Part shown: positions 1 through 64,000 of the stretch, one piece after another | Numbering within the stretch: the first letter of the stretch is position 1 | Layout: each line of letters begins with the position of its first letter | Source: Aquisalimonas sp. | GTDB lineage: Bacteria > Pseudomonadota > Gammaproteobacteria > Nitrococcales > Aquisalimonadaceae | Assembly: GCA_007126095.1 (NCBI GenBank) | Contig: SLBZ01000079.1 | Coordinates: 1 to 64,000 of the forward strand | Reading direction: 5' to 3' | DNA: 64,000 nt | The notes under the pieces: model-generated | Databases searched by the model: none | Told to the model about the DNA's origin: nothing | Seen by the model: the letters and a program-made list of their open reading frames with translations, nothing else | Program-made: the position numbers and the translations under genes

Positions 1-4
1 CTTC

Positions 5-368
5 GGGGGTGACATGGTCTCGACGCGGGTCGTGAAACCTGAGGTGCATGCCGAGGACGTCATCTCACCTCGTAAAACATGATGGCCAACTTAAAATAGT
101 TGCCAACGACGAAAACTACGCCCTAGCGGCCTAAATCCCGCTAGCCCCTGACCGGCAAGTGCCTGTGCTTCCGAATCAGGGGTCGTAGATCACAGGACAG
201 CAGCGATGTGGTTCCGCCTGCACCATACGCTGTTAAATCAATCAGGCTAGTCAAGCGTGTTCCGCTGCCTGCCGGGAAGCGCTTGGCGAATGCAATAGGC
301 GGGCTAAGCATGTAGATCCGAGGGTGGAGCTCCTGCGGACGGGGGTTCGAATCCCCCCACCTCCACCA
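5..368 (+). ncRNA. ssrA: transfer-messenger RNA (tmRNA)
   Basis: Rescues ribosomes stalled on broken mRNAs: the alanyl-tmRNA enters the empty A site, then its internal frame tags the stalled protein for proteolysis. The tRNA-like ends are visible. GGGGGTG at 5-11 pairs with CACCTCC just before the terminal ACCA at 365-368, and a T arm with GGGGG-TTCGAAT-CCCCC lies at about 344-360. The tag frame at 102-134 reads ANDENYALAA followed by TAA, a typical proteobacterial tag ending in the ALAA degron. The CCA is encoded. The promoter lies outside the window. Ends were set from the acceptor-stem pairing. Confidence 0.97.
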
Positions 369-380
369 ACACCTGACAGG

Positions 381-409
381 GAGCCGTTCAGCATCAGGCT
401 GAGCGGCTC
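381..409 (+). terminator. hairpin after ssrA, possible bidirectional terminator
   Basis: GAGCCGTTCAG (381-391) and CTGAGCGGCTC (399-409) form an 11-bp stem with one G-U pair and a 7-nt loop. It lies 12 nt after the tmRNA CCA end and overlaps the stop codon of the opposing transporter gene. There is no clear T-tract on either side, so it may act as a processing or stability hairpin instead of an intrinsic terminator. Confidence 0.45.
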
Positions 410-1323
410 CGGTCTCTCCATCTGCCAGTAACTGCCCAGCCTCTTCCTGCACTGCTCCTGCGCAGCCAGGGTCCCTGACTGAACAGTGCTCCTGCGGCAA
501 TCGCCGCCGCTGCAATGAACAGTTCCGTGCTCGGGTCACTCAACCCAAGCGCGATGAGGAACACTGCGGCGACCACGGGGACCAGGTACGTCAGCACACT
601 GACGAGGTTCGTGGGGCCGCAACGCAGGGCATAGCCCCAAGCCATGAATGCAATGCCGTACGGACCAATGCCGATGAGTCCGGCCGTGAGCCAGTCCGAC
701 GACGTGGTGGTCGCGGGCATCGTCTCGAACACCACGTGCAGGCCGAGGGCGATCAGGCTGGCATGGGCGAACAGCGACTGATAGCTCCGGGACGACAGAG
801 GCCCCGCCTGGCGCAGAAACAGTGAAAAGGCGATCCAGGAGGCGCCACTGGCAAGCCCTGCCGCATAGGCTCCCACCGGTGTGGTCAGCCCCTGGCCGTC
901 AGCGAGAATCAGCGGCGCCAGGCCTGCAAACGCGACCGCGGAACCGACCAGCGTCCGGGGTTTCAGGCCGCGACCGGCAAGCCGGTCGCAGATCAGCACG
1001 AAGCCCAGCGGCCACGTATACGTGATCAGAGTGATGCGGGCCGGGTCCCCGCTCTCCAGGGCCAGAAAATAGAAGTACAGCGCGCCGACCAGCCCGCCGA
1101 CACCACCGGCCCAGTAACGCCAGCCGAACACCTGCCGTTCACTCCCCGGCAATGCCTGAAACCGTGCCATCACGGCAGACAGCCCGGCCGCGCAGGCCAT
1201 GGCGACCACTGCCACGAGCATGGGCGGGAGCTCGGCCAGGCCGCGCAGCACCGGGAGACTTCCCCAAAGGCCGATCGTGAACAGACCTGCCGCGACGCCG
1301 GTAACTGCCGCTGCGTTAGCCAT
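394..1323 (-). CDS. EamA/DMT-family membrane exporter
   Basis: Predicted inner-membrane transporter of the drug/metabolite superfamily, which exports small metabolites or amino acids. The 309-residue product has about ten hydrophobic segments arranged as two EamA halves, with small-residue-rich helices such as AAVTGVAAGLFTIGLWGSLP at the N terminus and LTYLVPVVAAVFLIALGL near residues 250-270. The length is normal for the family. The ATG at 1323 has a GGAGGA ribosome site about 4 nt upstream, which decides the start. It is transcribed divergently from a LysR-type regulator 104 bp away, the usual arrangement for a regulator-exporter pair, so control by that regulator is likely. The substrate cannot be read from sequence. 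Confidence 0.85.
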   Translation of the reverse strand: MANAAAVTGVAAGLFTIGLWGSLPVLRGLAELPPMLVAVVAMACAAGLSAVMARFQALPGSERQVFGWRYWAGGVGGLVGALYFYFLALESGDPARITLITYTWPLGFVLICDRLAGRGLKPRTLVGSAVAFAGLAPLILADGQGLTTPVGAYAAGLASGASWIAFSLFLRQAGPLSSRSYQSLFAHASLIALGLHVVFETMPATTTSSDWLTAGLIGIGPYGIAFMAWGYALRCGPTNLVSVLTYLVPVVAAVFLIALGLSDPSTELFIAAAAIAAGALFSQGPWLRRSSAGRGWAVTGRWRDRSRSA

Positions 1324-1406
1324 GCTTCCTCCCTGCTCATTGCTTGCCGTGTGTTGTGACGCGGCTTACGGTAGGGAAGGAACGCCAATCATGGAAACGA
1401 CATATT

Positions 1407-1429
1407 ATGATAAAGTGATCACGTATCAT
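1407..1429 (+). promoter_or_regulatory. LysR-box-like palindrome in the divergent intergenic region
   Basis: ATGATA (1407-1412), 11 nt, then TATCAT (1424-1429) form a perfect inverted repeat with a T-N11-A core. The smaller palindrome GTGATCAC sits inside the spacer. LysR-type regulators typically bind such sites next to their own gene. The right half-site overlaps the regulator's apparent start codon, which would allow strong autorepression. Function is inferred from position and symmetry only. Confidence 0.5.
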
Positions 1430-2318
1430 GATGACCAGTCACAGCTCGCAAAGACCGCTCGATCTCGTCGTCCTGCAGACGTTCGTCGGCGTTGTGGAAG
1501 CAGGTGGGTTCACGGCGGCGGCAGCGCACCTGCATCTGGCGCAATCCACGGTCAGCGCCCACATGGCCCGCCTGGAGGAGACGCTGGGATGTCAGCTGTT
1601 GCAGCGCGGCCAGCGTCTGGCAACACCGACCCCCGCCGGCGAACGGCTGCTCGTCCACGCACGGCAGATGCTGAAGCAGAACGCCCTCGCCTGGCAGGAT
1701 GTCCTCGAACAGCGGCTGGACGGAGTCGTGCGGCTGGGCATTCCCGATGACTACGTGGTCTATCTGCCGGAGGCGCTGGCGGCGTTTGAATCACGGTTCC
1801 CGGGAGTGGATCTCGAAGTGCGCTGCGGGCTCAGTATCGACCTGGTCACGGACGTGCGCGCCGGTGCGCTGGATCTGGCCGTGGTTACGCGGCAGCCGAA
1901 GAGCCCCGGTGGCGAAGTGCTGCGCCGTGAGCCACTGGTGTGGGCCGGTTCGCCCATGCATGACACCCGCCATCGCTCTCCCCTGCCCCTGGCGCTCTCG
2001 CGGGAGGGCGTGTGCATCTTCCGCGACAGCGCGCTGTCAGCCCTCGACGCCGCCGGCCTGGAGTGGCGCGTGGCCTATACCAGCGCCAGCCTGTCCGGCC
2101 TGTGCTCGGCCGTTCATGCCGGGCTCGCCATCACCGTGCTGACACCGTCGATGCTCACCTCCGGAATGCGCGTGCTCGGCCCGGAGGACGGACTCCCCGA
2201 GCTGCCGGTCATCGAAGTCGCATTGCATCGCAGCCCTGGGCGACCCAACGAAGCGGCACGACAACTTGCCCTGCAGATTCAGGAACGCCTGGAAACCGGA
2301 CCAATCGATCGGAGTTGA
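1428..2318 (+). CDS. LysR-family transcriptional regulator
   Basis: DNA-binding regulator. The N-terminal winged helix-turn-helix (about residues 10-70) has the LysR signature, with FTAAAAHLHLAQSTVSAHMA as recognition region and LGCQLLQR after it. The effector-binding domain follows (about 95-290), with the family motif VRLGIPDDY and later ALDLAVVTRQ. Length 296 is normal. The start is uncertain: ATG codons at 1428 and 1431 are adjacent, no good ribosome site precedes them, and the first lies inside the palindrome. The LysR fold begins only around residue 11, so some N-terminal residues may be extra. It is divergent from the EamA exporter and probably controls it and itself. Confidence 0.9.
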   Translation: MMTSHSSQRPLDLVVLQTFVGVVEAGGFTAAAAHLHLAQSTVSAHMARLEETLGCQLLQRGQRLATPTPAGERLLVHARQMLKQNALAWQDVLEQRLDGVVRLGIPDDYVVYLPEALAAFESRFPGVDLEVRCGLSIDLVTDVRAGALDLAVVTRQPKSPGGEVLRREPLVWAGSPMHDTRHRSPLPLALSREGVCIFRDSALSALDAAGLEWRVAYTSASLSGLCSAVHAGLAITVLTPSMLTSGMRVLGPEDGLPELPVIEVALHRSPGRPNEAARQLALQIQERLETGPIDRS

Positions 2319-2336
2319 TCACGCCCTACACAGGCC

Positions 2337-3797
2337 TCAGGGCGTCTCCCCCTCGTCGCGCACGCGAAGGACCAGTTCACCCCGTTCCAGATTATCCGCG
2401 CGCAACGGGAAGCGGATGTCGTCACTGCGCGAATGGCGCTGACCGCTGGCGGGCAGTTCACTGTCCAGCCCCGTCCAGCGGGCACGCACCAGACGGCCGG
2501 CACCCCCGTCGTCGTCCCGAATGCCGACGGTGAGCACGTCCTGGAACAGGTGTTCGCCGAAGTAGTGGTGATCGCGCAGGATGCGCCGGTTGCGCACGTA
2601 ATGTGGGAGGATGCGCAGCCGGATCTGGAAATGGGAGTACCGGTCCCGCCGGCTGGGCCGCCGGGTGCGCATGAGGTAGGTGCGAAACAGTGTCTCGTGC
2701 CCCACCTCCAGCGCTTCGGCGTCAACCGTGAGCGCCGACCCGTGTTCCTCGCGCTGGTCCGTCATGACCGTCTCCTCGCCACGGATGACGACCGTTGTCT
2801 CGATCAACAGAAACCGCAGGTCCGCGTCATCGCGCAGCGCCGCCTTCAGGCGCACGCCCTCCAGGCGGATCTGCACGCTGGTGTCGCCGAACAGAAAGCG
2901 CTGCAGGTTCTGGTAGCCCTCCTCGGAGTTCACGATGCCGAGCGGGCCACTGTGGCTGCGGTAGACGAACGCGCGGCTGCTCCCTTTGACGTAGGCATGC
3001 TCCATCTGCACCAGCCCGTCGCTGCCCGGCCCCACGGCAAGCCGTGCCAGGCCGTAGTCGTTGTGGTTGGTGCCGATGAGTGAAAACACCCGCTCCGGCG
3101 GGTAATGTCCGCCGAGTTCATTGAGCCGCTTCTGGTCCCAGTCGCCGGGAAAACCGAGAAACTGGCGCATGCGGCGGGGCCCGAACGTATCCGAATCGTT
3201 CAGCCCCAGGAGATCGCGGACGCTGGTGAGAAACCCGAGGCCACGCCGGAAGTGGATGCCGTTGTGCGGCGTGGCGTAGGTGAACAACCTGGCGATGCGT
3301 GTCGGCGCCGCGTCCTGGAGCACATGCTGGATCAGGGAGCGACAGACGAGCCCGCCCATGGAGTGGGCGACCAGGTACACGCGGTCTGCTCCCGTCTGCG
3401 CCAGCACGAACCCCAGCAGTACACCAAGATCCGCCGCCAGGGCCTCGATGTCATCGCGGTCGCCGTCTCCGGTCCGCCGGGAGGTGGCATCATAGTAGCG
3501 GAAAACCCAGAGTGTCCGTTGCGGGAAACCGTCATCGGCGTAGCGCTGGTCCTCACCGTTGAGCAGTTCCACCGAACCGTCAGAGACGCGGGCGAAGACG
3601 TCATGGTAGTCGTGGTCTTTCATCAGCCGTACAAGCGGGCTCTCGAAGATCGCGCACTCCGGGGTCCCCTCCGGCCCGGTGCGCACCTGGGTGCTGCCGA
3701 GGTTGAAGCCGTAGTACGGGAGGTCGACCGTGGACTCCACGGCGCCCTGGGTGCCCGCATAGCCGCGCACGTAGATGATGGGGAGATAACCGGGCAT
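2337..3797 (-). CDS. alpha/beta-hydrolase, lipase/esterase-like
   Basis: Predicted serine hydrolase acting on an ester or acyl substrate. It opens with a short beta strand and oxyanion region (YLPIIYVRGYAG) and has the nucleophile elbow AHSMGG with the likely catalytic serine at about residue 146. A SHSGPLG segment around residue 285 could supply the histidine. The last 190 residues are beta-rich and carry no motif I recognise. The product is 486 residues and has no signal peptide. The start at 3797 is chosen because AGGAGGGG lies about 5 nt upstream. A further in-frame ATG at 3818 would overlap the preceding gene. It follows a small membrane-protein gene by 10 bp, suggesting one transcript. 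The substrate is unknown. Confidence 0.75.
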   Translation of the reverse strand: MPGYLPIIYVRGYAGTQGAVESTVDLPYYGFNLGSTQVRTGPEGTPECAIFESPLVRLMKDHDYHDVFARVSDGSVELLNGEDQRYADDGFPQRTLWVFRYYDATSRRTGDGDRDDIEALAADLGVLLGFVLAQTGADRVYLVAHSMGGLVCRSLIQHVLQDAAPTRIARLFTYATPHNGIHFRRGLGFLTSVRDLLGLNDSDTFGPRRMRQFLGFPGDWDQKRLNELGGHYPPERVFSLIGTNHNDYGLARLAVGPGSDGLVQMEHAYVKGSSRAFVYRSHSGPLGIVNSEEGYQNLQRFLFGDTSVQIRLEGVRLKAALRDDADLRFLLIETTVVIRGEETVMTDQREEHGSALTVDAEALEVGHETLFRTYLMRTRRPSRRDRYSHFQIRLRILPHYVRNRRILRDHHYFGEHLFQDVLTVGIRDDDGGAGRLVRARWTGLDSELPASGQRHSRSDDIRFPLRADNLERGELVLRVRDEGETP

Positions 3798-3807
3798 GAC
3801 ACCCCTC

Positions 3808-4179
3808 CTAGACGACAATCCAGCCGACCAGTAACCCGCCGCCCAGAGTCATCAGCACGATCTGGGCCGACGCCAACCCGCCAACGGTGACCCCGCCACC
3901 GAGTCGATAGCCGCTCGTGCTCACGGGCTGTCCGTCAGGGTTGGTCAGCGGCAATTGCTCGACCACCGAGGCCAGTGCGCGGGTCAGGATGACGGCACAG
4001 AGTACCGAAAGCGCGAACGCGGTGATCGCAAGAATCAGCAACAACCGGGCGAGCCCTTGCGGATCTCCGCCCTGCAGTACCACCACACACCCGGTCGCTG
4101 CGGCGAAATCAACGCCGATGAGCCACTTGCTCCAGTCACGGAGCGAGTCGATAGCGTGCTTCTGGGTGTCCTGATCCAT
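3808..4179 (-). CDS. small membrane protein, unknown function
   Basis: I do not recognise a family. The 123-residue product starts with a polar stretch (MDQDTQKHAIDSLRDWSKWL) and then has three likely membrane segments: about residues 20-37 (IGVDFAAATGCVVVLQGG), 43-65 (LLLILAITAFALSVLCAVIL) and 95-123 (ending in GGGLLVGWIVV). The ATG at 4179 is preferred because the upstream extension in the same frame is low-complexity and unlike a protein start. The ribosome site is weak. It ends 10 bp before the hydrolase start, so the two are probably co-transcribed, and it may anchor, export or modulate that enzyme, which is an inference from position alone. Confidence 0.6.
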   Translation of the reverse strand: MDQDTQKHAIDSLRDWSKWLIGVDFAAATGCVVVLQGGDPQGLARLLLILAITAFALSVLCAVILTRALASVVEQLPLTNPDGQPVSTSGYRLGGGVTVGGLASAQIVLMTLGGGLLVGWIVV

Positions 4180-4526
4180 GGGCCGGCCCTCGCCGCCGTA
4201 GTACACAGGATCCGGGCCGAAGTATAGTCGGGAAAAAGACGGGCAGAAGGTATGCATCTGTCTGACCCGGACGCGGGCGCCGCAGTACGTCGTCTGCGAT
4301 CCGGGTAATCCACAGCGGCTCGGGATTGACGCTGTAGCGCCTCCGGATCGCCCGGCGCGACCGCTCCGCCGGCACCACCGTCACGTGGCGGTTCGCGGTG
4401 CCCCCGGGCCACTCCCGCCGCCACGCCACGACGACCGCCAGCCGGACGGGTTATAGTGTGCTCCCTCCCGGCCCGCTCGCCGGGAAATCCACGACACGAT
4501 GTCCTCCGGCATGCAGGAGCACTCCG
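4180..4526. other. intergenic region between divergent genes
   Basis: 347 bp between the small membrane-protein gene and the cation exporter. A TATAGT hexamer at 4452-4457 could be a -10 element for the exporter, but no convincing -35 lies at the right distance. An arginine-rich open frame crosses the region on the minus strand (up to 4429), but it has no ribosome site and runs into the membrane-protein gene, so I do not call it a gene. I see no repeat or RNA here. Confidence 0.4.
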
Positions 4527-5693
4527 GTGACCAGAACGGCCGACACCTCCAATGAGACGCGCGAGACCGGCGCCAAGCAGCGGGTCACATTGATCGGCGG
4601 CGCCATCAACCTGGTGCTCGGGCTCGGCAAGATCGTGGTCGGGTTCTTCGGCCAGTCCCAGGCGCTCATCGTCGACGGTATCCACTCCCTGTCGGATCTG
4701 GTCTCCGATGGCGTCGTGCTGCTCGCCTGCACCTACGGCAGCCGTGACGCCGACGGCGATCACCCCTACGGCCACGGCCGTATCGAGACCGTGGCATCGG
4801 CCGGCGTGGGTGCCATGCTGCTGCTGGTGGCCGGGGGGTTCATCTACGACGCCATCCAGCGGCTACTGATCAACCCCGACGCCCTGCTCGTACCGGGTTG
4901 GCTCGCCCTGTCGGTGGCCTGCGCATCCATCGTGATCAAGGAGGGCCTCTACCATTACACGCGAGTGGTGGCCAGGGAGGCGCGCTCGCGGCTGCTGGAA
5001 GCCAACGCCTGGCATCACCGCTCCGATGCCCTCTCCTCCCTGGTCGTCGTGGGCGGTATCGCCGGCGTGCTCATGGGGCTGCCCTGGCTCGACGCGGTCG
5101 CTGCCATCATTGTCGCCATCATGCTCGCCCACGTGGGCCTGCAGTTCGCCTGGCAATCGCTGCGCGAGCTGGTGGACACGGCGCTGACCCCCGAGGAGAT
5201 CGCGGATATCGAGAGCGTGGTCCGGGACATCGACGGCGTCCGTGACGTACACGGGCTGCGCACCCGGCGCATGGGGCAGGACGCCCTGGCCGACCTGCAC
5301 GTGGTGGTGGATCCGCGTCTGAGCGTCTCGGAAGGCCACCGCATCAGCGAGGAAGTCCATGACCGGCTCATGCGCGATATCCGGGATGTCAACGACGTGC
5401 TCGTCCACATCGAGCACGAGGACCCGGTATTCGACGAGGCAACCTTCGAGCTGCCCCTTCGGCGCGAGGTGGAACGGGATCTGGATGACTGCTGGGCCGA
5501 CATGACCGCGGCCGGGTCCGTTGAGCGAATGGACCTGCACTACATGGAAGGCGCCCTGGAGGTGGAGATCCACCTGCCGTGGCGGCCGGACAGGGATCCG
5601 GCCGCCACGCGGGAGGAACTGGATGCGCTCGCCAGGCGGGCCGAGTCACTGGCCTATGTGGCAGCCTGCCGGATTCACTTCGTCGGACGCTGA
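4527..5693 (+). CDS. cation diffusion facilitator (CDF) metal exporter
   Basis: Inner-membrane proton-driven exporter of divalent metal ions (Zn, Fe, Mn or Co class). Family marks are the first metal-site helix DGIHSLSDLVSDGVVL, the loop HPYGHGRIET, and the second-site helix HHRSDALSSL. About six membrane helices cover residues 20-215. A cytoplasmic ferredoxin-like domain follows (about 215-300), and a further C-terminal segment of roughly 90 residues makes the protein longer (388) than typical 300-residue CDFs. The GTG at 4527 is chosen because AGGAG lies 8 nt upstream and the family's first helix begins soon after it. The open frame continues further upstream without a better start. Metal specificity is not determinable here. 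Confidence 0.88.
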   Translation: MTRTADTSNETRETGAKQRVTLIGGAINLVLGLGKIVVGFFGQSQALIVDGIHSLSDLVSDGVVLLACTYGSRDADGDHPYGHGRIETVASAGVGAMLLLVAGGFIYDAIQRLLINPDALLVPGWLALSVACASIVIKEGLYHYTRVVAREARSRLLEANAWHHRSDALSSLVVVGGIAGVLMGLPWLDAVAAIIVAIMLAHVGLQFAWQSLRELVDTALTPEEIADIESVVRDIDGVRDVHGLRTRRMGQDALADLHVVVDPRLSVSEGHRISEEVHDRLMRDIRDVNDVLVHIEHEDPVFDEATFELPLRREVERDLDDCWADMTAAGSVERMDLHYMEGALEVEIHLPWRPDRDPAATREELDALARRAESLAYVAACRIHFVGR

Positions 5694-5698
5694 GTCCG

Positions 5699-6634
5699 TC
5701 AGAGCGGTTTCAGCCGGCTCTCGATCTCCCGGCGCTGCGGCTCCAGGAACGGCGGCAACGCCAGTGACTCTCCCAGATGCTCCAGGGGTTCGTCGGTAGC
5801 AAAGCCGGGTTCATCCGTTGCCAGCTCGAAGAGAATGCCATTGGGCTCCCGGAAGTAGAGGCTACGGAAGTAGTAGCGATCCACCGGCCCGCTGAAGGGC
5901 AGCCGCACGCCGGAGAGATGCTCGGACCAGGCGTCGTACTCCGCCTCGGGAATGCGAAATGCCACGTGATGGACACCACCCGCTCCGGGTTGCGCCCGCG
6001 CCAGCTCCGGCTCCACGGCCACGTGCAACTCCGCCCCCGCGCCGCCTTCGCCCATGGAATAGACCAGCACATCGACACCCTCCCGGGCGTAGGAGCGCAC
6101 CTGCGTCATGCCCAGCAGCGGCTTCAGCACCGCCTCCGTCGGCTCACGCTGACGGATGGTGATGGTGATCGGGCCAAGCCCCCGGATCTGGTGTTCCTCC
6201 GGCACCGGGCTGTCCTGCCACGGTGTTGCCGCGCCGTCGCCGCCATCGTCCACCAGGCTCAGGCGCTGGCCCTCCGGGTCTTCGAAATCCACGGTCAGCC
6301 GTCCATCCCGCTCGTGAATCGGGCCGTGGGCGACACCCAGGGTCTCGAAGCGGTCGCGCCACCAGCGCAACGTCGTCTCGCCAGCCACACGAAACGCGGT
6401 CTGGCTGATGCTTTGGCTTCCACGCCGCTCGGGCGGGGCCGGAAAGTCGAAGAACGTGATATCCGTCCCGGGGGAGCCAACACCGTCCGCATAGAACAGA
6501 TGGTACGCCTCGGTCTGGTCCTGGTTGACCGTCTTCTTGACCAGCCTCAACCCGAGCGTACCGGTGTAGAAGGCGTGGTTGCCACTGGCATCGGCCGTAA
6601 CCGCGGTCAGGTGGTGAATGCCCTTGAGTTGCAT
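5699..6634 (-). CDS. VOC-superfamily ring-cleaving dioxygenase (PcpA/MhqO-like)
   Basis: Predicted Fe(II)-dependent extradiol dioxygenase that opens hydroquinone-type rings, of the two-module glyoxalase/VOC fold. Module 1 begins with GIHHLTAVT (first metal histidine) and module 2 has [11 protein letters not shown] (second histidine) and [14 protein letters not shown] (metal glutamate). The product is 311 residues, normal for the family. The start at 6634 is chosen because AGGAG lies 9 nt upstream; an ATG three codons earlier is almost fused to that site. A divergent LysR gene lies about 300 bp away, similar to quinone-responsive regulator/dioxygenase pairs. The exact substrate is unknown. Its stop is 5 bp from the convergent CDF gene. 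Confidence 0.82.
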
Positions 6635-6675
6635 GGTCGTCATCTCCTGTGCGTCAGTGAGACGCATTGATCCAG

Positions 6676-6789
6676 TCACGGGTGAGAGCGGCAGCACGCG
6701 CTGTCCGGCAGCATCGGCCACCGCGGGGGCCTGTCGGTGCCGTCGCCCGCCTGGACGTGGTGGACAAAGGGCAGCTGGACCTGATTCAT
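6676..6789 (-). pseudogene. short ORF, possible remnant of an alpha/beta-hydrolase gene
   Basis: A 37-codon frame starting at ATG 6789 with an excellent ribosome site (GGGAGGAG, 6 nt upstream) and ending at TGA 6676-6678, just upstream of the dioxygenase. Its first residues ([15 protein letters not shown]) resemble my recollection of the N terminus of small carboxylesterases that often accompany MhqO-type dioxygenases. After about 20 residues the frame becomes proline/arginine-rich and stops, with no nucleophile motif. This fits a gene truncated by a large internal deletion. A regulatory leader peptide is the alternative. The similarity is from memory, not a search. Confidence 0.4.
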
Positions 6790-6929
6790 GAAAGCTCCTC
6801 CCGGCTGAACCGGGGAGTGGGCCATGGCCGTGGGCGTTGTGATTCACGACTAGTTGGCGCAGCATAATTATTCACATGGAAAACGAGAATACGGGCCATA
6901 AAAAATCGACTTTTCCGGAAATCACAACA

Positions 6930-7823
6930 ATGAACCAGCTTGAAAGCATGAAATCCCTGGTGGCGGTGATCGAGCAAGGCGGCTTCAGTAGCGCTGCACG
7001 CCGGCTGCAGCGCTCCACGGCCAGCGTCAGCCGTCATGTCCAGGAGCTGGAGGCAGCCCTGGGCACGCGCCTTCTGGTGCGCACGACCCGGCGCGTTCAC
7101 CCCACGGACACGGGTGACGCGTATTACCAGCGGTGTGTACGAATCCTGGAAGAGATCGCGGAAGCGGACGCGCTGGCCGGCGAGGACGCCGTGAAACCGC
7201 GCGGGCGATTGCGCGTCAACGCCCCGGTCTCGTTCGGACTGCGCCGCCTGCAGCGGTTGATACCCGATTACCTCGCAACCTATCCGGAGGTCCGACTGGA
7301 CATCAGCCTCCATGACCGGCGTGTCGCCCTGGTGGAGGAAGGCTACGATCTGGTCATTCGCATCGGGGCCCTGCAGGACTCGTCACTGGTGGCCCGATGG
7401 ATCGGCGCGTCCCGGATGATTCTCTGCGCCTCGCCCGGGTATCTGGCGGCCGCTCCACCATTGCAAACGCCGGGAGACCTCGCGAACCACAACTGCCTCT
7501 ACTACAGCTATTTCGAGACCAGCGGACACCACACCTGGCTCTTCTCCGGCCCTGCCGGCGACGAACGGATCGCCATTGCCGGCAACTGCAAGATCAACAA
7601 CGGCGACCTGCTGGCCGCGACCGCCGAGCACGGTGCAGGCGTCACCCTGCAGCCGGATTTCATTGTCGAAGACGCCATCGCAACGGGACGGCTGGTGCCC
7701 CTACTGCAGGACTGGGACGCAGGGACGCTGGGCATTCACGCCGTCTACCCGCACCGTCGCCATCTCTCGGCCAGAGTCCGCACGTTTCTCGATCATCTGC
7801 AGCAGCATCTGGCTCCGGTGTGA
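6930..7823 (+). CDS. LysR-family transcriptional regulator
   Basis: DNA-binding regulator of the CrgA/DsdC-like subgroup. The helix-turn-helix lies near the N terminus (SLVAVIEQGGFSSAARRLQR, then STASVSRHVQELEAALG), followed by LLVRTTRRVHPTDTG and an effector domain beginning near residue 90 with LRVNAPVSFGLRRL. From the ATG at 6930 it is 297 residues, normal for the family. An in-frame ATG at 6876 would add 18 polar residues that the family lacks, so 6930 is preferred, although its ribosome site is weak. It is divergent from the ring-cleaving dioxygenase and probably regulates it. The intervening AT-rich stretch near 6862-6875 with two ATTCAC repeats is a plausible binding area. Confidence 0.88.
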   Translation: MNQLESMKSLVAVIEQGGFSSAARRLQRSTASVSRHVQELEAALGTRLLVRTTRRVHPTDTGDAYYQRCVRILEEIAEADALAGEDAVKPRGRLRVNAPVSFGLRRLQRLIPDYLATYPEVRLDISLHDRRVALVEEGYDLVIRIGALQDSSLVARWIGASRMILCASPGYLAAAPPLQTPGDLANHNCLYYSYFETSGHHTWLFSGPAGDERIAIAGNCKINNGDLLAATAEHGAGVTLQPDFIVEDAIATGRLVPLLQDWDAGTLGIHAVYPHRRHLSARVRTFLDHLQQHLAPV

Positions 7824-8044
7824 TCGGGCCAGACAGCCCCATTTCTGGTCACAGTGTGCGGACCATGTCGCATTCTTGTACCCTGAGACAGCGCGATCAT
7901 GAAAAATGCAGAAGTTCAGCCCACGCAGGGACGGAGCTGGAACACATTACCTTTTACAACCGTGACACTACCGGCCATGGTCCGGAGTCCAATCTGACCG
8001 TCGACACGCCCTCGCCTCCCCGGCTCGCGCCGGTGGACGAGTCG

Positions 8045-8710
8045 GTGACACGGCGGATCGTCGTCATCAACGGCAAAGGGGGATGCGGGAAGACCACGGT
8101 CGCGACAAACCTCGCGGTCTGGTATGCCCACCAGGGCCTCTACCCGGCGCTGTTCGATCACGATCCGCAGACGTCCAGCTCCCGCTGGCTCGCCTCACGG
8201 CCGGGCACAGCCCCGCCGATCCACGGTGTGTCGGTGCAGGAGCGCCAGAGCCTGGGGATCACGCGCAGCTGGCAGCTGCGTGTGCCGCTGGAGACCCGCC
8301 GCGTCATCAACGACACACCGGCCGGTGTGGCCGGGCTGGAGATGGTGGATCACGTCCAGGGGGCGGATGTCATCCTGATTCCGGTGCTGCCGTCGTCCAT
8401 AGACATAGGCGCCGGCGCCGACTTCATACGGGATCTGCTGTTGAAGGCGAAAATCCGCCGGGACTCGAAAAGCGTGCGAATCGGCATCATCGCCAACCGT
8501 ACCAAGGAACACACTGTCGCTCTGCAATCGCTCGAGCGGTTTCTGCAGAGCCTCAACATCCCGGTGGTGGCGCGCCTGCGGGATACGCAGAACTACCTTC
8601 ACGCGGCGGAACAGGGACAGGGCATCGCGGAACTCCGCCACCCGTCCCGCTCGCTGGAGCGGGAACTGAAGGAGTGGCAGAGGCTCCTCAGCTGGGTGGA
8701 ACAAGGCTGA
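8045..8710 (+). CDS. orphan ParA/MinD-family ATPase
   Basis: Deviant Walker-A ATPase of the ParA superfamily, proteins that position DNA or cell-pole machinery by ATP-dependent dimer cycling. The P-loop INGKGGCGKTTVATNLA carries the signature first lysine, Walker A' is ALFDHDPQ, and a later segment reads VILIPVLPSSIDIGAGADFI. From GTG 8045 the product is 221 residues, like short orphan ParA proteins. Start is uncertain: GTG 8033 and ATG 7865 are also in frame, but the 60 residues between 7865 and 8045 look non-conserved. No parB or parS partner is next to it. It converges with the M23 peptidase gene at a 34-bp gap. Its cargo is unknown. Confidence 0.75.
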   Translation: MTRRIVVINGKGGCGKTTVATNLAVWYAHQGLYPALFDHDPQTSSSRWLASRPGTAPPIHGVSVQERQSLGITRSWQLRVPLETRRVINDTPAGVAGLEMVDHVQGADVILIPVLPSSIDIGAGADFIRDLLLKAKIRRDSKSVRIGIIANRTKEHTVALQSLERFLQSLNIPVVARLRDTQNYLHAAEQGQGIAELRHPSRSLERELKEWQRLLSWVEQG

Positions 8711-8744
8711 GGCCACCGGGGAGCCGGCACCCGACCACGACCAG

Positions 8745-9686
8745 TTATTCTAGCGCCTCGATACTCTCCTGCACATTGCTCTCACGCATGGTGAGCCGGT
8801 GTACCGGCGCATTCAGGCGCATGCGGACGGCATCCAGGAGCGCGTCCCATTTGACGCGGCTCTTCTCCTCGAAGATGGTTTCGTAATCGCTGAGACTCCA
8901 CTCGAGGAATGGCTCCGGGTTGAGGCGGCGCTGAATGTGCCAGACCTCGTAATGCAGGTGCGGCCCGGCGGTCACCCCGGTTTCGCCGCTGGTGGCAATC
9001 ACCTCCCCCTTGCGCACGAAATCACCGGGCTCCACCTCGAAGCCGTCCAGGTGCGCGTAGTACGTGCGAAAACCGAAATTGTGGTTGACGATGATGAGAT
9101 TGCCGAAGCCGCTGTCCTGGTGATAGCCAGCGTATTCGATGACGCCGTCCGCCGTAGTCATGACCGGCGTACCAACGGGTGCGCGAAGATCGATCCCCGG
9201 GTGGAACCGCCTCTCACCCTGCACGGGATGGGTCCGCCAGCCATACTCACTGGTGACACCCCGATTGCGCATAGGAAACCCGCTGGGGACATTCTGCAGA
9301 AAGGTGGTCCGCTCCAGCGCCGTATGGCTGGCGGTGTCGAGACGCCTGACGATGTCGGCATCGCCTTCCGGCTGTAGCCCGATCAGGCTCTCGATCTCGC
9401 CCAGCTCCGTGGTGACTACGTCCAGCTGGCTGTTCTTCTGCTCCACCGTTTCCATGAGCGCACCGTTGACCTCCTGCAGCCGGGCATACTCCTGCAGTGC
9501 GCTGTCACGGCGATCCTCGAGCGCTCCCACCTCGCTCTGCAACCAGACAATCACCCCGGCCCCGGCACTGAGAATCAGAATCAGCCCGAGCGCGAATATC
9601 AGTGCAAATGTCCGCGCCAGTTGATGCAGCGAGTACTGGCGCGATCCGCGAAAGTCGGTGATCGTGACCGTGAATTTCTGCCTCAT
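8745..9686 (-). CDS. M23-family (LytM) peptidoglycan endopeptidase
   Basis: Predicted periplasmic cell-wall hydrolase. One membrane anchor lies at about residues 26-50 (FALIFALGLILILSAGAGVI). A coiled coil (about 52-100) follows, then the zinc peptidase domain (about 145-255) with the metal ligands in RRFHPGIDLRAPVGTP and the catalytic HLHYEVW. All the residues expected for an active LytM enzyme are present, unlike degenerate EnvC/NlpD-type activators. Total length is 313. The N-terminal MRQKFTVTITDFRGSRQYSL block is typical of gammaproteobacterial family members. It is divergent from the two-receiver gene by 186 bp. Likely role: peptide cross-link cleavage during growth or shape control. Confidence 0.85.
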   Translation of the reverse strand: MRQKFTVTITDFRGSRQYSLHQLARTFALIFALGLILILSAGAGVIVWLQSEVGALEDRRDSALQEYARLQEVNGALMETVEQKNSQLDVVTTELGEIESLIGLQPEGDADIVRRLDTASHTALERTTFLQNVPSGFPMRNRGVTSEYGWRTHPVQGERRFHPGIDLRAPVGTPVMTTADGVIEYAGYHQDSGFGNLIIVNHNFGFRTYYAHLDGFEVEPGDFVRKGEVIATSGETGVTAGPHLHYEVWHIQRRLNPEPFLEWSLSDYETIFEEKSRVKWDALLDAVRMRLNAPVHRLTMRESNVQESIEALE

Positions 9687-9872
9687 CAGGCATGTGCCCC
9701 GGAATTGTTGTTGATCTGTGGGTCATCCGTGTCCCGCCACCCTGCGGTACCATATCGTCCAAGATGGTAATGCACAAAGGCCTGCGCAGACGCCAACCCG
9801 TTCTCACTACCACCACATCGCATCGGTTAGGCTGTCTACGTGCCCTAATACGCTGACCGGACAAGAACACCA

Positions 9873-10676
9873 ATGGATGACGCGATCAGTATCGAGGACC
9901 TGACCATCCTCCTGGCGGAACCGTCTGCAACGCAGCGGCGAATCATCATCAATCATCTCAACGAGATGGGCATCGACAAGGTCGATGGCGTCGCCACCGG
10001 CGAGGAGGCCATGCTGGTCATGGACGCACGCCCACCCGACCTGGTTGCCAGCGCCATGTACTTCGACGACATGACCGGATCCGATCTGGTCACGCGCATG
10101 CGCGAAACGGGCTCGCTGGCGGACATCCCCTTCATGCTGGTCTCCAGCGAACAGCACCCCCACAATTTGGAGCCGATCCGTCAGGCGGGCGTCATCGCCA
10201 TCCTGCCGAAACCGTTCCACGTGGACGCGCTGCGTACCGCCCTCGAGAACACGATCGGCCTTGTGGCGCCTCGCCCCCTTGAGCTCAGCTATTCCGACAT
10301 CGAGGATCTGCACGTACTCATCGTCGACGACAGCCCCCTCTCCCGCCGGTTTCTCCGCACCGCCTTCACCCAGATGGGGCTGGAGCGCATCAGCGAGGCC
10401 GCCACGGGAGCGGATGCACTGGAGCTGTTGTCGCAGACGGAGTTCGATATCGTCGTCACCGACTACAACATGCCGGAGATGGACGGGCACGCGCTGGTGG
10501 AACACATCCGCCGCGAACCGACCCTGTCCCACATTCCGGTGCTGATGGTGACCTGCGAACAGGACGAAGCGCGGCTTTCGGCCGTCCGCCAGGCGGGAGT
10601 CTCCGCCCTGTGCGACAAGCCGTTCAATATGGGCACGGTCCGCGATCACCTGGCACGATTGATGGACGGCCACTGA
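9873..10676 (+). CDS. tandem-receiver response regulator, first receiver degenerate
   Basis: Two CheY-like receiver domains and no output domain (267 residues). Receiver 2 (about 142-265) is complete: VLIVDDS acidic pocket, phospho-acceptor in VVTDYNMPEMDG, and conserved lysine in CDKPF. Receiver 1 (about 10-128) keeps the fold and the lysine (LPKPF), but the acidic pocket reads LLAEPS and the phospho-acceptor position is Ala61 (LVASAMYFDDMTG), so it should not be phosphorylated. It probably acts as a phospho-regulated adaptor. The gene stands just upstream of the moxR operon. The separation is 34 bp, so co-transcription is possible. No kinase is adjacent. Confidence 0.85.
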   Translation: MDDAISIEDLTILLAEPSATQRRIIINHLNEMGIDKVDGVATGEEAMLVMDARPPDLVASAMYFDDMTGSDLVTRMRETGSLADIPFMLVSSEQHPHNLEPIRQAGVIAILPKPFHVDALRTALENTIGLVAPRPLELSYSDIEDLHVLIVDDSPLSRRFLRTAFTQMGLERISEAATGADALELLSQTEFDIVVTDYNMPEMDGHALVEHIRREPTLSHIPVLMVTCEQDEARLSAVRQAGVSALCDKPFNMGTVRDHLARLMDGH

Positions 10677-10710
10677 CACACCGCAACCAGCAACCGGGAG
10701 AGGGATCATC

Positions 10711-11646
10711 GTGTTGCACGGAGGCCTGATGCGCGGCCAGGAAACCAGCGTGGCGCCGCTCCTGCAGGCCGCGGAGACCGTCATCCTCGGCAAGACCGGG
10801 CAGGTCCGCCTTGCCATTGCCTGCCTGCTGGCCGAGGGACACCTGCTCATCGAAGACCTGCCCGGTGTGGGCAAGACCACGCTGGCGCACACCATCGGGC
10901 GCCTCCTGGGACTCGAGTTCCGGCGGCTCCAGTTCACCAGCGACATGCTGCCCGCCGACGTGGTGGGTGCCAGCATCTACGACCGCCACCACGCCCGTTT
11001 CGACTTTCACCCCGGACCGGTGTTCACGCAGCTCCTGCTGGCGGACGAGGTCAACCGTGCCACGCCCCGTACCCAGAGCGCGCTGCTCGAGGCGATGGAG
11101 GAGCGGCAGGTGACCACCGAAGGCGAGACACGCCCCCTGCCCGAGCCCTTTTTCGTCATCGCCACTCAGAACCCCGAGAACCAGGTGGGCACTTTCCCGC
11201 TCCCCGAGTCTCAGCTCGACCGTTTCCTGATGCGGATCAGCATCGGCTATCCGGACAGTCGCGCGGAACGCCAACTGCTGGCTGGTCAGGATCGCCGTCA
11301 CCTGCTGGCGGAGACGCCCGCGGTGATGTCACCGGAGGGGCTGCAGCACGAGCAGGCGCAGGTGCGTGACGTCCACGCCTCCGACGCCCTGATCGCCTAC
11401 GTGCAGGCGATTCTGGCTCATACCCGCTCGACGCCGGAACTGCAGCACGGCCTCTCTCCCCGTGCGGGACAGGCACTGCTGCGCGCCGCTCGCGCCTGGG
11501 CGCACCTGGACGGGCGCGACGCCGTTGTGCCGGAGGACGTCCAGGCCGTCTTTCCCAGTGTGGCCGGGCACCGGCTGCAGACGTGCAACACGGCAGGTGA
11601 GGCGGTGCCGGCGGAGGCCTTGCTCGCCGCCGTGCCGATTCCGTGA
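10711..11646 (+). CDS. MoxR-family AAA+ ATPase
   Basis: AAA+ chaperone-like ATPase thought to act on membrane or secreted proteins together with DUF58 partners. It has Walker A (EDLPGVGKTTLAHTIG), Walker B (LLLADEVNRATPRTQ), sensor 1 (FFVIATQNPENQ) and the arginine-bearing LPESQLDRFLMR. Length is 311, normal. Two starts are possible: GTG 10711 with GGGAGAGG upstream and ATG 10729 with GGAGG only 4 nt upstream. I chose the first. It overlaps the next gene by 4 bp (GTGA), so the moxR-DUF58-transglutaminase genes are translationally coupled. Confidence 0.9.
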   Translation: MLHGGLMRGQETSVAPLLQAAETVILGKTGQVRLAIACLLAEGHLLIEDLPGVGKTTLAHTIGRLLGLEFRRLQFTSDMLPADVVGASIYDRHHARFDFHPGPVFTQLLLADEVNRATPRTQSALLEAMEERQVTTEGETRPLPEPFFVIATQNPENQVGTFPLPESQLDRFLMRISIGYPDSRAERQLLAGQDRRHLLAETPAVMSPEGLQHEQAQVRDVHASDALIAYVQAILAHTRSTPELQHGLSPRAGQALLRAARAWAHLDGRDAVVPEDVQAVFPSVAGHRLQTCNTAGEAVPAEALLAAVPIP

Positions 11647-12605
11647 CAGCCATCACCACACCGGCTGGCGTGCTGCAACGCTGGATCGACCGCCGCAGCC
11701 CGCTGACCCGCGCCGCGGAACTGCGCTACCGGACCATCTTCATCCTGCCCACCGGCGCCTGCCTGGTGTTCGCAGCCATGGTGGTCGCGATCTGGTTGGG
11801 CGCCGTGAACTACAGCAATAACATGGCGTTTCTGCTCTGTTTTCTTCTGGTCGGTTTCGCGCTTGTCGCAATCGTCCACACGTTCCGGAACCTGCACGGC
11901 GTCAACGTCACGGCACGGCCTCCCGCCGCCGTGTTTGCCGGGCAGCTGGCGCGCTTCACCGTGGACGTAACCAACCCTGCGCCACGCACGCGCATTGGCA
12001 TTACCGTGTGGCAACCGGATCTGCCCGGACGCTGCGTCGACATCCCGCCGGAGGAGACGGCCACCGTCACCATCACCGTGGCGACCCGCGGGCGCGGCGT
12101 TGCCGCCCTGCCGCCACTGGTGGCCGAATCGCGCTTCCCGGCAGGGCTGTACCGGGCCTGGAGCAGAATCCGCCTGGACGCACAGTGTGTCGTCTACCCC
12201 GCGCCCGAGCACGGGGCAGTGCCACCGCCGGACGCGGACCGGAGCGGCCACCGGGACGCGACCACCGAGCCGGGCGACGACGATTTCACCGGCCTGCGCC
12301 GCTACCGCCCGGCGGACCCGCTGAAGCGGATCCACTGGCGCAGCCTTGCGCAGGAGCAGGAACTGCAGACGAAGCAGTTCAGCGGCGGCGGCAACCGGGC
12401 GTCGGTCTGGCTCGACTACCAGTCCCTTAACGGACTCGGCACCGAGGCCCGGCTCTCCCGCCTGTGTCGCTGGATTCTCGACGCCGAGCGGGAACACCGG
12501 GCGTACGGACTCGTGTTGCCGGGGGTGCGCATCGCGCCCGGTGTCGGAGCAGCTCACCGGCTCCGCTGCCTGGAGGCACTGGCACGGTTCCCGGAGGTCG
12601 CATGA
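11643..12605 (+). CDS. DUF58 membrane protein, MoxR partner
   Basis: 320-residue protein with two N-terminal membrane helices (about 31-52 and 57-78) and a soluble region ending in the DUF58 motif area (FTGLRRYRPADPLKRIHWRS at about 220-240), which in this family resembles a von Willebrand A-type fold. DUF58 genes almost always sit between moxR and a transglutaminase gene, as here. The GTG start at 11643 overlaps the moxR stop and the stop overlaps the next ATG (ATGA at 12602). A role in cell-envelope protein assembly is inferred from families of this operon and is not proven. Confidence 0.87.
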   Translation: MTAITTPAGVLQRWIDRRSPLTRAAELRYRTIFILPTGACLVFAAMVVAIWLGAVNYSNNMAFLLCFLLVGFALVAIVHTFRNLHGVNVTARPPAAVFAGQLARFTVDVTNPAPRTRIGITVWQPDLPGRCVDIPPEETATVTITVATRGRGVAALPPLVAESRFPAGLYRAWSRIRLDAQCVVYPAPEHGAVPPPDADRSGHRDATTEPGDDDFTGLRRYRPADPLKRIHWRSLAQEQELQTKQFSGGGNRASVWLDYQSLNGLGTEARLSRLCRWILDAEREHRAYGLVLPGVRIAPGVGAAHRLRCLEALARFPEVA

Positions 12606-14623
12606 CCGCCCCGCCACCGGCAGGCATTGCCCATGACCGACTGAAATGGCTTCTGGCCGCCATGGGGCTGGTGATTGCACCGCATGCACTGCAACTCCCG
12701 CTGTGGCTCATCATCAGCGTGATCGCATGCGGTGGCCTTCGCTATCTGCTCAGTCTGCGCGGCGACGCCCTGCCCGGGCGCCTGACCCGCCTGCTGGCGG
12801 TGATCACGGCAACCGGCGCCATCTACGTGACCTACGGCACCATTCTCGGGCTCGATGCCGGCGTCGCGCTGCTGTCCCTGATGGCGGGTTTCAAGTTCCT
12901 GGAGCTGCGCAACGCGCGCGACGCCCTGGTGATCCTGCTGCTGGGCTACTTTCTGGTGGCCACCGCCTTTCTTTTCGACCAGAGCCTGCTAAGCGCGGCC
13001 CACGCCGCCGCCGCGACCTGGGCCTTGACCACCCTGCTCATCACCACGCAGGGCGCCAGCGACGCCAGCCCCGTCGGCGCCCACGCCCGGCTTGCCGGCA
13101 CCATGCTGACGCAGGCGATACCGATCATGGTGCTGCTGTTTGCCCTGTTCCCCCGCATCCAGGGGCCACTCTGGGGCATGCCGGAAGACGCCTATGCGGC
13201 CATGACCGGCCTCAGTGATGAAATGACCCCGGGCGCGATCAGCAATCTGAGCCAGTCCACCGACCCGGCATTCCGTGTCGAGTTCACCGACGGCCCGCCG
13301 CCGCGGGGACAGCGATACTGGCGCGGGCCGGTCCTTGCCGCTTACGACGGCCAGACCTGGACGCAGGAACGCACCACCGGGCGGAACGCCACCGAGGTCC
13401 GAGCCCTGAGCGAACCCTCCCGCTATGTGGTCACGCTGGAACCCCACAACCAACCCTGGCTGCTCACTCTGGATGTCGCCACCTCCGTCGACCACACGGC
13501 CGAATTCGACCGCGCCCACCAGCTACGCAAGAGCACCCCGTTGCGTGAGCGCATCCGCTACGAGGCGCGATCCGCTCTGCACTACCAGCTCGGCCGTTCA
13601 CTGGGCGACGGCGAGCGCCGGCGCCATCTTGCACTGCCGGACGATGCCCATCCGCAGGCCCGGGAGCTGGCCCGGCGCTGGCGCGACGAGGCCGGCGGCG
13701 ACCGTGATGTGGTGGAACAGGGGCTGCGACACTTCGCCTCCGAGCCCTTTTCGTACACCCTCCAGCCCCCGCTGCTGGACGACGACAGCGTCGATCAGTT
13801 CCTGTTCGAAACCCGGGCCGGCTTCTGTGAGCACTACGCGTCGGCGTTCTCGGTCCTGATGCGCGCCGCCGACATCCCCGCGCGCGTGGTCACCGGGTAC
13901 CTGGGAGGCCGCATGAACCCGGCCGGCGATTACATGATCGTGCGACAGTCCGATGCCCACGCCTGGGTGGAAGTCTGGCTGGAGGGCGAAGGCTGGGTCC
14001 GTGTCGACCCCACGGCCCAGGTGGCGCCGGAGCGCGTGGAGCACGGTCTCGCCGAAGCATTGCCCGATGGCGACCCCGCCCCCGGGGGCGTCACAGGCGG
14101 CGACGGACTGGTCGGGTCCCTGTCACTGCGCTGGGATGCCATGAATGCCTACTGGAACCGCTGGGTGCTCGCCTACGGGCCGACGCTGCAGGATAACCTG
14201 ATGCAACGCCTGAGCCTGGGCTCGTGGCAGCGCGTGGTGATCGCCCTCACGGCCACCATGGCTCTGCTACTCGGCGCACTCGCGGCCCTACTCCTGTACC
14301 GCTCGCGTCCCCGGCCACCGGACCCCGCCACCCGCGCCTGGCGCACGTTCCGCCATCGTGCGGCACGCGCCGGCCTGCGTGCACCCGCCTCCGAGGGGCC
14401 GCACACCTTCGCCCGGCGGGCCGCCGCGCAGTGGCCGGACCAGGCCGAGGTCATCACCACGATCACGACGCATTACCTGCGCATCCGGTACGGCCGCCAC
14501 CAGACGGCGGCGGACATGACCGCACTCCGCCGCGCCGTAAGGCGCTTCCGGCCATCGCGCATGTCAGGGGACGCACCGCGGGCGGCCGCAGAACCAGGGG
14601 CAGCGGGCTCGCACGCGGGCTGA
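12602..14623 (+). CDS. TgpA-like membrane transglutaminase (DUF3488)
   Basis: Inner-membrane protein with a periplasmic transglutaminase domain. An N-terminal block of about five membrane helices (residues 10-180) is DUF3488-like. The transglutaminase core (about 385-475) shows the catalytic Cys in RAGFCEHYASAFS, His in SDAHAWVEVW and Asp in VRVDPTAQV. One more membrane helix follows near 540-560 (VVIALTATMALLLGALAALL), then a cytoplasmic tail. Length from ATG 12602 is 673, close to Pseudomonas TgpA. The start overlaps the DUF58 stop. An upstream in-frame start would lie inside the DUF58 gene and is rejected. Probably acts with the MoxR/DUF58 pair on envelope proteins. Confidence 0.9.
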   Translation: MTAPPPAGIAHDRLKWLLAAMGLVIAPHALQLPLWLIISVIACGGLRYLLSLRGDALPGRLTRLLAVITATGAIYVTYGTILGLDAGVALLSLMAGFKFLELRNARDALVILLLGYFLVATAFLFDQSLLSAAHAAAATWALTTLLITTQGASDASPVGAHARLAGTMLTQAIPIMVLLFALFPRIQGPLWGMPEDAYAAMTGLSDEMTPGAISNLSQSTDPAFRVEFTDGPPPRGQRYWRGPVLAAYDGQTWTQERTTGRNATEVRALSEPSRYVVTLEPHNQPWLLTLDVATSVDHTAEFDRAHQLRKSTPLRERIRYEARSALHYQLGRSLGDGERRRHLALPDDAHPQARELARRWRDEAGGDRDVVEQGLRHFASEPFSYTLQPPLLDDDSVDQFLFETRAGFCEHYASAFSVLMRAADIPARVVTGYLGGRMNPAGDYMIVRQSDAHAWVEVWLEGEGWVRVDPTAQVAPERVEHGLAEALPDGDPAPGGVTGGDGLVGSLSLRWDAMNAYWNRWVLAYGPTLQDNLMQRLSLGSWQRVVIALTATMALLLGALAALLLYRSRPRPPDPATRAWRTFRHRAARAGLRAPASEGPHTFARRAAAQWPDQAEVITTITTHYLRIRYGRHQTAADMTALRRAVRRFRPSRMSGDAPRAAAEPGAAGSHAG

Positions 14624-14670
14624 TCCGCGGCTACAGTCACTGGGAACACCGCGAACGCAAAGGGCAGCCG

Positions 14671-15459
14671 ATGGACGAACACCCGCGCATCATTGCCCAT
14701 CGTGGCGTCGCCCGCAGCTATCCCGAGAATACGCTGGCGGCGTTCGAGGCGGCCGTCGCCGCCGGTGCCGACGGCATCGAACTGGATATCCAGCTGACCG
14801 CCGACGGCGTGCCCGTAGTCCTCCACGACCCCTCCCTGCAGCGCACCACCGGAGTGGACGGTGACGTGAACAGGCTCACGGCCGCCGCCGTCGACGCTCT
14901 GAGCGCCTGCGAACCCGCGCGTTTCGGGGAACGGTTCCGGGGCGAGCCACTCCCGCGCCTGACGCGTGTCGCCGAGCGCCTGTCCGCCGTCCCCGGCCTG
15001 TGGGTGTTCATTGAGGTCAAGCCGGAAGTCCTGCGCCACCATTCCGCGCCGGCGACGGTCCAGGCCGTCCTGGCGGCCTCCGAGGCGCTGGGGGATCAGC
15101 GGGTGATCATCAGCTTCCGCGACGATGTGCTCCAGGCGACCCGTTCCCAGGCGCGCGCCGCCGTGGGCTGGGTCATCCCCCGTTACGGAACTGCGGCCAT
15201 TGAACGGGCCCGCGCCCTGACGCCGGAGTTCCTCTTCTGTCATCACAAGCTGCTGCCGGCCGGCATGGCCCGCCTGCCGGACGGCCCCTGGGACTGGGCG
15301 ATCTACGAGGTGGACGACGCATCCCTGGCCGAGCGCCTGTGCCGACGCGGCGTTGGCTGGCTGGAGAGCATGTGCCCGGGAGAGCTGAGAGCGGCGATGA
15401 GCCGCGCGGCCGGCGAGCGCGCGGTCAGCCCGTCTCGGCAGGGGCGTACGCCGGACTGA
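14671..15459 (+). CDS. glycerophosphodiester phosphodiesterase (GDPD)
   Basis: Cytoplasmic enzyme that hydrolyses glycerophosphodiesters to glycerol-3-phosphate and an alcohol, recycling phospholipid headgroups. Motifs: IIAHRGVARSYPENT at the N terminus (first catalytic His, Arg, Glu), ELDIQLTADGVPVVLHD (metal-binding Glu/Asp and second His) and FIEVKPE. The 262-residue length and lack of a signal peptide match the UgpQ-type cytosolic enzyme. ATG 14671 has AAAGGG 5 nt upstream, and the family begins exactly at this point. The 3' end overlaps the convergent DUF1249 gene by 35 bp. Confidence 0.9.
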   Translation: MDEHPRIIAHRGVARSYPENTLAAFEAAVAAGADGIELDIQLTADGVPVVLHDPSLQRTTGVDGDVNRLTAAAVDALSACEPARFGERFRGEPLPRLTRVAERLSAVPGLWVFIEVKPEVLRHHSAPATVQAVLAASEALGDQRVIISFRDDVLQATRSQARAAVGWVIPRYGTAAIERARALTPEFLFCHHKLLPAGMARLPDGPWDWAIYEVDDASLAERLCRRGVGWLESMCPGELRAAMSRAAGERAVSPSRQGRTPD

Positions 15460-15901
15460 AGCCATGCCCTTCGTTCAGGCAGTAGCGCAGCCAGCGGTTG
15501 AGAAAACGGTTGAGTTCCCAGCGCCATTCGAGACTCTTGCGCTCCGGCTGCCGCCCGCCCCAGAGATCGAAATGGGTCACGTCGGTCTCGGGCAGTACTT
15601 CTCCCGCCCGGGCATCGTGGTAGATACGCAGTTGCAGATCGGGTTGCGCCGCGGCGGCGTCGGGCCGGCGGAAGACGTGGGTGAGCGACAGCGAGGTGGT
15701 GTAAGGCGTCTGCTCCAGCACGCGCAGATGCAGATCGGCCGTGCCCGAGACCCGGGAAACATAGGCGCCGTCCAGATCCTGCAGCCCGGGCACCAGCCGC
15801 CGCACCAGGATGTAGTTGTCCTCGTAGAGTTCCATCAACGTCACGAAGGAACGCGACGGGAGCGTATCCAGAAGGCTGTGCTGGCGGGCATCCGAGAACA
15901 T
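15425..15901 (-). CDS. DUF1249 (YqiB-like) protein
   Basis: Soluble protein of unknown function in the DUF1249 family. From ATG 15901 it is 158 residues, with MELYEDNYILVRRLVPGL and TDVTHFDLWGGRQPERKSL as recognisable family blocks. An in-frame ATG at 15985 exists, but the 28 extra residues are glycine/arginine-rich and not family-like. Neither start has a good ribosome site. It converges with the GDPD gene and shares 35 bp with its 3' end. It lies downstream of ppsR on the same strand, 88 bp away. No function is proposed. Confidence 0.75.
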   Translation of the reverse strand: MFSDARQHSLLDTLPSRSFVTLMELYEDNYILVRRLVPGLQDLDGAYVSRVSGTADLHLRVLEQTPYTTSLSLTHVFRRPDAAAAQPDLQLRIYHDARAGEVLPETDVTHFDLWGGRQPERKSLEWRWELNRFLNRWLRYCLNEGHGFSPAYAPAETG

Positions 15902-15989
15902 TTGCGGAGCATAACACAGGCCCCGACCGCCTGGACCAGCCCCAATCCGCAACGCCCATCCAGTCTCAGGACCGCGTGTTGACATCCTC

Positions 15990-16811
15990 TCAGTACAGCC
16001 GCCGCCGGAGCCTCGCCTCCACGATCATGGTGCTGGCAATCTCCTCGATGGAGATGGTGGTGGAGTTGACGTAGGGAATCGCTTCTCGCCGGAACAGCCC
16101 TTCGGCGCGAGCCACTTCCATCTGGCACTGCTGCAGCGATGCGTACTGGCTGTTGGGGCGACGCTCCTGGCGGATCTCCCGGAGCCGTTCGGCGTGGATG
16201 CTGAGCCCGTAGAGCTTTTTCCGGTACGGACCGAGGCAGCTCGGCAGCCGCCCCTCCATAAGATCTTCATCCGTCAGCGGATAATTGGCCGCGTAAATGC
16301 CATACTGTAGCGCGAGATAGATCGACACCGGGGTCTTGCCGGTCCGGGAGACGCCAACGATAACCACATCGGCGTCCTTGTAGTGGCGGGTACTCACGCC
16401 GTCGTCGTTGTTGAGGGCGAAGTTCATGGCGTCGATCCGCACATCGTAGAGGCGGTTGTCACCGCGCCCGTGCGCCTGCCCGATGGCGTGGGACGACGGC
16501 ACCCCGAGTTCCCGCTCCAGAGGGGCGATGAACGTGTCAAAGAAGTCGAAGAAGGTGGCGTGGCACTGGCGGAGGTGATCACGGACCTCGGACTTCACCA
16601 CGGTGCTGAACACGATCGGGCTGATCCCGGTCTGAGTGGCCACCTGATTGATCTGTTCCACCGTCTTCTGGGCGCGCTGGACGTCATCGACGAACGGAAG
16701 CGTCACCTGATCCAGTTCGATGTCGAACTGGGTCAACAGGCTGTGCCCCAGGGTCTCCGCCGTAATCCCGGTGCGGTCCGAGATGAAAAACACGGTGCGT
16801 TTGGTGGTCAT
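15990..16811 (-). CDS. ppsR: PEP synthase regulatory protein (bifunctional kinase/pyrophosphorylase)
   Basis: Switches phosphoenolpyruvate synthase off by ADP-dependent phosphorylation of its active-site threonine and on again by phosphate-dependent dephosphorylation. The 273-residue sequence is a full-length DUF299 protein: SDRTGITAETLGHSLLTQF at the N terminus and the nucleotide-binding loop VIVGVSRTGKTPVSIYLALQ at about 150-170. ATG 16811 begins at the conserved MTTKRTVFFISD block. It is divergent from ppsA, its target, with about 250 bp between the two starts. Confidence 0.96.
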   Translation of the reverse strand: MTTKRTVFFISDRTGITAETLGHSLLTQFDIELDQVTLPFVDDVQRAQKTVEQINQVATQTGISPIVFSTVVKSEVRDHLRQCHATFFDFFDTFIAPLERELGVPSSHAIGQAHGRGDNRLYDVRIDAMNFALNNDDGVSTRHYKDADVVIVGVSRTGKTPVSIYLALQYGIYAANYPLTDEDLMEGRLPSCLGPYRKKLYGLSIHAERLREIRQERRPNSQYASLQQCQMEVARAEGLFRREAIPYVNSTTISIEEIASTMIVEARLRRRLY

Positions 16812-17064
16812 ATGCGGTTATCCGACTCGGAATTGCGTTACAGGTCGAGGATGGTAGCAGCCCATGCACGCCGCGTCTCGCGGGCGTGGAGGCCGGCCCA
16901 CAACGGCGTTTCCGCAGCCACGCGGAGCGTCTGAATCCATTTCAGGGGTTACGCTCGCGCGCAGGTTTTCGTAGGATACGCCACGTTTTGCGCGATCCGT
17001 GCCGACGGCAACGTCCAGGTGGACGCGCCTCATGTCGCGCTGCGAGCAACAGGGGGAAAGCGCT

Positions 17065-19446
17065 TTGCAGGATTACGTACTCTGGTTTGAGACACTGGGC
17101 ATGAATGACGTCGACCGGGTCGGCGGCAAGAATGCCTCGCTCGGCGAAATGATCAGCAACCTGGCGGCAGCCGGAGTGCAGGTCCCTGGCGGATTCGCCA
17201 CCACCGCCGCGGCCTACTGGGATTTCCTGGACGAAAGCGGCCTGCGTCAGCGCATTGAAGAGGCCCTGGAAGGGCTGGACGTGGACGACGTGGATGCGCT
17301 CGCCCGAACCGGCGCCGAGATCCGGCAGATGGTCATCGACACGCCCTTTACCGAGCGGCTTCACAACGAGATCGTCACCGCCTACCAGAAGATCGAGGAC
17401 GACGCCCCCGGCGGCGCCTCCTTCGCGGTGCGCTCCTCGGCCACGGCGGAAGACCTGCCCGATGCGTCGTTTGCCGGCCAGCAGGAGACGTTCCTCAACG
17501 TGCGGGGCCTCGACAACGTGCTGCTGGCCATCAAGCACGTGTTCGCATCCCTCTTCAACGACCGCGCCATCTCCTACCGCGTGCACCAGGGCTTCGAGCA
17601 CGGCCAGGTGGCACTGTCGGCGGGTATCCAGCGCATGGTGCGCTCCGATGTCGGCGCCGCTGGCGTCATGTTCACCATGGACACCGAATCCGGGTTCCGG
17701 GACGTGGTGTTCATCACCTCCTCCTACGGCCTCGGCGAAACCGTGGTGCAGGGCTCCGTGAACCCCGACGAGTTCTACGTCCACAAGCCCACCCTGGAAG
17801 CCGGCCGCCCCGCGGTGTTGCGGCGCACGCTGGGCAGCAAGGGCATCAAGATGGTCTACAGCGACGAGCAGGGCCACGGCAAGTCCGTGAAAACCGTCGA
17901 CGTGGACCAGGCCGACAGCCTGCGGTTCTCGCTCACCGATGCCGAGGTGGAAGACCTGGCCCGGCAGGCGCTGATCATCGAGAAACACTACGGCAGGCCC
18001 ATGGACATCGAATGGGGCAAGGACGGCAACGACGGCCGCCTCTACATCCTGCAGGCACGCCCGGAGACGGTGAAGAGCCGCGACAGCACCCAGACGCTGC
18101 AGCGCTACCACCTCAAGGACAAGGGTGACGTGGTGGCCACCGGGCGCGCCATCGGCCAGCGCATCGGCGCCGGCAAGGCGCGCGTGGTAGGCGGGCTGGA
18201 TGAAATGAACCGCATCGAGGCCGGTGACGTGCTCGTCACCGACATGACCGACCCGGACTGGGAGCCGATCATGAAGCGCGCCTCGGCCATCGTCACCAAC
18301 CGGGGTGGTCGCACCTGCCACGCGGCCATCATCGCCCGCGAACTGGGCATCCCCGCCGTGGTGGGCTGCGGCGACGCCACCGAGTTGGTCAAGGACGGAA
18401 GTGAAGTCACCGTCTCCTGCGCCGAGGGGGATACCGGCTACATCTACGGCGGCAAGCAGGACTTCGAGGTGCGCGAGATCAGCCTCGAGAACATGCCGGA
18501 GCTGCCGTTCAAGATCATGATGAACGTGGGCAACCCCGACCGGGCCTTCGATTTCGCCAACCTGCCCAACGCGGGCGTCGGCCTGGCGCGGCTGGAGTTC
18601 ATCATCAACCGCATGATCGGCATCCACCCGAAGGCGCTGCTGAACTTCGACGCCCAGCCGGACGACCTGAAGACCATCATCCGCACGCAGACGGCCGGCT
18701 ACGACGATCCGGTGCAGTTCTACATCGACCGGCTCGCCGAAGGCATCTCCACCCTGAGCGCCGCCTTCTCGCCCAAGCCGGTGATCGTGCGCATGTCGGA
18801 CTTCAAGTCCAACGAGTACGCCAATCTCATCGGCGGCGCGGACTACGAGCCCGACGAAGAAAACCCCATGCTGGGCTATCGCGGTGCGGCCCGTTACATC
18901 TCCGAGAACTTCCAGGACTGCTTCGAACTGGAGGTCAAGGCGCTGAAGAAGGTGCGCAACGAGATGGGCTTGACCAATACCTGGGTCATGATCCCGTTCG
19001 TGCGCACGCCGGACGAGGCCCGGCAGGTGGTGGAACTGCTCGAGAAGAACGGCCTCAAACGCGGTCAGGACGGCCTCAAACTGATCATGATGTGCGAGCT
19101 GCCGTCCAATGCGCTGCTGGCCGACGAGTTTCTGCAATACTTCGACGGCTTCTCCATCGGCTCCAACGACCTAACCCAGCTCACCCTGGGGCTGGACCGG
19201 GATTCCGGCCTGATCGCCCACCTCTTCGACGAGCGCGACGAAGCGGTGAAGGCGCTGCTGCACATGGCCATCCAGGCGTGCCGGAAACAGGGCAAGTACG
19301 TGGGCATCTGCGGCCAGGGGCCGTCGGATCATCCGGAACTTGCCCGCTGGCTGATGGACGAAGGGATAGAGAGCGTGTCACTGAACCCCGACACGGTTGT
19401 GGAGACATGGCTCTATCTGGCGGGCAAGGAGGTCGGCCAGGGCTGA
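17065..19446 (+). CDS. ppsA: phosphoenolpyruvate synthase
   Basis: Gluconeogenic enzyme: ATP + pyruvate + water gives PEP + AMP + phosphate. Order: N-terminal ATP-grasp domain ([18 protein letters not shown] to about 340), phosphohistidine domain with [19 protein letters not shown] (His419; E. coli His421) and C-terminal PEP/pyruvate TIM barrel ending in [15 protein letters not shown] and the [14 protein letters not shown] block. I place the start at TTG 17065: AGGGGG lies 8 nt upstream, the protein is then 793 residues (E. coli 792), and homology starts two residues later. ATG 17032 is in frame but has no ribosome site. Divergent from ppsR, which controls it post-translationally. Confidence 0.95.
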
Positions 19447-19454
19447 TCCGGCGC

Positions 19455-19475
19455 GGGCGGGCTGCGCGCCCGCCC
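19455..19475 (+). terminator. hairpin after ppsA
   Basis: GGGCGGGC (19455-19462) and GCCCGCCC (19468-19475) make a perfect 8-bp GC stem with a 5-nt loop, 9 bp after the ppsA stop. No T-tract follows, so termination may be weak or factor-dependent. The remaining 280 bp up to glcD show no gene, repeat or clear promoter. Confidence 0.5.
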
Positions 19476-19754
19476 CGGCCGGCGGCGAAAAACGGCAATG
19501 GGTCGTTTCGTCAGCGGGTTACCGCGGGATAGCCACCGGCAGGGCGGCCGGTTCGGAAAAATCCACCGTTGCTCTTGACCGGAATCTGCCGGACAGTGCA
19601 ACGGACGCTTCCGCACCGGGAATGGTGCTGACCATGGGCCACGGCGGGCATATCGTGCGTGACTGGCAACCGCCATGATGGCCGGCGGAGCCGCTTCCGG
19701 CATACCGCCGTCAGGCCGGGCAGCCAGCGCACCAGGACCTTGAGGAGCGAACCA

Positions 19755-21248
19755 ATGGCTTCGGTCTATCGTACGGAAGACTGCCAGTTTACCGTCGACC
19801 GGGACGCGCTGATCCGGCGTCTCGGCGAGGCTCTCCAGGGCGACAACCTGCTGGTCGACGACGAGGCCATGCGCCCGTACGAGTGCGACGGGCTCTCCGG
19901 ATACCGGCAGATGCCGCAGGTGGTGGCCATCCCCGAGACGGTGGAGGAAGTCCGGCAGGTGCTGCGCACCTGCTCCGAGATGAACGTCCCGGTGGTCGCC
20001 CGCGGGTCCGGCACCAGCCTCTCCGCCGGCGCCCTTCCCCATCCTCAGGGCGTACTGCTCAGCCTGGCCCGCTTCAACCAGATCCTGGATATCGATCACG
20101 ACCGACGCATCGCCACATTGCAGCCCGGCGTGCGCAATCTGGCAATCTCCGAGGCGGCAGCCCCTTACGGCCTCTACTACGCACCGGACCCGTCCTCCCA
20201 GATCGCCTGCTCCATCGGCGGCAATGTCGCCGAGAACGCGGGCGGCGTCCACTGCCTGAAGTACGGTCTTACAGTGCACAACGTCCTGGAAGTCACCATG
20301 ATCACCATGGATGGCGAACAGGTCACCATCGGCTCCGAAGCGCTGGACAGCCCCGGTTTCGATCTGCTGGCGGCCATCACCGGCTCCGAAGGCATGCTCG
20401 GTGTCATCGTCGAGATCAAGGTGAAGCTGCTGCCGAATCCGCCCACCAAGGACGTCCTACTGGCGGCGTTCAACGACGTGGAGACGGCAGGCAACGCCGT
20501 CGCCGGCATCATTGCCGCCGGCATCATCCCGGGCGGACTGGAAATGATGGACGGCCCGGCGATCCAGGCGGCGGAGGACTTCGTGCACGCCGGTTACCCC
20601 ACGGAGGCCGCCGCCATCCTGATCTGCGAACTGGACGGCAGCGCGGATGACGTCGAGGCCCAGCGGGAGCACGTCTGCCGGCTGCTGGAGGAGTTCGGCT
20701 CCGAGGACATCCGCGTCGCGCAGAATGACGACGAGAAGGCGCGCTTCTGGGCGGGCCGCAAGGCGGCGTTCCCCGCCGTGGGCCGCATTTCCCCGGACTA
20801 CTACTGCATCGACGGCACCATCCCGCGCCGCCAGCTCGCCTACGTGCTGCAGGAAATGCAGAAGCTGAGCGACGACTACGGCCTGCGGGTGGTGAATGTC
20901 TTCCACGCCGGCGACGGCAACCTGCACCCGCTGGTGCTCTATGACGGCAACGTCCCCGGTGAGTTCGAACGTACCGAGGAGCTGGGCGGCAAGATCCTCG
21001 AGCTGTGCATTGCGGTGGGGGGTACCGTCACCGGGGAGCACGGGGTGGGCATGGAGAAGATCAACCAGATGTGCGTGCAGTTCCAGACGCCGGACCTCAA
21101 CCAGTTCCGTGCACTGAAGAACGCATTCGATCCGCAGGGGCTGCTCAACCCGGGCAAGGCGATTCCGACACTGAATCGCTGCGCGGAGTTTGGTGCCATG
21201 CACGTCCACCATGGCGAGCTGCCGCACCCCGACATCCCAAGGTTCTGA
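19755..21248 (+). CDS. glcD: glycolate oxidase, FAD-linked subunit GlcD
   Basis: Catalytic FAD subunit of glycolate dehydrogenase, oxidising glycolate to glyoxylate and passing electrons to GlcF and the quinone pool. VAO-type FAD domain at about 40-220 with VVARGSGTSLSAGALPHPQG and SSQIACSIGGNVAENAGGVH, then the substrate/cap domain with the conserved VFHAGDGNLHPLVLYD and TGEHGVGMEKI near the C terminus. ATG 19755 has GAGGAG 6 nt upstream and gives 497 residues (E. coli 499). First gene of glcDEF; 23 bp separate it from glcE. No GlcC-type regulator is adjacent. Confidence 0.94.
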   Translation: MASVYRTEDCQFTVDRDALIRRLGEALQGDNLLVDDEAMRPYECDGLSGYRQMPQVVAIPETVEEVRQVLRTCSEMNVPVVARGSGTSLSAGALPHPQGVLLSLARFNQILDIDHDRRIATLQPGVRNLAISEAAAPYGLYYAPDPSSQIACSIGGNVAENAGGVHCLKYGLTVHNVLEVTMITMDGEQVTIGSEALDSPGFDLLAAITGSEGMLGVIVEIKVKLLPNPPTKDVLLAAFNDVETAGNAVAGIIAAGIIPGGLEMMDGPAIQAAEDFVHAGYPTEAAAILICELDGSADDVEAQREHVCRLLEEFGSEDIRVAQNDDEKARFWAGRKAAFPAVGRISPDYYCIDGTIPRRQLAYVLQEMQKLSDDYGLRVVNVFHAGDGNLHPLVLYDGNVPGEFERTEELGGKILELCIAVGGTVTGEHGVGMEKINQMCVQFQTPDLNQFRALKNAFDPQGLLNPGKAIPTLNRCAEFGAMHVHHGELPHPDIPRF

Positions 21249-21271
21249 TCACAACAAGGGTTCCGGCTTAC

Positions 21272-22339
21272 ATGACAAGCAACGACCACGGCGACACACT
21301 CGCCCAACAGGTTGCAGACGCCGCGGACAACGGCACGCCCCTGTGCATTCGTGGCCGGGGCAGCAAGGATTTCCTCGGGCGCACGCCAAAGGGCGACGTT
21401 CTGGACCTGTCCGCACACAGCGGCATCATCAACTACGAGCCCACGGAGCTCGTGCTCACCGCACGCGCCGGCACGCCCCTGGCCGAACTGGAAGCGGCGC
21501 TGTCGGAAAGCGGGCAGATGATGCCCTTCGAGCCTCCCCATTTCGGCGACGCCTCGACCATCGGCGGCACCATCGCCGCCGGACTCTCCGGTCCGCGCCG
21601 ACCCTGGGCCGGGTCCGCCCGGGACCTGATTCTCGGCATGCGGCTGATCAACGGCCAGGGCGAAAACATGCGCTTTGGCGGCGAAGTCATCAAGAACGTC
21701 GCCGGCTACGACGTATCGCGGCTCGCCACCGGCAGCTACGGCACCCTCGGTGTCGTTCTCGACGTATCCATGAAGGTGCTACCGCTGCCCGAGGCAGAGG
21801 TCAGCCTGCGCCTTGACCACACCGAGGTCGACGGATTCAACGCCGTTGAACAGGCGTTCCGCGCCGGTCTCCCCGTCTCCGGGGCCGCCCACGACGGGGA
21901 ACAGCTGCGCGTGCGACTGTCCGGAACAAAGCTGGCGGTCGATGCCGGGATCAGGCACCTGGGCGGGGAGCAGGATGACGACCCGACCACGTTCTGGCAC
22001 GCCCTGCGCGACCACCGGCTACCGCTGTTCACCGACGACGGCCCGGCCCTGTGGCGCCTGTCCCTTCCGCCGCTGCCCGACACCCCCGATCTGCCCGGGA
22101 AGCGCCTGGCGGATTGGGGCGGTCAGCAGCACTGGCTGCGTACCGACGCCAGCCCGGAGCAAGTATTCGGCGAAGCGGAGCGGCTCGGCGGCCACGCCAC
22201 GTGCTTCCGGGGCGGTGACCGGGAGGGCGACGTGTTTCAGCCACTGAGCCCGGGCGTCCGGCGCCTGCACGAGCGGGTCAAGACCGCCTTCGACCCCAAG
22301 GGCATACTGAATCCGGGCAGGCTCTACGCCGGCATCTGA
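21272..22339 (+). CDS. glcE: glycolate oxidase subunit GlcE
   Basis: Second FAD-domain subunit of glycolate oxidase. The PCMH/FAD fold is seen at about 10-190 with CIRGRGSKDFLGR, FGDASTIGGTIAAGLSGPRR and GEVIKNVAGYDVSRLATGS. The C terminus has KTAFDPKGILNPGR, shared with GlcD. From ATG 21272 it is 355 residues, against about 350 for E. coli GlcE. The ribosome site (AAGGG) is rather far upstream, so coupling with glcD is likely. It stands between glcD and glcF, as expected. Confidence 0.93.
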   Translation: MTSNDHGDTLAQQVADAADNGTPLCIRGRGSKDFLGRTPKGDVLDLSAHSGIINYEPTELVLTARAGTPLAELEAALSESGQMMPFEPPHFGDASTIGGTIAAGLSGPRRPWAGSARDLILGMRLINGQGENMRFGGEVIKNVAGYDVSRLATGSYGTLGVVLDVSMKVLPLPEAEVSLRLDHTEVDGFNAVEQAFRAGLPVSGAAHDGEQLRVRLSGTKLAVDAGIRHLGGEQDDDPTTFWHALRDHRLPLFTDDGPALWRLSLPPLPDTPDLPGKRLADWGGQQHWLRTDASPEQVFGEAERLGGHATCFRGGDREGDVFQPLSPGVRRLHERVKTAFDPKGILNPGRLYAGI

Positions 22340-22375
22340 CCACGCGCCTCGACCGCAAGAGACTCGGGATTCCCC

Positions 22376-23590
22376 ATGCAGACCTGGCTTACCGACTCGA
22401 TCAAGAACACCCCCGAAGGACAGGAAGCGGACCGCATCCTGCGCAAGTGCACCCACTGCGGCTTCTGTCTGGCCACCTGCCCCACCTACCAACTGGTCGG
22501 CAACGAACTGGACAGCCCCCGCGGCCGTATCTACCTGATGAAGCAGGTGCTGGAGGGGCAGCCCGCCACCGGCACGACCCAGATGCACCTGGACCGCTGC
22601 CTGACCTGTCGCAACTGCGAATCCACCTGCCCGTCGGGCGTGGAGTACGGCAAGCTCGTGGACATCGGCCGAGCGCTGGTGGAAGAACAGGTCCCCCGCT
22701 CCGGACACGGGGCGCTGATGCGCTCCGCGCTGCGGACCGTACTGCCCCGCCGCCGGCTGTTCACGGCCCTGCTGCGCACGGGGCAGGTGTTTCGCCCGCT
22801 GGTACCGGGCAGCCTGCGGGGCAAGATCCCGCAGCGGCGGCAGGCGCCCCCCTGGCCTGAATCCAGGACCCACGCCCGCAAGGTGCTGATGCTCGAGGGC
22901 TGCGTACAGCCGGCGCTGGAACCGACCATCAATCCCACCACCGCGCAATTGCTGGACCGCCTCGGCATCGAGATCATCCGCACCAGCGGGAGCGACTGCT
23001 GTGGCGCCATCGATCAGCACCTGGGACACCCGCAGAAGGCGGCGGCACGCGTACGTGCGAACATCGACGCCTGGTGGCCCCATATCGAAGCGGGCGCCGA
23101 AGCCATCGTGGTGAACGCCAGCGGGTGCGGCGTGCAGGTCAAGGATTACGGGCACCTGATGCAGGACGACCCCGACTACGCCGAAAAGGCCGCACGCGTC
23201 TCCGAGCTGGCGGTGGACCCGGTCGAGCTCCTGCTGCAGGAGGAGGAGCGCCTCGCTCCCGCGAACGGCGCACCACGCAAGATCGCCTTCCAGTCCCCGT
23301 GCACGCTCCAGCATGGCCAGAAACTTGGCGGGCGCGTGGAGGCGATGCTGCGGCGGCTCGGCTTTGAACTGACGCCCACTCCCGATGCGCACTTGTGCTG
23401 TGGCTCCGCCGGCACCTACTCTGTGCTGCAGCCGGAGATGGCCAAGGAACTGCGCACCAACAAGCTGCGGAACCTGCAGTCCGGCAAGCCGGAGCTGATC
23501 GCCACGGCCAACATCGGCTGCCTGACCCATCTGAACGAGACGTCCGAGGTGCCGGTACGGCACTGGCTGGAACTGCTGGATGCCCGCTGA
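22376..23590 (+). CDS. glcF: glycolate oxidase iron-sulfur subunit GlcF
   Basis: Carries electrons from the FAD subunits to the membrane. Two 4Fe-4S motifs are visible: CTHCGFCLATCP (about residues 25-36) and CLTCRNCESTCP (about 76-87). Two CCG (cysteine-rich) domains follow, with GSDCCGAIDQH and LCCGSAGTYSVLQPEMA. Length 404 is normal. The start ATG 22376 follows glcE by 36 bp. Its stop lies just before the rhodanese gene, which is probably on the same transcript. Confidence 0.95.
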   Translation: MQTWLTDSIKNTPEGQEADRILRKCTHCGFCLATCPTYQLVGNELDSPRGRIYLMKQVLEGQPATGTTQMHLDRCLTCRNCESTCPSGVEYGKLVDIGRALVEEQVPRSGHGALMRSALRTVLPRRRLFTALLRTGQVFRPLVPGSLRGKIPQRRQAPPWPESRTHARKVLMLEGCVQPALEPTINPTTAQLLDRLGIEIIRTSGSDCCGAIDQHLGHPQKAAARVRANIDAWWPHIEAGAEAIVVNASGCGVQVKDYGHLMQDDPDYAEKAARVSELAVDPVELLLQEEERLAPANGAPRKIAFQSPCTLQHGQKLGGRVEAMLRRLGFELTPTPDAHLCCGSAGTYSVLQPEMAKELRTNKLRNLQSGKPELIATANIGCLTHLNETSEVPVRHWLELLDAR

Positions 23591-23606
23591 AGGAGTCCGA
23601 CGCACC

Positions 23607-24431
23607 ATGAGCGAACCGCTACTGCCACTGCTGGTCGAACCGGAAGAGCTTCAGGCAAGGCTGGACGACCCTCGCCTGCTTATCATCGACCTGAGCGATC
23701 CCGCCGTCTATGCCCAGCAGCACGTACCCGGCGCCATCCACCTCACCTACGCCTGGCTGGTACGCAAGACCCCGCCGGCGCTCGGCCTGCTGCCGGACGC
23801 CGAGGCGTTGTCGGCGGTGTTCTCGGATATCGGCCTGACCCACGACCGCCACGTGGTCGCTTACGACAACGAAGGCAACGGTCGCGCCAGCCGGCTGCTG
23901 TGGACCTTGGACGTCTGCGGCCATCCTCACTGGTCACTGCTGAACGGCGGCCACCACGCGTGGTTCAACGAAGGGTTTCCGGGGGAATCGGGCGAGAACA
24001 GGCCCACCCCCAGCGACTACCGCGTCTCCCTGCCGCCGGATCCGCCCGCACTGGCGGACAAGGAATGGCTGCTGAAGCACCTGGATGACGACCACGTGAC
24101 GGTGCTGGACGCCCGCTCGGCGGGGGAGTACGACGGCGTGGACGTACGTGCCGCCCGTGGTGGGCACATCCCCGGCGCGGTCAATCTGGAGTGGACGCAG
24201 GCCATGGACCGGGAGCGCAACCTCCGCCTCCTGCCGCCAGAGCGGCTTCAGGCCATGCTGGAGGAGCGCGGCATTCGCCCCGATCAGGAGGTGGTGGCCC
24301 ACTGTCAGACCCACCACCGCTCGGCGCTCAGCTACGTGATGCTGCGCAGCCTGGGCTACGAGAAGGTGCGCGGGTATGCGGGCTCGTGGTCGGAATGGGG
24401 GAATGACCCGGACACGCCGGTGGAGCAGTAG
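23607..24431 (+). CDS. two-domain rhodanese sulfurtransferase
   Basis: Thiosulfate or 3-mercaptopyruvate sulfurtransferase. An inactive N-terminal rhodanese domain (about 10-125) with HVPGAIHLTY is followed by a catalytic one (about 145-270) holding VLDARSAGEYDG, GHIPGAVNLEW and the active-site cysteine in VAHCQTHHRSALSYV. The loop CQTHHRS is not the CGSGVT of mercaptopyruvate enzymes, pointing to a thiosulfate-type enzyme. ATG 23607 has AAGGAG 11 nt upstream; 274 residues. It follows glcF by 16 bp and ends 8 bp from the convergent orn. Its link to glycolate metabolism is positional only. Confidence 0.88.
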   Translation: MSEPLLPLLVEPEELQARLDDPRLLIIDLSDPAVYAQQHVPGAIHLTYAWLVRKTPPALGLLPDAEALSAVFSDIGLTHDRHVVAYDNEGNGRASRLLWTLDVCGHPHWSLLNGGHHAWFNEGFPGESGENRPTPSDYRVSLPPDPPALADKEWLLKHLDDDHVTVLDARSAGEYDGVDVRAARGGHIPGAVNLEWTQAMDRERNLRLLPPERLQAMLEERGIRPDQEVVAHCQTHHRSALSYVMLRSLGYEKVRGYAGSWSEWGNDPDTPVEQ

Positions 24432-24439
24432 GCGGCCGC

Positions 24440-24997
24440 CTACTGCTGCTGAGGCACGTTCAGGAACCGCTCGCGGTAGAACCGCAGCTCGCGGATGGAC
24501 TCCTTGACGTCGTCCATGGCCAGGTGGCTGCCCTCCTTGCGGAACTCCTTCACCAGGTCCGGGCTCCAGCGCTTGGCCAGTTCCTTCAGGGTGCTGACGT
24601 CCAGGTGCCGGTAGTGGAAGTAGGCCTCCAGCTCCGGCATGGAGCGGTGCAGAAACCGCCGGTCCTGGCAGATGCTGTTACCGCACATGGGCGAGACGCC
24701 GGCCGGAACCCACTGCTCCAGGAACGCAATCGTCTCCCGCTCGGCCGCGGCCTCGTCGTATTCGCTACGGCGCACGCGATCGACGAGCCCGCTGCGTCCG
24801 TGCTGCCGCGTGTTCCACTCATCCATGGCCTGCAGGATCTGATCGGCCTGGTGAATGGCGATGACCGGCCCCTCCGCGAGAATGGTGAGCTGACTGTCGG
24901 TAACCACCGTGGCAATCTCGATGATGTAGTCCCGATCGGTGTCGAGACCTGTCATTTCCAGGTCGATCCAGATCAGGTTGTCGGGACTCGGCGCCAT
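24440..24997 (-). CDS. orn: oligoribonuclease
   Basis: 3'-5' exonuclease of the DEDDh family that clears 2-5 nt RNAs, including pGpG from c-di-GMP breakdown, which is relevant in a region so rich in GGDEF/EAL proteins. Motifs: [12 protein letters not shown] (Exo I D/E), [12 protein letters not shown] (Exo II area) and [15 protein letters not shown] (Exo III His and Asp). 185 residues, family length. Divergent from rsgA, the same pair as in E. coli. Confidence 0.97.
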
Positions 24998-25101
24998 AAC
25001 GGGATCCTTAGCATTGCGGTGAGTTGCCGCCGATTCTACCAGAGGCTATGCTCCCGGGCCGCTTTCGTTTTCTGAACCGCCCAGGGAGTATCGGGTACCG
25101 G

Positions 25102-25992
25102 ATGGATCAAGCCAGGGTCATTGTCAGCTTCGGCGCCGAGAGCATCATCGAGACCGCCGACGGGCAACTCTACCGCGCCCTCACCCGGCGCCGGACGGGG
25201 CGCGCGATCACCGGTGACCGCGTGGACTGGACCGGACAGCCGCCCCACCAGGTGGCGATCGAGCGCATTCACCCACGCCGCAACACACTGGTACGCACCA
25301 ATTACCGGGGTCAGGAACGCCCCCTGGCGGCGAACCTGGAGCAGCTAGTCGTCGTCTGCGCCTCGGAACCCGCTCCAGATCAGCGCCTTCTGGACCGCTA
25401 CCTGGTCCTGGCGACAAGCCTGAACGTGACGCCCGTCGTAGTCATCAACAAGAGCGATCGCCTCGGCGATCACGCCATGCCTGCCCTCCAGGCCGCGCTC
25501 GCCGGAGCCCATGCCCGCGCATGCCCGATCCACACCGTGAGCTGCGTCACCGGCGACGGTCTGGAGACGCTCACCGCGGCCCTCGCCGATCGCACCAGTC
25601 TGCTGGTGGGTCAGTCCGGCGTGGGCAAGTCCTCGCTCATCAACGCCCTGGTCCCCGACCGGCAGGCGCGCACCCAGGCCATCTCCGAGGCCAGCGGGCA
25701 GGGGCGGCACACGACCACGGAGACGACGCTCTACCCGCTGCCGGGCGGAGGCGACCTGGTGGACTCGCCAGGAGTGCGCATTCTGCGCCTGGCGCACCTG
25801 TCGCGGGACGTCATCGAATCGGGATTTCCGGAGATCGTACCCTACGCGGACGCGTGCGAATTCAGGGACTGCGGGCACGACCGGGAGCCCGGCTGTGCCG
25901 TGCGCGACGCCGTCGACCAGGGGCGGATCGACGCAAGCCGCGTTGCCAGCCTGCGGGAACTGCTCGCGGAGCGCAACGGCGGTTACTCGTAG
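25102..25992 (+). CDS. rsgA: small ribosomal subunit biogenesis GTPase RsgA
   Basis: Circularly permuted GTPase that helps late 30S maturation. An OB-fold domain (about 5-75) precedes G4 ([10 protein letters not shown]), then G1 ([16 protein letters not shown]), G3 (DLVDSPGVR) and the C-terminal zinc knuckle [14 protein letters not shown]. From ATG 25102 it is 296 residues. In-frame ATGs at 25048 and 25024 would add residues unlike the family's basic N-terminal tail, and none has a strong ribosome site. The last 10 bp overlap the 3' end of recR on the opposite strand. Confidence 0.93.
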
Positions 25993-26582
25993 CTGCGGCG
26001 CCCGGCGAAGGCGTGGCCCAGGGTGCCACTATCCACCGTCTCCAGTTCACCGCCCATGGGCACACCATGGGCAATGCGGCTGCAGCTTGCGCCACTCTCC
26101 CGGGCCAGCTCGGCCACGTACTGTGCCGTGGCCTCGCCCTCGACCGTGGGACTTGTCGCCAGAATCACCTCGCGGATTTCACCGGAGCGCAGCCGCTCCT
26201 CCAGCCGATCAAGCCCGAGCTCGGCGGGCCCGATGCCATCCAGCGGCGACAGCCGCCCGCCCAGCACGAAATAGCGGCCGTGGTAATCGGTGGCCTGGTC
26301 CAGGGCGAACACGTCGGACGGGCTTTCCACCAGACAAAGCACGCCGGCATCACGCCCCTCGCTGCGGCAGATGGAGCATAGCTCCTCCTCCGTGGGAAGG
26401 CGGCAGTCGCGGCACTCACCAACGCGCTCCATGGCGGCGCCGAGTACCTCCGCAAGCGCAGCGCCGCCACGTCGGTCCCGCTGCAGCAGATGAAAAGCCA
26501 TGCGCTGCGCGCTCTTGGGGCCGACCCCCGGCAGACTGCGCAGGCTGGCGATCAGCTGCTCGATCAGTGGTGAGTAGGCCAT
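25983..26582 (-). CDS. recR: recombination protein RecR
   Basis: DNA-binding ring protein acting with RecF and RecO to load RecA at gaps. Helix-hairpin-helix [18 protein letters not shown] (about 15-32), four-cysteine zinc finger ([18 protein letters not shown]), Toprim domain with [11 protein letters not shown] and [13 protein letters not shown], and the C-terminal [10 protein letters not shown] block. 199 residues, normal. It follows ybaB directly (ybaB stop to recR ATG is 0 bp), within the dnaX-ybaB-recR operon. Confidence 0.97.
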
Positions 26583-26912
26583 TCAGAACGGCAGCTTCAT
26601 TCCCGGCGGCAGGCCCAGACCCTCAGTCATGCCCTGCATGCGCTCCTGGGTCGCATCCTGCACCTTGCGTACGGCGTCGTTGAAGGCAGCCGCCACCAGA
26701 TCGGCGATCATGTCACGGTCATCGTCGTCCCCGAACAGGCTCGGATCGATCTCGACACGCTTGCACTCGTGCTTGCCATTGATGACCACCGAGACCATGC
26801 CGCCACCGGCCTGACCGGTGATCTCCATCTGCGCGATCTCTTCCTGCGCCTTCTGCATGTCGGCCTGCATCTTCTGGGCCTGCTTCATCAGATTGCCCAT
26901 ACCGCCTTTCAT
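26583..26912 (-). CDS. ybaB: YbaB/EbfC nucleoid-associated protein
   Basis: Small DNA-binding dimer found beside recR across bacteria. 109 residues starting [20 protein letters not shown], with the family blocks [20 protein letters not shown] and [15 protein letters not shown]. The protein ends [10 protein letters not shown], as in homologues. Second gene of dnaX-ybaB-recR. Confidence 0.95.
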
Positions 26913-26945
26913 GACATCATCCTCGCTGTTGCGTTACCGCCGCGG

Positions 26946-28670
26946 TCACTCCGCGGGCTGAATTGAATCCGGCAGCACCTCGGCACCGAAGCGCTGCTGC
27001 ATGTCGGCAATGGTCGGATCCTCCCGGATTGCCTCCTCGGCCGCTTCCTGACGCCGGCGGCGCGCGACTTCCACGCGTTCCGCCGGCGTCTGCTCCAGCG
27101 CGTCTTCCTCCGCGTCCGTGCGCTCCATCTGGAAGCGGACGGTGACAGCGCCCCCGAGGTGGCTGCTCAACGCTGATTCGATCCGCTGCTCCACCTGTTT
27201 GTTCCGCAGGGAGCGGTGCCGCTGGTCGAGGCAGAGCGTCACCACGCCGTCGGCATACCCGCCCCAGCGGCACTGCATCGCCAGTGCCTGCGCCATGCCG
27301 GACAGCGTCAGGTGCGGGACCAGCTCGTGCCAGGGCGGCAGTGCATCAGCACGCACCGGGGCACCGGGCTCTGCAGTCGGTGCGGCTGGGGCGTCGGCAA
27401 TCGCTGCATTGGCGGCATCCGCGGGGTCGACACCGTGTTCAGCGGCCGGCTCCGGTGCACCCTCGGCGGGTTCCTTGGCCGCGGAAACGGCCGGCGTCGG
27501 CCCGGCGCTTTCGGTCGCGCCGCGCTGCTGCCCGGTAGTGCGGCCCGAGGCCGGGCCACTCCCCGCCGCGGGCGGTGCGCTGCCATCATCCGGACGAAAC
27601 GCCAGCATGCGCAGCAGCACCATCTCGAAACCCATGCGCGGCTCCGGCGCCAGCGGCAGGTCACGGCGCCCGGTGAGCGCGATCTGGTAGAATAGCTGGA
27701 CATCCTCTGGTGTCAGTGCACCGGAAAGCGCCTGCAGGCGGCCATGGTCGGGATGGTCCGCGTCCACGGACCGGGGCACCGTCTGCAACAGACCGATCAG
27801 GTGGAGGTTGGTCAGAATGGCGGCGAGCACGTCCGCGAAATCGGGGCTGCGCTCGGCGAGCTGATCCACCACGCCCATGAGCCCGTCGCCATCCTGACCG
27901 GCCAGTGCCTCGATGATGTCGAGCACGCTGTGATCCTCGATGCTCCCCAGCATGCCGCGCACGTCGTCGTCGGTGACCTGTCCACCACCGAACGCCAGGG
28001 CCTGATCCGTGAGGCTGAGGGCATCGCGCATGCTGCCGTCCGCTGCCCGCGCGAGCCGGGCAAGCCCCGGCGCCTCCGCGGTGATCCCCTCCTGCTGCAG
28101 CACCCGGCCCAGATAATCCGCGATCAGACTCGCCGGCAACCGCTTCAGGTTGAACTGGAGACAGCGCGAGAGAATGGTCACCGGCACCTTTTGCGGGTCG
28201 GTGGTGGCCAGCAGGAACTTCACGTGGGGAGGCGGCTCTTCCAGCGTCTTCAGCAGCGCATTGAAGCTGTGGGTGGACAGCATGTGCACTTCGTCCACCA
28301 GGTAGATCTTGTAGCGCCCGTGGGTCGGCGCATACTGCACGTTATCCAGCAGCTCGCGGGTGTCTTCCACCCGGGTGCGCGAGGCCGCGTCCACCTCGAT
28401 CAGATCGACGAAACGGCCCTCGTCGATGGATGTGCACGCACTACAGGTGCCGCAGGGTTCACTGGTGACGCCGGTTTCGCAGTTCAGGCACTTGGCGAGT
28501 ACCCGGGCGACCGTGGTCTTGCCCACGCCGCGGGTGCCGGTGAAGAGGTAGGCGTGGTGCAGGCGGTCGTTCTCCAGACCGTTGATCAGCGCACGCAGCA
28601 CGTGCTCCTGACCCGCCATGTCCGCAAAGCTTCTCGGCCTGTACTTGCGCGCCAGTACCTGATAACTCAT
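26946..28670 (-). CDS. dnaX: DNA polymerase III subunit gamma/tau
   Basis: Clamp-loader ATPase. AAA+ module with Walker A (FTGTRGVGKTTVARVLAKCL), zinc ligands C-x8-C-x2-C-x2-C (CGTCSAC region), Walker B (YLVDEVHMLS) and sensor/arginine-finger block VTILSRCLQFNLKRL. A proline/alanine-rich linker (about 370-450) precedes the tau-specific C-terminal domain. ATG 28670 begins at the universal MSYQVLARKYRPRSF. I see no obvious A-rich slippery site for making gamma. 574 residues. First gene of the dnaX-ybaB-recR operon and divergent from tRNA-Ser and 4.5S RNA. Confidence 0.96.
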   Translation of the reverse strand: MSYQVLARKYRPRSFADMAGQEHVLRALINGLENDRLHHAYLFTGTRGVGKTTVARVLAKCLNCETGVTSEPCGTCSACTSIDEGRFVDLIEVDAASRTRVEDTRELLDNVQYAPTHGRYKIYLVDEVHMLSTHSFNALLKTLEEPPPHVKFLLATTDPQKVPVTILSRCLQFNLKRLPASLIADYLGRVLQQEGITAEAPGLARLARAADGSMRDALSLTDQALAFGGGQVTDDDVRGMLGSIEDHSVLDIIEALAGQDGDGLMGVVDQLAERSPDFADVLAAILTNLHLIGLLQTVPRSVDADHPDHGRLQALSGALTPEDVQLFYQIALTGRRDLPLAPEPRMGFEMVLLRMLAFRPDDGSAPPAAGSGPASGRTTGQQRGATESAGPTPAVSAAKEPAEGAPEPAAEHGVDPADAANAAIADAPAAPTAEPGAPVRADALPPWHELVPHLTLSGMAQALAMQCRWGGYADGVVTLCLDQRHRSLRNKQVEQRIESALSSHLGGAVTVRFQMERTDAEEDALEQTPAERVEVARRRRQEAAEEAIREDPTIADMQQRFGAEVLPDSIQPAE

Positions 28671-28748
28671 GCCGGTAGTCGCCAACCCTGTCCCAAGTGG
28701 ACGGAATTGTAACACCTCCCGACAGCCCCTCGCCCGTCACCGGATGCA

Positions 28749-28777
28749 TTGCACCAGCAGCTGTTCTGGTTTAATCT
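28749..28777 (+). promoter_or_regulatory. sigma70-type promoter for tRNA-Ser / 4.5S RNA
   Basis: TTGCAC (28749-28754), a 17-bp spacer and TAATCT (28772-28777) match a housekeeping promoter. The -10 ends 33 bp before the tRNA-Ser 5' end. It could serve both stable RNAs, since no other promoter is evident between them. Confidence 0.55.
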
Positions 28778-28810
28778 TCCCGCCCTCGATGGCACGCACC
28801 ATCGTAGACC

Positions 28811-28903
<93 letters not shown>

Positions 28904-28928
28904 TTCAGTTAGGCAGTGCCGATTCAAT

Positions 28929-29039
28929 GGCGGCGGTGCCGGTCCCCCCGCGGCGATAAGCTGTGAACCCGGTCAGGCCCGGAAGGGAGCAGCCGCAGCA
29001 GTGGACTCGGGCGCCGGGGTGTGGCTGGTATTCGCCGCC
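28929..29039 (+). ncRNA. ffs: 4.5S signal recognition particle RNA
   Basis: RNA core of the bacterial SRP that binds Ffh. The conserved domain IV hairpin is present at 28971-28994 (GGTCAGGCCCGGAAGGGAGC then AGCC), with the symmetric and asymmetric loops of the Ffh site. GGCGGCG at 28929-28935 pairs with CGCCGCC at 29033-29039 and sets the ends (111 nt). It lies 27 nt after tRNA-Ser and near dnaX, as in other gammaproteobacteria. Confidence 0.95.
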
Positions 29040-29077
29040 TCCCTATTTCAGCTCCCCCATCCGGACCACCCGCGCAC

Positions 29078-29554
29078 ATGTTTCCATGGGAAGGCAAGGA
29101 CATCGCGGAGATCGATGCGCTGATGGCAGCGCGCGACCCGCGTCGCTATCGCCTCGGCCTGGTCACCGACTCGGGCGGCGACGCCTCCACCGTCATGGTC
29201 TGGTTTTCCGGCCGCAGCGAAATGGGCCATTATCTGGCGCGCGTGGAGCCTCGCCGCCGGGGGCTCGACGGGCTGGATTACATCCGCCTGCGCGACGTGC
29301 TCCAGGACGCGCTGGCCGGGCTGGAGATCAGGGGCACGAGCGCGGAGCTCCGTGACGCGGTCAACGCCTGTGCGGCTCCGGTCTTCCAGGTGCGCTGGTG
29401 GGGCACCCTCGAGACGCTGCGTCAGGGCGACGCCCCCTGGACCCGCGCACGTCTGGCAGAGCTGCAGCCCGCAGCAGCTCCTCCACTGCCGGCGCGCCGT
29501 ACCGCAGAGCTCCTGGAACAGCTCCAGCGCTACGCACCCCGCGACGCCGACTGA
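29078..29554 (+). CDS. hypothetical protein downstream of ffs
   Basis: I do not recognise a family. The 158-residue product begins MFPWEGKDIAEIDALMAARD and has an alternation of hydrophobic and charged segments with no membrane helix, signal peptide or metal motif. VVWFSGRSEMGHYLARVEPR-type strands in the middle suggest an alpha/beta soluble protein. ATG 29078 is chosen because the frame upstream lies inside 4.5S RNA. The ribosome site is poor. Its 3' end overlaps the convergent GGDEF-EAL gene by 25 bp. Codon use matches the neighbours. Confidence 0.55.
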   Translation: MFPWEGKDIAEIDALMAARDPRRYRLGLVTDSGGDASTVMVWFSGRSEMGHYLARVEPRRRGLDGLDYIRLRDVLQDALAGLEIRGTSAELRDAVNACAAPVFQVRWWGTLETLRQGDAPWTRARLAELQPAAAPPLPARRTAELLEQLQRYAPRDAD

Positions 29555-32500
29555 CGCTGCTGGCTGCGGCCACCGGCACGGCCGCCAATGGCGCCGCGTT
29601 CCCGCTTCTGCGCATACGCGCCGATGGCATCCTGCACGACCTGCTGCAGCACGGACTCGGACGCTGCCTGGTCGACGAAGCGCTGAAACGCGCGCTGCTG
29701 CCCCACCTGATGGGCACCGACGAGCACCTCGCCGACTCCCCCCATCAAGAGCCGCCCGACCCGCGGATGGAGATCCTGAACCCGCGCCGCGAACGGCGTC
29801 ATGTCGCTGTCGTACGCGTTCTGGTCAACAATCATTACCGCCGTCTCCCGCGTCGCCAGCCACTCGAAGGCCTCGTCCGTGGTCGCCACACGGGCTACTG
29901 GCAATCGGTGTTCATGCGTCACCGCCTCCAGCTGCCGGCGAACGGCATCGTCACTACCGACAAGCAGCAGACCGGCACCGTCGGTGTCGTCGGCATCCGC
30001 CACCTGGAACCCGTCTCCGCCGCGGACCAGGTCATCGAATGCAGCCTCGGGCAACGGCCGGCTGAGGAGATACCCCTGCATCCAGTTGCATCCATACTGG
30101 CGCAGCATCCGGAGCTGCCCCAGGGTCTCGACCCCCTCGGCAACGATATGGCAGTGCAGGCTGTCCGCCATGGCGATAATGGCGCGAACGATGCCCGCGG
30201 TGTCGGGATCCCGGGTCAGTTCACTGACGAACGCCTTGTCGATCTTGAGCGTGTCCACGGGAAACCGGCGGAAGTAGCTGAGGCTGGAGTATCCGGTGCC
30301 GAAATCGTCCACGGCCAGGCTGAGCCCGAGCCGTTTGAGCGCTTCCAGGGTCGCCGCCGCCTCTTCCGGGTGATGGACGAGTGAACTCTCGGTGATCTCC
30401 AGCTCTACCCGGCGCGGATCGACATCCGTGCGGTCAAGGATCTGCCGCACGCGATCCACCAGCTGAGGGTCATCGAGCTGTCGCGCCGACAGGTTCACGG
30501 ATACCACCAGATCCTGCCCGTGCTCCCGCCACCACCGGCGCTGGGCAAGGCAGGCCTGTTCCAGCACCCACGCGCCCACATCGAGGATCAGCTCGCTCTC
30601 TTCCAGCAACGGGATGAAGTCCCCCGGCATCACCAGCCCGCGCTCGGAATGATTCCAGCGCAGCAGGGCTTCCGCTCCGGTCAGCCGCCCGTTCTGCATA
30701 TCGGCCTGGGGTTGGAAATGCAGTTCGAACTCACCTCGACCCAGCGCATGGCGAAGGTCGGTCTCCAGTGCCAACCGGCGGCGCGCATTCTCGTTCAGCC
30801 CAGCCGCGTAGTAATGGTACGCGCCGGCACCGGACTTCTTTACCGCGTCCAGGGCACTCGCGGCATTGCGCAACAGCAACTCGGGCCGGGCCCCATCCTC
30901 CGGGTAGACGGCTATCCCGGCACTGGCGCTGACGTAGAACTCGTGCCCCTGCACGCGGAAGGGCTCCTCCATGGACGTCAGCAGGGCGCGCACGCCCGGA
31001 GGAATGGCATCCGCGTCCGGAAGACCGTCGAGAATGACCGCGAACTCGTCACCCCCGACCCGGGAGACAACATCCCCGTCGTCGACAGCGTCCGCCAGAC
31101 GCTCCGCCACGGCCCGCAGCAACCGGTCACCCAGTTCGTGGCCGTAGCTGTCGTTGAAGATCTGGAAGCGGGTGAGGTTGAGATAGACCACCCCAACGGC
31201 GCCATCCTGGGCCTCACCGTGGGTAATGGCATCATCCAGCCGGGCGAGAAAGAGATCGCGATTGGGGAGCCCGGTGAGGGCATCGTATTCTGCCAGATAC
31301 TCCAGGCGCCCCTCTGCCTGGACCTGCTCGGTGATATCGGTGAAGAACGACAACGTCGCGTCAGCACCTTCCCACAGTATCGTGCTGGCCTTGCCCTCCA
31401 CCCAGCACACACCCCCCGTCACGGTCAGAAAACGGAACCGCATGCACGGCTCGGCACCGTCACCCCGTTGAATGGAGCGGTACCATTCCCGCACGCGGTC
31501 ACGGTCTTCCGGGTGCACGAACGCCATGGATGAGCCGGCCGTGTACTCCGCCGACACGAAGCCGAGCAGGTTCGCGAGCTGCGGATTGACGTACCGCACA
31601 CGGCCGTGCTGGGACACCACCAGGCCGTCATGGGTATTCTCCACCAGGGAGCGGTACTGCTCGCGGGACGCGTACAGGGCCTCGTCCATGACCTTGCGTT
31701 CGGAGATGTCACGCGCGATCGTGGACAGATACTGCACCTGCCCCTGATCATCGCGATGGGCGACAACCACCTGGGAGACCGGCAGCTCGCGGCCGCTGCG
31801 GGTCTTGAGCGCCATCTCGCCACTCCAGGTACCGGAGCGCAACGCCTCCGGCACGGCGTAGTCGCGGGCCAGCCGCTGCGCCCAGAAGGGCATGAACTGC
31901 TGTGCCTCCAGCGTGCCGTCCACCGCCTCCCGTTGCACACCCAGCAGCGCACGTCCGGCCCGGTTGAGGTAGGTGATGTCACCTTCCGGAGTAAGCGTCG
32001 CCACGAGATCCGTCGTGGCCTCGAGCACGGTGGCCAACCGTCGGCTCTCGGCAGACGCCCTCACCCAGGCGGTAATATCGGTCACCACCGCCACGAGCTG
32101 TCGGCCGGCCGGTCCGTAGGGGTCGATGGACCAGTCGACGCGCAGCTCCACCGGCTCGGTGGTGTCCGCCGCCAGTTGGCCGCGAAAACTGCCGGCGCCA
32201 TCGCTGTCGCAGCGCACGAGTTCCAGTGCCGCGGACAGCTGCTGGTGCGCACTCAGGCCACGCAGGAGCTCACCGAGCTCCGTGCCGGTCAGCGACGGTC
32301 CGGCCACGCCGAACATCCGCTCCGCTTCCGGGTTACCGAACCGGATTACGCCGCCCACATCCACTTCCAGGAAGGCGTGCGGAAGCGCCTCGACCCGCTG
32401 GCGCTGACGTTGTTCCGCGTCTTCCATTGCATCAAAGGCGCGCAGTTGCCCGGAGACGCCACTGCGGAGCGCAATAAACAGCAGGACCGCCGTCACCGCG

Positions 32501-32664
32501 ACGAAGGCAAAGCCCTTGCCCATGCTGATCAGGGCGTGGGCCTCGGGATCCAGCCCCACCGCCACGAGCGCGGAGTCGCTGAACAGAATCCACAACCCCG
32601 CCACTAGCGCGTACAGCAACGCAACACGGGCCGGCAACCGGGGAAGTTGATGGTCTTTTCGCAT
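29530..32664 (-). CDS. membrane PAS-GGDEF-EAL c-di-GMP protein with receiver-like tail
   Basis: Bifunctional-type c-di-GMP protein, 1044 residues from ATG 32664 (GGGAG ribosome site). Two membrane helices (about 10-60), then three PAS domains (about 90-420), GGDEF (about 440-610), EAL (about 625-880) and a C-terminal receiver-like segment (about 885-1000, LLLVGSDDAVRRQLEAVT) without a clear phospho-acceptor. EAL looks active: GAEALLRW (665-667), ITESSL, DDFGTGYSSL and IVAEGVET. In GGDEF the signature is intact (537-541), but the metal-binding DxD strand reads YLNLTRFQ, with Asn496 and Thr498, so cyclase activity is doubtful. Likely a phosphodiesterase with a GTP-sensing GGDEF domain. Divergent from a TetR gene. 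Confidence 0.88.
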   Translation of the reverse strand: MRKDHQLPRLPARVALLYALVAGLWILFSDSALVAVGLDPEAHALISMGKGFAFVAVTAVLLFIALRSGVSGQLRAFDAMEDAEQRQRQRVEALPHAFLEVDVGGVIRFGNPEAERMFGVAGPSLTGTELGELLRGLSAHQQLSAALELVRCDSDGAGSFRGQLAADTTEPVELRVDWSIDPYGPAGRQLVAVVTDITAWVRASAESRRLATVLEATTDLVATLTPEGDITYLNRAGRALLGVQREAVDGTLEAQQFMPFWAQRLARDYAVPEALRSGTWSGEMALKTRSGRELPVSQVVVAHRDDQGQVQYLSTIARDISERKVMDEALYASREQYRSLVENTHDGLVVSQHGRVRYVNPQLANLLGFVSAEYTAGSSMAFVHPEDRDRVREWYRSIQRGDGAEPCMRFRFLTVTGGVCWVEGKASTILWEGADATLSFFTDITEQVQAEGRLEYLAEYDALTGLPNRDLFLARLDDAITHGEAQDGAVGVVYLNLTRFQIFNDSYGHELGDRLLRAVAERLADAVDDGDVVSRVGGDEFAVILDGLPDADAIPPGVRALLTSMEEPFRVQGHEFYVSASAGIAVYPEDGARPELLLRNAASALDAVKKSGAGAYHYYAAGLNENARRRLALETDLRHALGRGEFELHFQPQADMQNGRLTGAEALLRWNHSERGLVMPGDFIPLLEESELILDVGAWVLEQACLAQRRWWREHGQDLVVSVNLSARQLDDPQLVDRVRQILDRTDVDPRRVELEITESSLVHHPEEAAATLEALKRLGLSLAVDDFGTGYSSLSYFRRFPVDTLKIDKAFVSELTRDPDTAGIVRAIIAMADSLHCHIVAEGVETLGQLRMLRQYGCNWMQGYLLSRPLPEAAFDDLVRGGDGFQVADADDTDGAGLLLVGSDDAVRRQLEAVTHEHRLPVARVATTDEAFEWLATRETAVMIVDQNAYDSDMTPFAARVQDLHPRVGRLLMGGVGEVLVGAHQVGQQRAFQRFVDQAASESVLQQVVQDAIGAYAQKRERGAIGGRAGGRSQQRQSASRGA

Positions 32665-32840
32665 ACACTCCCGCCCTGTCCTTCCTTGAACCGGCGAGCC
32701 GGTTCGCGATCGCGCTCGGGCGATAATGTCACGCCTTGAGAGGCCAAACGACCAACCAGCTCTCATTAACGACACCCGCCTTGGACATCGCCCCCCGGCT
32801 TGCTCAATAATCCGGAAATCACATCCAAACAGAGCATCCC

Positions 32841-33548
32841 ATGGCAAAGAGCCCGAATCAGCCCACATCCCGTCGTTACCGCGGCCGAACCAAGGAAGAG
32901 CTGCGCGAAGAACGCCGCGAGCGCCTGCTGCTCAGCGGTCTGGAGCTCATGGGCAGGGACGGCTATCCCAACACATCCATCGAGCGGCTGTGCGCCCATG
33001 CGCGCGTGACAACCCGCCACTTCTACGAGCATTTCCGCTCCCGCGAAGAGCTCCTGACCGCCCTGTTCGATAGATTCATCGACGATGCGCTGACCGTGGT
33101 CATGGAGCGGCTCCGCGCTCGCGAAGACGACGACCCCGTGGAGCGGGTGCTTGACGCCCTGCGCGGGTTTGCCCGGCTGTGCATGAACAACCCCACCCGG
33201 GCACGCCTTGCCCTGGTGGAAACCGTTGGCGTGAGCCGCGAACTGGAGAGCCGGCGACGGGACGTGATCCGTCACTTCGCCGAGGTCATCGCCGGGGCCG
33301 CAGGCCACATGGCCGACCGCGGCATACTAGCGCCAGCGGACTACCGCCTCGCGGGCGTGGCCCTGGTCGGGGCAACCAACGAGCTGCTGGTGGAATGGCT
33401 ATCCGGGGATACCGGCCTCGACGCAGACCAGATGGAACGCCAGCTCACCGGTATCTTCCGCGCAATTATCGGCGGCTCCCGTAGCGGGCAGGCGGCGCGC
33501 GATGATGCAGCGGCCAACGGCACACCCGACACAGGTTCCCACTCCTGA
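32841..33548 (+). CDS. TetR-family transcriptional regulator
   Basis: 235 residues. After a basic N-terminal arm, the helix-turn-helix lies at about 30-75 (LMGRDGYPNTSIERLCAHAR, then VTTRHFYEHFRSREELL), the family's standard DNA-binding block. The C-terminal ligand domain is helical with no recognisable effector signature. ATG 32841 has no strong ribosome site. It is divergent from the PAS-GGDEF-EAL gene (176 bp) and upstream of a 68-residue gene, so either could be a target. Confidence 0.87.
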   Translation: MAKSPNQPTSRRYRGRTKEELREERRERLLLSGLELMGRDGYPNTSIERLCAHARVTTRHFYEHFRSREELLTALFDRFIDDALTVVMERLRAREDDDPVERVLDALRGFARLCMNNPTRARLALVETVGVSRELESRRRDVIRHFAEVIAGAAGHMADRGILAPADYRLAGVALVGATNELLVEWLSGDTGLDADQMERQLTGIFRAIIGGSRSGQAARDDAAANGTPDTGSHS

Positions 33549-33663
33549 GCGCTGGCATCCATGTATCGGGTCTCGACGTGCGGCGGCAGGAAGCGCTAGT
33601 CTTGGAGTGACGGCATGACGAGGTAACGAGTCGAGCCGTAATCGCTACACGGGAGGACATCTC

Positions 33664-33870
33664 ATGGCGCTGTGGAGGTGCCGTGTGCCTGCAACCGCAC
33701 AGGACCACGGAGCAGAAGAAGAAGGCGTGGTCGTCGAGGCCGAAACGCTTGAGGCGGCAAAAACCCTGGCAAAGCGGGAACTGGAATTCGAGGAAGTCTC
33801 CGTGGATGCCAACGGCAGAACGATTGCCGTGGAGATTACCGATATCGTCTGCGAAGCCATCGACGACTGA
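33664..33870 (+). CDS. small hypothetical protein
   Basis: 68-residue soluble protein, not recognised. GGGAGGA 5 nt before ATG 33664 strongly supports translation. MALWRCRVPAT is followed by EEEGVVVEAETLEAAKTLAK, a beta-alpha-beta pattern resembling a small ferredoxin-like fold, and an acidic end (CEAIDD). It lies 115 bp after the TetR gene and 11 bp from the convergent GGDEF gene. Confidence 0.65.
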   Translation: MALWRCRVPATAQDHGAEEEGVVVEAETLEAAKTLAKRELEFEEVSVDANGRTIAVEITDIVCEAIDD

Positions 33871-33881
33871 GTCCGCGTCTC

Positions 33882-35669
33882 CTACGGAGCGATCTCGCAC
33901 GGGCCCTGCCAGTACCGGACACCTACCGCCTTCAGAAGCTGCAGTTCGTGGGAGGTGGTCACGTGATCGCCGACGGCCTCTGCATGGCAGGAGCGTGCCA
34001 AGGCGCACATCGCCTCCAGCGCCGCCGCCGGGTCCATTCCGTTGCGCTCTGCGGCGAGCACATCCCTGACGGAGATGCGCAGCACATCGGGGCGCGTCGC
34101 CTCCAGCAATTCCATGGACAGTGCGTTCTGCTCGATCGTGCGCACCGCAATACGCAGCCCCGGCATCCGCTCGCGCAGACGTTCGAGGCTCGCCCGGATG
34201 CGCGCGGGCGGGTCGCCCATGATTTCCGTCACATCCAGCTCCATCTGGGGCGGCAGAGCGTGCTTGTCCTTGAGACAACCGGCAAGGAATTCCGGGTAAC
34301 CCGGATCCAGCAGCGCCGGACGCGGCGGCCGCACGGCCACTCGCATGCCGTCGGCGAACCAGCCGGGGTTCAGGCGGTCCCGAATCGCCTCGCGGCAGAT
34401 GCGCTGCACTTCCATGCGGGCATCCGGCGTCTGGATCTGGCGTAACAGCCCCTGCATGGAACGCAGCCGATCCGCATCCCTGTCCCACCACTGCAGCAGC
34501 AGTTGCCGACCGACCATGACCCCGTCCCGCCAGCGCGGCCAGGCGTGCAGCACCAGGCATTCGTCCAGCACGCCGGGATCCGTCATCAACTCGAGCAGCC
34601 TCGTGTCAGGGCGGCGCCGTTCACTGTGCGCCCCGGCAGTGCGCATCCCGTCCTTACCCTCCCGCTTCGCCAGATACATGGCAGCGTCCGCCTCATCCAG
34701 AAGCCGCTCCGGCGGGCAGTCCGGGAAGTCCGCGGACAACGCCAGCCCCATGCTGGGCGTCAGTCGCTGGGTGACATCTTCCACGTGAAGCGGTTCCCGC
34801 AGGTTGTTCAGTAGCCGCGACGCAACGTGCTCACTTGCTGCGCGGTCCACGTCCCGCATCAGGACCACGAATTCGTCACCGCCCAGCCGCGCGACCTCGT
34901 CCCCGGGGCGCACGCCCGCGAGCAACCGGTCGGCCACCACCATGAGCACGCTGTCGCCAACTCCGTGCCCGCTGCGATCATTCACGCTCTTGAAGTCGTC
35001 GATGTCCAGGAGCAGCACGGCCACCTGGTCGCGCTGGGAGTCCACGGCCAGGTCATCCCTCAGCAGGCTCATGAGCCTGCGGCGATTGATCAGTCCGGTC
35101 AGTCCGTCCCGATTGGCTTCGTTGCGCACTGCCATGAGGGCGTTATTAACCCCCATGACCACGGCCGCAAGCTGCGCAAACCGACTCACGATCGCCTCGC
35201 ATCCGCGAGGCGCGGCACCGGTGGCACCATGGAACACATACAACCCACCAAGGTGATTGCCCGCACCATCGGCGATCACATCGCAGGTCACCGCATGCAG
35301 GCCACAATCCGGCAGGATTATCCCGATCCATGCCCAATCGAGCGCCTCGTCAATGGCAACCACGGCCTCCTGACGCCCCGCCGGTAGAGCATGCCCCTTC
35401 GCCGCCATGGACTGCAGCCGCTCGGCGGCCCGGCACCCAGCGTCACAACCGCCAACGATAGCGCCGGTTTCATTACCATCAATGCGTATGATGGCCAGCG
35501 CGCCGGGCAGTACGGCCTCCAGCGCAAGGCAGATCTCCTGGAGCACCGGCACGTTCACGGCCCGAACGCGTTCCGCCGGGTTGCCGCCCGCCGCGGCTGT
35601 TTCCGAAACACTCTCACGTCCACCCACGGACAGACCGTCCGTTGGGCCGGTATCGGTTGACGTTCGCAC
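33882..35669 (-). CDS. GGDEF diguanylate cyclase with degenerate EAL domain
   Basis: 595 residues from GTG 35669, which has a GGCGGGG-type ribosome site; a TTG at 35690 is in frame but has none. Region 30-180 resembles a GAF-type sensor domain. GGDEF (about 195-335) is complete: LLLDIDDFKSVND metal residues and RLGGDEFVVL (263-267), so it should make c-di-GMP. The rest (about 350-595) has an EAL-like layout (ending GVRYWQGPCEIAP, like YGQGY...P), but the EAL motif is replaced by QLLLQWW and the DDFG block by RTIEQNA, so it cannot be a phosphodiesterase. No membrane helix: cytoplasmic. Confidence 0.85.
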   Translation of the reverse strand: MRTSTDTGPTDGLSVGGRESVSETAAAGGNPAERVRAVNVPVLQEICLALEAVLPGALAIIRIDGNETGAIVGGCDAGCRAAERLQSMAAKGHALPAGRQEAVVAIDEALDWAWIGIILPDCGLHAVTCDVIADGAGNHLGGLYVFHGATGAAPRGCEAIVSRFAQLAAVVMGVNNALMAVRNEANRDGLTGLINRRRLMSLLRDDLAVDSQRDQVAVLLLDIDDFKSVNDRSGHGVGDSVLMVVADRLLAGVRPGDEVARLGGDEFVVLMRDVDRAASEHVASRLLNNLREPLHVEDVTQRLTPSMGLALSADFPDCPPERLLDEADAAMYLAKREGKDGMRTAGAHSERRRPDTRLLELMTDPGVLDECLVLHAWPRWRDGVMVGRQLLLQWWDRDADRLRSMQGLLRQIQTPDARMEVQRICREAIRDRLNPGWFADGMRVAVRPPRPALLDPGYPEFLAGCLKDKHALPPQMELDVTEIMGDPPARIRASLERLRERMPGLRIAVRTIEQNALSMELLEATRPDVLRISVRDVLAAERNGMDPAAALEAMCALARSCHAEAVGDHVTTSHELQLLKAVGVRYWQGPCEIAP

Positions 35670-35805
35670 CGCACCACCCCGCCTTTGCAATTTTTCTATA
35701 TTGAGGCGTCACCAGGTCCTTGGCCCTGGAACTTCCCTTTTTTGCGCAAACCCATACCCCTTAGTTGCAGACGTGTTGCTCCTGATGTTGCCCAGCTCGA
35801 GAGGG

Positions 35806-35828
35806 CCGGGGTGAGATTCTCACCCCGG
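35806..35828. repeat. 23-bp perfect palindrome
   Basis: CCGGGGTGAGA (35806-35816), one central T, TCTCACCCCGG (35818-35828). It lies between the aor operon terminator and the GGDEF gene, 137-159 bp upstream of the latter's start. It has no T-tract on the minus side. Perfect symmetry would suit an operator for a dimeric regulator or a second transcription barrier. Confidence 0.55.
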
Positions 35829-35835
35829 CGAGTAT

Positions 35836-35860
35836 AAAACGGGAGGAGCGGGACTCCTCC
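35836..35860 (-). terminator. intrinsic terminator of the aor operon
   Basis: Read on the minus strand, GGAGGAG-TCCCG-CTCCTCC (35860-35842) is a perfect 7-bp stem with a 5-nt loop, followed by CGTTTTAT. It lies 108 bp past the last gene of the operon. The rest of the 35670-35967 intergenic stretch holds the 23-bp palindrome and nothing else I can name. Confidence 0.6.
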
Positions 35861-35967
35861 AAATGCCGGTTGCCGGCTCAGACCTGACAGAAACCGGAAC
35901 TGACTCGACCATCCAATTAACTCAAGGTATAGCAGACTGACATGCGGGTTGCATCATCGCCCCGATC

Positions 35968-36273
35968 TCAGCCGCCACCGCGCTGAAATCGCCGGTTGAA
36001 GTGGTCCATGAACGCCTTCCGTTCCGCTTCCGGGAAGTCGACAAAAATCAGGGTCACGGGCATCCATGGCAGCGACACCGAGGCGATCCGACGCACCTGC
36101 TCGGGGCCGAACTCCAGCCGGATCGTTCCCGTCTCACGCCAGGCCGTCACCACATTGCCGCTGCGCTGCCACTGATAGCCCGCCAGAACCGCAGGCAGCG
36201 CCTGCACGAACTCCATCTCGCGCAGCCCCATTTCCTTGGTGATCCGCTCCTCGCCACGGGCATGGCCGGCCAC
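35968..36273 (-). CDS. conserved small protein of the aor operon (AorE-like position)
   Basis: Last gene of the aldehyde oxidoreductase operon. About 101 residues from GTG 36273, which lies 1 nt after the MoaD-like stop codon (TAG-C-GTG), a layout for translational re-initiation. GTG 36321 and ATG 36312 are also in frame but would read inside the previous gene. The sequence (REMEFVQALPAVLAGYQWQR, then RRIASVSLPWMPVTLIFVDF) looks like a small alpha/beta domain. No catalytic motif is seen. Perhaps it assists cofactor insertion or maturation, an inference from operon position only. Confidence 0.6.
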   Translation of the reverse strand: MAGHARGEERITKEMGLREMEFVQALPAVLAGYQWQRSGNVVTAWRETGTIRLEFGPEQVRRIASVSLPWMPVTLIFVDFPEAERKAFMDHFNRRFQRGGG

Positions 36274-36274
36274 G

Positions 36275-36574
36275 CTATCCGCCAGCCACTGGCGGCCAGA
36301 CCGCGAACGCATCGCCGTCACCGAGCACCGGCCGATCCCGTTCCACCGGTTTGATGTAGACGCCGTTGCGCAGCACCAGGTGCGCCATCTCCCGCGGAAC
36401 GCCCAGCTCCGCCAGCAGGGCGTTGGGTGTAATCCCCGCCGGGTACTCGACGGTCACCTCGTTGCATTCCGCCCCGTCGGGGAGGTAGACGTGCAGGCTT
36501 GCGAAGAGCTTAACCCGCAGCCGGATCATCTCCTGCCCCTGCGCGGGGGAACTGTCAGCACGGTCAGAGCACAT
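36275..36574 (-). CDS. MoaD/ThiS-family sulfur-carrier protein
   Basis: Ubiquitin-like sulfur carrier for molybdopterin synthesis, probably dedicated to the tungsten cofactor of the neighbouring enzyme. The beta-grasp core is MIRLRVKLFASLHVYLP and VLRNGVYIKPVERDRPVLGD, and it ends with the essential Gly-Gly (PPVAGG). Up to 99 residues from ATG 36574, which overlaps the 3' end of the oxidoreductase subunit gene by 11 bp. ATG 36529 gives the family's usual length (84), but its AGGAG touches the codon. Either start is possible. Confidence 0.85.
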   Translation of the reverse strand: MCSDRADSSPAQGQEMIRLRVKLFASLHVYLPDGAECNEVTVEYPAGITPNALLAELGVPREMAHLVLRNGVYIKPVERDRPVLGDGDAFAVWPPVAGG

Positions 36575-37832
36575 GGGCGTTGTAGCCGATGGGTCGCGTT
36601 GCGCCGAGGTACGCCTCCATGAGCCGGCTCGGATCCTTGCGCAGCCGCTCCTTCCAGACCCCGAGCCTGACCCGGGTCTGGATCAGGCCGCGCAGCACGC
36701 CCACGTGCTCGGTCAGGCCCAGTGCACTGGCACCCACCATACGGTCGTCCTCGAACTGGAGGTTCAGGTAACGGTAGCGATCCGGGTCGTGCACGGTGAT
36801 GCTGTCGCCGCCATCCTTACCCATCCACAACCCGAACGAGCTGGAAATGAGCCCGAGGGTGTCGAGGACGTTCATGTTGACACTGCCGTGGTAGGCCTGG
36901 TGCCTCCCCACCATGTTGCTCGCCGCGACCCGGGCATGGTCGGCGGCGGTCGGCTGAATGGCATGCACCGACTGCCCGCCGGTGGAGAAGTCCACCCCTT
37001 GGGCCACGTCGCCGGCGGCGTAGATGCCGTCGACGCTGGATTTGAGCTGCCGGTCCACCAGTATGCCGGCATCCATGTCCAGACCGGCACCCTGGAGGAA
37101 TTCCGCGTTGGGGGTCACGCCCACCGCGGCAATCACCACGTCGGCATCCAGTACCTGGCCGTTCTCCAGGCGCACCGCGGCGGCGTGGTTGCCACGGCCG
37201 TCATCGATGGACGCAACCTTCGCATCCACATGAACCCGAACGCCCCTGGACTCGCACCAGTCCCTGATGAGGCCGCCGGCGGTTTCATCCATCATGCGTG
37301 GCACCATGCGATTCCCCGCCTCCACAACCGTGAGCTCGGTGCGCCGCAGGGCCAGTGACTCCAGGATGATGCAGCCGATGAAACCCGCCCCGATCAGCAC
37401 CACCTTGGCGCCCGGTTGCGCTCCCCGCACAATGGCGCGGGCGTCCTCCAGCGTCCAGCAGTGATGGACCTCCGGCCGGTCGCCGCCGGGCACCGGCAAG
37501 TCCAACGGCCGGGAGCCGGTGGCAACCAGCAGGCGGTCGAACCCGAGGCTGCCGCCCTGGGCCAGGGCAACGCTGTGGCTACCCGAGTCCACGCCGGTGA
37601 CCTGGTCGTGCAGCACGCGAATCCGCTGCTCGTCGAAGTAGCCCGACTGCTTGCGCAGGTACGTGCCGGCTTCGTCGATGTTCTCGATCAGATAGTAGGG
37701 AATCGCCATACGGGAGTATGGCGGCTCCGGCTCGCCGCTGATCAGGGTGATCTCGGCCTCGGGGTCGTGCCCGCGCAGCTGCTCGGCGGCGACCACGCCG
37801 GCGGGGCCGGCGCCAACAATGACGTGTCTCAT
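36564..37832 (-). CDS. FAD/NAD(P)-binding oxidoreductase subunit (AorC-like)
   Basis: Pyridine-nucleotide disulfide-oxidoreductase fold, 422 residues. FAD-binding VIVGAGPAGVVAAEQLRG at the N terminus, NAD-binding KVVLIGAGFIGCIILESLAL near residue 145, and the second FAD motif SVDGIYAAGDVAQ near 270. In aor operons this subunit passes electrons between the tungsten enzyme's ferredoxin subunit and NAD(H). Starts 14 bp after the AOR gene stop. The CXXC redox motif of true disulfide reductases is absent, which fits a ferredoxin-NAD role. Confidence 0.87.
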   Translation of the reverse strand: MRHVIVGAGPAGVVAAEQLRGHDPEAEITLISGEPEPPYSRMAIPYYLIENIDEAGTYLRKQSGYFDEQRIRVLHDQVTGVDSGSHSVALAQGGSLGFDRLLVATGSRPLDLPVPGGDRPEVHHCWTLEDARAIVRGAQPGAKVVLIGAGFIGCIILESLALRRTELTVVEAGNRMVPRMMDETAGGLIRDWCESRGVRVHVDAKVASIDDGRGNHAAAVRLENGQVLDADVVIAAVGVTPNAEFLQGAGLDMDAGILVDRQLKSSVDGIYAAGDVAQGVDFSTGGQSVHAIQPTAADHARVAASNMVGRHQAYHGSVNMNVLDTLGLISSSFGLWMGKDGGDSITVHDPDRYRYLNLQFEDDRMVGASALGLTEHVGVLRGLIQTRVRLGVWKERLRKDPSRLMEAYLGATRPIGYNAHVL

Positions 37833-37845
37833 GGTGTGCCTCCGT

Positions 37846-39696
37846 CTACAGCCCGAGCCGCTGCCGCGTCTCGTCGGTGATCCGGCCGTCCTCGGTCCAG
37901 CCCCTGATGGCGTAGTAGCGGGGCATCATCGCCTCCACGTCGTTGACCATCCCCTGGGCGGGCCCCACGTTCGCGGCATCCTTGCGCAACCGCTTCGGCA
38001 GAGTGTCGTCCTTGCCGGTGAGCCCGGCCCTGAGGTTGAAGTCACGCTCCAGGTTCCAGATGCGCTCCCCAACCTGCAGCAGGTACTCCGAGCTCCATTC
38101 GCCCTCGCAGGCGGCGTCGATCTGCGGTGCGATGTCGTCCAGCGTCCACGCGAACGTGGTGAACACACACAGGCCACTGGAATCAACTGCCGCGGTGGCA
38201 TCCTGGAATGCCTTGACCAGCTCAGGTTTGCCTTCGGTAACCAGGGGATCGGTCTTCTCCGGAATGCCCAGCACCTCGGAGGACACCGTATAGCCACGCA
38301 GGTGGCAGGCGCCCCGGTTGGAGGTGGCGTACGCCAACCCCATGCCCTGGATGCCACGCGGGTCGTAGGCCGGGAACTCCTGCCCCTTGACGGTCATGGA
38401 GAGATCCGGGTGGCCATACTTCTCGCACAGGCGCTTTGAACCCAGCCCGAGCTCCTTGCCAAAGCCTTCGCCCCTGGCGGTGAGTTCGGCACAGGTGGTC
38501 AGGGCCTCCGCGGAGCCGAAGGTCAGCACCAGCCCGCCGGTGTCGTCCTTGGTGATGGCGCCCAGTTCATAGAGCTCCATGGCGGCTGCCACCGTTGCAC
38601 CGAAGGAGATAGGGTCGATGCCGTCCTCGTTGCACAGGAACATCCCGTAGGTCAGGGCGTCGATGTCGTCCACGCCGGTGTCCGAGCCCAGCGCCCACGC
38701 GGCCTCATACTCCAGCCCGCCGGAGGCGTGCCAGTACTCGGGCTTGTTCTTTACCGTGTAGTGCCCCTGGTCGATGGTCGAGATCCGTCCGCACGCAATG
38801 GTGCAGGCGAAACAGGCCGCGTTGGTGGTGAGGTTCGGCTTGCCATCGCTCTCGCGCGGCTCATGCATGGCCTCGCCGGATATCCTGTGGGCGCTCTCGA
38901 ACTGCACCTCGCGCATGTTGCGGGTGGGCATGGCGCCCATCTCGTTGATGACGTTCATCAGCACCTGCGTGCCGTACTGGGGCAGCCCGCCACCGGTGAC
39001 CGCGTTGTCGGCCAGCACCTTCTTGCCGGCCTCGGTCGCCTGCATGAAACGCATCGGATCCTTGATATTGCCGACCCCACGGCTGCCGCGCACGGCCACC
39101 GCTTTCAGGTGCTTGGAGGCCATGACGGTGCCGACGCCGGAGCGCCCGGCAGCCCGGTGCAGGTCATTGACGATGGCCGCATACAGATTGCCGGCCTCGG
39201 CCGCCCGGCCGACGCACGAGATGCGCATGTCCGGATCCTGGTGGCGGCGGTGCAGAATGCCGTCCGCCTCCCAGACGCTCTTGCCCCAGATCTCGTCGGC
39301 GGGCAGCAGCCTTGCGTCCTCGTTTTCGATATGCAGGTAGACCGGTTTCTCGGAGCGTCCTTCGAAGATCACCATATCCCAGCCGGCCATTTTCAGCTCG
39401 GCGCCGATATAGCCGCCGGAGTTGGAGCAGGCGACCGCCCCGGTCAGCGGGCTCTTGGTGACCACCGAGTACCGGCCACCGGTCGAGGCCATGGTTCCGG
39501 TCAGCGGGCCGGTGACCATGATCAGTTTGTTCTCCGGCGACAGTGCGTCGACCGCGGGGTCGACCTCCTCCACCAGGTATTTGGTGGCCAGTCCGCGCTG
39601 CCCCAGGTAGTCCCGCGCCCACTGCTTGTTCAGGGGCTCACTCTTGATGCTGCCATTGGTGAGATTCACCCGCAGCACGTTTCCCGTCCAGGCCAT
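37846..39696 (-). CDS. tungsten-containing aldehyde oxidoreductase, catalytic subunit (AorB-like)
   Basis: Oxidises aldehydes to carboxylic acids (or reduces acids in reverse) at a tungsto-bis-pterin centre. 616 residues, standard for the family. N-terminal domain MAWTGNVLRVNLTNGSIKSE with TGPLTGTMASTGGRYSVVTK (pterin binding), later NAACFACTIACGRIS (three Fe-S cysteines) and the fourth near SSGLCVFTTFAW. Sits between AorA-like and AorC-like genes, the architecture of the NAD-linked mesophilic subfamily known from Aromatoleum. The aldehyde substrate cannot be told from sequence. Confidence 0.92.
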   Translation of the reverse strand: MAWTGNVLRVNLTNGSIKSEPLNKQWARDYLGQRGLATKYLVEEVDPAVDALSPENKLIMVTGPLTGTMASTGGRYSVVTKSPLTGAVACSNSGGYIGAELKMAGWDMVIFEGRSEKPVYLHIENEDARLLPADEIWGKSVWEADGILHRRHQDPDMRISCVGRAAEAGNLYAAIVNDLHRAAGRSGVGTVMASKHLKAVAVRGSRGVGNIKDPMRFMQATEAGKKVLADNAVTGGGLPQYGTQVLMNVINEMGAMPTRNMREVQFESAHRISGEAMHEPRESDGKPNLTTNAACFACTIACGRISTIDQGHYTVKNKPEYWHASGGLEYEAAWALGSDTGVDDIDALTYGMFLCNEDGIDPISFGATVAAAMELYELGAITKDDTGGLVLTFGSAEALTTCAELTARGEGFGKELGLGSKRLCEKYGHPDLSMTVKGQEFPAYDPRGIQGMGLAYATSNRGACHLRGYTVSSEVLGIPEKTDPLVTEGKPELVKAFQDATAAVDSSGLCVFTTFAWTLDDIAPQIDAACEGEWSSEYLLQVGERIWNLERDFNLRAGLTGKDDTLPKRLRKDAANVGPAQGMVNDVEAMMPRYYAIRGWTEDGRITDETRQRLGL

Positions 39697-39711
39697 GACT
39701 TGATCCTCCGC

Positions 39712-40227
39712 TCAGCGCTCGAACACCTGCACTTCCTTCGGCTTCGGCGGGTTGAACCGCGCGGGAGCCGAAGGCGCCTGCTGTGCCCAGGCGCGCATGC
39801 GCTCGTAAGTGGTATCCGCCTCGTCGACATAGGTAATGGCGCCGGTGGGGCAGGCCTTGGCACACCAGGGGTCGCCGCCACAGAGGTCACACTTGATGAC
39901 CTTGCCGGAATCCGGCTCGTAGTTGACGGTGCCGAAGGGGCAGGCAATCGTGCACACCTTGCACCCCACGCAGACGTCCTCGAGCACGTTCTTGGAGCCC
40001 GTCGCCATATCGACGACGATGGCTTCCACAGGGCAGGCATGCATGCACCAGGCTTCCTCGCACTGGGTGCAGGTATAGGGAGCGAACTTGCCTTCCTCGT
40101 GGAAGCTGAAGACCTTGATTCGGGACTTGGCCGGGTTGAAGACGCCCTCGTTCTCGTAGGAACAGGCCATTTCGCACTGCAGGCACCCGGTACATTTCTC
40201 GGGTTCCAGTTTAAGAGCCATTGCCAT
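39712..40227 (-). CDS. polyferredoxin electron-transfer subunit (AorA-like)
   Basis: 171-residue iron-sulfur protein with four 4Fe-4S binding regions of the DMSO-reductase-type: CTGCLQCEMACS, CTQCEEAWCMHACP, CVGCKVCTIACP and CDLCGGDPWCAKACP. First gene of the aor operon; links the AOR catalytic subunit to the FAD subunit. Start ATG 40227 (MAMALKLEPEKCTGC); a promoter candidate is about 95-120 bp upstream. 15 bp separate it from the catalytic subunit gene. Confidence 0.92.
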   Translation of the reverse strand: MAMALKLEPEKCTGCLQCEMACSYENEGVFNPAKSRIKVFSFHEEGKFAPYTCTQCEEAWCMHACPVEAIVVDMATGSKNVLEDVCVGCKVCTIACPFGTVNYEPDSGKVIKCDLCGGDPWCAKACPTGAITYVDEADTTYERMRAWAQQAPSAPARFNPPKPKEVQVFER

Positions 40228-40321
40228 GGCTTTCTCCTCCGCTTCGGCACCGTTTGCGTTCTGAGCCTCGCAACCGCCAAAGCCTTGTCAGGCAGGACAT
40301 TCTGCGATGCCCTTCCAATTG

Positions 40322-40350
40322 AGAATAGGCGCCATTACTGAAGAAGTCAT
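40322..40350 (-). promoter_or_regulatory. candidate promoter of the aor operon
   Basis: On the minus strand ATGACT (40350-40345), 17-bp spacer, TATTCT (40327-40322): four of six matches to each sigma70 consensus hexamer. The implied leader is about 90 nt. Position fits the first gene of the operon. Low confidence. Confidence 0.35.
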
Positions 40351-40385
40351 GCGTTTTCTTTGCTGCAGTGCGAAGCCGTGGTCCG

Positions 40386-40418
40386 GCGCTGGTGGTGGAC
40401 CTGAAGGTCCACCCTACG
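40386..40418 (+). repeat. dispersed palindromic repeat, copy 1
   Basis: 33 bp with core GGTGGACCTGAAGGTCCACC (40394-40413), a 9-bp perfect stem, flanked by GCGCTGGT and CTACG. An identical 33-bp copy begins 55 bp later and an inverted copy lies further on. Resembles REP-type elements that gather in intergenic DNA. Confidence 0.8.
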
Positions 40419-40440
40419 GGGGCTGGCGGCGGACGGGCGT

Positions 40441-40473
40441 GCGCTGGTGGTGGACCTGAAGGTCCACCCTACG
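40441..40473 (+). repeat. dispersed palindromic repeat, copy 2
   Basis: Exact copy of the 33-bp unit at 40386-40418. The similarity also extends downstream through GGCTGGCGGCGG in both, with a 1-bp indel, so the two copies are an imperfect tandem duplication of about 46 bp plus spacer. Confidence 0.8.
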
Positions 40474-40501
40474 AGGCTGGCGGCGGGCCGGGGCAACGGG
40501 A

Positions 40502-40526
40502 CGTAGGGTGGACCTTCAGGTCCACC
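40502..40526 (-). repeat. dispersed palindromic repeat, inverted copy 3
   Basis: CGTAGGGTGGACC followed by TTCAGGTCCACC: the core and CTACG tail in the opposite direction, without the GCGCTGGT flank. With copy 2 it could fold into a longer stem. Lies 29 bp from the 3' end of the gamma-glutamylcyclotransferase-like gene. The rest of the 327-bp gap shows only the aor promoter candidate. Confidence 0.75.
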
Positions 40527-40554
40527 GGATCGGTGGCGCGCCGGGAGCCGGCCG

Positions 40555-40923
40555 TCAGGGCCGGGAGGAACGGAACCAGTCGCCTGAGGAGACCTGCGGC
40601 AGCCGCTGGCCACGGGGTCTGTAGAGGTAGATCCAGGCATCGCCCCAGGGTGTGGTCAGGGGCCGGCGCGTGTAGGTGCGGGGGTAGTCCTCGAGGGCGT
40701 CCAGCTCCCGGAACCGCGCGGGCGTCACGACGTAGACTTCGCCCCGGACCGCCGTCTGCCCACCGGGCACCACCCCGGGATACGGGCCGATGTCGAGCAT
40801 GGCGAACACCGGATCGGTGAGATGTTCGCCCAGCAAGCGCGCATCCTGCAACAACCGGTGATTGCTGCCTCCCCGGCGCAGGGTACCGTACACAAAGATC
40901 TGTTCTCCGAGCAGGCGGGACAC
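40555..40923 (-). CDS. gamma-glutamylcyclotransferase-like protein
   Basis: GGCT/AIG2-fold protein, 122 residues from GTG 40923. The family start is clear: IFVYGTLRRGGSNHRLL, followed by the conserved GEVYVVTPARFRELDALEDY with the catalytic-position Glu. Some members cleave gamma-glutamyl peptides; many have unknown substrates. GAGGAG 10 nt before the GTG lies inside the previous gene, whose stop is only 4 bp upstream, so it is the last gene of the chemosensory operon. A functional link is not evident. Confidence 0.8.
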   Translation of the reverse strand: MSRLLGEQIFVYGTLRRGGSNHRLLQDARLLGEHLTDPVFAMLDIGPYPGVVPGGQTAVRGEVYVVTPARFRELDALEDYPRTYTRRPLTTPWGDAWIYLYRPRGQRLPQVSSGDWFRSSRP

Positions 40924-40927
40924 GGGC

Positions 40928-43900
40928 CTAATGCTCCTCACTGAAGACCAGTACCCGGCCATTCTGCCAGCGTCCCTCGGCCAGTTGCGACACACGGAAA
41001 ACCAGGGTCCGTGGCCGGCCGTCGCCCCGCTTCACAGTGGTTTTCCAGGCATCCGACACTTCGCCGGGTGTGGTCACCACCGGCTCTGTCTCGCCCAGCA
41101 GGTCCAGCAACCGGTAGCCGACCAGCTCCGCGCCATCCCGGTTCAGCAGCGTCTTGGCCGCCGGATTCACGTAGTCGATGACACCATGCGCATCGGTCAC
41201 CACGATTCCCTCGGTGACACTGCGGGTAACCGTACTGAGGAACTCCAGTTGCTCGCGATGCTGCGCATCGACCGCGCGCATGGCGTCCAGCGCCTCGCTC
41301 TTGGACAGCACCGCGCCGGCATACTGGGCTAGCTGTACTCCGATCGCCTCATCGTCAGCGGTGAACTCGCCCCGGTAGCGGTCGGCACAGAACACCATGC
41401 CGATCACCCTTGCGTCATGATTGACGATGGGAACACCGAGACCACAGCGCGGAAAGCCCGCTTCGCCGTTTTCGTCCTCGAATTCTGCCTCGGTCAGCAG
41501 AACCGGCGCCTGGGACCGCCGCAGTTGCTCCCACAGCCAGTCGGGGGCAATCAGCTCCTGGCTGTCACTGAAACCGGCGTACTTCTCCGAAGCCGCGATC
41601 ACCGATGACAACCCCTGCCCCGCGGTGCTGTCCAGCACCGTCACCTGACACAGGTGCGACTCGAGCAGCTCACGCGACTCCCGGGCCAGTGTGTCCACGG
41701 CCCGTCGCCAGTTGCTGGTGGTGTTCAGCGCCAGAGAAATGCGGCCCAGCTCCCGCAGCCTCCGGGCGTAGATCTGCGCACGGGTAAGCGCTTCCTGCAG
41801 ATCGGTCTCGAACTCCACCCGTTGCGTCACATCGAGAATGAAGGCCAGCACACCGGTGGCCCGCCCCTCCGAGTCACGAGTCAGAGAGAGGGAGATCATC
41901 GCCGCGAACGCCTCACCGTCACTGTTCTCGAGCTGCAGCTGCAGCTCGTGCGCCCCCTTGAGAAGCACCGGCTCCATGAACTCACGGCGCAGGGACAACT
42001 GATCCGGCCCGGGGCGTAGCAGCCGCAGCGGGCTGCCCACCATGGCCTCTGCCTGATACCCGAACAGACGTTCGGCACCGCCATTCCAGAAGGTGATGTT
42101 GCCCGCCAGGTCCGAACCGATCACGGCCTCGTGGATCTGCTCGAGGATCTGGGCCTGGAAACGGAGCTGATCCCGGCTCTCCCGCGCCTCCGAAATGTCC
42201 CGCAGGTAGACGGCCACGCCGTCCTCGGTGGGATAGACGCGGACGTCCAGCCAGCGGTTCAGCGCCGGATCACGCACCTCCTCCACCAGCGGCTGGCCGG
42301 TCTCCATTACCTTGGTATACAGCGGATCGTAGATGGCGCGGTTCTCCGGGAACAGGTTCCACAACGGCTTCCCGATCACGTCTCGTCCCTTGATCCCAGC
42401 CATTTCGCAGATCACCCGGTTGACATAGGTCACCCGATAGCCGGCATCGAGTGTGAGAAAGCCATCAGCCAGACCATCCAGCGTGTGCTCGAGACGCAGG
42501 GCCGTAGCCTGCCGGCGGGCCTCCGTGCGTTCCCGCTCCACCATCACCAGTTGCAAGGCCTCGGCATTCCGGGCGGCGGTCACGGCGCGCTCCCGGGCCA
42601 GCAGGGCCAGACGCATGGCCACCAGGCCGATCAGCGCCAGCAGCACGCCGCTGAACAGCACCACATCGCCGACCCGTGACCGCTCCGCGGCGATCAGCGG
42701 CAGATCGGGCCAGGCGGTGGCTGTCCAGGTCGCACCGTACAGGGCGACCGTTCGCTCCGCCTGGACGAGACCACCCTCACCAGGCCCGACCTCCGGGCCG
42801 AACACGTGCGCGCCGTCGCGCTCGCGGACCTGAAAGACGAAACCGGGCTCGACACCGGCGCGGGCATGCCGGAACAACCCATCGAGCCGGCGCACACCAA
42901 TCAGGAATCCGCCGTCCCCTCCCTGATGCGGGGCCGGTGTAATCATGTAGACGAAGGCGCTGTCCCGGAGCCGCTGGAATACCGGCGAGAGACGTGTACG
43001 ACCAGTCTCGGCGGCGGCTTCCAATGGCAGGGCCGCGCGGCGGTCATGCTGAAACGCTTCGGGCGCCATGGCCTCCCGCCACAACCGGCCCTGCGACCAG
43101 CGCAGCACGCCCTCCGGTCCCAACAGACCGACGCCTTCCAGATCCGGAAAGTGGGTGAGGTAGGCCGCGGCGTCGCTTCGCCACTCCTCTTCGGTCAGGT
43201 CCGGCCGCTGTTCAAGGCGCCGCGCCATGCGCTCCATGGCCTCCACCCGCAGCCCCAGATCAGAGGCGACCACGACGTGGAAGCGGTCGAGAACGCCCTC
43301 GGTGCGCTCCACCCAGTGCCCGCGCTCCTCGTGCAGGATTACCTGCCAGAGCAACAACGTGCCCAGCAGCACACCACCGAACGCTGCAACGGGGAGCAGG
43401 AGACTGGCCCGTCCTTGCAACCGTGAGACGTCCCCGGGGTGCGGCGTTCCGGGCAGCAGGAATCCACCGGCCAGCCCCATCGCGAGCGCAGCCATCGGTA
43501 CATCGAGTAACCATAGCGCGACCGCCGCAATCAGGGCCGTGGCACCGGCGGCGCGCCAGGGAAAGGGCACGCGATCCGGGAGGCTGGCGACCAGCAGCAC
43601 GGCCGCAACCAGACCGCCAACGCTGCCGCCGGGCACGTCGGCGGGGACCACCCATCCGCCGGTCAAGGCCAGCAGCGACGCCGCGACCGCGATGGCGGCA
43701 AGCGACGCGGCGACCGTCGCGACACCGGCGAACAGGGTCATCCAGCCGGCGCCGGCCAATGCGAACGCCAGACCGGAGAAGACGGAAAGATCGCCGAGCA
43801 GTGATTCAACGCCGGTGAACCCGGCGGCGCCGGTGAGCACCAGACCGCCGGACGACAGCGTGGCGACGGCGCCGAGGCCGACGAGCGCCGCAGCCAGGAG

Positions 43901-43930
43901 TAGTCGGTAAGTGTCGAGCCACAGATTCAC
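40928..43930 (-). CDS. membrane CHASE-PAS-PAS-GAF-PAS sensor without output domain
   Basis: 1000-residue sensor. Start GTG 43930 has GGGAGGAGG 7 nt upstream, which overrides the long frame extending into the ParA gene. N-terminal 200 residues hold six to eight membrane helices (MASE-like). A periplasmic CHASE-like domain (about 210-420) is closed by another helix (VVLFSGVLLALIGLVAMRLA). Then PAS (about 470-580), PAS (about 590-710), GAF (about 730-870) and PAS (about 890-1000). No histidine kinase, GGDEF, EAL, HAMP-MCP or other output follows; it ends within the last PAS (NGRVLVFSEEH). It follows parA by 40 bp, inside the chemosensory operon, so it may signal by protein contact with the array. 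Confidence 0.85.
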   Translation of the reverse strand: MNLWLDTYRLLLAAALVGLGAVATLSSGGLVLTGAAGFTGVESLLGDLSVFSGLAFALAGAGWMTLFAGVATVAASLAAIAVAASLLALTGGWVVPADVPGGSVGGLVAAVLLVASLPDRVPFPWRAAGATALIAAVALWLLDVPMAALAMGLAGGFLLPGTPHPGDVSRLQGRASLLLPVAAFGGVLLGTLLLWQVILHEERGHWVERTEGVLDRFHVVVASDLGLRVEAMERMARRLEQRPDLTEEEWRSDAAAYLTHFPDLEGVGLLGPEGVLRWSQGRLWREAMAPEAFQHDRRAALPLEAAAETGRTRLSPVFQRLRDSAFVYMITPAPHQGGDGGFLIGVRRLDGLFRHARAGVEPGFVFQVRERDGAHVFGPEVGPGEGGLVQAERTVALYGATWTATAWPDLPLIAAERSRVGDVVLFSGVLLALIGLVAMRLALLARERAVTAARNAEALQLVMVERERTEARRQATALRLEHTLDGLADGFLTLDAGYRVTYVNRVICEMAGIKGRDVIGKPLWNLFPENRAIYDPLYTKVMETGQPLVEEVRDPALNRWLDVRVYPTEDGVAVYLRDISEARESRDQLRFQAQILEQIHEAVIGSDLAGNITFWNGGAERLFGYQAEAMVGSPLRLLRPGPDQLSLRREFMEPVLLKGAHELQLQLENSDGEAFAAMISLSLTRDSEGRATGVLAFILDVTQRVEFETDLQEALTRAQIYARRLRELGRISLALNTTSNWRRAVDTLARESRELLESHLCQVTVLDSTAGQGLSSVIAASEKYAGFSDSQELIAPDWLWEQLRRSQAPVLLTEAEFEDENGEAGFPRCGLGVPIVNHDARVIGMVFCADRYRGEFTADDEAIGVQLAQYAGAVLSKSEALDAMRAVDAQHREQLEFLSTVTRSVTEGIVVTDAHGVIDYVNPAAKTLLNRDGAELVGYRLLDLLGETEPVVTTPGEVSDAWKTTVKRGDGRPRTLVFRVSQLAEGRWQNGRVLVFSEEH

Positions 43931-43970
43931 CGAACGCCTCCTCCCTGCATGCGGTTGCGCTCCCTTGCCG

Positions 43971-44735
43971 TCAGGCAATTTCCCAGAGGGCTTCCAGCTC
44001 GTCGGCAAGCAGCCGGTAGTCCATGGCACCGCGGCTTGAGGGCGCATACTCAAGGATGGAACGCTCCGCTGCAAACGCCTCGGCAAGCCGGATGTCCGAG
44101 CGCACTCCCCGAAGCATGCGGAACGCGCCGAACTGATGGGCGAGGTCGTCCACCACCTGGCGGTGGAGGCGCACCCGCGGATCACGCATGACCGGCAGGA
44201 TGGCCAGGTACTGGAGCCGGGGATTGACGCGGCTGGCAATGCGGAAAAACAGCTGAACCAGCTGACGCACACCCTCGGCGGCAAGGGCGTGGGGCTGCAA
44301 CGGAACGACCACGCCGTGGGCGGCACCAAGGGCATTCTCCAGCAACGCACCGGCCGACGGCGGCGTATCGATGATGACCCGGTCCCAGGGCGTATCGGAC
44401 GCTGCGAGGAGTGCGGCGAGCCGTTCCGGCGGGGCATCGGGCTCACGCGGCGCACGGGTATCCGCCGGAATCACGTCCACGCCCTCGACACGCGACGGCA
44501 CCACCACGGCCGACAGCTGCTCCACCTCGCCGGCCAGAAGTTGCTGACTGCCCGGCTGGCCACGCGCCGGCCTCACGCCGAGACCGAGTGCCGCATGTCC
44601 CTGGCTGTCCAGGTCGATCACCAGGGTGCGCAGGCCCTGTCGCGCCCAGGCGGCGGCAAGATTCACCGCCGTCGTCGATTTCCCGGTCCCGCCCTTGCGG
44701 TTGGAAACGGCGACCACGAAGGGTTCAGTCGTCAT
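43971..44735 (-). CDS. ParA-family ATPase of the chemosensory cluster
   Basis: 254-residue ParA/MinD-type ATPase. Walker A VSNRKGGTGKSTTAVNLAAA (signature lysine present), Walker A' LVIDLDSQGHAALGLG and Walker B VIIDTPPSAGALLENAL. Genes of this type in chemotaxis operons (ParC, PpfA, PomZ-like) place chemosensory arrays or receptors at poles or along the nucleoid. Located after the STAS gene (23 bp) and before the CHASE-PAS-GAF sensor. No ParP-type CheW-fusion adaptor is present; the STAS or triple-CheW protein could take that part. That is inference. Confidence 0.9.
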   Translation of the reverse strand: MTTEPFVVAVSNRKGGTGKSTTAVNLAAAWARQGLRTLVIDLDSQGHAALGLGVRPARGQPGSQQLLAGEVEQLSAVVVPSRVEGVDVIPADTRAPREPDAPPERLAALLAASDTPWDRVIIDTPPSAGALLENALGAAHGVVVPLQPHALAAEGVRQLVQLFFRIASRVNPRLQYLAILPVMRDPRVRLHRQVVDDLAHQFGAFRMLRGVRSDIRLAEAFAAERSILEYAPSSRGAMDYRLLADELEALWEIA

Positions 44736-44758
44736 GGCTTACACCGATGGCGTCATGG

Positions 44759-44998
44759 TTATGTGCCAGTGATCGCGGGGGTGACCCAGCGCGCCAGAAA
44801 CGGATCGGACGGCTCTGCAGAGAGTGGCGGACGCACCGCCATGAGCACCTGCAGCACGGCGGCATGCAGATGGCCGCACTCCTTGAGGTTGACCTTGCCC
44901 TGGGGATTGGCCTGCAGCCACTGTAACAGTTCCTCCGCTTCCTCGACGGTGCACGTTCCCTCGAGCCGGGCCACGGTCTTGCGGTAGTCGATGGGCAT
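44759..44998 (-). CDS. STAS-domain protein
   Basis: 79-residue single STAS fold. The usual Ser/Thr phosphorylation position of anti-anti-sigma factors (the DSSG loop) reads LHAAVLQV, so it is not expected to be a kinase target and resembles MlaB-like non-phosphorylated STAS proteins. ATG 44998 lies 1 bp after the CheA stop with GGGAG upstream inside cheA, implying translational coupling. Probably an adaptor in the chemosensory complex or for ParA. Confidence 0.75.
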   Translation of the reverse strand: MPIDYRKTVARLEGTCTVEEAEELLQWLQANPQGKVNLKECGHLHAAVLQVLMAVRPPLSAEPSDPFLARWVTPAITGT

Positions 44999-44999
44999 G

Positions 45000-47693
45000 T
45001 CAGAGCAACTCCCTGAGGTTGAGCACCAGAAGCACACGGCCATCGCCGAGCAGGGCCGTACCGGAGTAAGCGCGGATACTTGCCAGCACACCTTCCATGG
45101 GCTTGACGATCACATCGAGGCCCTCCTGGAAGTCGTCCACAACCAGCCCGACGGGGCCCTCGGGCTGCCGCACCACGAGCACAGTCACCTGGGGCTCGTC
45201 GTACGTGGCATCCACCCGCGCCCGGCGATCACTCTGGGCGCCGTCGAGCATGAGGAGCTTATCCAGGCGCCGCAGCGGGATCACCTCGTCGCGGAGCACG
45301 ACCGCCTCCTCCTGTTTGACTTTTCGGACGGCAGACTCAGGCAGCCGCACCGTCTCCACCACGCTCTCCATGGGGACACCAAAAAGCTGGCCGGCCACCT
45401 CCACGCCCATGACGTAGGACACGGCCATGGTCAGTGGCATGGCAAGGCGCAGCCGCGTGCCCCGGCCCTGCTCGCTGGCCACGGACACGGAGCCACCGTA
45501 GCGATTCACGGTGCTGCGGACCACGTCCATGCCGACGCCACGGCCGGAGAGATCGGATACGGCGTCGCGGGTAGAGAATCCGGGGGTGAAGATCAGCTGC
45601 AGGCTCTCTTGATCGGTGAGCCGCTCCGCTTCCGCCTGGCTGATCAGCTCCTTGTCCACGGCCTTGCGGCGCAGGGCGGCCGGATCCAGCCCGCCGCCGT
45701 CGTCCTCCACTTCGACGATGACATGCTCGCCCTCCTGGCGCGCCGCCAGGCGGATCGTGCCCTGGGCGGGCTTGCCCGCCGCCTGCCGTGCCTCGGGCGA
45801 CTCGATGCCGTGATCGATGCTGTTGCGGACCATGTGCGTCAGCGGCTCGCCGAGGACCTCGATGACGGTCTTGTCCGCCTCGGTCTGCTCGCCTTCCTGC
45901 ACCAACTCGATCTGCTTGTCCAGACGCCGGGAGAGATCTCTTACGAGGCGCGGGAATCGCTGGAAGATCTGCGCCATGGGCAGCATCTGCACCTGCATGA
46001 CGGCGCCCTGCATGTCCTGTGCAATGCGGCTGATGACGTTAAAGCGCTCTTTCAGTTCCCGCGCAAGATCGCGCACGCCATACTCGTGCTCGGCCCGTTC
46101 AGCGAGGAACGGGAAGCTGTTCTTGGCGACCACCAGTTCACCGACCAGGTCGCCCAGGAAATCGATGCTCTCGGCATCCACGCGGAAGCTCTTGGTCGAT
46201 CGCTCTCCACCCGCCGTCTCAACCGCAGGGGCCGCGGACGTCGCCGGAACGCCCTGTGCACCGCCCTGAACAACCGCGCGCAGGGGCTCCAGATCACCCT
46301 TGGCGGCGTTCTCCAGCGCCGTGTCGACAGCGTCATCCGCCTCGCCCAGGGCAACCAGGGCCCGCTTGAGCACACGGCCGGCCGCGGCAACATGACCGGC
46401 CGCTGCCGCATCATCGGTGTCCACCGCGCCCAGCATGGCCAACTGCTCCTGCATGACGGCACGCACCGCCTGCGGATCGATCGCCGACACGTCCGCGCGG
46501 GACTCGCCCGCCAGCGGTGCTGCGTCCCCCACCGGGCCCACGGCGGCAACAGACGCGGGCGCGGCTTCCGTATAGTCCGGGTCCGGTTCGGGCTCGGGTT
46601 CCGGTTCCGGCTCCTGCGCCGACGGCGTCGTCACGGCCACTCCCAGCTCCCGCAAGAGTGCGGCCACGTGGTCCTGACGGTCGGCATCCAGCGCCACGAC
46701 CAGCCAGGCCAACGCACTGCCCTCCCGGATGTCCGGGCTGACCAGAGTGGCCATGGCTTCTGCGGAGCGCCGCAACGCCGTATGGTCGCCAGCGGCGTGG
46801 AGTTCGGGCGCGCTGGCGAGAAACTCCTCCAGCATGGTGGCGTCACCAGGCTCACCGCCCGCGAAAACCAGGGCGTCCGCCGGCACGCGCTCGCAACGCA
46901 GGGTCTCCTCGTCCTCGAACGCAAACTCCGCAGCCACCGCATCCGCACCGCTGCTGGCCAGGCCGCGGAATCGCAGCCGGCAGTCATAGGCGTCCATGGA
47001 CTCCGGTTCGTCCCAGGGTGTGGCGGGCTCGATGGCCAGCCATACCAGCCTCTCCACGTTGCGGACCAGCAGCAGCGGATCACCGCCCGTGAAGAAGGCC
47101 CCGCTTTCGGGCTGAAACTCGAACAGCGCCAGCTCCGCCCCGTCCTGCCAGGCGGCCATCACGGCTTCACGCCGCTGCGCATCCGGTATCGCCGCAAGCC
47201 ATTCGGGTTGCCAGCCGGCATCCTCGACGGGGGGAGCCGGCGTCGGGGTGTCCGGGGCCACCGGCTCCGCGACCGGAGCCGCATCGGCGTCGGCTGCCGT
47301 GTCGACGGTGTCACCCGCGGCATGGCGCAGCTTGTCGACCAGGGCCTGGCTGGCGGCGGCCGCGTCCGGCGGCAGCACCTCGTCACGCTCGATGGCGTCG
47401 ATCCAGCGGTTGACCTGATCGAGCACGTCCAGGAGCTGGTCCACCAGCGCCCCCTGCAGCGGGCGCTCGCCCTGGCGGACTTCGTCCAGCAGGTTCTCGG
47501 CCTGGTGCATGAGGTCGGTCATGGGGTCGAAGTCGAACAGACCGGAGCCGCCCTTGGTGCTGTGCATGGCCCGGAATACCCGGTCCATGGCATCTCGGTC
47601 GGTCGGGTCTTTCTCCAGCGCCAGCAGGCCGGAGGCCGCGTCCTCGAGAAACTCCCGGGTCTCTTCCACGAATTGTTTCAACAGGGGATTCAT
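45000..47693 (-). CDS. cheA: chemotaxis histidine kinase CheA
   Basis: 897 residues from ATG 47693 (GGAG 9 nt upstream; overlaps the cheY stop by ATGA). HPt/P1 domain at 1-110 with phospho-acceptor His44 in FRAMHSTKGGSG. A long region without a P2 CheY-binding domain follows: a 180-residue unknown segment (about 180-350), an EPEPEPEP run and an alanine-rich helical segment. Dimerisation P3 (about 525-600), catalytic P4 with N-box HMVRNSIDHGIE (about 620), G-boxes DDGGGLD and SGRGVGMDVV, and the CheW-like P5 (about 755-897). No C-terminal receiver. Kinase residues are intact. Confidence 0.93.
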   Translation of the reverse strand: MNPLLKQFVEETREFLEDAASGLLALEKDPTDRDAMDRVFRAMHSTKGGSGLFDFDPMTDLMHQAENLLDEVRQGERPLQGALVDQLLDVLDQVNRWIDAIERDEVLPPDAAAASQALVDKLRHAAGDTVDTAADADAAPVAEPVAPDTPTPAPPVEDAGWQPEWLAAIPDAQRREAVMAAWQDGAELALFEFQPESGAFFTGGDPLLLVRNVERLVWLAIEPATPWDEPESMDAYDCRLRFRGLASSGADAVAAEFAFEDEETLRCERVPADALVFAGGEPGDATMLEEFLASAPELHAAGDHTALRRSAEAMATLVSPDIREGSALAWLVVALDADRQDHVAALLRELGVAVTTPSAQEPEPEPEPEPDPDYTEAAPASVAAVGPVGDAAPLAGESRADVSAIDPQAVRAVMQEQLAMLGAVDTDDAAAAGHVAAAGRVLKRALVALGEADDAVDTALENAAKGDLEPLRAVVQGGAQGVPATSAAPAVETAGGERSTKSFRVDAESIDFLGDLVGELVVAKNSFPFLAERAEHEYGVRDLARELKERFNVISRIAQDMQGAVMQVQMLPMAQIFQRFPRLVRDLSRRLDKQIELVQEGEQTEADKTVIEVLGEPLTHMVRNSIDHGIESPEARQAAGKPAQGTIRLAARQEGEHVIVEVEDDGGGLDPAALRRKAVDKELISQAEAERLTDQESLQLIFTPGFSTRDAVSDLSGRGVGMDVVRSTVNRYGGSVSVASEQGRGTRLRLAMPLTMAVSYVMGVEVAGQLFGVPMESVVETVRLPESAVRKVKQEEAVVLRDEVIPLRRLDKLLMLDGAQSDRRARVDATYDEPQVTVLVVRQPEGPVGLVVDDFQEGLDVIVKPMEGVLASIRAYSGTALLGDGRVLLVLNLRELL

Positions 47694-48061
47694 GACAACA
47701 CTCCACTCATGAGCCGCACCCGACTCAGCAGCACTTCCGGCTGCACGGGCTTGGCCATGTGCAGGTTGGCGCCGGCGCTCAGGGCCTGTTCCCGGTCCCC
47801 GGCCGCGCCTTCCGTCGTGACCATGATGACGGGCACGCCGATGTCGGGCCCGTCCGTACGCACCCGGCGGACGCACGTGTAGCCATCCATTCGTGGCATG
47901 TTCACGTCTACCAGCAGCAGGTCATACGGTGTATCGGCAAGACGCTCCAGTGCCTCAAGCCCGTTGACGGCCTCGTCGACGTCGAACCCGTCCTGCTCCA
48001 GCAGTTCTCGGTGGTAGAGGCGAACGGTCTGGGCGTCATCAACAACCAGTACGCGCGTCAT
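47690..48061 (-). CDS. cheY: CheY-like single-domain response regulator
   Basis: 123 residues: VLVVDDAQTVR acidic pocket, phospho-acceptor Asp in LLLVDVNMPRMDGY, Thr in MVTTEGA and conserved Lys in MAKPVQP. Output could be the motor or another target. Both ends overlap neighbours by 4 bp (ATGA with cheR stop and cheA start), so the genes are coupled. Confidence 0.92.
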   Translation of the reverse strand: MTRVLVVDDAQTVRLYHRELLEQDGFDVDEAVNGLEALERLADTPYDLLLVDVNMPRMDGYTCVRRVRTDGPDIGVPVIMVTTEGAAGDREQALSAGANLHMAKPVQPEVLLSRVRLMSGVLS

Positions 48062-48933
48062 GTCTGGTCCTCCTCCGGTCTCTGGTAGACGATGGCCTCG
48101 GGGAAGCGCGCCGGCTTGAACAGCGACGAGATGCGGCTCATGAACTCTGAGTGCCCGAGGCAGATGTAGCCGCCCGGGTTGAGGGCATCGTAGAGCGTCT
48201 CCGCCGCCCGTCTCCGGGCTGCATCATCGAAATAGATCAACAGGTTGCGACAGAACACAACATCGAAGCCGCGATAGGGGCGGGTCTCCAGCGGATCTTG
48301 GAGATTGACGCGGCTAATGCGGATGGAATCGCGGATGCTCTTGAGGATCTGGTGGCTACCATCGGGCAGCCGCCGGAAATAGCGCTTCAGCAGCGGTCCC
48401 GGCAGGGCGTGCAGGGCACGACCCTCGTAGATCCCCTGATTCGCCTTCTCCAGTGCGCGGGTGTCTATGTCGGAGCCGATCAGTTCCACGTTGTAATCGT
48501 CCACATCGTCCCAGTACTCCAGCAGGTACAGCGCCAGGGAATACACCTCTTCACCCGTGGAACAGGGCAGCGACCAGATGCGCACGGTCTCGCCCGGCTT
48601 CTTGCGCTTCACCACCCGCGGGAGCATGGACCGCACCAGGCACTGGAACTGGTACTCCTCGCGAAAGAAGTACGTCTCGTTCACGGTCATGCTATTGACC
48701 AGTTCCTGCAGCTCGGCGCCGTCCGTCTCGAAACGCAGGCGCACGAAGTATTCGCGGAACGTACCGCAACCCGTGGCACGCATGCGGGCCAGCAGGCGCT
48801 TGTCCACGTAGTAGCGCTTGTTCTCCTCGAACCAGTTGCCGGTCTTGCGGTAGTAAAATTCGCGGAAGCGGGTGAAATCCTCGTACCCGATGCCGGGCAC
48901 CTCCGTTGCCTCACGGGGAGCGTCAGCGGCCAT
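48058..48933 (-). CDS. cheR: chemoreceptor methyltransferase CheR
   Basis: SAM-dependent methyltransferase for glutamates of the receptor. 291 residues from ATG 48933 (GAGGAG upstream). N-terminal helical domain, then VRIWSLPCSTGEEVYSLAL (SAM motif I), NVELIGSDIDTRALEKA and [15 protein letters not shown]. No TPR extension. Stop overlaps cheY. Start overlaps the HEAT gene stop by 11 bp. Confidence 0.94.
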   Translation of the reverse strand: MAADAPREATEVPGIGYEDFTRFREFYYRKTGNWFEENKRYYVDKRLLARMRATGCGTFREYFVRLRFETDGAELQELVNSMTVNETYFFREEYQFQCLVRSMLPRVVKRKKPGETVRIWSLPCSTGEEVYSLALYLLEYWDDVDDYNVELIGSDIDTRALEKANQGIYEGRALHALPGPLLKRYFRRLPDGSHQILKSIRDSIRISRVNLQDPLETRPYRGFDVVFCRNLLIYFDDAARRRAAETLYDALNPGGYICLGHSEFMSRISSLFKPARFPEAIVYQRPEEDQT

Positions 48934-49567
48934 CACCGCGCTCCTCACCGGTGATGCGCCGCTCCGCCGTGCGGACCGCGAAGGCGATGAAGGGCTCACC
49001 GGGAAACCGGGCGGGCAGCTGGCGCAAGGCATCGAGGCAGTGGTCGTCGCCCACTTCGGTGAGCACATCCACCGCCGCGGCGCACACGTTCACGTGATCG
49101 TCGCGCTCGAGAACACCGCGAAGCCAGTCGGGCACGCGCTCGTGACGCAGCGACTCCAGGATGTTCACGGCGAAGATGCGCACGTCGGAGTCGGGATCCG
49201 CCAGGAGCTCATCCATGTACCCCGCGGCGAGCTTCGGCATGCCCTGAAGCACCTCGATAGCACCGTTGCGCAGGGCGGCATCCTCGCTGCGCAGGAGTGG
49301 CAGCAGCCGCTCCTGCACCCGCTGACCGCCAGTGACCAGCAGCGCCGTGAGCATGGCGTGGCGACAGCCCTCGTCCTGCTCCCGCTCCAGTGCGTCGCAG
49401 AGCGCGTCGACGGCGCCGGCATCACCAGCCAGCTCCCGCGAGGCACGCCGCCTCGCCACCGGACGCTTGTCATCGAGCTGGGCGATCAGCCCTTCCCTGT
49501 CTCGCGGGATCTCGCGCCGCTCCTGCCCCGGTGCCGGAGCAGCGTCATCGCGTCGGATCAAAGGCAT
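48923..49567 (-). CDS. HEAT-repeat protein in chemosensory operon
   Basis: 214 residues made of about four HEAT/PBS-lyase-type helical repeats: GAVDALCDALEREQDEGCRH, VQERLLPLLRSEDAALRNGA, MDELLADPDSDVRIFAVNIL, VPDWLRGVLERDDHVNVCAA. Likely protein-protein scaffold. It starts at ATG 49567, sharing one base with the cheB stop (TGATG), and ends inside cheR. No catalytic motif. Role unknown; position between cheB and cheR suggests an effect on receptor methylation or array assembly. Confidence 0.85.
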   Translation of the reverse strand: MPLIRRDDAAPAPGQERREIPRDREGLIAQLDDKRPVARRRASRELAGDAGAVDALCDALEREQDEGCRHAMLTALLVTGGQRVQERLLPLLRSEDAALRNGAIEVLQGMPKLAAGYMDELLADPDSDVRIFAVNILESLRHERVPDWLRGVLERDDHVNVCAAAVDVLTEVGDDHCLDALRQLPARFPGEPFIAFAVRTAERRITGEERGDGR

Positions 49568-50628
49568 CAGGCCACCTCCCCGTCACGGAGCCAGTCCAGC
49601 AGACGGGCGCCAATCCGGTGGCAAGGCAGGATCTCCTGGGCACCGCCCTGTTCGATCAGCTCGTGCGGCATGCCGAAGACCACCGCCGTCTCCTCGGATT
49701 CCGCAATGGTCCGTGCGCCGCGACGATGCCAGGCCGCCATGGCGGCCGCGCCGTCGTCACCCATGCCGGTGAGGAGCACGCCCACCAGCGCGCCGGCATC
49801 CACCTGGCCATCAGCACTTTCCAGAAAACGGCCAACAGAAGGGTGCCAGAGATAGTCCGGGTTGGCCGGCGTCGGCACCAGCGTCAGCCCTTGGGCGCGG
49901 CGGCTCAGGGTGATGTCCGCATCGCCGCGCGCCACGTGGATGACGCCCACCTCAAGGGCAGTGGGCCGGGCGATCTCCTGCACCGCCATGGCGCACATAC
50001 CGTCGAGACGGCGGGCGAACACGCTGGTAAAGCTGGCAGGCATGTGCTGGATCACCAGCACGGGCCAGTCCAGGTCCGCCGGCAGCCGTGGCAGAATTTC
50101 CTCCAGCGTCCGCGGCCCACCGGTGGAGACACCGATGACGAGCAGACGCTCCACGGCACCCCCGCTCCGCGCCGGCCGCGGCTGCGGTGGTGCCGGTTTC
50201 GCGGCCGGCTCAGCCGATGTCCGGCCGAGACGGCGCCCTCCCGCTGCTGCACGGACCTTGGCGACCAGATCCCGCTGGATACTCTCCAGATCCGTGGAGA
50301 TCGTTCCGCCGGGTTTGGCGATATAGTCGAAAGCACCGAGTTCGATGGCCTCGAACGTCGCGAGCGCGCCCTTCTCCGTCAATGAGGAGACCATGATCAC
50401 CGGACACGGGTTGTCCATGACCATGAGGTGGCTCAGACAGGTGAGGCCATCCATGGTCGGCATGTGAATGTCCAGGGTGATCACATCCGGCCGCAGCCGC
50501 TGCACCTGCTCCAGGGCATCCTCGCCATTCCGCGCAATCTCCACGCGGATATCCGGCTCTGCTTCGAGCGCCTCCCGCAGGGCACGGCGCATCAGCGCCG
50601 AGTCGTCAACGACCAGAACTGTCAGCAT
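49567..50628 (-). CDS. cheB: chemoreceptor methylesterase CheB
   Basis: 353 residues. Receiver (1-120) with VLVVDDSALMRR, VITLDIHMPTMDGL and AKPGG; methylesterase (about 160-350) with catalytic Ser in VIGVSTGGPRT, His in VIQHMPASFT and Asp in LLTGMGDDGAAAM. Complete, so both phospho-regulation and demethylation should work. Overlaps the triple-CheW gene by 7 bp and the HEAT gene by 1 bp. Confidence 0.95.
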   Translation of the reverse strand: MLTVLVVDDSALMRRALREALEAEPDIRVEIARNGEDALEQVQRLRPDVITLDIHMPTMDGLTCLSHLMVMDNPCPVIMVSSLTEKGALATFEAIELGAFDYIAKPGGTISTDLESIQRDLVAKVRAAAGGRRLGRTSAEPAAKPAPPQPRPARSGGAVERLLVIGVSTGGPRTLEEILPRLPADLDWPVLVIQHMPASFTSVFARRLDGMCAMAVQEIARPTALEVGVIHVARGDADITLSRRAQGLTLVPTPANPDYLWHPSVGRFLESADGQVDAGALVGVLLTGMGDDGAAAMAAWHRRGARTIAESEETAVVFGMPHELIEQGGAQEILPCHRIGARLLDWLRDGEVA

Positions 50629-52145
50629 TGGGGCTCCAGGTTTGCCATGGCGACCTCTTCGGCCGCCGCTTCGACCCGCGCGGCCAGGCCGGCAGGGTCC
50701 AGTAAGAGCGTCATGCCGCCGTTGTCATCCATGGCAACCCGCGTAAGCAGGTCGGTGTGTCGTGTGGCGTTGCCCGGGGCCGGAGCAATGCTGGCGCGGG
50801 CCACCTGTTCAACGCTGAGCACCGCATCCACCCCGAAGCCGAGCCAGCCCGACTCCCGCCGCAGCACCAGCACCCGTGCCCGCTCACTGTCGGGAACCGG
50901 ACCGAGCCCCAGGTAGTCGCGCAGCCCGATGATGGGCAGAATACTGCCGCGCAGGTTCAACGCCCCCTCCACCAGCGCGGGCGCCCGCGGCACCCGTGTG
51001 AGCCGCTCGGGCGGGCGCAGAATCTCCTTCACCGCGTCGATTGGCACACCGTACGGGCGCCCTGCCAGCTCGAAGGTCACGAACTGCTCCACCGCCGACG
51101 GATCGTCGGCGGCACCGGAGACGTCATCGCGATTGAGCACAGCTGCCAGATCCCGGTCGTGCAGGAGCTGCTCGGCGTCCAGAACCGACACCAGACGGCC
51201 ATCCTCCAGCCGTCCCACGGCGCTGCACTCCTGCAGGCCGCCACCCTGGCGCATGATCTCTGGCAGCGGGTCGACCCGGTGAGCGGGTACCCGCAGAACC
51301 TCCCGGGCCGCATCCGCCACCAGCCCCACCACGGCGCCGTCGAGGGAATCCCGGTCGCCGGCCAGCGGCACAACCAGGACGCGCCGCTCCGCTTCGCCAT
51401 CGTGCTCCGGCAGATCGAAGTAGCGGGCCAGGTCCAGTAGCGGCAGCGGGCGGTCGCGCCAGTCGGCGATCCCGAGCATGGCGGGCGGGCCGTCCGGGAC
51501 GGCGGTGGTCACCTCCGGTTCGCGCAGGATCTCGACCACCTGGCGCAACGGCAGTGCAAACGTCTGTCCCGCCACATCCAGTCCAATGAGTTCCCGCCGC
51601 TGCCCGGCCGTTTCCGCCTGTTCCGCCGTGCCCCCCAGGCTGCCGCCCCCGGAGCGCTCCAGGGTCTCGGTGGTCACGATCTCCAGGCCAACATTGGCAA
51701 TGAGGCGCTCCAGGTCGACGCACTGCACCAGGCGGTCGCAGCGGTGCACCACCCCTTCCAGCCAGGGCAGATCGACGACGCCGGTGACGTTCTCGGCGGG
51801 CCGGACATCGCCGGGATCAAGGACGGTGGCTTCCAGCACCGCGTCCACCAGCAGCCCCAGCCCGTCACGCAGGCTGGTGACCAGCACGCGCGCATCCTCC
51901 CCCGGTTCGACGGCGGGATACCCGAGAAGCTGGCGCAGATCTGCCACCGGAATGACCTGGCCACGCAGGTTCACGGCGCCGATCACGGCGTCGTGGCTGA
52001 GCGGGACCGGTGTGACCTCAGGGACGCGGATTATCTCCCGCACCGGCGCCATGGCGACCGTGTAGGCTCCGTCACCCAGGGCGAACACCAGGTGCTGACC
52101 GTCACTGTCCCCCGGTGCCGTCTGTACTTCGCCTGCCGTGCCCAT
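50622..52145 (-). CDS. triple CheW-domain scaffold protein
   Basis: 507 residues with three CheW folds in tandem: about 10-150 (LVFALGDGAYTVAMAPVREI), about 195-340 (LIGLDVAGQTFALPLRQVVE) and about 365-505 (FVTFELAGRPYGVPIDAVKE). Each has the CheW NLRGQVIPVADLRQLLG-type strand, though domain 2 has WRDRPLPLLDLARYF in place. It can bridge several receptors and CheA molecules, and replaces a normal single-domain CheW, which is absent here. ATG 52145 (GGTGAG upstream) and GTG 52157 are both possible. Follows the receptor gene by 16 bp. Confidence 0.9.
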   Translation of the reverse strand: MGTAGEVQTAPGDSDGQHLVFALGDGAYTVAMAPVREIIRVPEVTPVPLSHDAVIGAVNLRGQVIPVADLRQLLGYPAVEPGEDARVLVTSLRDGLGLLVDAVLEATVLDPGDVRPAENVTGVVDLPWLEGVVHRCDRLVQCVDLERLIANVGLEIVTTETLERSGGGSLGGTAEQAETAGQRRELIGLDVAGQTFALPLRQVVEILREPEVTTAVPDGPPAMLGIADWRDRPLPLLDLARYFDLPEHDGEAERRVLVVPLAGDRDSLDGAVVGLVADAAREVLRVPAHRVDPLPEIMRQGGGLQECSAVGRLEDGRLVSVLDAEQLLHDRDLAAVLNRDDVSGAADDPSAVEQFVTFELAGRPYGVPIDAVKEILRPPERLTRVPRAPALVEGALNLRGSILPIIGLRDYLGLGPVPDSERARVLVLRRESGWLGFGVDAVLSVEQVARASIAPAPGNATRHTDLLTRVAMDDNGGMTLLLDPAGLAARVEAAAEEVAMANLEPQC

Positions 52146-52161
52146 GCCAGCGCTCACCGGA

Positions 52162-54102
52162 TCACCCACCGTTCTGCAGCTGATCCGCCAGGGAGGCGAT
52201 CTCCTCGGCCGCGGCCGCCAGCTCTTCCCCGGCCTGGTGCTGCTGGGTGGACGCCGTGGCGGCCTCGCTGGTGGACTGTTCGGCCTCCGTGGCCGCGGCG
52301 GCGATCTGCTCGATCCCCGTTTTCGCCTCGCCAACGGACTCGGTAATGGTGCGCGAGGCTTCGGCGATCTCCCGGTTCCCCTCCATCACCCTTTTTACCG
52401 TGTCTTCCACCTTGCGAAGGTCGCGCAGGATGCTTTCGTTGTTCTGGGTCTCCTCGTCAGCGCTCGCAGCGATCTGCTCCATCAGTGAGCGCACGTCGGC
52501 GATGTCATCCTGGGCCAGGCCGACCACCTCCTCGATGCGGCCGGCATTCTCCGAGGCATCCGAGGCCAGGTTGCGGATGTCGGTGGCGACCACCGTGAAT
52601 CCCTTTCCATGCTCCCCGGCGCGGGCCGCCTCGATGCCGCCATTGACGGCCAGCATGCTGGTCTGGACGTTGACCATGTTGATGCCACCCATGGTCTTGT
52701 CGATGCGGCGGGTCACAAGTTCCAGTTCGCGCACGCGCTTACGCACATCGCGGGACTGATCCGCGCCAGTCGCAACGCTGCTGGCAAGCTCCTCGACGGT
52801 CTGGCGGTTCTCCTGCAACTTGGTGAACGCCTCGTCGCCCAGTTCCAGGATCTTCTGCGTCTGCTCCGACGCCTGGTTGGCGCCCTGCTCAAGCTGGGTG
52901 ATGGCGGCGGCCGCCGCCTCGCCGGCGCGACTCTGCTGGCGCGCGCCCTTGTTGATCTGCTCGATGGCCGTGGACACCTGCGTGGACGAGCGATGGATCT
53001 CCTCCACCGACGTCGCCAGCTGCTCGGCCGCCGCCGCCACTTCCTCGGCGCTGCGATCGATGTCGGTGTTGTCGCGGAGGTTCTCGGACAGCTCCGAGAG
53101 GTTCTCGGTGGCCTCCTGGCACTGGTTCAGTGCGCTGGTCTGCTCACCCGCCATGCGCACCGCCTCTTCACAGGCGGACGCCTGCTCTTCGGCGGCGCTG
53201 GCGATGGTCTCGGCCTCCTTCTGCACCCGTTCGGCCGCTTCCGCCGACTCGTCGGCGATGCGGCGAATGGACTGGCCGCTGGCCTGCATGGTCTCCATGG
53301 ACTTGCGGACGTCTTCGAGCTGCTGCGTGATCCGGTCGCCGGCGTCTGCGTTCTCCTGACCCTGCTCCGCGGTCCGGCGGATGTCACCGGTGACGGCCTC
53401 CACCTCCGTCTGGATGCGCGTCACCAGCTCCTGAATTTCGGAAGCGCTCTTCTGCGACAGCTCCGCAAGGCTGCGCACCTCGTCTGCGACCACTGCGAAG
53501 CCCTGGCCGTGCTGGCCGGCCCCGGCCGCTTCGATGGCGGCGTTCAGGGCCAGGAGGTTGGTCTGATCGGCGATCCGGGTCACCGCCTTGACGATGTCGC
53601 CCACCTCTTCCGCCCGCGTAGAGAGCGTATCCGCCCCTTCCACCGCACGCCCCTGGCGTTCGATGCCCCGTTTCACCACGTCTACCAGGTCCTCGATGGC
53701 ATCACCGCTACTGGTGACCTGTTCGGTCATGGTGTCGAGCCGCTTCACCGCCGCGCGGGTGTTGTCCCGCTGCTGGGTGACCGCACTCGCCACCTGGGAG
53801 ACCGACCCGAGGGTCTCCTGCGAGGATCCGGAGGCCTGTTCGGCGCCCACGGCGATCTGGTTCATGGAGCGGCGCAGCTCCTCCGCAGCGGATGACGACT
53901 GGGCAACGCTGCTGCCGAGCTGCGCCACGGCCGCGGCGATCCGCTCGGCGGCCTGCTGACGTTTGGCCAGGGTGCGCGCCCGGCGCCGTGCCGCCTCCGC
54001 CTCGCGGCGTGAGTGCTGCCCGTTGTCGGCCGTGGAGCCTCCCGACTCCGCGTCGTGCTCCGAACCTCCGTTGTCCAGTTCGGATTTCTTCACCAGAGCC
54101 AT
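52162..54102 (-). CDS. soluble methyl-accepting chemoreceptor with two signalling tips
   Basis: 646 residues from ATG 54102 (GGAGAG upstream). No membrane helix, signal peptide or recognisable ligand domain; the whole chain is coiled coil. Two hairpin tips are present: tip 1 about 178-213 (IADQTNLLALNAAIEAAGAG) and tip 2 about 477-513 (MVNVQTSMLAVNGGIEAARA). Tip 1 keeps QTNLLALNAA but has Gly at the conserved Arg of AARAG. Tip 2 keeps AARAGE but changes QTN to QTS and LNAA to VNGG. The 300-residue spacing suggests an internal duplication. First gene of the operon. Confidence 0.88.
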   Translation of the reverse strand: MALVKKSELDNGGSEHDAESGGSTADNGQHSRREAEAARRRARTLAKRQQAAERIAAAVAQLGSSVAQSSSAAEELRRSMNQIAVGAEQASGSSQETLGSVSQVASAVTQQRDNTRAAVKRLDTMTEQVTSSGDAIEDLVDVVKRGIERQGRAVEGADTLSTRAEEVGDIVKAVTRIADQTNLLALNAAIEAAGAGQHGQGFAVVADEVRSLAELSQKSASEIQELVTRIQTEVEAVTGDIRRTAEQGQENADAGDRITQQLEDVRKSMETMQASGQSIRRIADESAEAAERVQKEAETIASAAEEQASACEEAVRMAGEQTSALNQCQEATENLSELSENLRDNTDIDRSAEEVAAAAEQLATSVEEIHRSSTQVSTAIEQINKGARQQSRAGEAAAAAITQLEQGANQASEQTQKILELGDEAFTKLQENRQTVEELASSVATGADQSRDVRKRVRELELVTRRIDKTMGGINMVNVQTSMLAVNGGIEAARAGEHGKGFTVVATDIRNLASDASENAGRIEEVVGLAQDDIADVRSLMEQIAASADEETQNNESILRDLRKVEDTVKRVMEGNREIAEASRTITESVGEAKTGIEQIAAAATEAEQSTSEAATASTQQHQAGEELAAAAEEIASLADQLQNGG

Positions 54103-54396
54103 CTGTATCTCTCCGTGCTGGGGATTCGCACCATCGCGAACCGCGCATGCCCGCGCGCCGGACCCGTGACCCGGCAAGCGCTACTCAATCCGGGTTATCG
54201 GCGGACCACCTGCGGGCTTGAGCACGGAAATCGACGCCAGCAAAGACGCGCTGTCGAAGGGCGAAACCCGCGGTTGCGGCCCTCCTCGCCCCTCCATAGA
54301 ATGAATCGCGTTGTTGGCTGCCCCGCACGGATGACGCGACGCCGACGCCCGACTCATCCACACGGCTGCCAGACAGCAGCCGCCCAGAGGCTGCGA
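54103..54396. other. divergent intergenic region between receptor and CheB-CheR kinase genes
   Basis: 294 bp that must hold the promoters of both the chemosensory operon (minus) and the CheB-CheR-kinase gene (plus). I found no strong sigma70 or sigma28 hexamer pair, repeat or hairpin. The plus-strand open frame reading through it continues into the kinase gene but has no start site support. Confidence 0.4.
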
Positions 54397-57300
54397 ATGA
54401 CAGAGTCCGCCGCTGACGACTCCAGCACCGAACTCCCTGCGAACGAGCGCGAACTCACCGTCGTGGGCATCGGCGCCTCCGCGGGCGGCCTGGAAGCACT
54501 GCGCGCCTTCGTCGGCCACCTGCCCACCGGCACCTCCATGGCCTACATCATTGCCCAGCACCTCTCACCCCGGCACGAAAGCATGCTCGTGCAGCTTCTG
54601 GGGCGGGAGACACGGCTCAGAGTCGCTCAGGTGGCGGACGGCATGGCCATCGAGGCCAACACCATCTACATCACGCCCGCCAACAAGAACATCGTGGTGG
54701 AAAACGGCCAGCTCCGGCTGACCGCGCCGGAAGACCGCCCCGTACCCAAGCCGTCGGTGGACGGCTTCTTCCGCTCTCTGGCGGATGATTTCGGCGAGCA
54801 CGCCATCGCGGTGGTGCTCTCCGGCACGGGCAGCGACGGCAGCCACGGGGTGCGCGCCATCAAGGCCGGTGGCGGATTCACCCTGGTACAGGCACCGGAG
54901 ACGGCAAAGTACGACGGCATGCCGCGGGCGGCCATGGAGACCGGGTGCATCGATCTGGTGATGCCGCCGGACCGCGTCGCCGGCGAGCTCCAGCGGCTGG
55001 TGGAGATGGCGGGCCGCGCCCTTCTTACCCAACCCGAGCAGCCGGAAGCGCCGGTCTACGAACGGATTACACGGCTCGTTCATCAGCAGACCGGGCTGGA
55101 CCTGTCCGCCTACAAGGAGAAGACGGTTCACCGGCGCCTGCGCCGGCGCATGGCCGCACGCCACCTCAACGAACTGGAGAACTACCTGCGGCTGCTGGAA
55201 GAAGACCCCGAAGAGGTCGGGCTCTTCTGTCAGGACATTCTCATCTCCGTGACCTCGTTCTTCCGCGACCCGGAGGCGTTCGAGGCGCTGCGGGAACAGC
55301 TCCACCACCTGCTGCGCAATCGCCGCCCGGGCGATGATATCCGCATCTGGGTCCCCGGCTGCGCCACTGGCGAGGAGGCCTACACCCTCGCCATTCTGTT
55401 GAGCGAAATGCTCGGGGCGCGGGTCCGGGACTACCGCATCCAGATCTTCGCAACGGACCTGGATGAGCCCGCGCTCAATACCGCGCGCCGCGGCGTCTAC
55501 AACGCCACATCGCTGGTGGAGCTGGATCAGGAGACGGTCAACCGCTACTTCCAGCCGTACGGCGATCAGTACAAGGTCGTGAAGAGCCTGCGGGAGATGC
55601 TTGTATTCGCCCGGCAGGACCTGCTGCACGACCCACCCTTCCTGCGCCTGGATCTCCTGAGCTGCCGCAATCTGCTGATCTACTTCAACAACGATACGCA
55701 GAAGCGGCTGTTCGAGCTGTTCCACTACGCCGTCAACCCGGGCGGACTGCTGTTCCTCGGCAAGTCCGAGAACGTGACGCGGCACGAGCATCTGTTCCTG
55801 CCGCTGGAGTCCACCTGGAAGATCTTCCAGCAGCGCGGCAGCCGCAGTAGCTACTCCACCATGCCCTACCGCGCCGGTGGCGTCGGCACAACGGCGAACG
55901 ATGACTCGGAATCTCCGGCTCGCCGCCAGCCCAAGCTCAGCCCGTACGACCGCATGATCCGGGCCACCATGGAGCAGTACGCCCCGGCCGGCCTGCTGGT
56001 GGACGAGACCCTGCAGATCCAGCACATCCTGGGCGACACGTCCCGCTATCTGTGCATTCCCCACGGCGACCCGGACTTCACGGTGCGCAACCTGGTCCGA
56101 CGGGAGCTGCGGGTGGACATGTCGGCGCTGGTCACCCGGGTCAAGAAGAACCGGGTCTCCGCCTACAGCCGCGCCATCCACGTCCCGGACCAGGAGGAAC
56201 GGGTGCGGGTCTCCGTCCACCCGGTGACCGGCGAGCTGGACGAGGAGCTTCTCTACCTGATCTGCTTCGACCCGGTACCGACAGCCGCCGGCGGCGACCC
56301 CGAGGCCGGGGACGGCGCCACGGATGCCGGTGACGCGGACGACGAAGCCACCCAGCAGCGGATCAGCGAACTGGAGGACGAACTCGCCACCACGCGGGAA
56401 CACCTCCAGACAGTGATCGAGGAGCTGGAAACCACCAATGAGGAACTGCAGTCCTCCAACGAGGAGCTGCAGTCGTCCAACGAGGAACTCCAGTCCTCCA
56501 ACGAGGAAATGGAGACCACCAACGAGGAACTGCAGTCCACCAATGAAGAGCTGACCACCGTCAACGAGGAGCTCAACAGCAAGACGGACGAACTCAACGC
56601 CGCCTACAACGATCTGCGCAACGTCAACGACAGCCTGGCCGACCCGCTGGTGGTAGTGGACGAAAAACTCCGCATCAAGTTCCACAACCCGGCTTGCGAC
56701 CAGATCTTCATCGGTACCGACGATCTGGTGGACACCCCGCTGCTGGACGTGGATCGCCGTGTCGACGTGCCACAGTTCCGGCAGCGCCTGCAGCGGGTCA
56801 TCCGCCGCGGCGAGCAGGTGGAGGTCCAGATCAGCCAGACCCTGCACACCACCGAGGAAGGCGCCGAGCACAGCGCGGCCAGCCCGGTGATGCGCTACTA
56901 CCTGCTGCGCATGCAGCCCTACTACGACGAGCAGCGCAACGTCGGCGGCGCGGTTATCACCTTCTTCGACAACACGCGCATCAAGCGCGCGGAGCGCGAA
57001 TCCCGCGAGAGCGAGGCGCGCCTGCACGCCATCGTCAACCGCTCGCCGGTGGTCACGGCCCTGAAGGACCCGCATGGCCGTTACATCTTCGCCAATGACG
57101 CGTTCGAGGCGTGGCTCGGCCTGGAACCAGGCGGTGCAATCGGGCGGCGCGACACCGACCTCTTGCCGGACACCGTCGCCAGCCGCAACCGCGAGCGTGA
57201 GCAGTCCGTGTTCGATGCCGGCACGGTACAGGAGCACGAGGAGAGCATCACGCTGGAGGGGCGCACTCGGTATTTCATCACGGAGCGGTTCCCCCTGAAC

Positions 57301-59292
57301 GACGAGGACGGCCGTACCTACGCCCTGTGCATCAAGGCGCTGGACATCACCGAACGCCGGGAGACCGAGGAAAAGGTCCGCCTGCAGTCCAAGGCCCTGG
57401 ACGCGTCGGTCAACGGCATTCTCATCGCCGATGCGGCCGACCCGGATCTGCCGATTGTCTACGCGAACCCGGCTTTCGAGCGCATCACCGGCTACCCCAC
57501 GGATGAGGTTCTGCAACGCAACTGCCGCTTCCTGCAGGGTTCGGAGACGGACACCGAGGCACTGGACGTGGTGCGCGATGCCCTGCGTAACGGCACCAGT
57601 GCCCGGGTGATGCTGCGCAACTACCGCAAGGACGGCTCGGCCTTCTGGAATGATCTTTCCATCTTCCCCGTGCACGACGAGCATGAGCACCTGACCCACT
57701 TCGTGGGCATACAGGAGGACGCCACCAAGCGGGTGGAGGTGGAGCAGGCGCTGCGCGACAACGAAGAGCGCCTGATTACCGCCCAGGACTACGCGGGCGT
57801 CGTGAATTTCGAGTGGCGCCCGGATGCCGCGTTCCTGGGCGCTCCCGGACAACTGGCCAACCTGTTCGGACTTCCTCTCACCACCGCTGCCCTCACCGGC
57901 CTTCAACTGCTGCGGCAGGTCCATGCAGACGATCGCAGCCCACTACTGGACGCCATCCGCCTGTGCCTGCGCAGCAGCCAGGACGTGGACCTGGAGTTCC
58001 GCGTGCGCACGCAGAACGGCGGCCAGCGCTGGCTGCACATCCGCGCCAATGCCGAGCGCGGGGCTGACGGTGCGCCGCTGCGCCTGCTTGGCCTGGTCAT
58101 GGACATCAGCCGCCGCAAGGATGTGGAAAACGCCCTGCTCGCCGCGCGGCTGGAGGCCGAGAAAGCGAACCGGGCGAAGTCGGAGTTCCTCTCCCACATG
58201 AGCCATGAGCTGCGCACGCCGCTCAACGCCATTCTCGGCTTCGCGCAGTTGCTGGAGGCGGACCCGGAGAACCCCGTGTCGCCCACCCAGAACGAGAACA
58301 TCCAGCAGATTCTGCGGGCCGGCTGGCACCTGCTCGACCTGATCAGCGAGGTCCTGGATCTTGCGCGGATCGAATCCGGTCGGCTCCACGTGGAGAACCA
58401 GCCGCTGGACCTGCATCAGGTGGTCAACGACAGCCTGCGCACGGTCTCGCCCATGGCCGAAGAACGCCAGGTGACGCTGCACCAGGACATCCGCTTCGAC
58501 GGCGAGCTGGTATCCGACGCCACACGCGTCACCCAGGTCCTGCTGAATTTGCTCACCAACGCCATCAAGTACAACCGCGACGGTGGTGACGTCTACCTGG
58601 GCGCCTGGCACGACGACCAGCGGCTGTGGATCGCCATCTCCGATACCGGCATCGGCATCCCGCAGGAGGATCGCGGCCGGCTGTTCGAGTCCTTCAACCG
58701 GCTTGGCCAGGAAGGCGGCCGCATCCAGGGCACCGGGATCGGACTGGTGCTGGTGCACCGCATCCTCCAGCTCTTGGGCGGTAGCATCGATGTGCAGAGC
58801 ACCCCGGACCAGGGCAGCACGTTCACGTTCAACCTGCCCCTGATCCGGCCGGAGACCGTGGCGGAGATCACCGCGGGCGAACAGGACGTGCTGCCGGAAG
58901 AGACAGACATCGTGCCCGACGGGCTGCGTTCGCTGCGGGTGCTCTACGTGGAGGACAACCCCAGCAACATGGCCCTGGCGCGGGAGATCTTCCGGCGCGA
59001 GGCCACCGTGGAGCTGCTGGAAGCCACCGACGGCAACAAGGGCGTGGCCATGGCAGCGGCCGAGCGGCCGGATCTCATTCTCATGGATCTGCACCTGCCA
59101 GGGATGACCGGCCATCAGGCGCTGGAGGCGCTCCGCGCAGACTCCCGTACGGCCGGCATTCCGGTGATCGCGGTGACCGCCGATGCACTCTACGACGACG
59201 CCACCGCCGAGACCGGATTCAACGACCGCCTGACGAAACCGCTGCGCATCGTCGACTTGCAGGCCGCACTTCAGCACGCCATCACGCGATGA
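54397..59292 (+). CDS. CheB-CheR-PAS-LOV hybrid histidine kinase with receiver
   Basis: 1631 residues from ATG 54397 (AGAGG 6 nt upstream). Order: CheB methylesterase (about 20-200) with catalytic Ser28, His55 and Asp147; CheR (about 215-480) with GCATGEE (321-327); seven heptads forming a coiled coil (680-728); PAS domains (about 745-855 and 870-990); a LOV domain (about 1000-1115) with QRNCRFLQG, Cys1043 being the flavin-adduct position; another PAS (about 1130-1245); HisKA with His1270 in [12 protein letters not shown]; HATPase with [10 protein letters not shown]; and a receiver with Asp1564. Blue light is a likely input. Cytoplasmic. Adjacent to the che operon, so receptor methylation there is a plausible target. 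Confidence 0.92.
56434..56580 (+). repeat. seven 21-bp coding repeats (NEEL heptads)
   Basis: Seven consecutive 7-residue units of type [28 protein letters not shown] encode a continuous coiled coil linking CheR and the PAS array in the kinase gene. Nucleotide identity between units is high in the first three, so length could vary by slippage. Confidence 0.8.
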
Positions 59293-59304
59293 CGACCTTG
59301 CACC

Positions 59305-62300
59305 TCAGGCGGATGCCTCCAGGGGACCAGGGAACGGTTCCGGGCGGTGGATTCCGTAGCCCTGGGCATAGGTCACGCCGATCTCGCGCAGCCGCTCCAT
59401 CACCGCCTCGTTCTCCACGAACTCGGCGATGGTCTCGATGCCCATGACACTGCCGATGCGCTGAATCGCCTCGACCATGGCCTGATCAAAGGTTTCCTCC
59501 AGCAGGTCACGGACGAAGCGGCCGTCGATCTTGATGAAGTCAACCGGCAACGTCTTGAGGTAGCCGAACGACGACAGCCCTGCACCGAAGTCGTCCAGCG
59601 CAAATGTACAGCCGAGGCTACGGATGCGATTGATGAAGGCCACCGCCGCATCCATCTGGCGGATGGTGGCGGTCTCGGTGATCTCGAAACACAGCCACTC
59701 GGGAGGCACGCCCGACACGCTGACCTGCTCCTCGAGGAAGTCGCCAAACCCCTTTTCGATGAGCGTCGTCCCGGACAGATTGATGCTGTAGCGCACCGGC
59801 TGCCCACCCTGCAGGTGCTCCTCGCGCAGGTGCTTCAGGGCGTGACGGACCACCCAGCGATCAACCCGGGGCATTACCTGGTAGCGTTCGGCCGACGGGA
59901 TGAACCGCGCAGGCGGAACAATGGTTCCATCCTCGTCCAGCATCCGCACCAGAACCTCGTAATGGGGCACGTGATCGGGGACATCGCACAGGGATACGAT
60001 CCGCTGGCGATAGAGCACGAAACGGTCGCCCTCCAGCGCCCGGGTGATCCGCGGGACGAGCTGGAGCTGCTCCGACTCCTGGCGCACCTGCCCTGCTTCA
60101 CGGCGGTAGACTTCCACACGCCCGCGACCACTGGACTTGGCGGCATAACAGGCGGTATCCGCAGCACTGAGCAGATCGCCCGTGGTGCTGCCCTCGTCAT
60201 TGATCGCGACCACCCCGGCGCTGGCACCGATGAAGAACGCCTGCTCCTCCCAAAAGAAGACGAAGTTGCGGACCGCATCGATGATCTTCTCGGCCACGAG
60301 TACGCCGTTCTCCAGCCGGCAGTCCCGGAGCAGCACACCGAATTCGTCCCCACCCAGACGCGCCACCAGATCGCCGTTGCGCACCTGACGGGTGAGCACC
60401 TCGCCCAGCTCCTTCAGCAGCTCGTCACCGGCGGCGTGGCCGCAGGTATCGTTGACGATCTTGAACTGGTCAAGATCCAGGTACATCAGCGCGTGCTCGC
60501 CTCCGCGCTCCTGCGCGCTCTGGAGGAGCTCGTCCAGCTCCTGGTGGAAGCGGGCGCGGTTGGGCAGACCGGTGAGGTTGTCGTGATAGGCCAGGTAGCG
60601 GATGCGCTGATGCCGCTCCCGCGACAGCACGAGCTGGCGCAGTCGCTGTCGCAGAACCGGCAGGAAGATCGGTTTGGTGATGAAATCCGTGGCGCCTGCT
60701 CGAATCGCCTCGCCGGCGGAGCTCTCGTCATTGAGCGCGGTAATGATCAGCAAAGGCACATCGGCGTAGGCGTCGTGGCTCTTGATGCGCCGGCACGCTT
60801 CCAGACCATCCATCACGGGCATGACGCAGTCCATGAGAATCAGATCCGGGGTCTCGACAGCCAGCTGACTCAGCGCCTCCTCACCGTTGGAGGCGCAGTG
60901 CACGACGTAGCCGTCCCGGCGCAGGAACTCGGTGAGCATCAGCCGGGTGTCAGCACTGTCCTCCACCACCAGCACGCTCCGGCCATCCACCGACGTGGCG
61001 CGGGTCTCGGTACGATCCTTGCGATGCTCCCGACGCCGCGCCTCCACGGACTCATCGGCCCACCCCATGAAACGCTGAACCGTCTCGTCCAGCAGTTTCA
61101 GGGTTTCACGCGCCTCCCGCACCTGCCCTCGACCGATCTGATCTCCCAGCGCATTGGCAAGCCCCACCGCCTCGGCGGCATTGAAGTTCGACAAGGCCCC
61201 CTTGAGCGTGTGGGCAATGAACCCAGCCTCGGTCACATCCCGCTTTCTCAAGGCGTTGCGCAGCATTCCCATGCGTTCCGGGAAGTCGGCCCTGAACGCG
61301 TCCAGCATGCCGGCGAACAGGTCCAGATCGTAATCCAGCGCCTGCAGGGCCTGATCCAGCTCCAGGTCGTGGTGATCGGCAAGGCTGACCGGTTTGCCGT
61401 TGCTCCCCTCACCGTCTCCGGGGCGATTGCCCAGCACTTCCCAGAGCACAGCCTGCAGGTGCTCACGATCCACCGGTTTACCGATGAAGGCGTCGATGCC
61501 GGCGGCAAGACAGCGCCCCTGTTCCTCCGGCTCGGTGGCGGCGCTGACCGCGATGATCGGCAGGCGAGGGAGCCCTTCCCGGCGCTCCTCTTCGCGAATT
61601 TGAGCGGCGACCTCCGTACCGTCCAAGCCGGGCATGTACAGATCCAGGAACAGCACATCCGGACGCCCGTCCTGCAGGGCGTCCAGAACCTGGACACCGC
61701 TCTCCGCCACCCGCACCTCGTGATGCTGATGTTGCAGCAGACCGGTGAGCATCTTCCAGTTCACCGGGTTATCCTCACCAACCAGCACTTTCAGGTGTCT
61801 TTGCCGGAAACGTCCGGCACCATACTGCGCTGCCGCCAGGTTCACCGGGGTGCTCAGGCGAAGATGAAAAGTGAAGTCTGGCTCCAGCCATAGCCGCGCT
61901 CCACACAACGCCACCTGCCTCGCAACCTCCGGGAACGCAAGGTCAGACCACGGGCTGAGGGCCTTGTCCGGCCCCTCGGAACCGGAGATCGGTTCCGGCT
62001 GATCGCCGTTCGCCGGCACGGGGAAAATCGCGAATCGCGGGAATCCCTGTTCGCCATTGCCGAGCTCCAGGCTCAGATCAATCCGGATCTCCGCAAGCGG
62101 GCTGAATCGAAGAAGGGCCGATATGACGTACCCCAAGGTATCCACCAGGGCCTGCTGGCAACCGAAGATGCGCTCCGGGAAACGGGGCTCCCGCGTCACC
62201 TGCACTGGTACACCGGGCGCCGCATCGCCGGCGCGGCGGCGAATCTGGACGATCAGATCGTCGAGGCTGAACGGGTGCCCGTAGTGGTTGGGATCGTCGT

Positions 62301-62877
62301 CCTCACGGACCGCATCCAGCCCCCCTTCCGTTATATTGCCCGAGGGCGTGGCAGCTACGGTCAGCCACCGGCGTGTGGTTGCGTCGATCACCGTTCCGAA
62401 CGCACGCTCCAGGTGCGCGATACAGTCCCGCAACCCCTCATCCCGGCGCTCATCGGCAATCCGGGGCCCCTCTCTCGCGGGGCCCGTGTCATCACGGGAC
62501 GTCAGATTCCGCTGAAAACCAAGGTAATAGTCCGGAGACTGCCCGGGGCTGCCAATGGGGAGAAGCGTCACTTCATTGACAAAGGCCTGCCCGTCACGGG
62601 TCCAGTTCTGCACCAGTGCCCGCGATCGTGAACCGCGCCGGATCGCATCGCGCATGAGCCACCGGCCGGGCTGGTTGAACGCCTCATGCTGCAGGACGCG
62701 ACAGTTTTTCCCGACCATCTGCCCCGCGGCCCAGCCGGTAAGGCGCTCGAAGGCCGGGCTGGCATAGATCACGGGCAGATCGGGAGAACGGGCGTCCGCG
62801 AGCAGGAAAGGCTGCTCGGACACCGCGGTCAGCGCTTCAACTGCAGCACGCAGCGAGACGGGTAGTGGCGCTGTAAT
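59305..62877 (-). CDS. LOV-receiver-HPt-receiver-GGDEF-EVL c-di-GMP protein, probable ATT start
   Basis: 1190 residues if started at ATT 62877. Order: LOV (about 15-125) with VGKNCRVLQ (adduct Cys59), NWTRDGQAFVNE and LGFQRNL; a degenerate HATPase-like region (about 150-350) without N or G boxes; receiver 1 (LFLDLYMPGLDG); HPt with His556 in AHTLKGALSN; receiver 2 (LILMDCVMPVMDG); GGDEF (YLDLDQFK, GGDEF 842-846, intact); and an EAL domain with EVL at 974, ITETATI, DDFGAGLSSF and IAEFVENE, mostly intact. AGGAGG lies 9 nt before the ATT; an in-frame stop lies between. The first ordinary start, GTG 62823 (1172 residues), would cut into the LOV cap. Confidence 0.85.
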   Translation of the reverse strand: MTAPLPVSLRAAVEALTAVSEQPFLLADARSPDLPVIYASPAFERLTGWAAGQMVGKNCRVLQHEAFNQPGRWLMRDAIRRGSRSRALVQNWTRDGQAFVNEVTLLPIGSPGQSPDYYLGFQRNLTSRDDTGPAREGPRIADERRDEGLRDCIAHLERAFGTVIDATTRRWLTVAATPSGNITEGGLDAVREDDDPNHYGHPFSLDDLIVQIRRRAGDAAPGVPVQVTREPRFPERIFGCQQALVDTLGYVISALLRFSPLAEIRIDLSLELGNGEQGFPRFAIFPVPANGDQPEPISGSEGPDKALSPWSDLAFPEVARQVALCGARLWLEPDFTFHLRLSTPVNLAAAQYGAGRFRQRHLKVLVGEDNPVNWKMLTGLLQHQHHEVRVAESGVQVLDALQDGRPDVLFLDLYMPGLDGTEVAAQIREEERREGLPRLPIIAVSAATEPEEQGRCLAAGIDAFIGKPVDREHLQAVLWEVLGNRPGDGEGSNGKPVSLADHHDLELDQALQALDYDLDLFAGMLDAFRADFPERMGMLRNALRKRDVTEAGFIAHTLKGALSNFNAAEAVGLANALGDQIGRGQVREARETLKLLDETVQRFMGWADESVEARRREHRKDRTETRATSVDGRSVLVVEDSADTRLMLTEFLRRDGYVVHCASNGEEALSQLAVETPDLILMDCVMPVMDGLEACRRIKSHDAYADVPLLIITALNDESSAGEAIRAGATDFITKPIFLPVLRQRLRQLVLSRERHQRIRYLAYHDNLTGLPNRARFHQELDELLQSAQERGGEHALMYLDLDQFKIVNDTCGHAAGDELLKELGEVLTRQVRNGDLVARLGGDEFGVLLRDCRLENGVLVAEKIIDAVRNFVFFWEEQAFFIGASAGVVAINDEGSTTGDLLSAADTACYAAKSSGRGRVEVYRREAGQVRQESEQLQLVPRITRALEGDRFVLYRQRIVSLCDVPDHVPHYEVLVRMLDEDGTIVPPARFIPSAERYQVMPRVDRWVVRHALKHLREEHLQGGQPVRYSINLSGTTLIEKGFGDFLEEQVSVSGVPPEWLCFEITETATIRQMDAAVAFINRIRSLGCTFALDDFGAGLSSFGYLKTLPVDFIKIDGRFVRDLLEETFDQAMVEAIQRIGSVMGIETIAEFVENEAVMERLREIGVTYAQGYGIHRPEPFPGPLEASA

Positions 62878-62892
62878 GGCAGGTTACCTCCT
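62875..62892 (-). promoter_or_regulatory. strong ribosome site with ATT start codon
   Basis: On the minus strand AGGAGG (62892-62887), 9 nt, then ATT (62877-62875). An in-frame TAA at 62886-62884 excludes any earlier start in this frame, and no ATG, GTG or TTG occurs until GTG 62823. ATT starts are known for infC and pcnB. Confidence 0.55.
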
Positions 62893-62953
62893 GATGACGG
62901 CGCTCCCTGCCCACGATTTCCCCACGATTCCTGATTAAGAGCTGTTCAGACGT

Positions 62954-64000
62954 TCATTCGTTGCCCGGTGCGTGTTCACTGCGCCTGCGGGGGCAGAGCC
63001 GGAAGCGCGCCTCCACTTGATTGCCCCGCCCGAAATAACACAGCGAGTCACACATGCCGCGCAGCAGTTTGATCCCCCGCCCCGAAAGTGATGCGTCCAC
63101 AGGCGTCTCGTCCCGCAGCAGGCGACCATAATCGAAACCGGCCCCGGAGTCGGTCACGCGGATGCGCAGCAGCTCACCGCGATCATCCCGCCCTCTGCCG
63201 ACCTGAATCCGCAGAAATCCGGAGCTTAGCGCACTCAGAGCGCTGCAGCGATTCTCGTAGTACGCCGTGAACCCGTCAGGCGACGTCTTGAGGGATGAAT
63301 CAAGCCCCAGCACGCCATGCTCCAGCGCATTGGAATAGAGCTCTGCCATGACGGTGAGAAACCGTTGACGCTCATCTTCACCCATCCGCTCCATCTGCGC
63401 GACGCCATCTGCGATGGGCTGCAAAGGGGATGTCCCTCGCAACGCGGCGGCATCCAGCTCCATGGAGAAGCTCCACTCCGGGCCTGCCTGCTCGGCGGCG
63501 ATGTCCGGGTCACGCTCTGCCGCCACCTCGGGGCGCAGCTCGAGCATGGTCACGTCATCGCCGGTAACCGCCTGGAAGGTCCGCAGCTCCTCCTCCACCT
63601 GCGCGAGCCCGCCGGCCAGCAGGGCCGCCTCCGCCCGCGCCTGCCCATACTCCTCACCGGCGCCGTTACGGGCCTCCTGGGCTCCATCGCTGAGCACCCA
63701 GACCCGGTCGGGGAACGTGCCGCTCTCCGCATCGAGACGGGTGATCTCGCAGGTGTCCATGTGGCCCTGCACGCCCAGAGGCAGATGGCTGGACTCCACC
63801 CGATGCAACGTGCCGTCGTCGGTCCGGTAGAGCACATCCGGCATGCCGCCATTCCAGATCTCGAAACGGCCGCGATGGTGATCGTACACCAGGAGCACCG
63901 CGGCCATGAACAGGTTGGGCGGCAGATACTGGTGCAGTTTCGTGTTCACGCTATTGAGCAGTTCACGGGCGTCGACACCCCGCGCCACTTCCCGATGGAA
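62954..64000 (-). CDS. SpoIIE-like phosphatase with GHKL kinase domain (partial)
   Basis: The N-terminal part lies beyond the window; the frame is open to base 64000. The visible 348 residues contain the C-terminal two thirds of a PP2C-type SpoIIE phosphatase (LFMAAVLLVYDHHRG, LPLGVQGH, VLSDGAQEARN, VTGDDVTMLEL) and then a small RsbW-like GHKL domain (about 195-335) with AELYSNALEHGVLG and RVTDSGAGFDYGRLL. Such fusions switch STAS partners by dephosphorylation and phosphorylation. It ends 76 bp before the LOV-GGDEF gene on the same strand, so the two are probably co-transcribed. An N-terminal receiver is common in this family but is not visible. Confidence 0.85.
   Translation of the reverse strand, partial: FHREVARGVDARELLNSVNTKLHQYLPPNLFMAAVLLVYDHHRGRFEIWNGGMPDVLYRTDDGTLHRVESSHLPLGVQGHMDTCEITRLDAESGTFPDRVWVLSDGAQEARNGAGEEYGQARAEAALLAGGLAQVEEELRTFQAVTGDDVTMLELRPEVAAERDPDIAAEQAGPEWSFSMELDAAALRGTSPLQPIADGVAQMERMGEDERQRFLTVMAELYSNALEHGVLGLDSSLKTSPDGFTAYYENRCSALSALSSGFLRIQVGRGRDDRGELLRIRVTDSGAGFDYGRLLRDETPVDASLSGRGIKLLRGMCDSLCYFGRGNQVEARFRLCPRRRSEHAPGNE

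What the first reader, a model, noticed from the sequence alone, without database searches (positions are those of the whole stretch)
40555..54102. Chemosensory operon of unusual composition
Eleven overlapping or closely spaced genes: double-tip soluble receptor, triple CheW, CheB, HEAT repeat, CheR, CheY, CheA, STAS, ParA, CHASE-PAS-GAF sensor, GGCT. There is no single CheW, CheZ, CheD or transmembrane receptor. The receptor, adaptor and positioning ATPase are encoded together, so it may form a self-contained cytoplasmic array whose input comes from the output-less sensor. I do not recall this combination as a described system.
Basis: partly seen in the sequence, partly recalled or inferred. 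Interest (0 to 1): 0.75.

Follow-up and report, generated by a model that had tools for sequence, protein, structure and literature searches.

The report
F9 sensing array with own ParA
This bacterial operon encodes a known kind of internal chemical-sensing system (class F9), predicted to form a double-layered protein array inside the cell, together with an ATPase of an F9-associated ParA family that likely shares the array out between daughter cells and a membrane sensor that stands where related operons encode a receptor.

Summary
The eleven genes are there, but the combination is not new. A double-tip receptor (DosM) plus a triple CheW marks the F9 chemosensory class, known from Vibrio cholerae cluster I. 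The order DosM-CheW3-CheB-HEAT-CheR-CheY-CheA-STAS recurs in 58 of 64 sufficiently long loci from several phyla, so HEAT and the STAS-like protein are regular F9 genes. Usually a second CheY and a single-tip receptor follow; in the window's genus a membrane sensor without output domain and a GGCT stand there instead. ParA is no oddity: 45 of 73 distinct F9 genomes have this ParA type, 36 of them in or near the F9 cluster, and 19 tested form a clade apart from 13 Soj/ParC-type proteins (100/99). I found no paper linking ParA to F9. All 44 ParA-bearing DosM tested begin with a basic tail; 11 of 27 ParA-less ones lack the basic residue, but the tree-aware test has no power. Best reading: an F9 array partitioned by its ParA through DosM's N-terminal tail, as with PpfA/TlpT in Rhodobacter.

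The parts
52162..54102 (-). DosM: soluble receptor with two signalling tips 300 residues apart; basic N-terminal tail MALVKK, then conserved ARTLAKRQQAAER
   Evidence: two MCPsignal stretches; tips at 181 and 481; no hydrophobic segment
50622..52145 (-). CheW3: adaptor of three CheW domains
   Evidence: CheW, 3 stretches, E 7.6e-88
49567..50628 (-). CheB methylesterase (receiver + CheB)
48923..49567 (-). HEAT-repeat protein, a regular F9 gene
   Evidence: HEAT_2 E 6e-18; present in 70 of 71 eligible loci
48058..48933 (-). CheR methyltransferase
47690..48061 (-). CheY (first F9 CheY)
   Evidence: Response_reg; groups with F9 CheY1, apart from CheY2
45000..47693 (-). CheA kinase with Hpt, dimerisation, ATPase and CheW domains
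44759..44998 (-). small STAS-like protein, a regular F9 gene
   Evidence: present in 62 of 64 eligible loci; STAS_2 sub-threshold
43971..44735 (-). ParA of the F9-associated family
   Evidence: AAA_31; clade of 19 F9-associated ParAs, 100/99 against 13 presumed Soj/ParC
40928..43930 (-). membrane sensor: about 7 hydrophobic segments, PAS-PAS-GAF-PAS, no output domain; stands where other F9 operons have CheY2-MCP
40555..40995 (-). gamma-glutamylcyclotransferase-like protein (GGACT); start uncertain
   Evidence: Pfam GGACT 1.5e-25; also follows the sensor in G371

Best explanation
The operon encodes an F9-class chemosensory system (DosM, triple CheW, CheA, CheY, CheB, CheR), which is predicted to build a double-layered cytoplasmic array that the co-encoded ParA, of an F9-associated family, likely partitions over the nucleoid through DosM's basic N-terminal tail, while the co-encoded membrane sensor would feed the array its input. 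Shown by sequence: F9 membership, the conserved gene order, the ParA clade and its linkage to F9 clusters, the fixed 300-residue spacing of the two DosM tips, and the conserved tail. Inferred: array formation here (by analogy with Vibrio cholerae), ParA binding to nucleoid and to the tail (by analogy with PpfA/TlpT, PomZ/PomX and ParA/ParB), and sensor input. Steps proposed: DosM dimers span two CheA/CheW3 baseplates; ATP-bound ParA coats the nucleoid; the tail (MALVKK...) stimulates its ATPase, so the array is tethered, split and inherited; CheR/CheB adapt the receptor; CheA phosphorylates CheY. In most F9 operons a second CheY and a single-tip receptor with a CheZ-like site follow; in this genus that pair is missing from the operon and the membrane sensor plus GGCT occupy its place. 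The final output target is not known.
For: F9 signature described as double-domain DosM plus CheW3 (PMC9321776 passages; PMC7534058 passages). Same gene order in 58 of 64 loci with room, HEAT 70 of 71, STAS-like 62 of 64. This ParA type in 45 of 73 distinct F9 genomes and linked to the cluster in 36 (my tally). Profile scores listed at E <= 1e-55 are bimodal, 254-393 bits against 190-204. The 19 F9-associated ParAs are one side of a branch against 13 presumed Soj/ParC, 100/99. Tips exactly 300 residues apart in 67 of 67 DosM in which both tips matched my pattern, of 71 examined; the other 4 matched one tip. Basic residue at position 4/5 of the DosM tail in 44 of 44 ParA+ and 16 of 27 ParA- rows; two adjacent basic residues in 41 of 44 and 13 of 27; the neighbouring coil motif is kept in 44 of 44 and 27 of 27. 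Precedent: PpfA positions the Rhodobacter cytoplasmic array through the N-terminus of TlpT (PMC3964821 passages), and ParA/MinD activators share short basic N-terminal extensions (PMC7993993 passages).
Against: The tail-ParA association is confounded by descent: independent pairs give on average 1.5 concordant, 0 discordant, 4.5 uninformative, not significant; 8 of the 11 ParA-less rows without the residue belong to one clade, and one (L136) has no recognisable start. 16 of 27 ParA-less rows keep the basic residue, so the tail may have another role, for example direct DNA binding as in FrzCD. 28 of 73 F9 genomes show no ParA of this type, so it is not essential to the class; some absences may be MAG gaps. 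Whether this ParA type also occurs in genomes without F9 was not tested. Sensor input rests on operon position only. A fully helical 300-residue span would be about 45 nm (my arithmetic), longer than the 35 nm between Vibrio baseplates; unresolved.
Confidence: 0.6

Rival explanations
1. DosM's basic tail binds the nucleoid directly, as the FrzCD tail does, and ParA acts on another component such as CheW3 or HEAT, or only helps segregation indirectly.
For: FrzCD binds DNA through a basic N-terminal tail (PMC5716589 passages). The basic residue persists in 16 of 27 ParA-less rows.
Against: The conserved part is a short extreme N-terminal motif (MA[LI] then K/R at position 4 or 5), not merely charge. 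All rows that lack the basic residue are ParA-less.
Confidence: 0.25
2. The sensor and GGCT are passengers or serve something else; the array's input comes from separately encoded receptors, for example the CheY-MCP pair about 11 kb upstream or cytoplasmic receptors elsewhere in the genome.
For: The genome has 20 MCP-signal matches over cut-off, in 18 proteins including DosM. The upstream CheY groups with F9 CheY2 (support 100), and its receptor shares the CheZ-like motif and ELF end. In Vibrio cholerae at least one further cytoplasmic receptor is thought to join the F9 array. Only 3 sensor homologues matched.
Against: Sensor and GGCT follow ParA in two genomes of the genus, with the F9 tail pair missing there; a third sensor homologue, a CheW3 (84%) and a ParA (92%) are each given a longest contig of 32058 bases, so probably share one operon too (inferred). 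The protein has no output domain of its own.
Confidence: 0.45
3. ParA is an ordinary chromosome or F6-type positioning ATPase (Soj or ParC) that happens to lie in the operon.
For: ParA-family neighbours are common (general knowledge), and V. cholerae's F6 array uses ParC.
Against: The F9-associated ParAs separate from presumed Soj and the own presumed ParC at 100/99; the genome has those paralogues in addition, at 36% and 30% identity; linkage to F9 in 36 genomes.
Confidence: 0.05

Closest known systems
F9 chemosensory class / Vibrio cholerae cluster I (DosM VC1403, triple CheW VC1402, CheA VC1397)
   Same: Double-tip DosM, triple CheW, CheA, CheY, CheB and CheR in one cluster. The locus numbers leave single slots where HEAT and STAS-like stand here (inference).
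   Different: ParA directly after STAS; the second CheY and single-tip receptor after STAS are missing; a membrane sensor and GGCT are added.
Rhodobacter sphaeroides CheOp3 with PpfA and TlpT
   Same: Cytoplasmic array with a ParA-like ATPase encoded beside its receptor; receptor with a basic N-terminal extension as proposed ATPase activator.
   Different: [quoted passage not shown] that it lacks a triple CheW is recalled. Whether PpfA and F9 ParA are one clade was not tested.
ParC/ParP positioning of F6 arrays (Vibrio; Halothiobacillus ParC)
   Same: ParA-family ATPase that positions a chemosensory array.
   Different: The presumed ParC of the own genome (C65) is only 30% identical and lies outside the F9-associated clade. 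No ParP-like gene is among the eleven genes.

Membership tests
F9 chemosensory class | receptor with two signalling domains in tandem (DosM) | tested here: met
   two MCPsignal stretches; two tips 300 residues apart
F9 chemosensory class | adaptor of three concatenated CheW domains | tested here: met
   three CheW stretches
F9 chemosensory class | CheA, CheY, CheB and CheR in the same cluster (full rather than partial F9) | tested here: met
F9 chemosensory class | shared gene order with other DosM/CheW3 loci | tested here: met
   58 of 64 loci with room have the order DosM to STAS-like, as the window does
F9 chemosensory class | usual tail: second CheY plus single-tip receptor (typical, not stated as defining) | tested here: not met
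   absent after ParA in the window and G371; no match to either profile after ParA in G380; CheY2 seen in 56 of 63 other loci with room
F9 chemosensory class | purely cytoplasmic double-layered array | not testable with these tools
   needs cryotomography; reported for V. cholerae
PpfA-type array-partitioning system | ParA-type ATPase with Walker A lysines, encoded with a cytoplasmic array | tested here: met
   NRKGG...K invariant in 13 of 13 rows; AAA_31
PpfA-type array-partitioning system | cargo receptor with a basic N-terminal extension | tested here: met
   MALVKK tail
PpfA-type array-partitioning system | tail stimulates ATPase; ATPase binds nucleoid | not testable with these tools
   biochemistry needed
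PpfA-type array-partitioning system | common ancestry with PpfA | not tested
   PpfA was not placed in the tree
ParC / Soj | groups with ParC or Soj in a tree | tested here: not met
   19 F9-associated rows apart from 13 presumed Soj/ParC, support 100/99
CHASE-domain sensors | CHASE domain in the extracytoplasmic part | tested here: inconclusive
   no CHASE match at E <= 1 in the window protein; CHASE4 at 0.062 in one homologue

The most novel reading that the evidence does not exclude
F9 arrays carry their own partition machine: DosM is at once the ruler of the double layer (tips exactly 300 residues apart) and the cargo adaptor whose extreme N-terminal MALVKK peptide drives a dedicated F9 ParA. 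In this genus the operon's single-tip receptor and second CheY have been replaced by a membrane sensor, so that a wholly cytoplasmic array takes its signal from a membrane protein that is not a chemoreceptor.
Probability: 0.3. Interest if true: 0.7.

Novelty: new variant of a known kind. Interest (0 to 1): 0.5.

Why it matters
The role, input and positioning of F9 arrays are open questions (PMC7534058 calls the system functionally still poorly understood). A ParA clade that travels with F9 and a conserved DosM tail turn the positioning question into a single peptide and ATPase assay. The HEAT and STAS-like genes, present in nearly every F9 locus examined with room for them, are not named in the main texts of the two F9 papers searched for those words and are candidate array components. 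F9 arrays have been proposed as cell-free biosensors, so knowing the full part list is useful.

Tried and rejected
c-di-GMP output: in the window's family the F9 operon lies near a GGDEF-EAL / SpoIIE / STAS module, but across 46 F9 loci GGDEF ORFs in the 10 kb upstream are not enriched (6 seen with my own profile, 4.5 expected from Pfam counts per genome, p 0.30). Rejected as a general output.

Second double-tip receptor of this genome (C106, 767 aa, tip spacing 286) as an F9 rod: also present in G369, G374 and G381, for which no full-length CheW3 was found, so not tied to F9.

Tail receptor as a CheZ fusion: the site is present in 17 of 18 complete tail receptors. In an alignment of 17 rows Q, D, Q and the final F are invariant, but I had left out L056, the one without the site, and L186, a near copy, and had added the receptor upstream of the window operon. 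hhalign puts the site on CheZ's with low probability (12%, E 0.0025). Pfam CheZ is sub-threshold (3 of 17 members; G803 and G800 tail receptors at 5e-4 and 1e-3), and an ordinary receptor of the own genome (C103) scores as well, at 6e-4 over other model positions. Kept as a lead; homology not claimed.

STAS fold: no PDB match by sequence, hhalign against a true STAS gave 0.9%, structure job failed.

The reading that the upstream CheY-MCP pair is simply the moved F9 tail: it groups with CheY2 (100) but forms its own subclade (88), and a like MCP-STAS-SpoIIE module exists in Thiospirillum, which has a normal F9 CheY2. Left open. In that tree one row (L037_Y2) is a receiver of the GGDEF protein that my score rule mislabelled.

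Full report
What is there. Eleven minus-strand genes fill 40555-54102; apart from the GGCT, whose start is unsure, they overlap by 1-11 bases or lie 1-40 bases apart. Pfam confirms DosM with two MCP signalling stretches, CheW3 with three CheW domains, CheB, HEAT, CheR, CheY, a complete CheA, ParA, a PAS-PAS-GAF-PAS sensor and a GGACT protein. The STAS label is weak: STAS_2 is the most frequent Pfam match of the protein family (14 of 20 members) but below threshold in the window protein. CHASE is not supported. The host is close to Aquisalimonas: the sensor's nearest named homologue is from A. asiatica (63%) and a close DosM relative (76%) from an Aquisalimonas MAG; this naming is inferred.

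It is F9. PMC9321776 (passages read) names double-domain DosM and the triple CheW as architectures unique to class F9, found in full in 64 of 2781 species. PMC7534058 (passages) gives V. cholerae cluster I as F9, with two opposing receptor layers spanned by DosM, function poorly understood. With a CheW3 alignment I found full three-domain hits in 9 of 369 genomes of the class, own genome included, plus split fragments in 2 more; in 5 of 59 relatives, own included; and hits in 9 of 398 genomes of the phylum at E <= 1e-70. Three genomes of the genus carry it (own, G370, G371); in G369 and G372 no three-domain hit was seen.

Gene order. A DosM N-terminal alignment gave 290 relatives, of which the best 80 loci were kept, from Gamma-, Beta- and Deltaproteobacteria, Acidobacteria, Thermodesulfovibrio, Thermovirga and Fervidicola among others. 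Among loci with room, CheW3 was found in 72 of 73, CheB 70 of 71, HEAT 70 of 71, CheR 70 of 71, CheY 70 of 71, CheA 67 of 68, STAS-like 62 of 64, CheY2 56 of 63; the exact order held in 58 of 64. Of the six exceptions one (L125) shows no F9 gene after DosM, one (L136) lacks STAS-like, and four are order swaps among overlapping stop-to-stop ORFs, which may be sorting effects. So HEAT and STAS-like belong to the F9 part list. The words HEAT and STAS occur 0 times in the main texts of PMC9321776 and PMC7534058; the 2016 PNAS paper on DosM is not held and supplements could not be read.

The tail. Complete tail receptors (18 examined) carry a CheZ-like [LIVM]Q[FYLIMV]xDxxxQ site 69-99 residues before the end in 17 and end in ELF in 17. 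Q, D and Q and the final F are invariant in an alignment of 17 rows that leaves out L056 (no site) and L186 and includes the receptor upstream of the window operon. CheZ homology is only hinted at (an ordinary receptor scores similarly), and one literature search for such receptors listed none that is called a CheZ-like chemoreceptor (listing only). In the window and G371 no CheY2-MCP follows; the sensor and GGCT do. In G380, same family, ParA is followed by no match to either profile.

ParA. My first survey saw no ParA inside the 10-kb flanks. Genome-wide searches changed that. Scores against the F9 ParA profile, listed at E <= 1e-55, are bimodal, 254-393 bits against 190-204. Counting distinct genomes, 45 of 73 have this ParA type, which used one protein as query, the distant G348 and G677 were accepted because their gene lies in the operon. 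36 have it in or near (within about 20 kb of) the cluster: 20 of 28 rows lie 10.3-16.3 kb downstream of DosM on the same strand, and searches show the rest. For the loci fetched the contig lengths agree with those, except Thiospirillum, whose ParA lies on another contig; for the other rows the shared contig is inferred from position, strand and fit. Three downstream layouts occur: STAS-ParA-CheY2-MCP, STAS-CheY2-MCP-ParA, and ParA several genes further on beside a receiver gene; in G519 ParA stands between CheA and CheY2. In a tree of 32 rows the F9-associated ParAs form one side of a branch (100/99) against presumed Soj-type proteins and the own presumed ParC. Whether the type occurs outside F9 genomes was not tested. 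On the DosM tree ParA presence changes at least 12 times, so the gene is often lost or gained.

DosM tail and ruler. The two tips are exactly 300 residues apart in 67 of 67 DosM in which both matched my pattern, of 71 examined, and in the window; of 18 further DosM ORFs, two of them truncated, 7 also give 300 (one the same species as L103) and the rest matched one tip or none. A different double-tip receptor in the same genome has 286. DosM typically starts MA[LI]xKK, then a variable linker, then a conserved coil start. A basic residue at position 4/5 is present in 44 of 44 ParA+ and 16 of 27 ParA- rows (Fisher 5e-6, uncorrected for kinship; 1e-5 without L136, whose start is not recognisable); the coil motif next to it is kept in all 71. 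Against: independent pairs give on average 1.5 concordant, 0 discordant and 4.5 uninformative, so descent alone could explain it.

Mechanism. PpfA positions the R. sphaeroides cytoplasmic array through the N-terminus of TlpT, thought to act in a ParB-like manner (PMC3964821 passages); deleting PpfA gives one large cluster that moves randomly (PMC10924463 passages); ParA/MinD activators share short basic N-terminal extensions (PMC7993993 passages). By analogy DosM would be scaffold and ATPase activator in one. A search for DosM with ParA and chemoreceptor lists six papers; passages of all six and a further listing show no F9-ParA link: ParA there means ParC of the F6 array, PpfA or the family in general. 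This covers open-licence papers only.

Surroundings. Upstream and divergent is a CheB/CheR/PAS/histidine kinase (ORF 54013-59292, +). Beyond it a minus-strand module runs past the window end: HK, CheY, two-TM receptor, STAS, REC-SpoIIE, GGDEF-EAL. It recurs in G371 beside F9 and in G380 on the same contig upstream of the F9 operon. GGDEF genes are not enriched upstream of F9 loci in general.

Verdict. Observation confirmed; claim of an undescribed system refuted for the core. To my knowledge and searches new: the ParA clade that travels with F9, the conserved DosM tail, HEAT and STAS-like as standing members, and the sensor-for-receptor exchange in this genus. New variant of a known kind.

Noticed in passing
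window 59305-64000 and on to C53:68839 (L033 6306-15840): Minus-strand module HK(GAF-HisKA-REC-Hpt), CheY, two-TM receptor with LQFEDISTQ and C-terminal DVELF, STAS, REC-SpoIIE-HATPase, PAS/Hpt/REC/GGDEF-EAL; recurs in G371 and G380, and partly in Thiospirillum.
   Followed up: partly
F9 loci, e.g. L041, L045, L058, L183, L190 tail receptors: 17 of 18 complete single-tip F9 receptors carry a CheZ-like Q..D...Q site and 17 of 18 end in ELF, resembling the C-terminal end of CheZ (GF): possibly a receptor with built-in CheY phosphatase and CheY-binding tail.
   Followed up: partly
G000:C106:17113-19413 (L016, L200): A second soluble double-tip receptor, 767 aa, tips 286 apart, with an unassigned C-terminal domain shared with another receptor (L014); found in relatives without full-length CheW3 too.
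   Followed up: partly
window 54013-59292 +: Divergent CheB-CheR-PAS-histidine kinase-receiver protein directly upstream of DosM; a counterpart stands in the same place in G371 and G380.
   Followed up: partly
window 40386-40534: Three copies of a 20-bp near-palindrome (GGTGGACCTGAAGGTCCACC and its complement) in the gap after the operon's 3' end, REP-like.
   Followed up: no
window 37846-40227 -: Aldehyde ferredoxin oxidoreductase and a 4Fe-4S protein directly downstream of the operon; the same neighbours in G371.
   Followed up: no
L183, L184, L185 beside the F9-associated ParA: In Ectothiorhodospira, ORFs that match the multi-domain GGDEF-EAL or HK references (which domain was not looked at) lie next to this ParA.
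   Followed up: no
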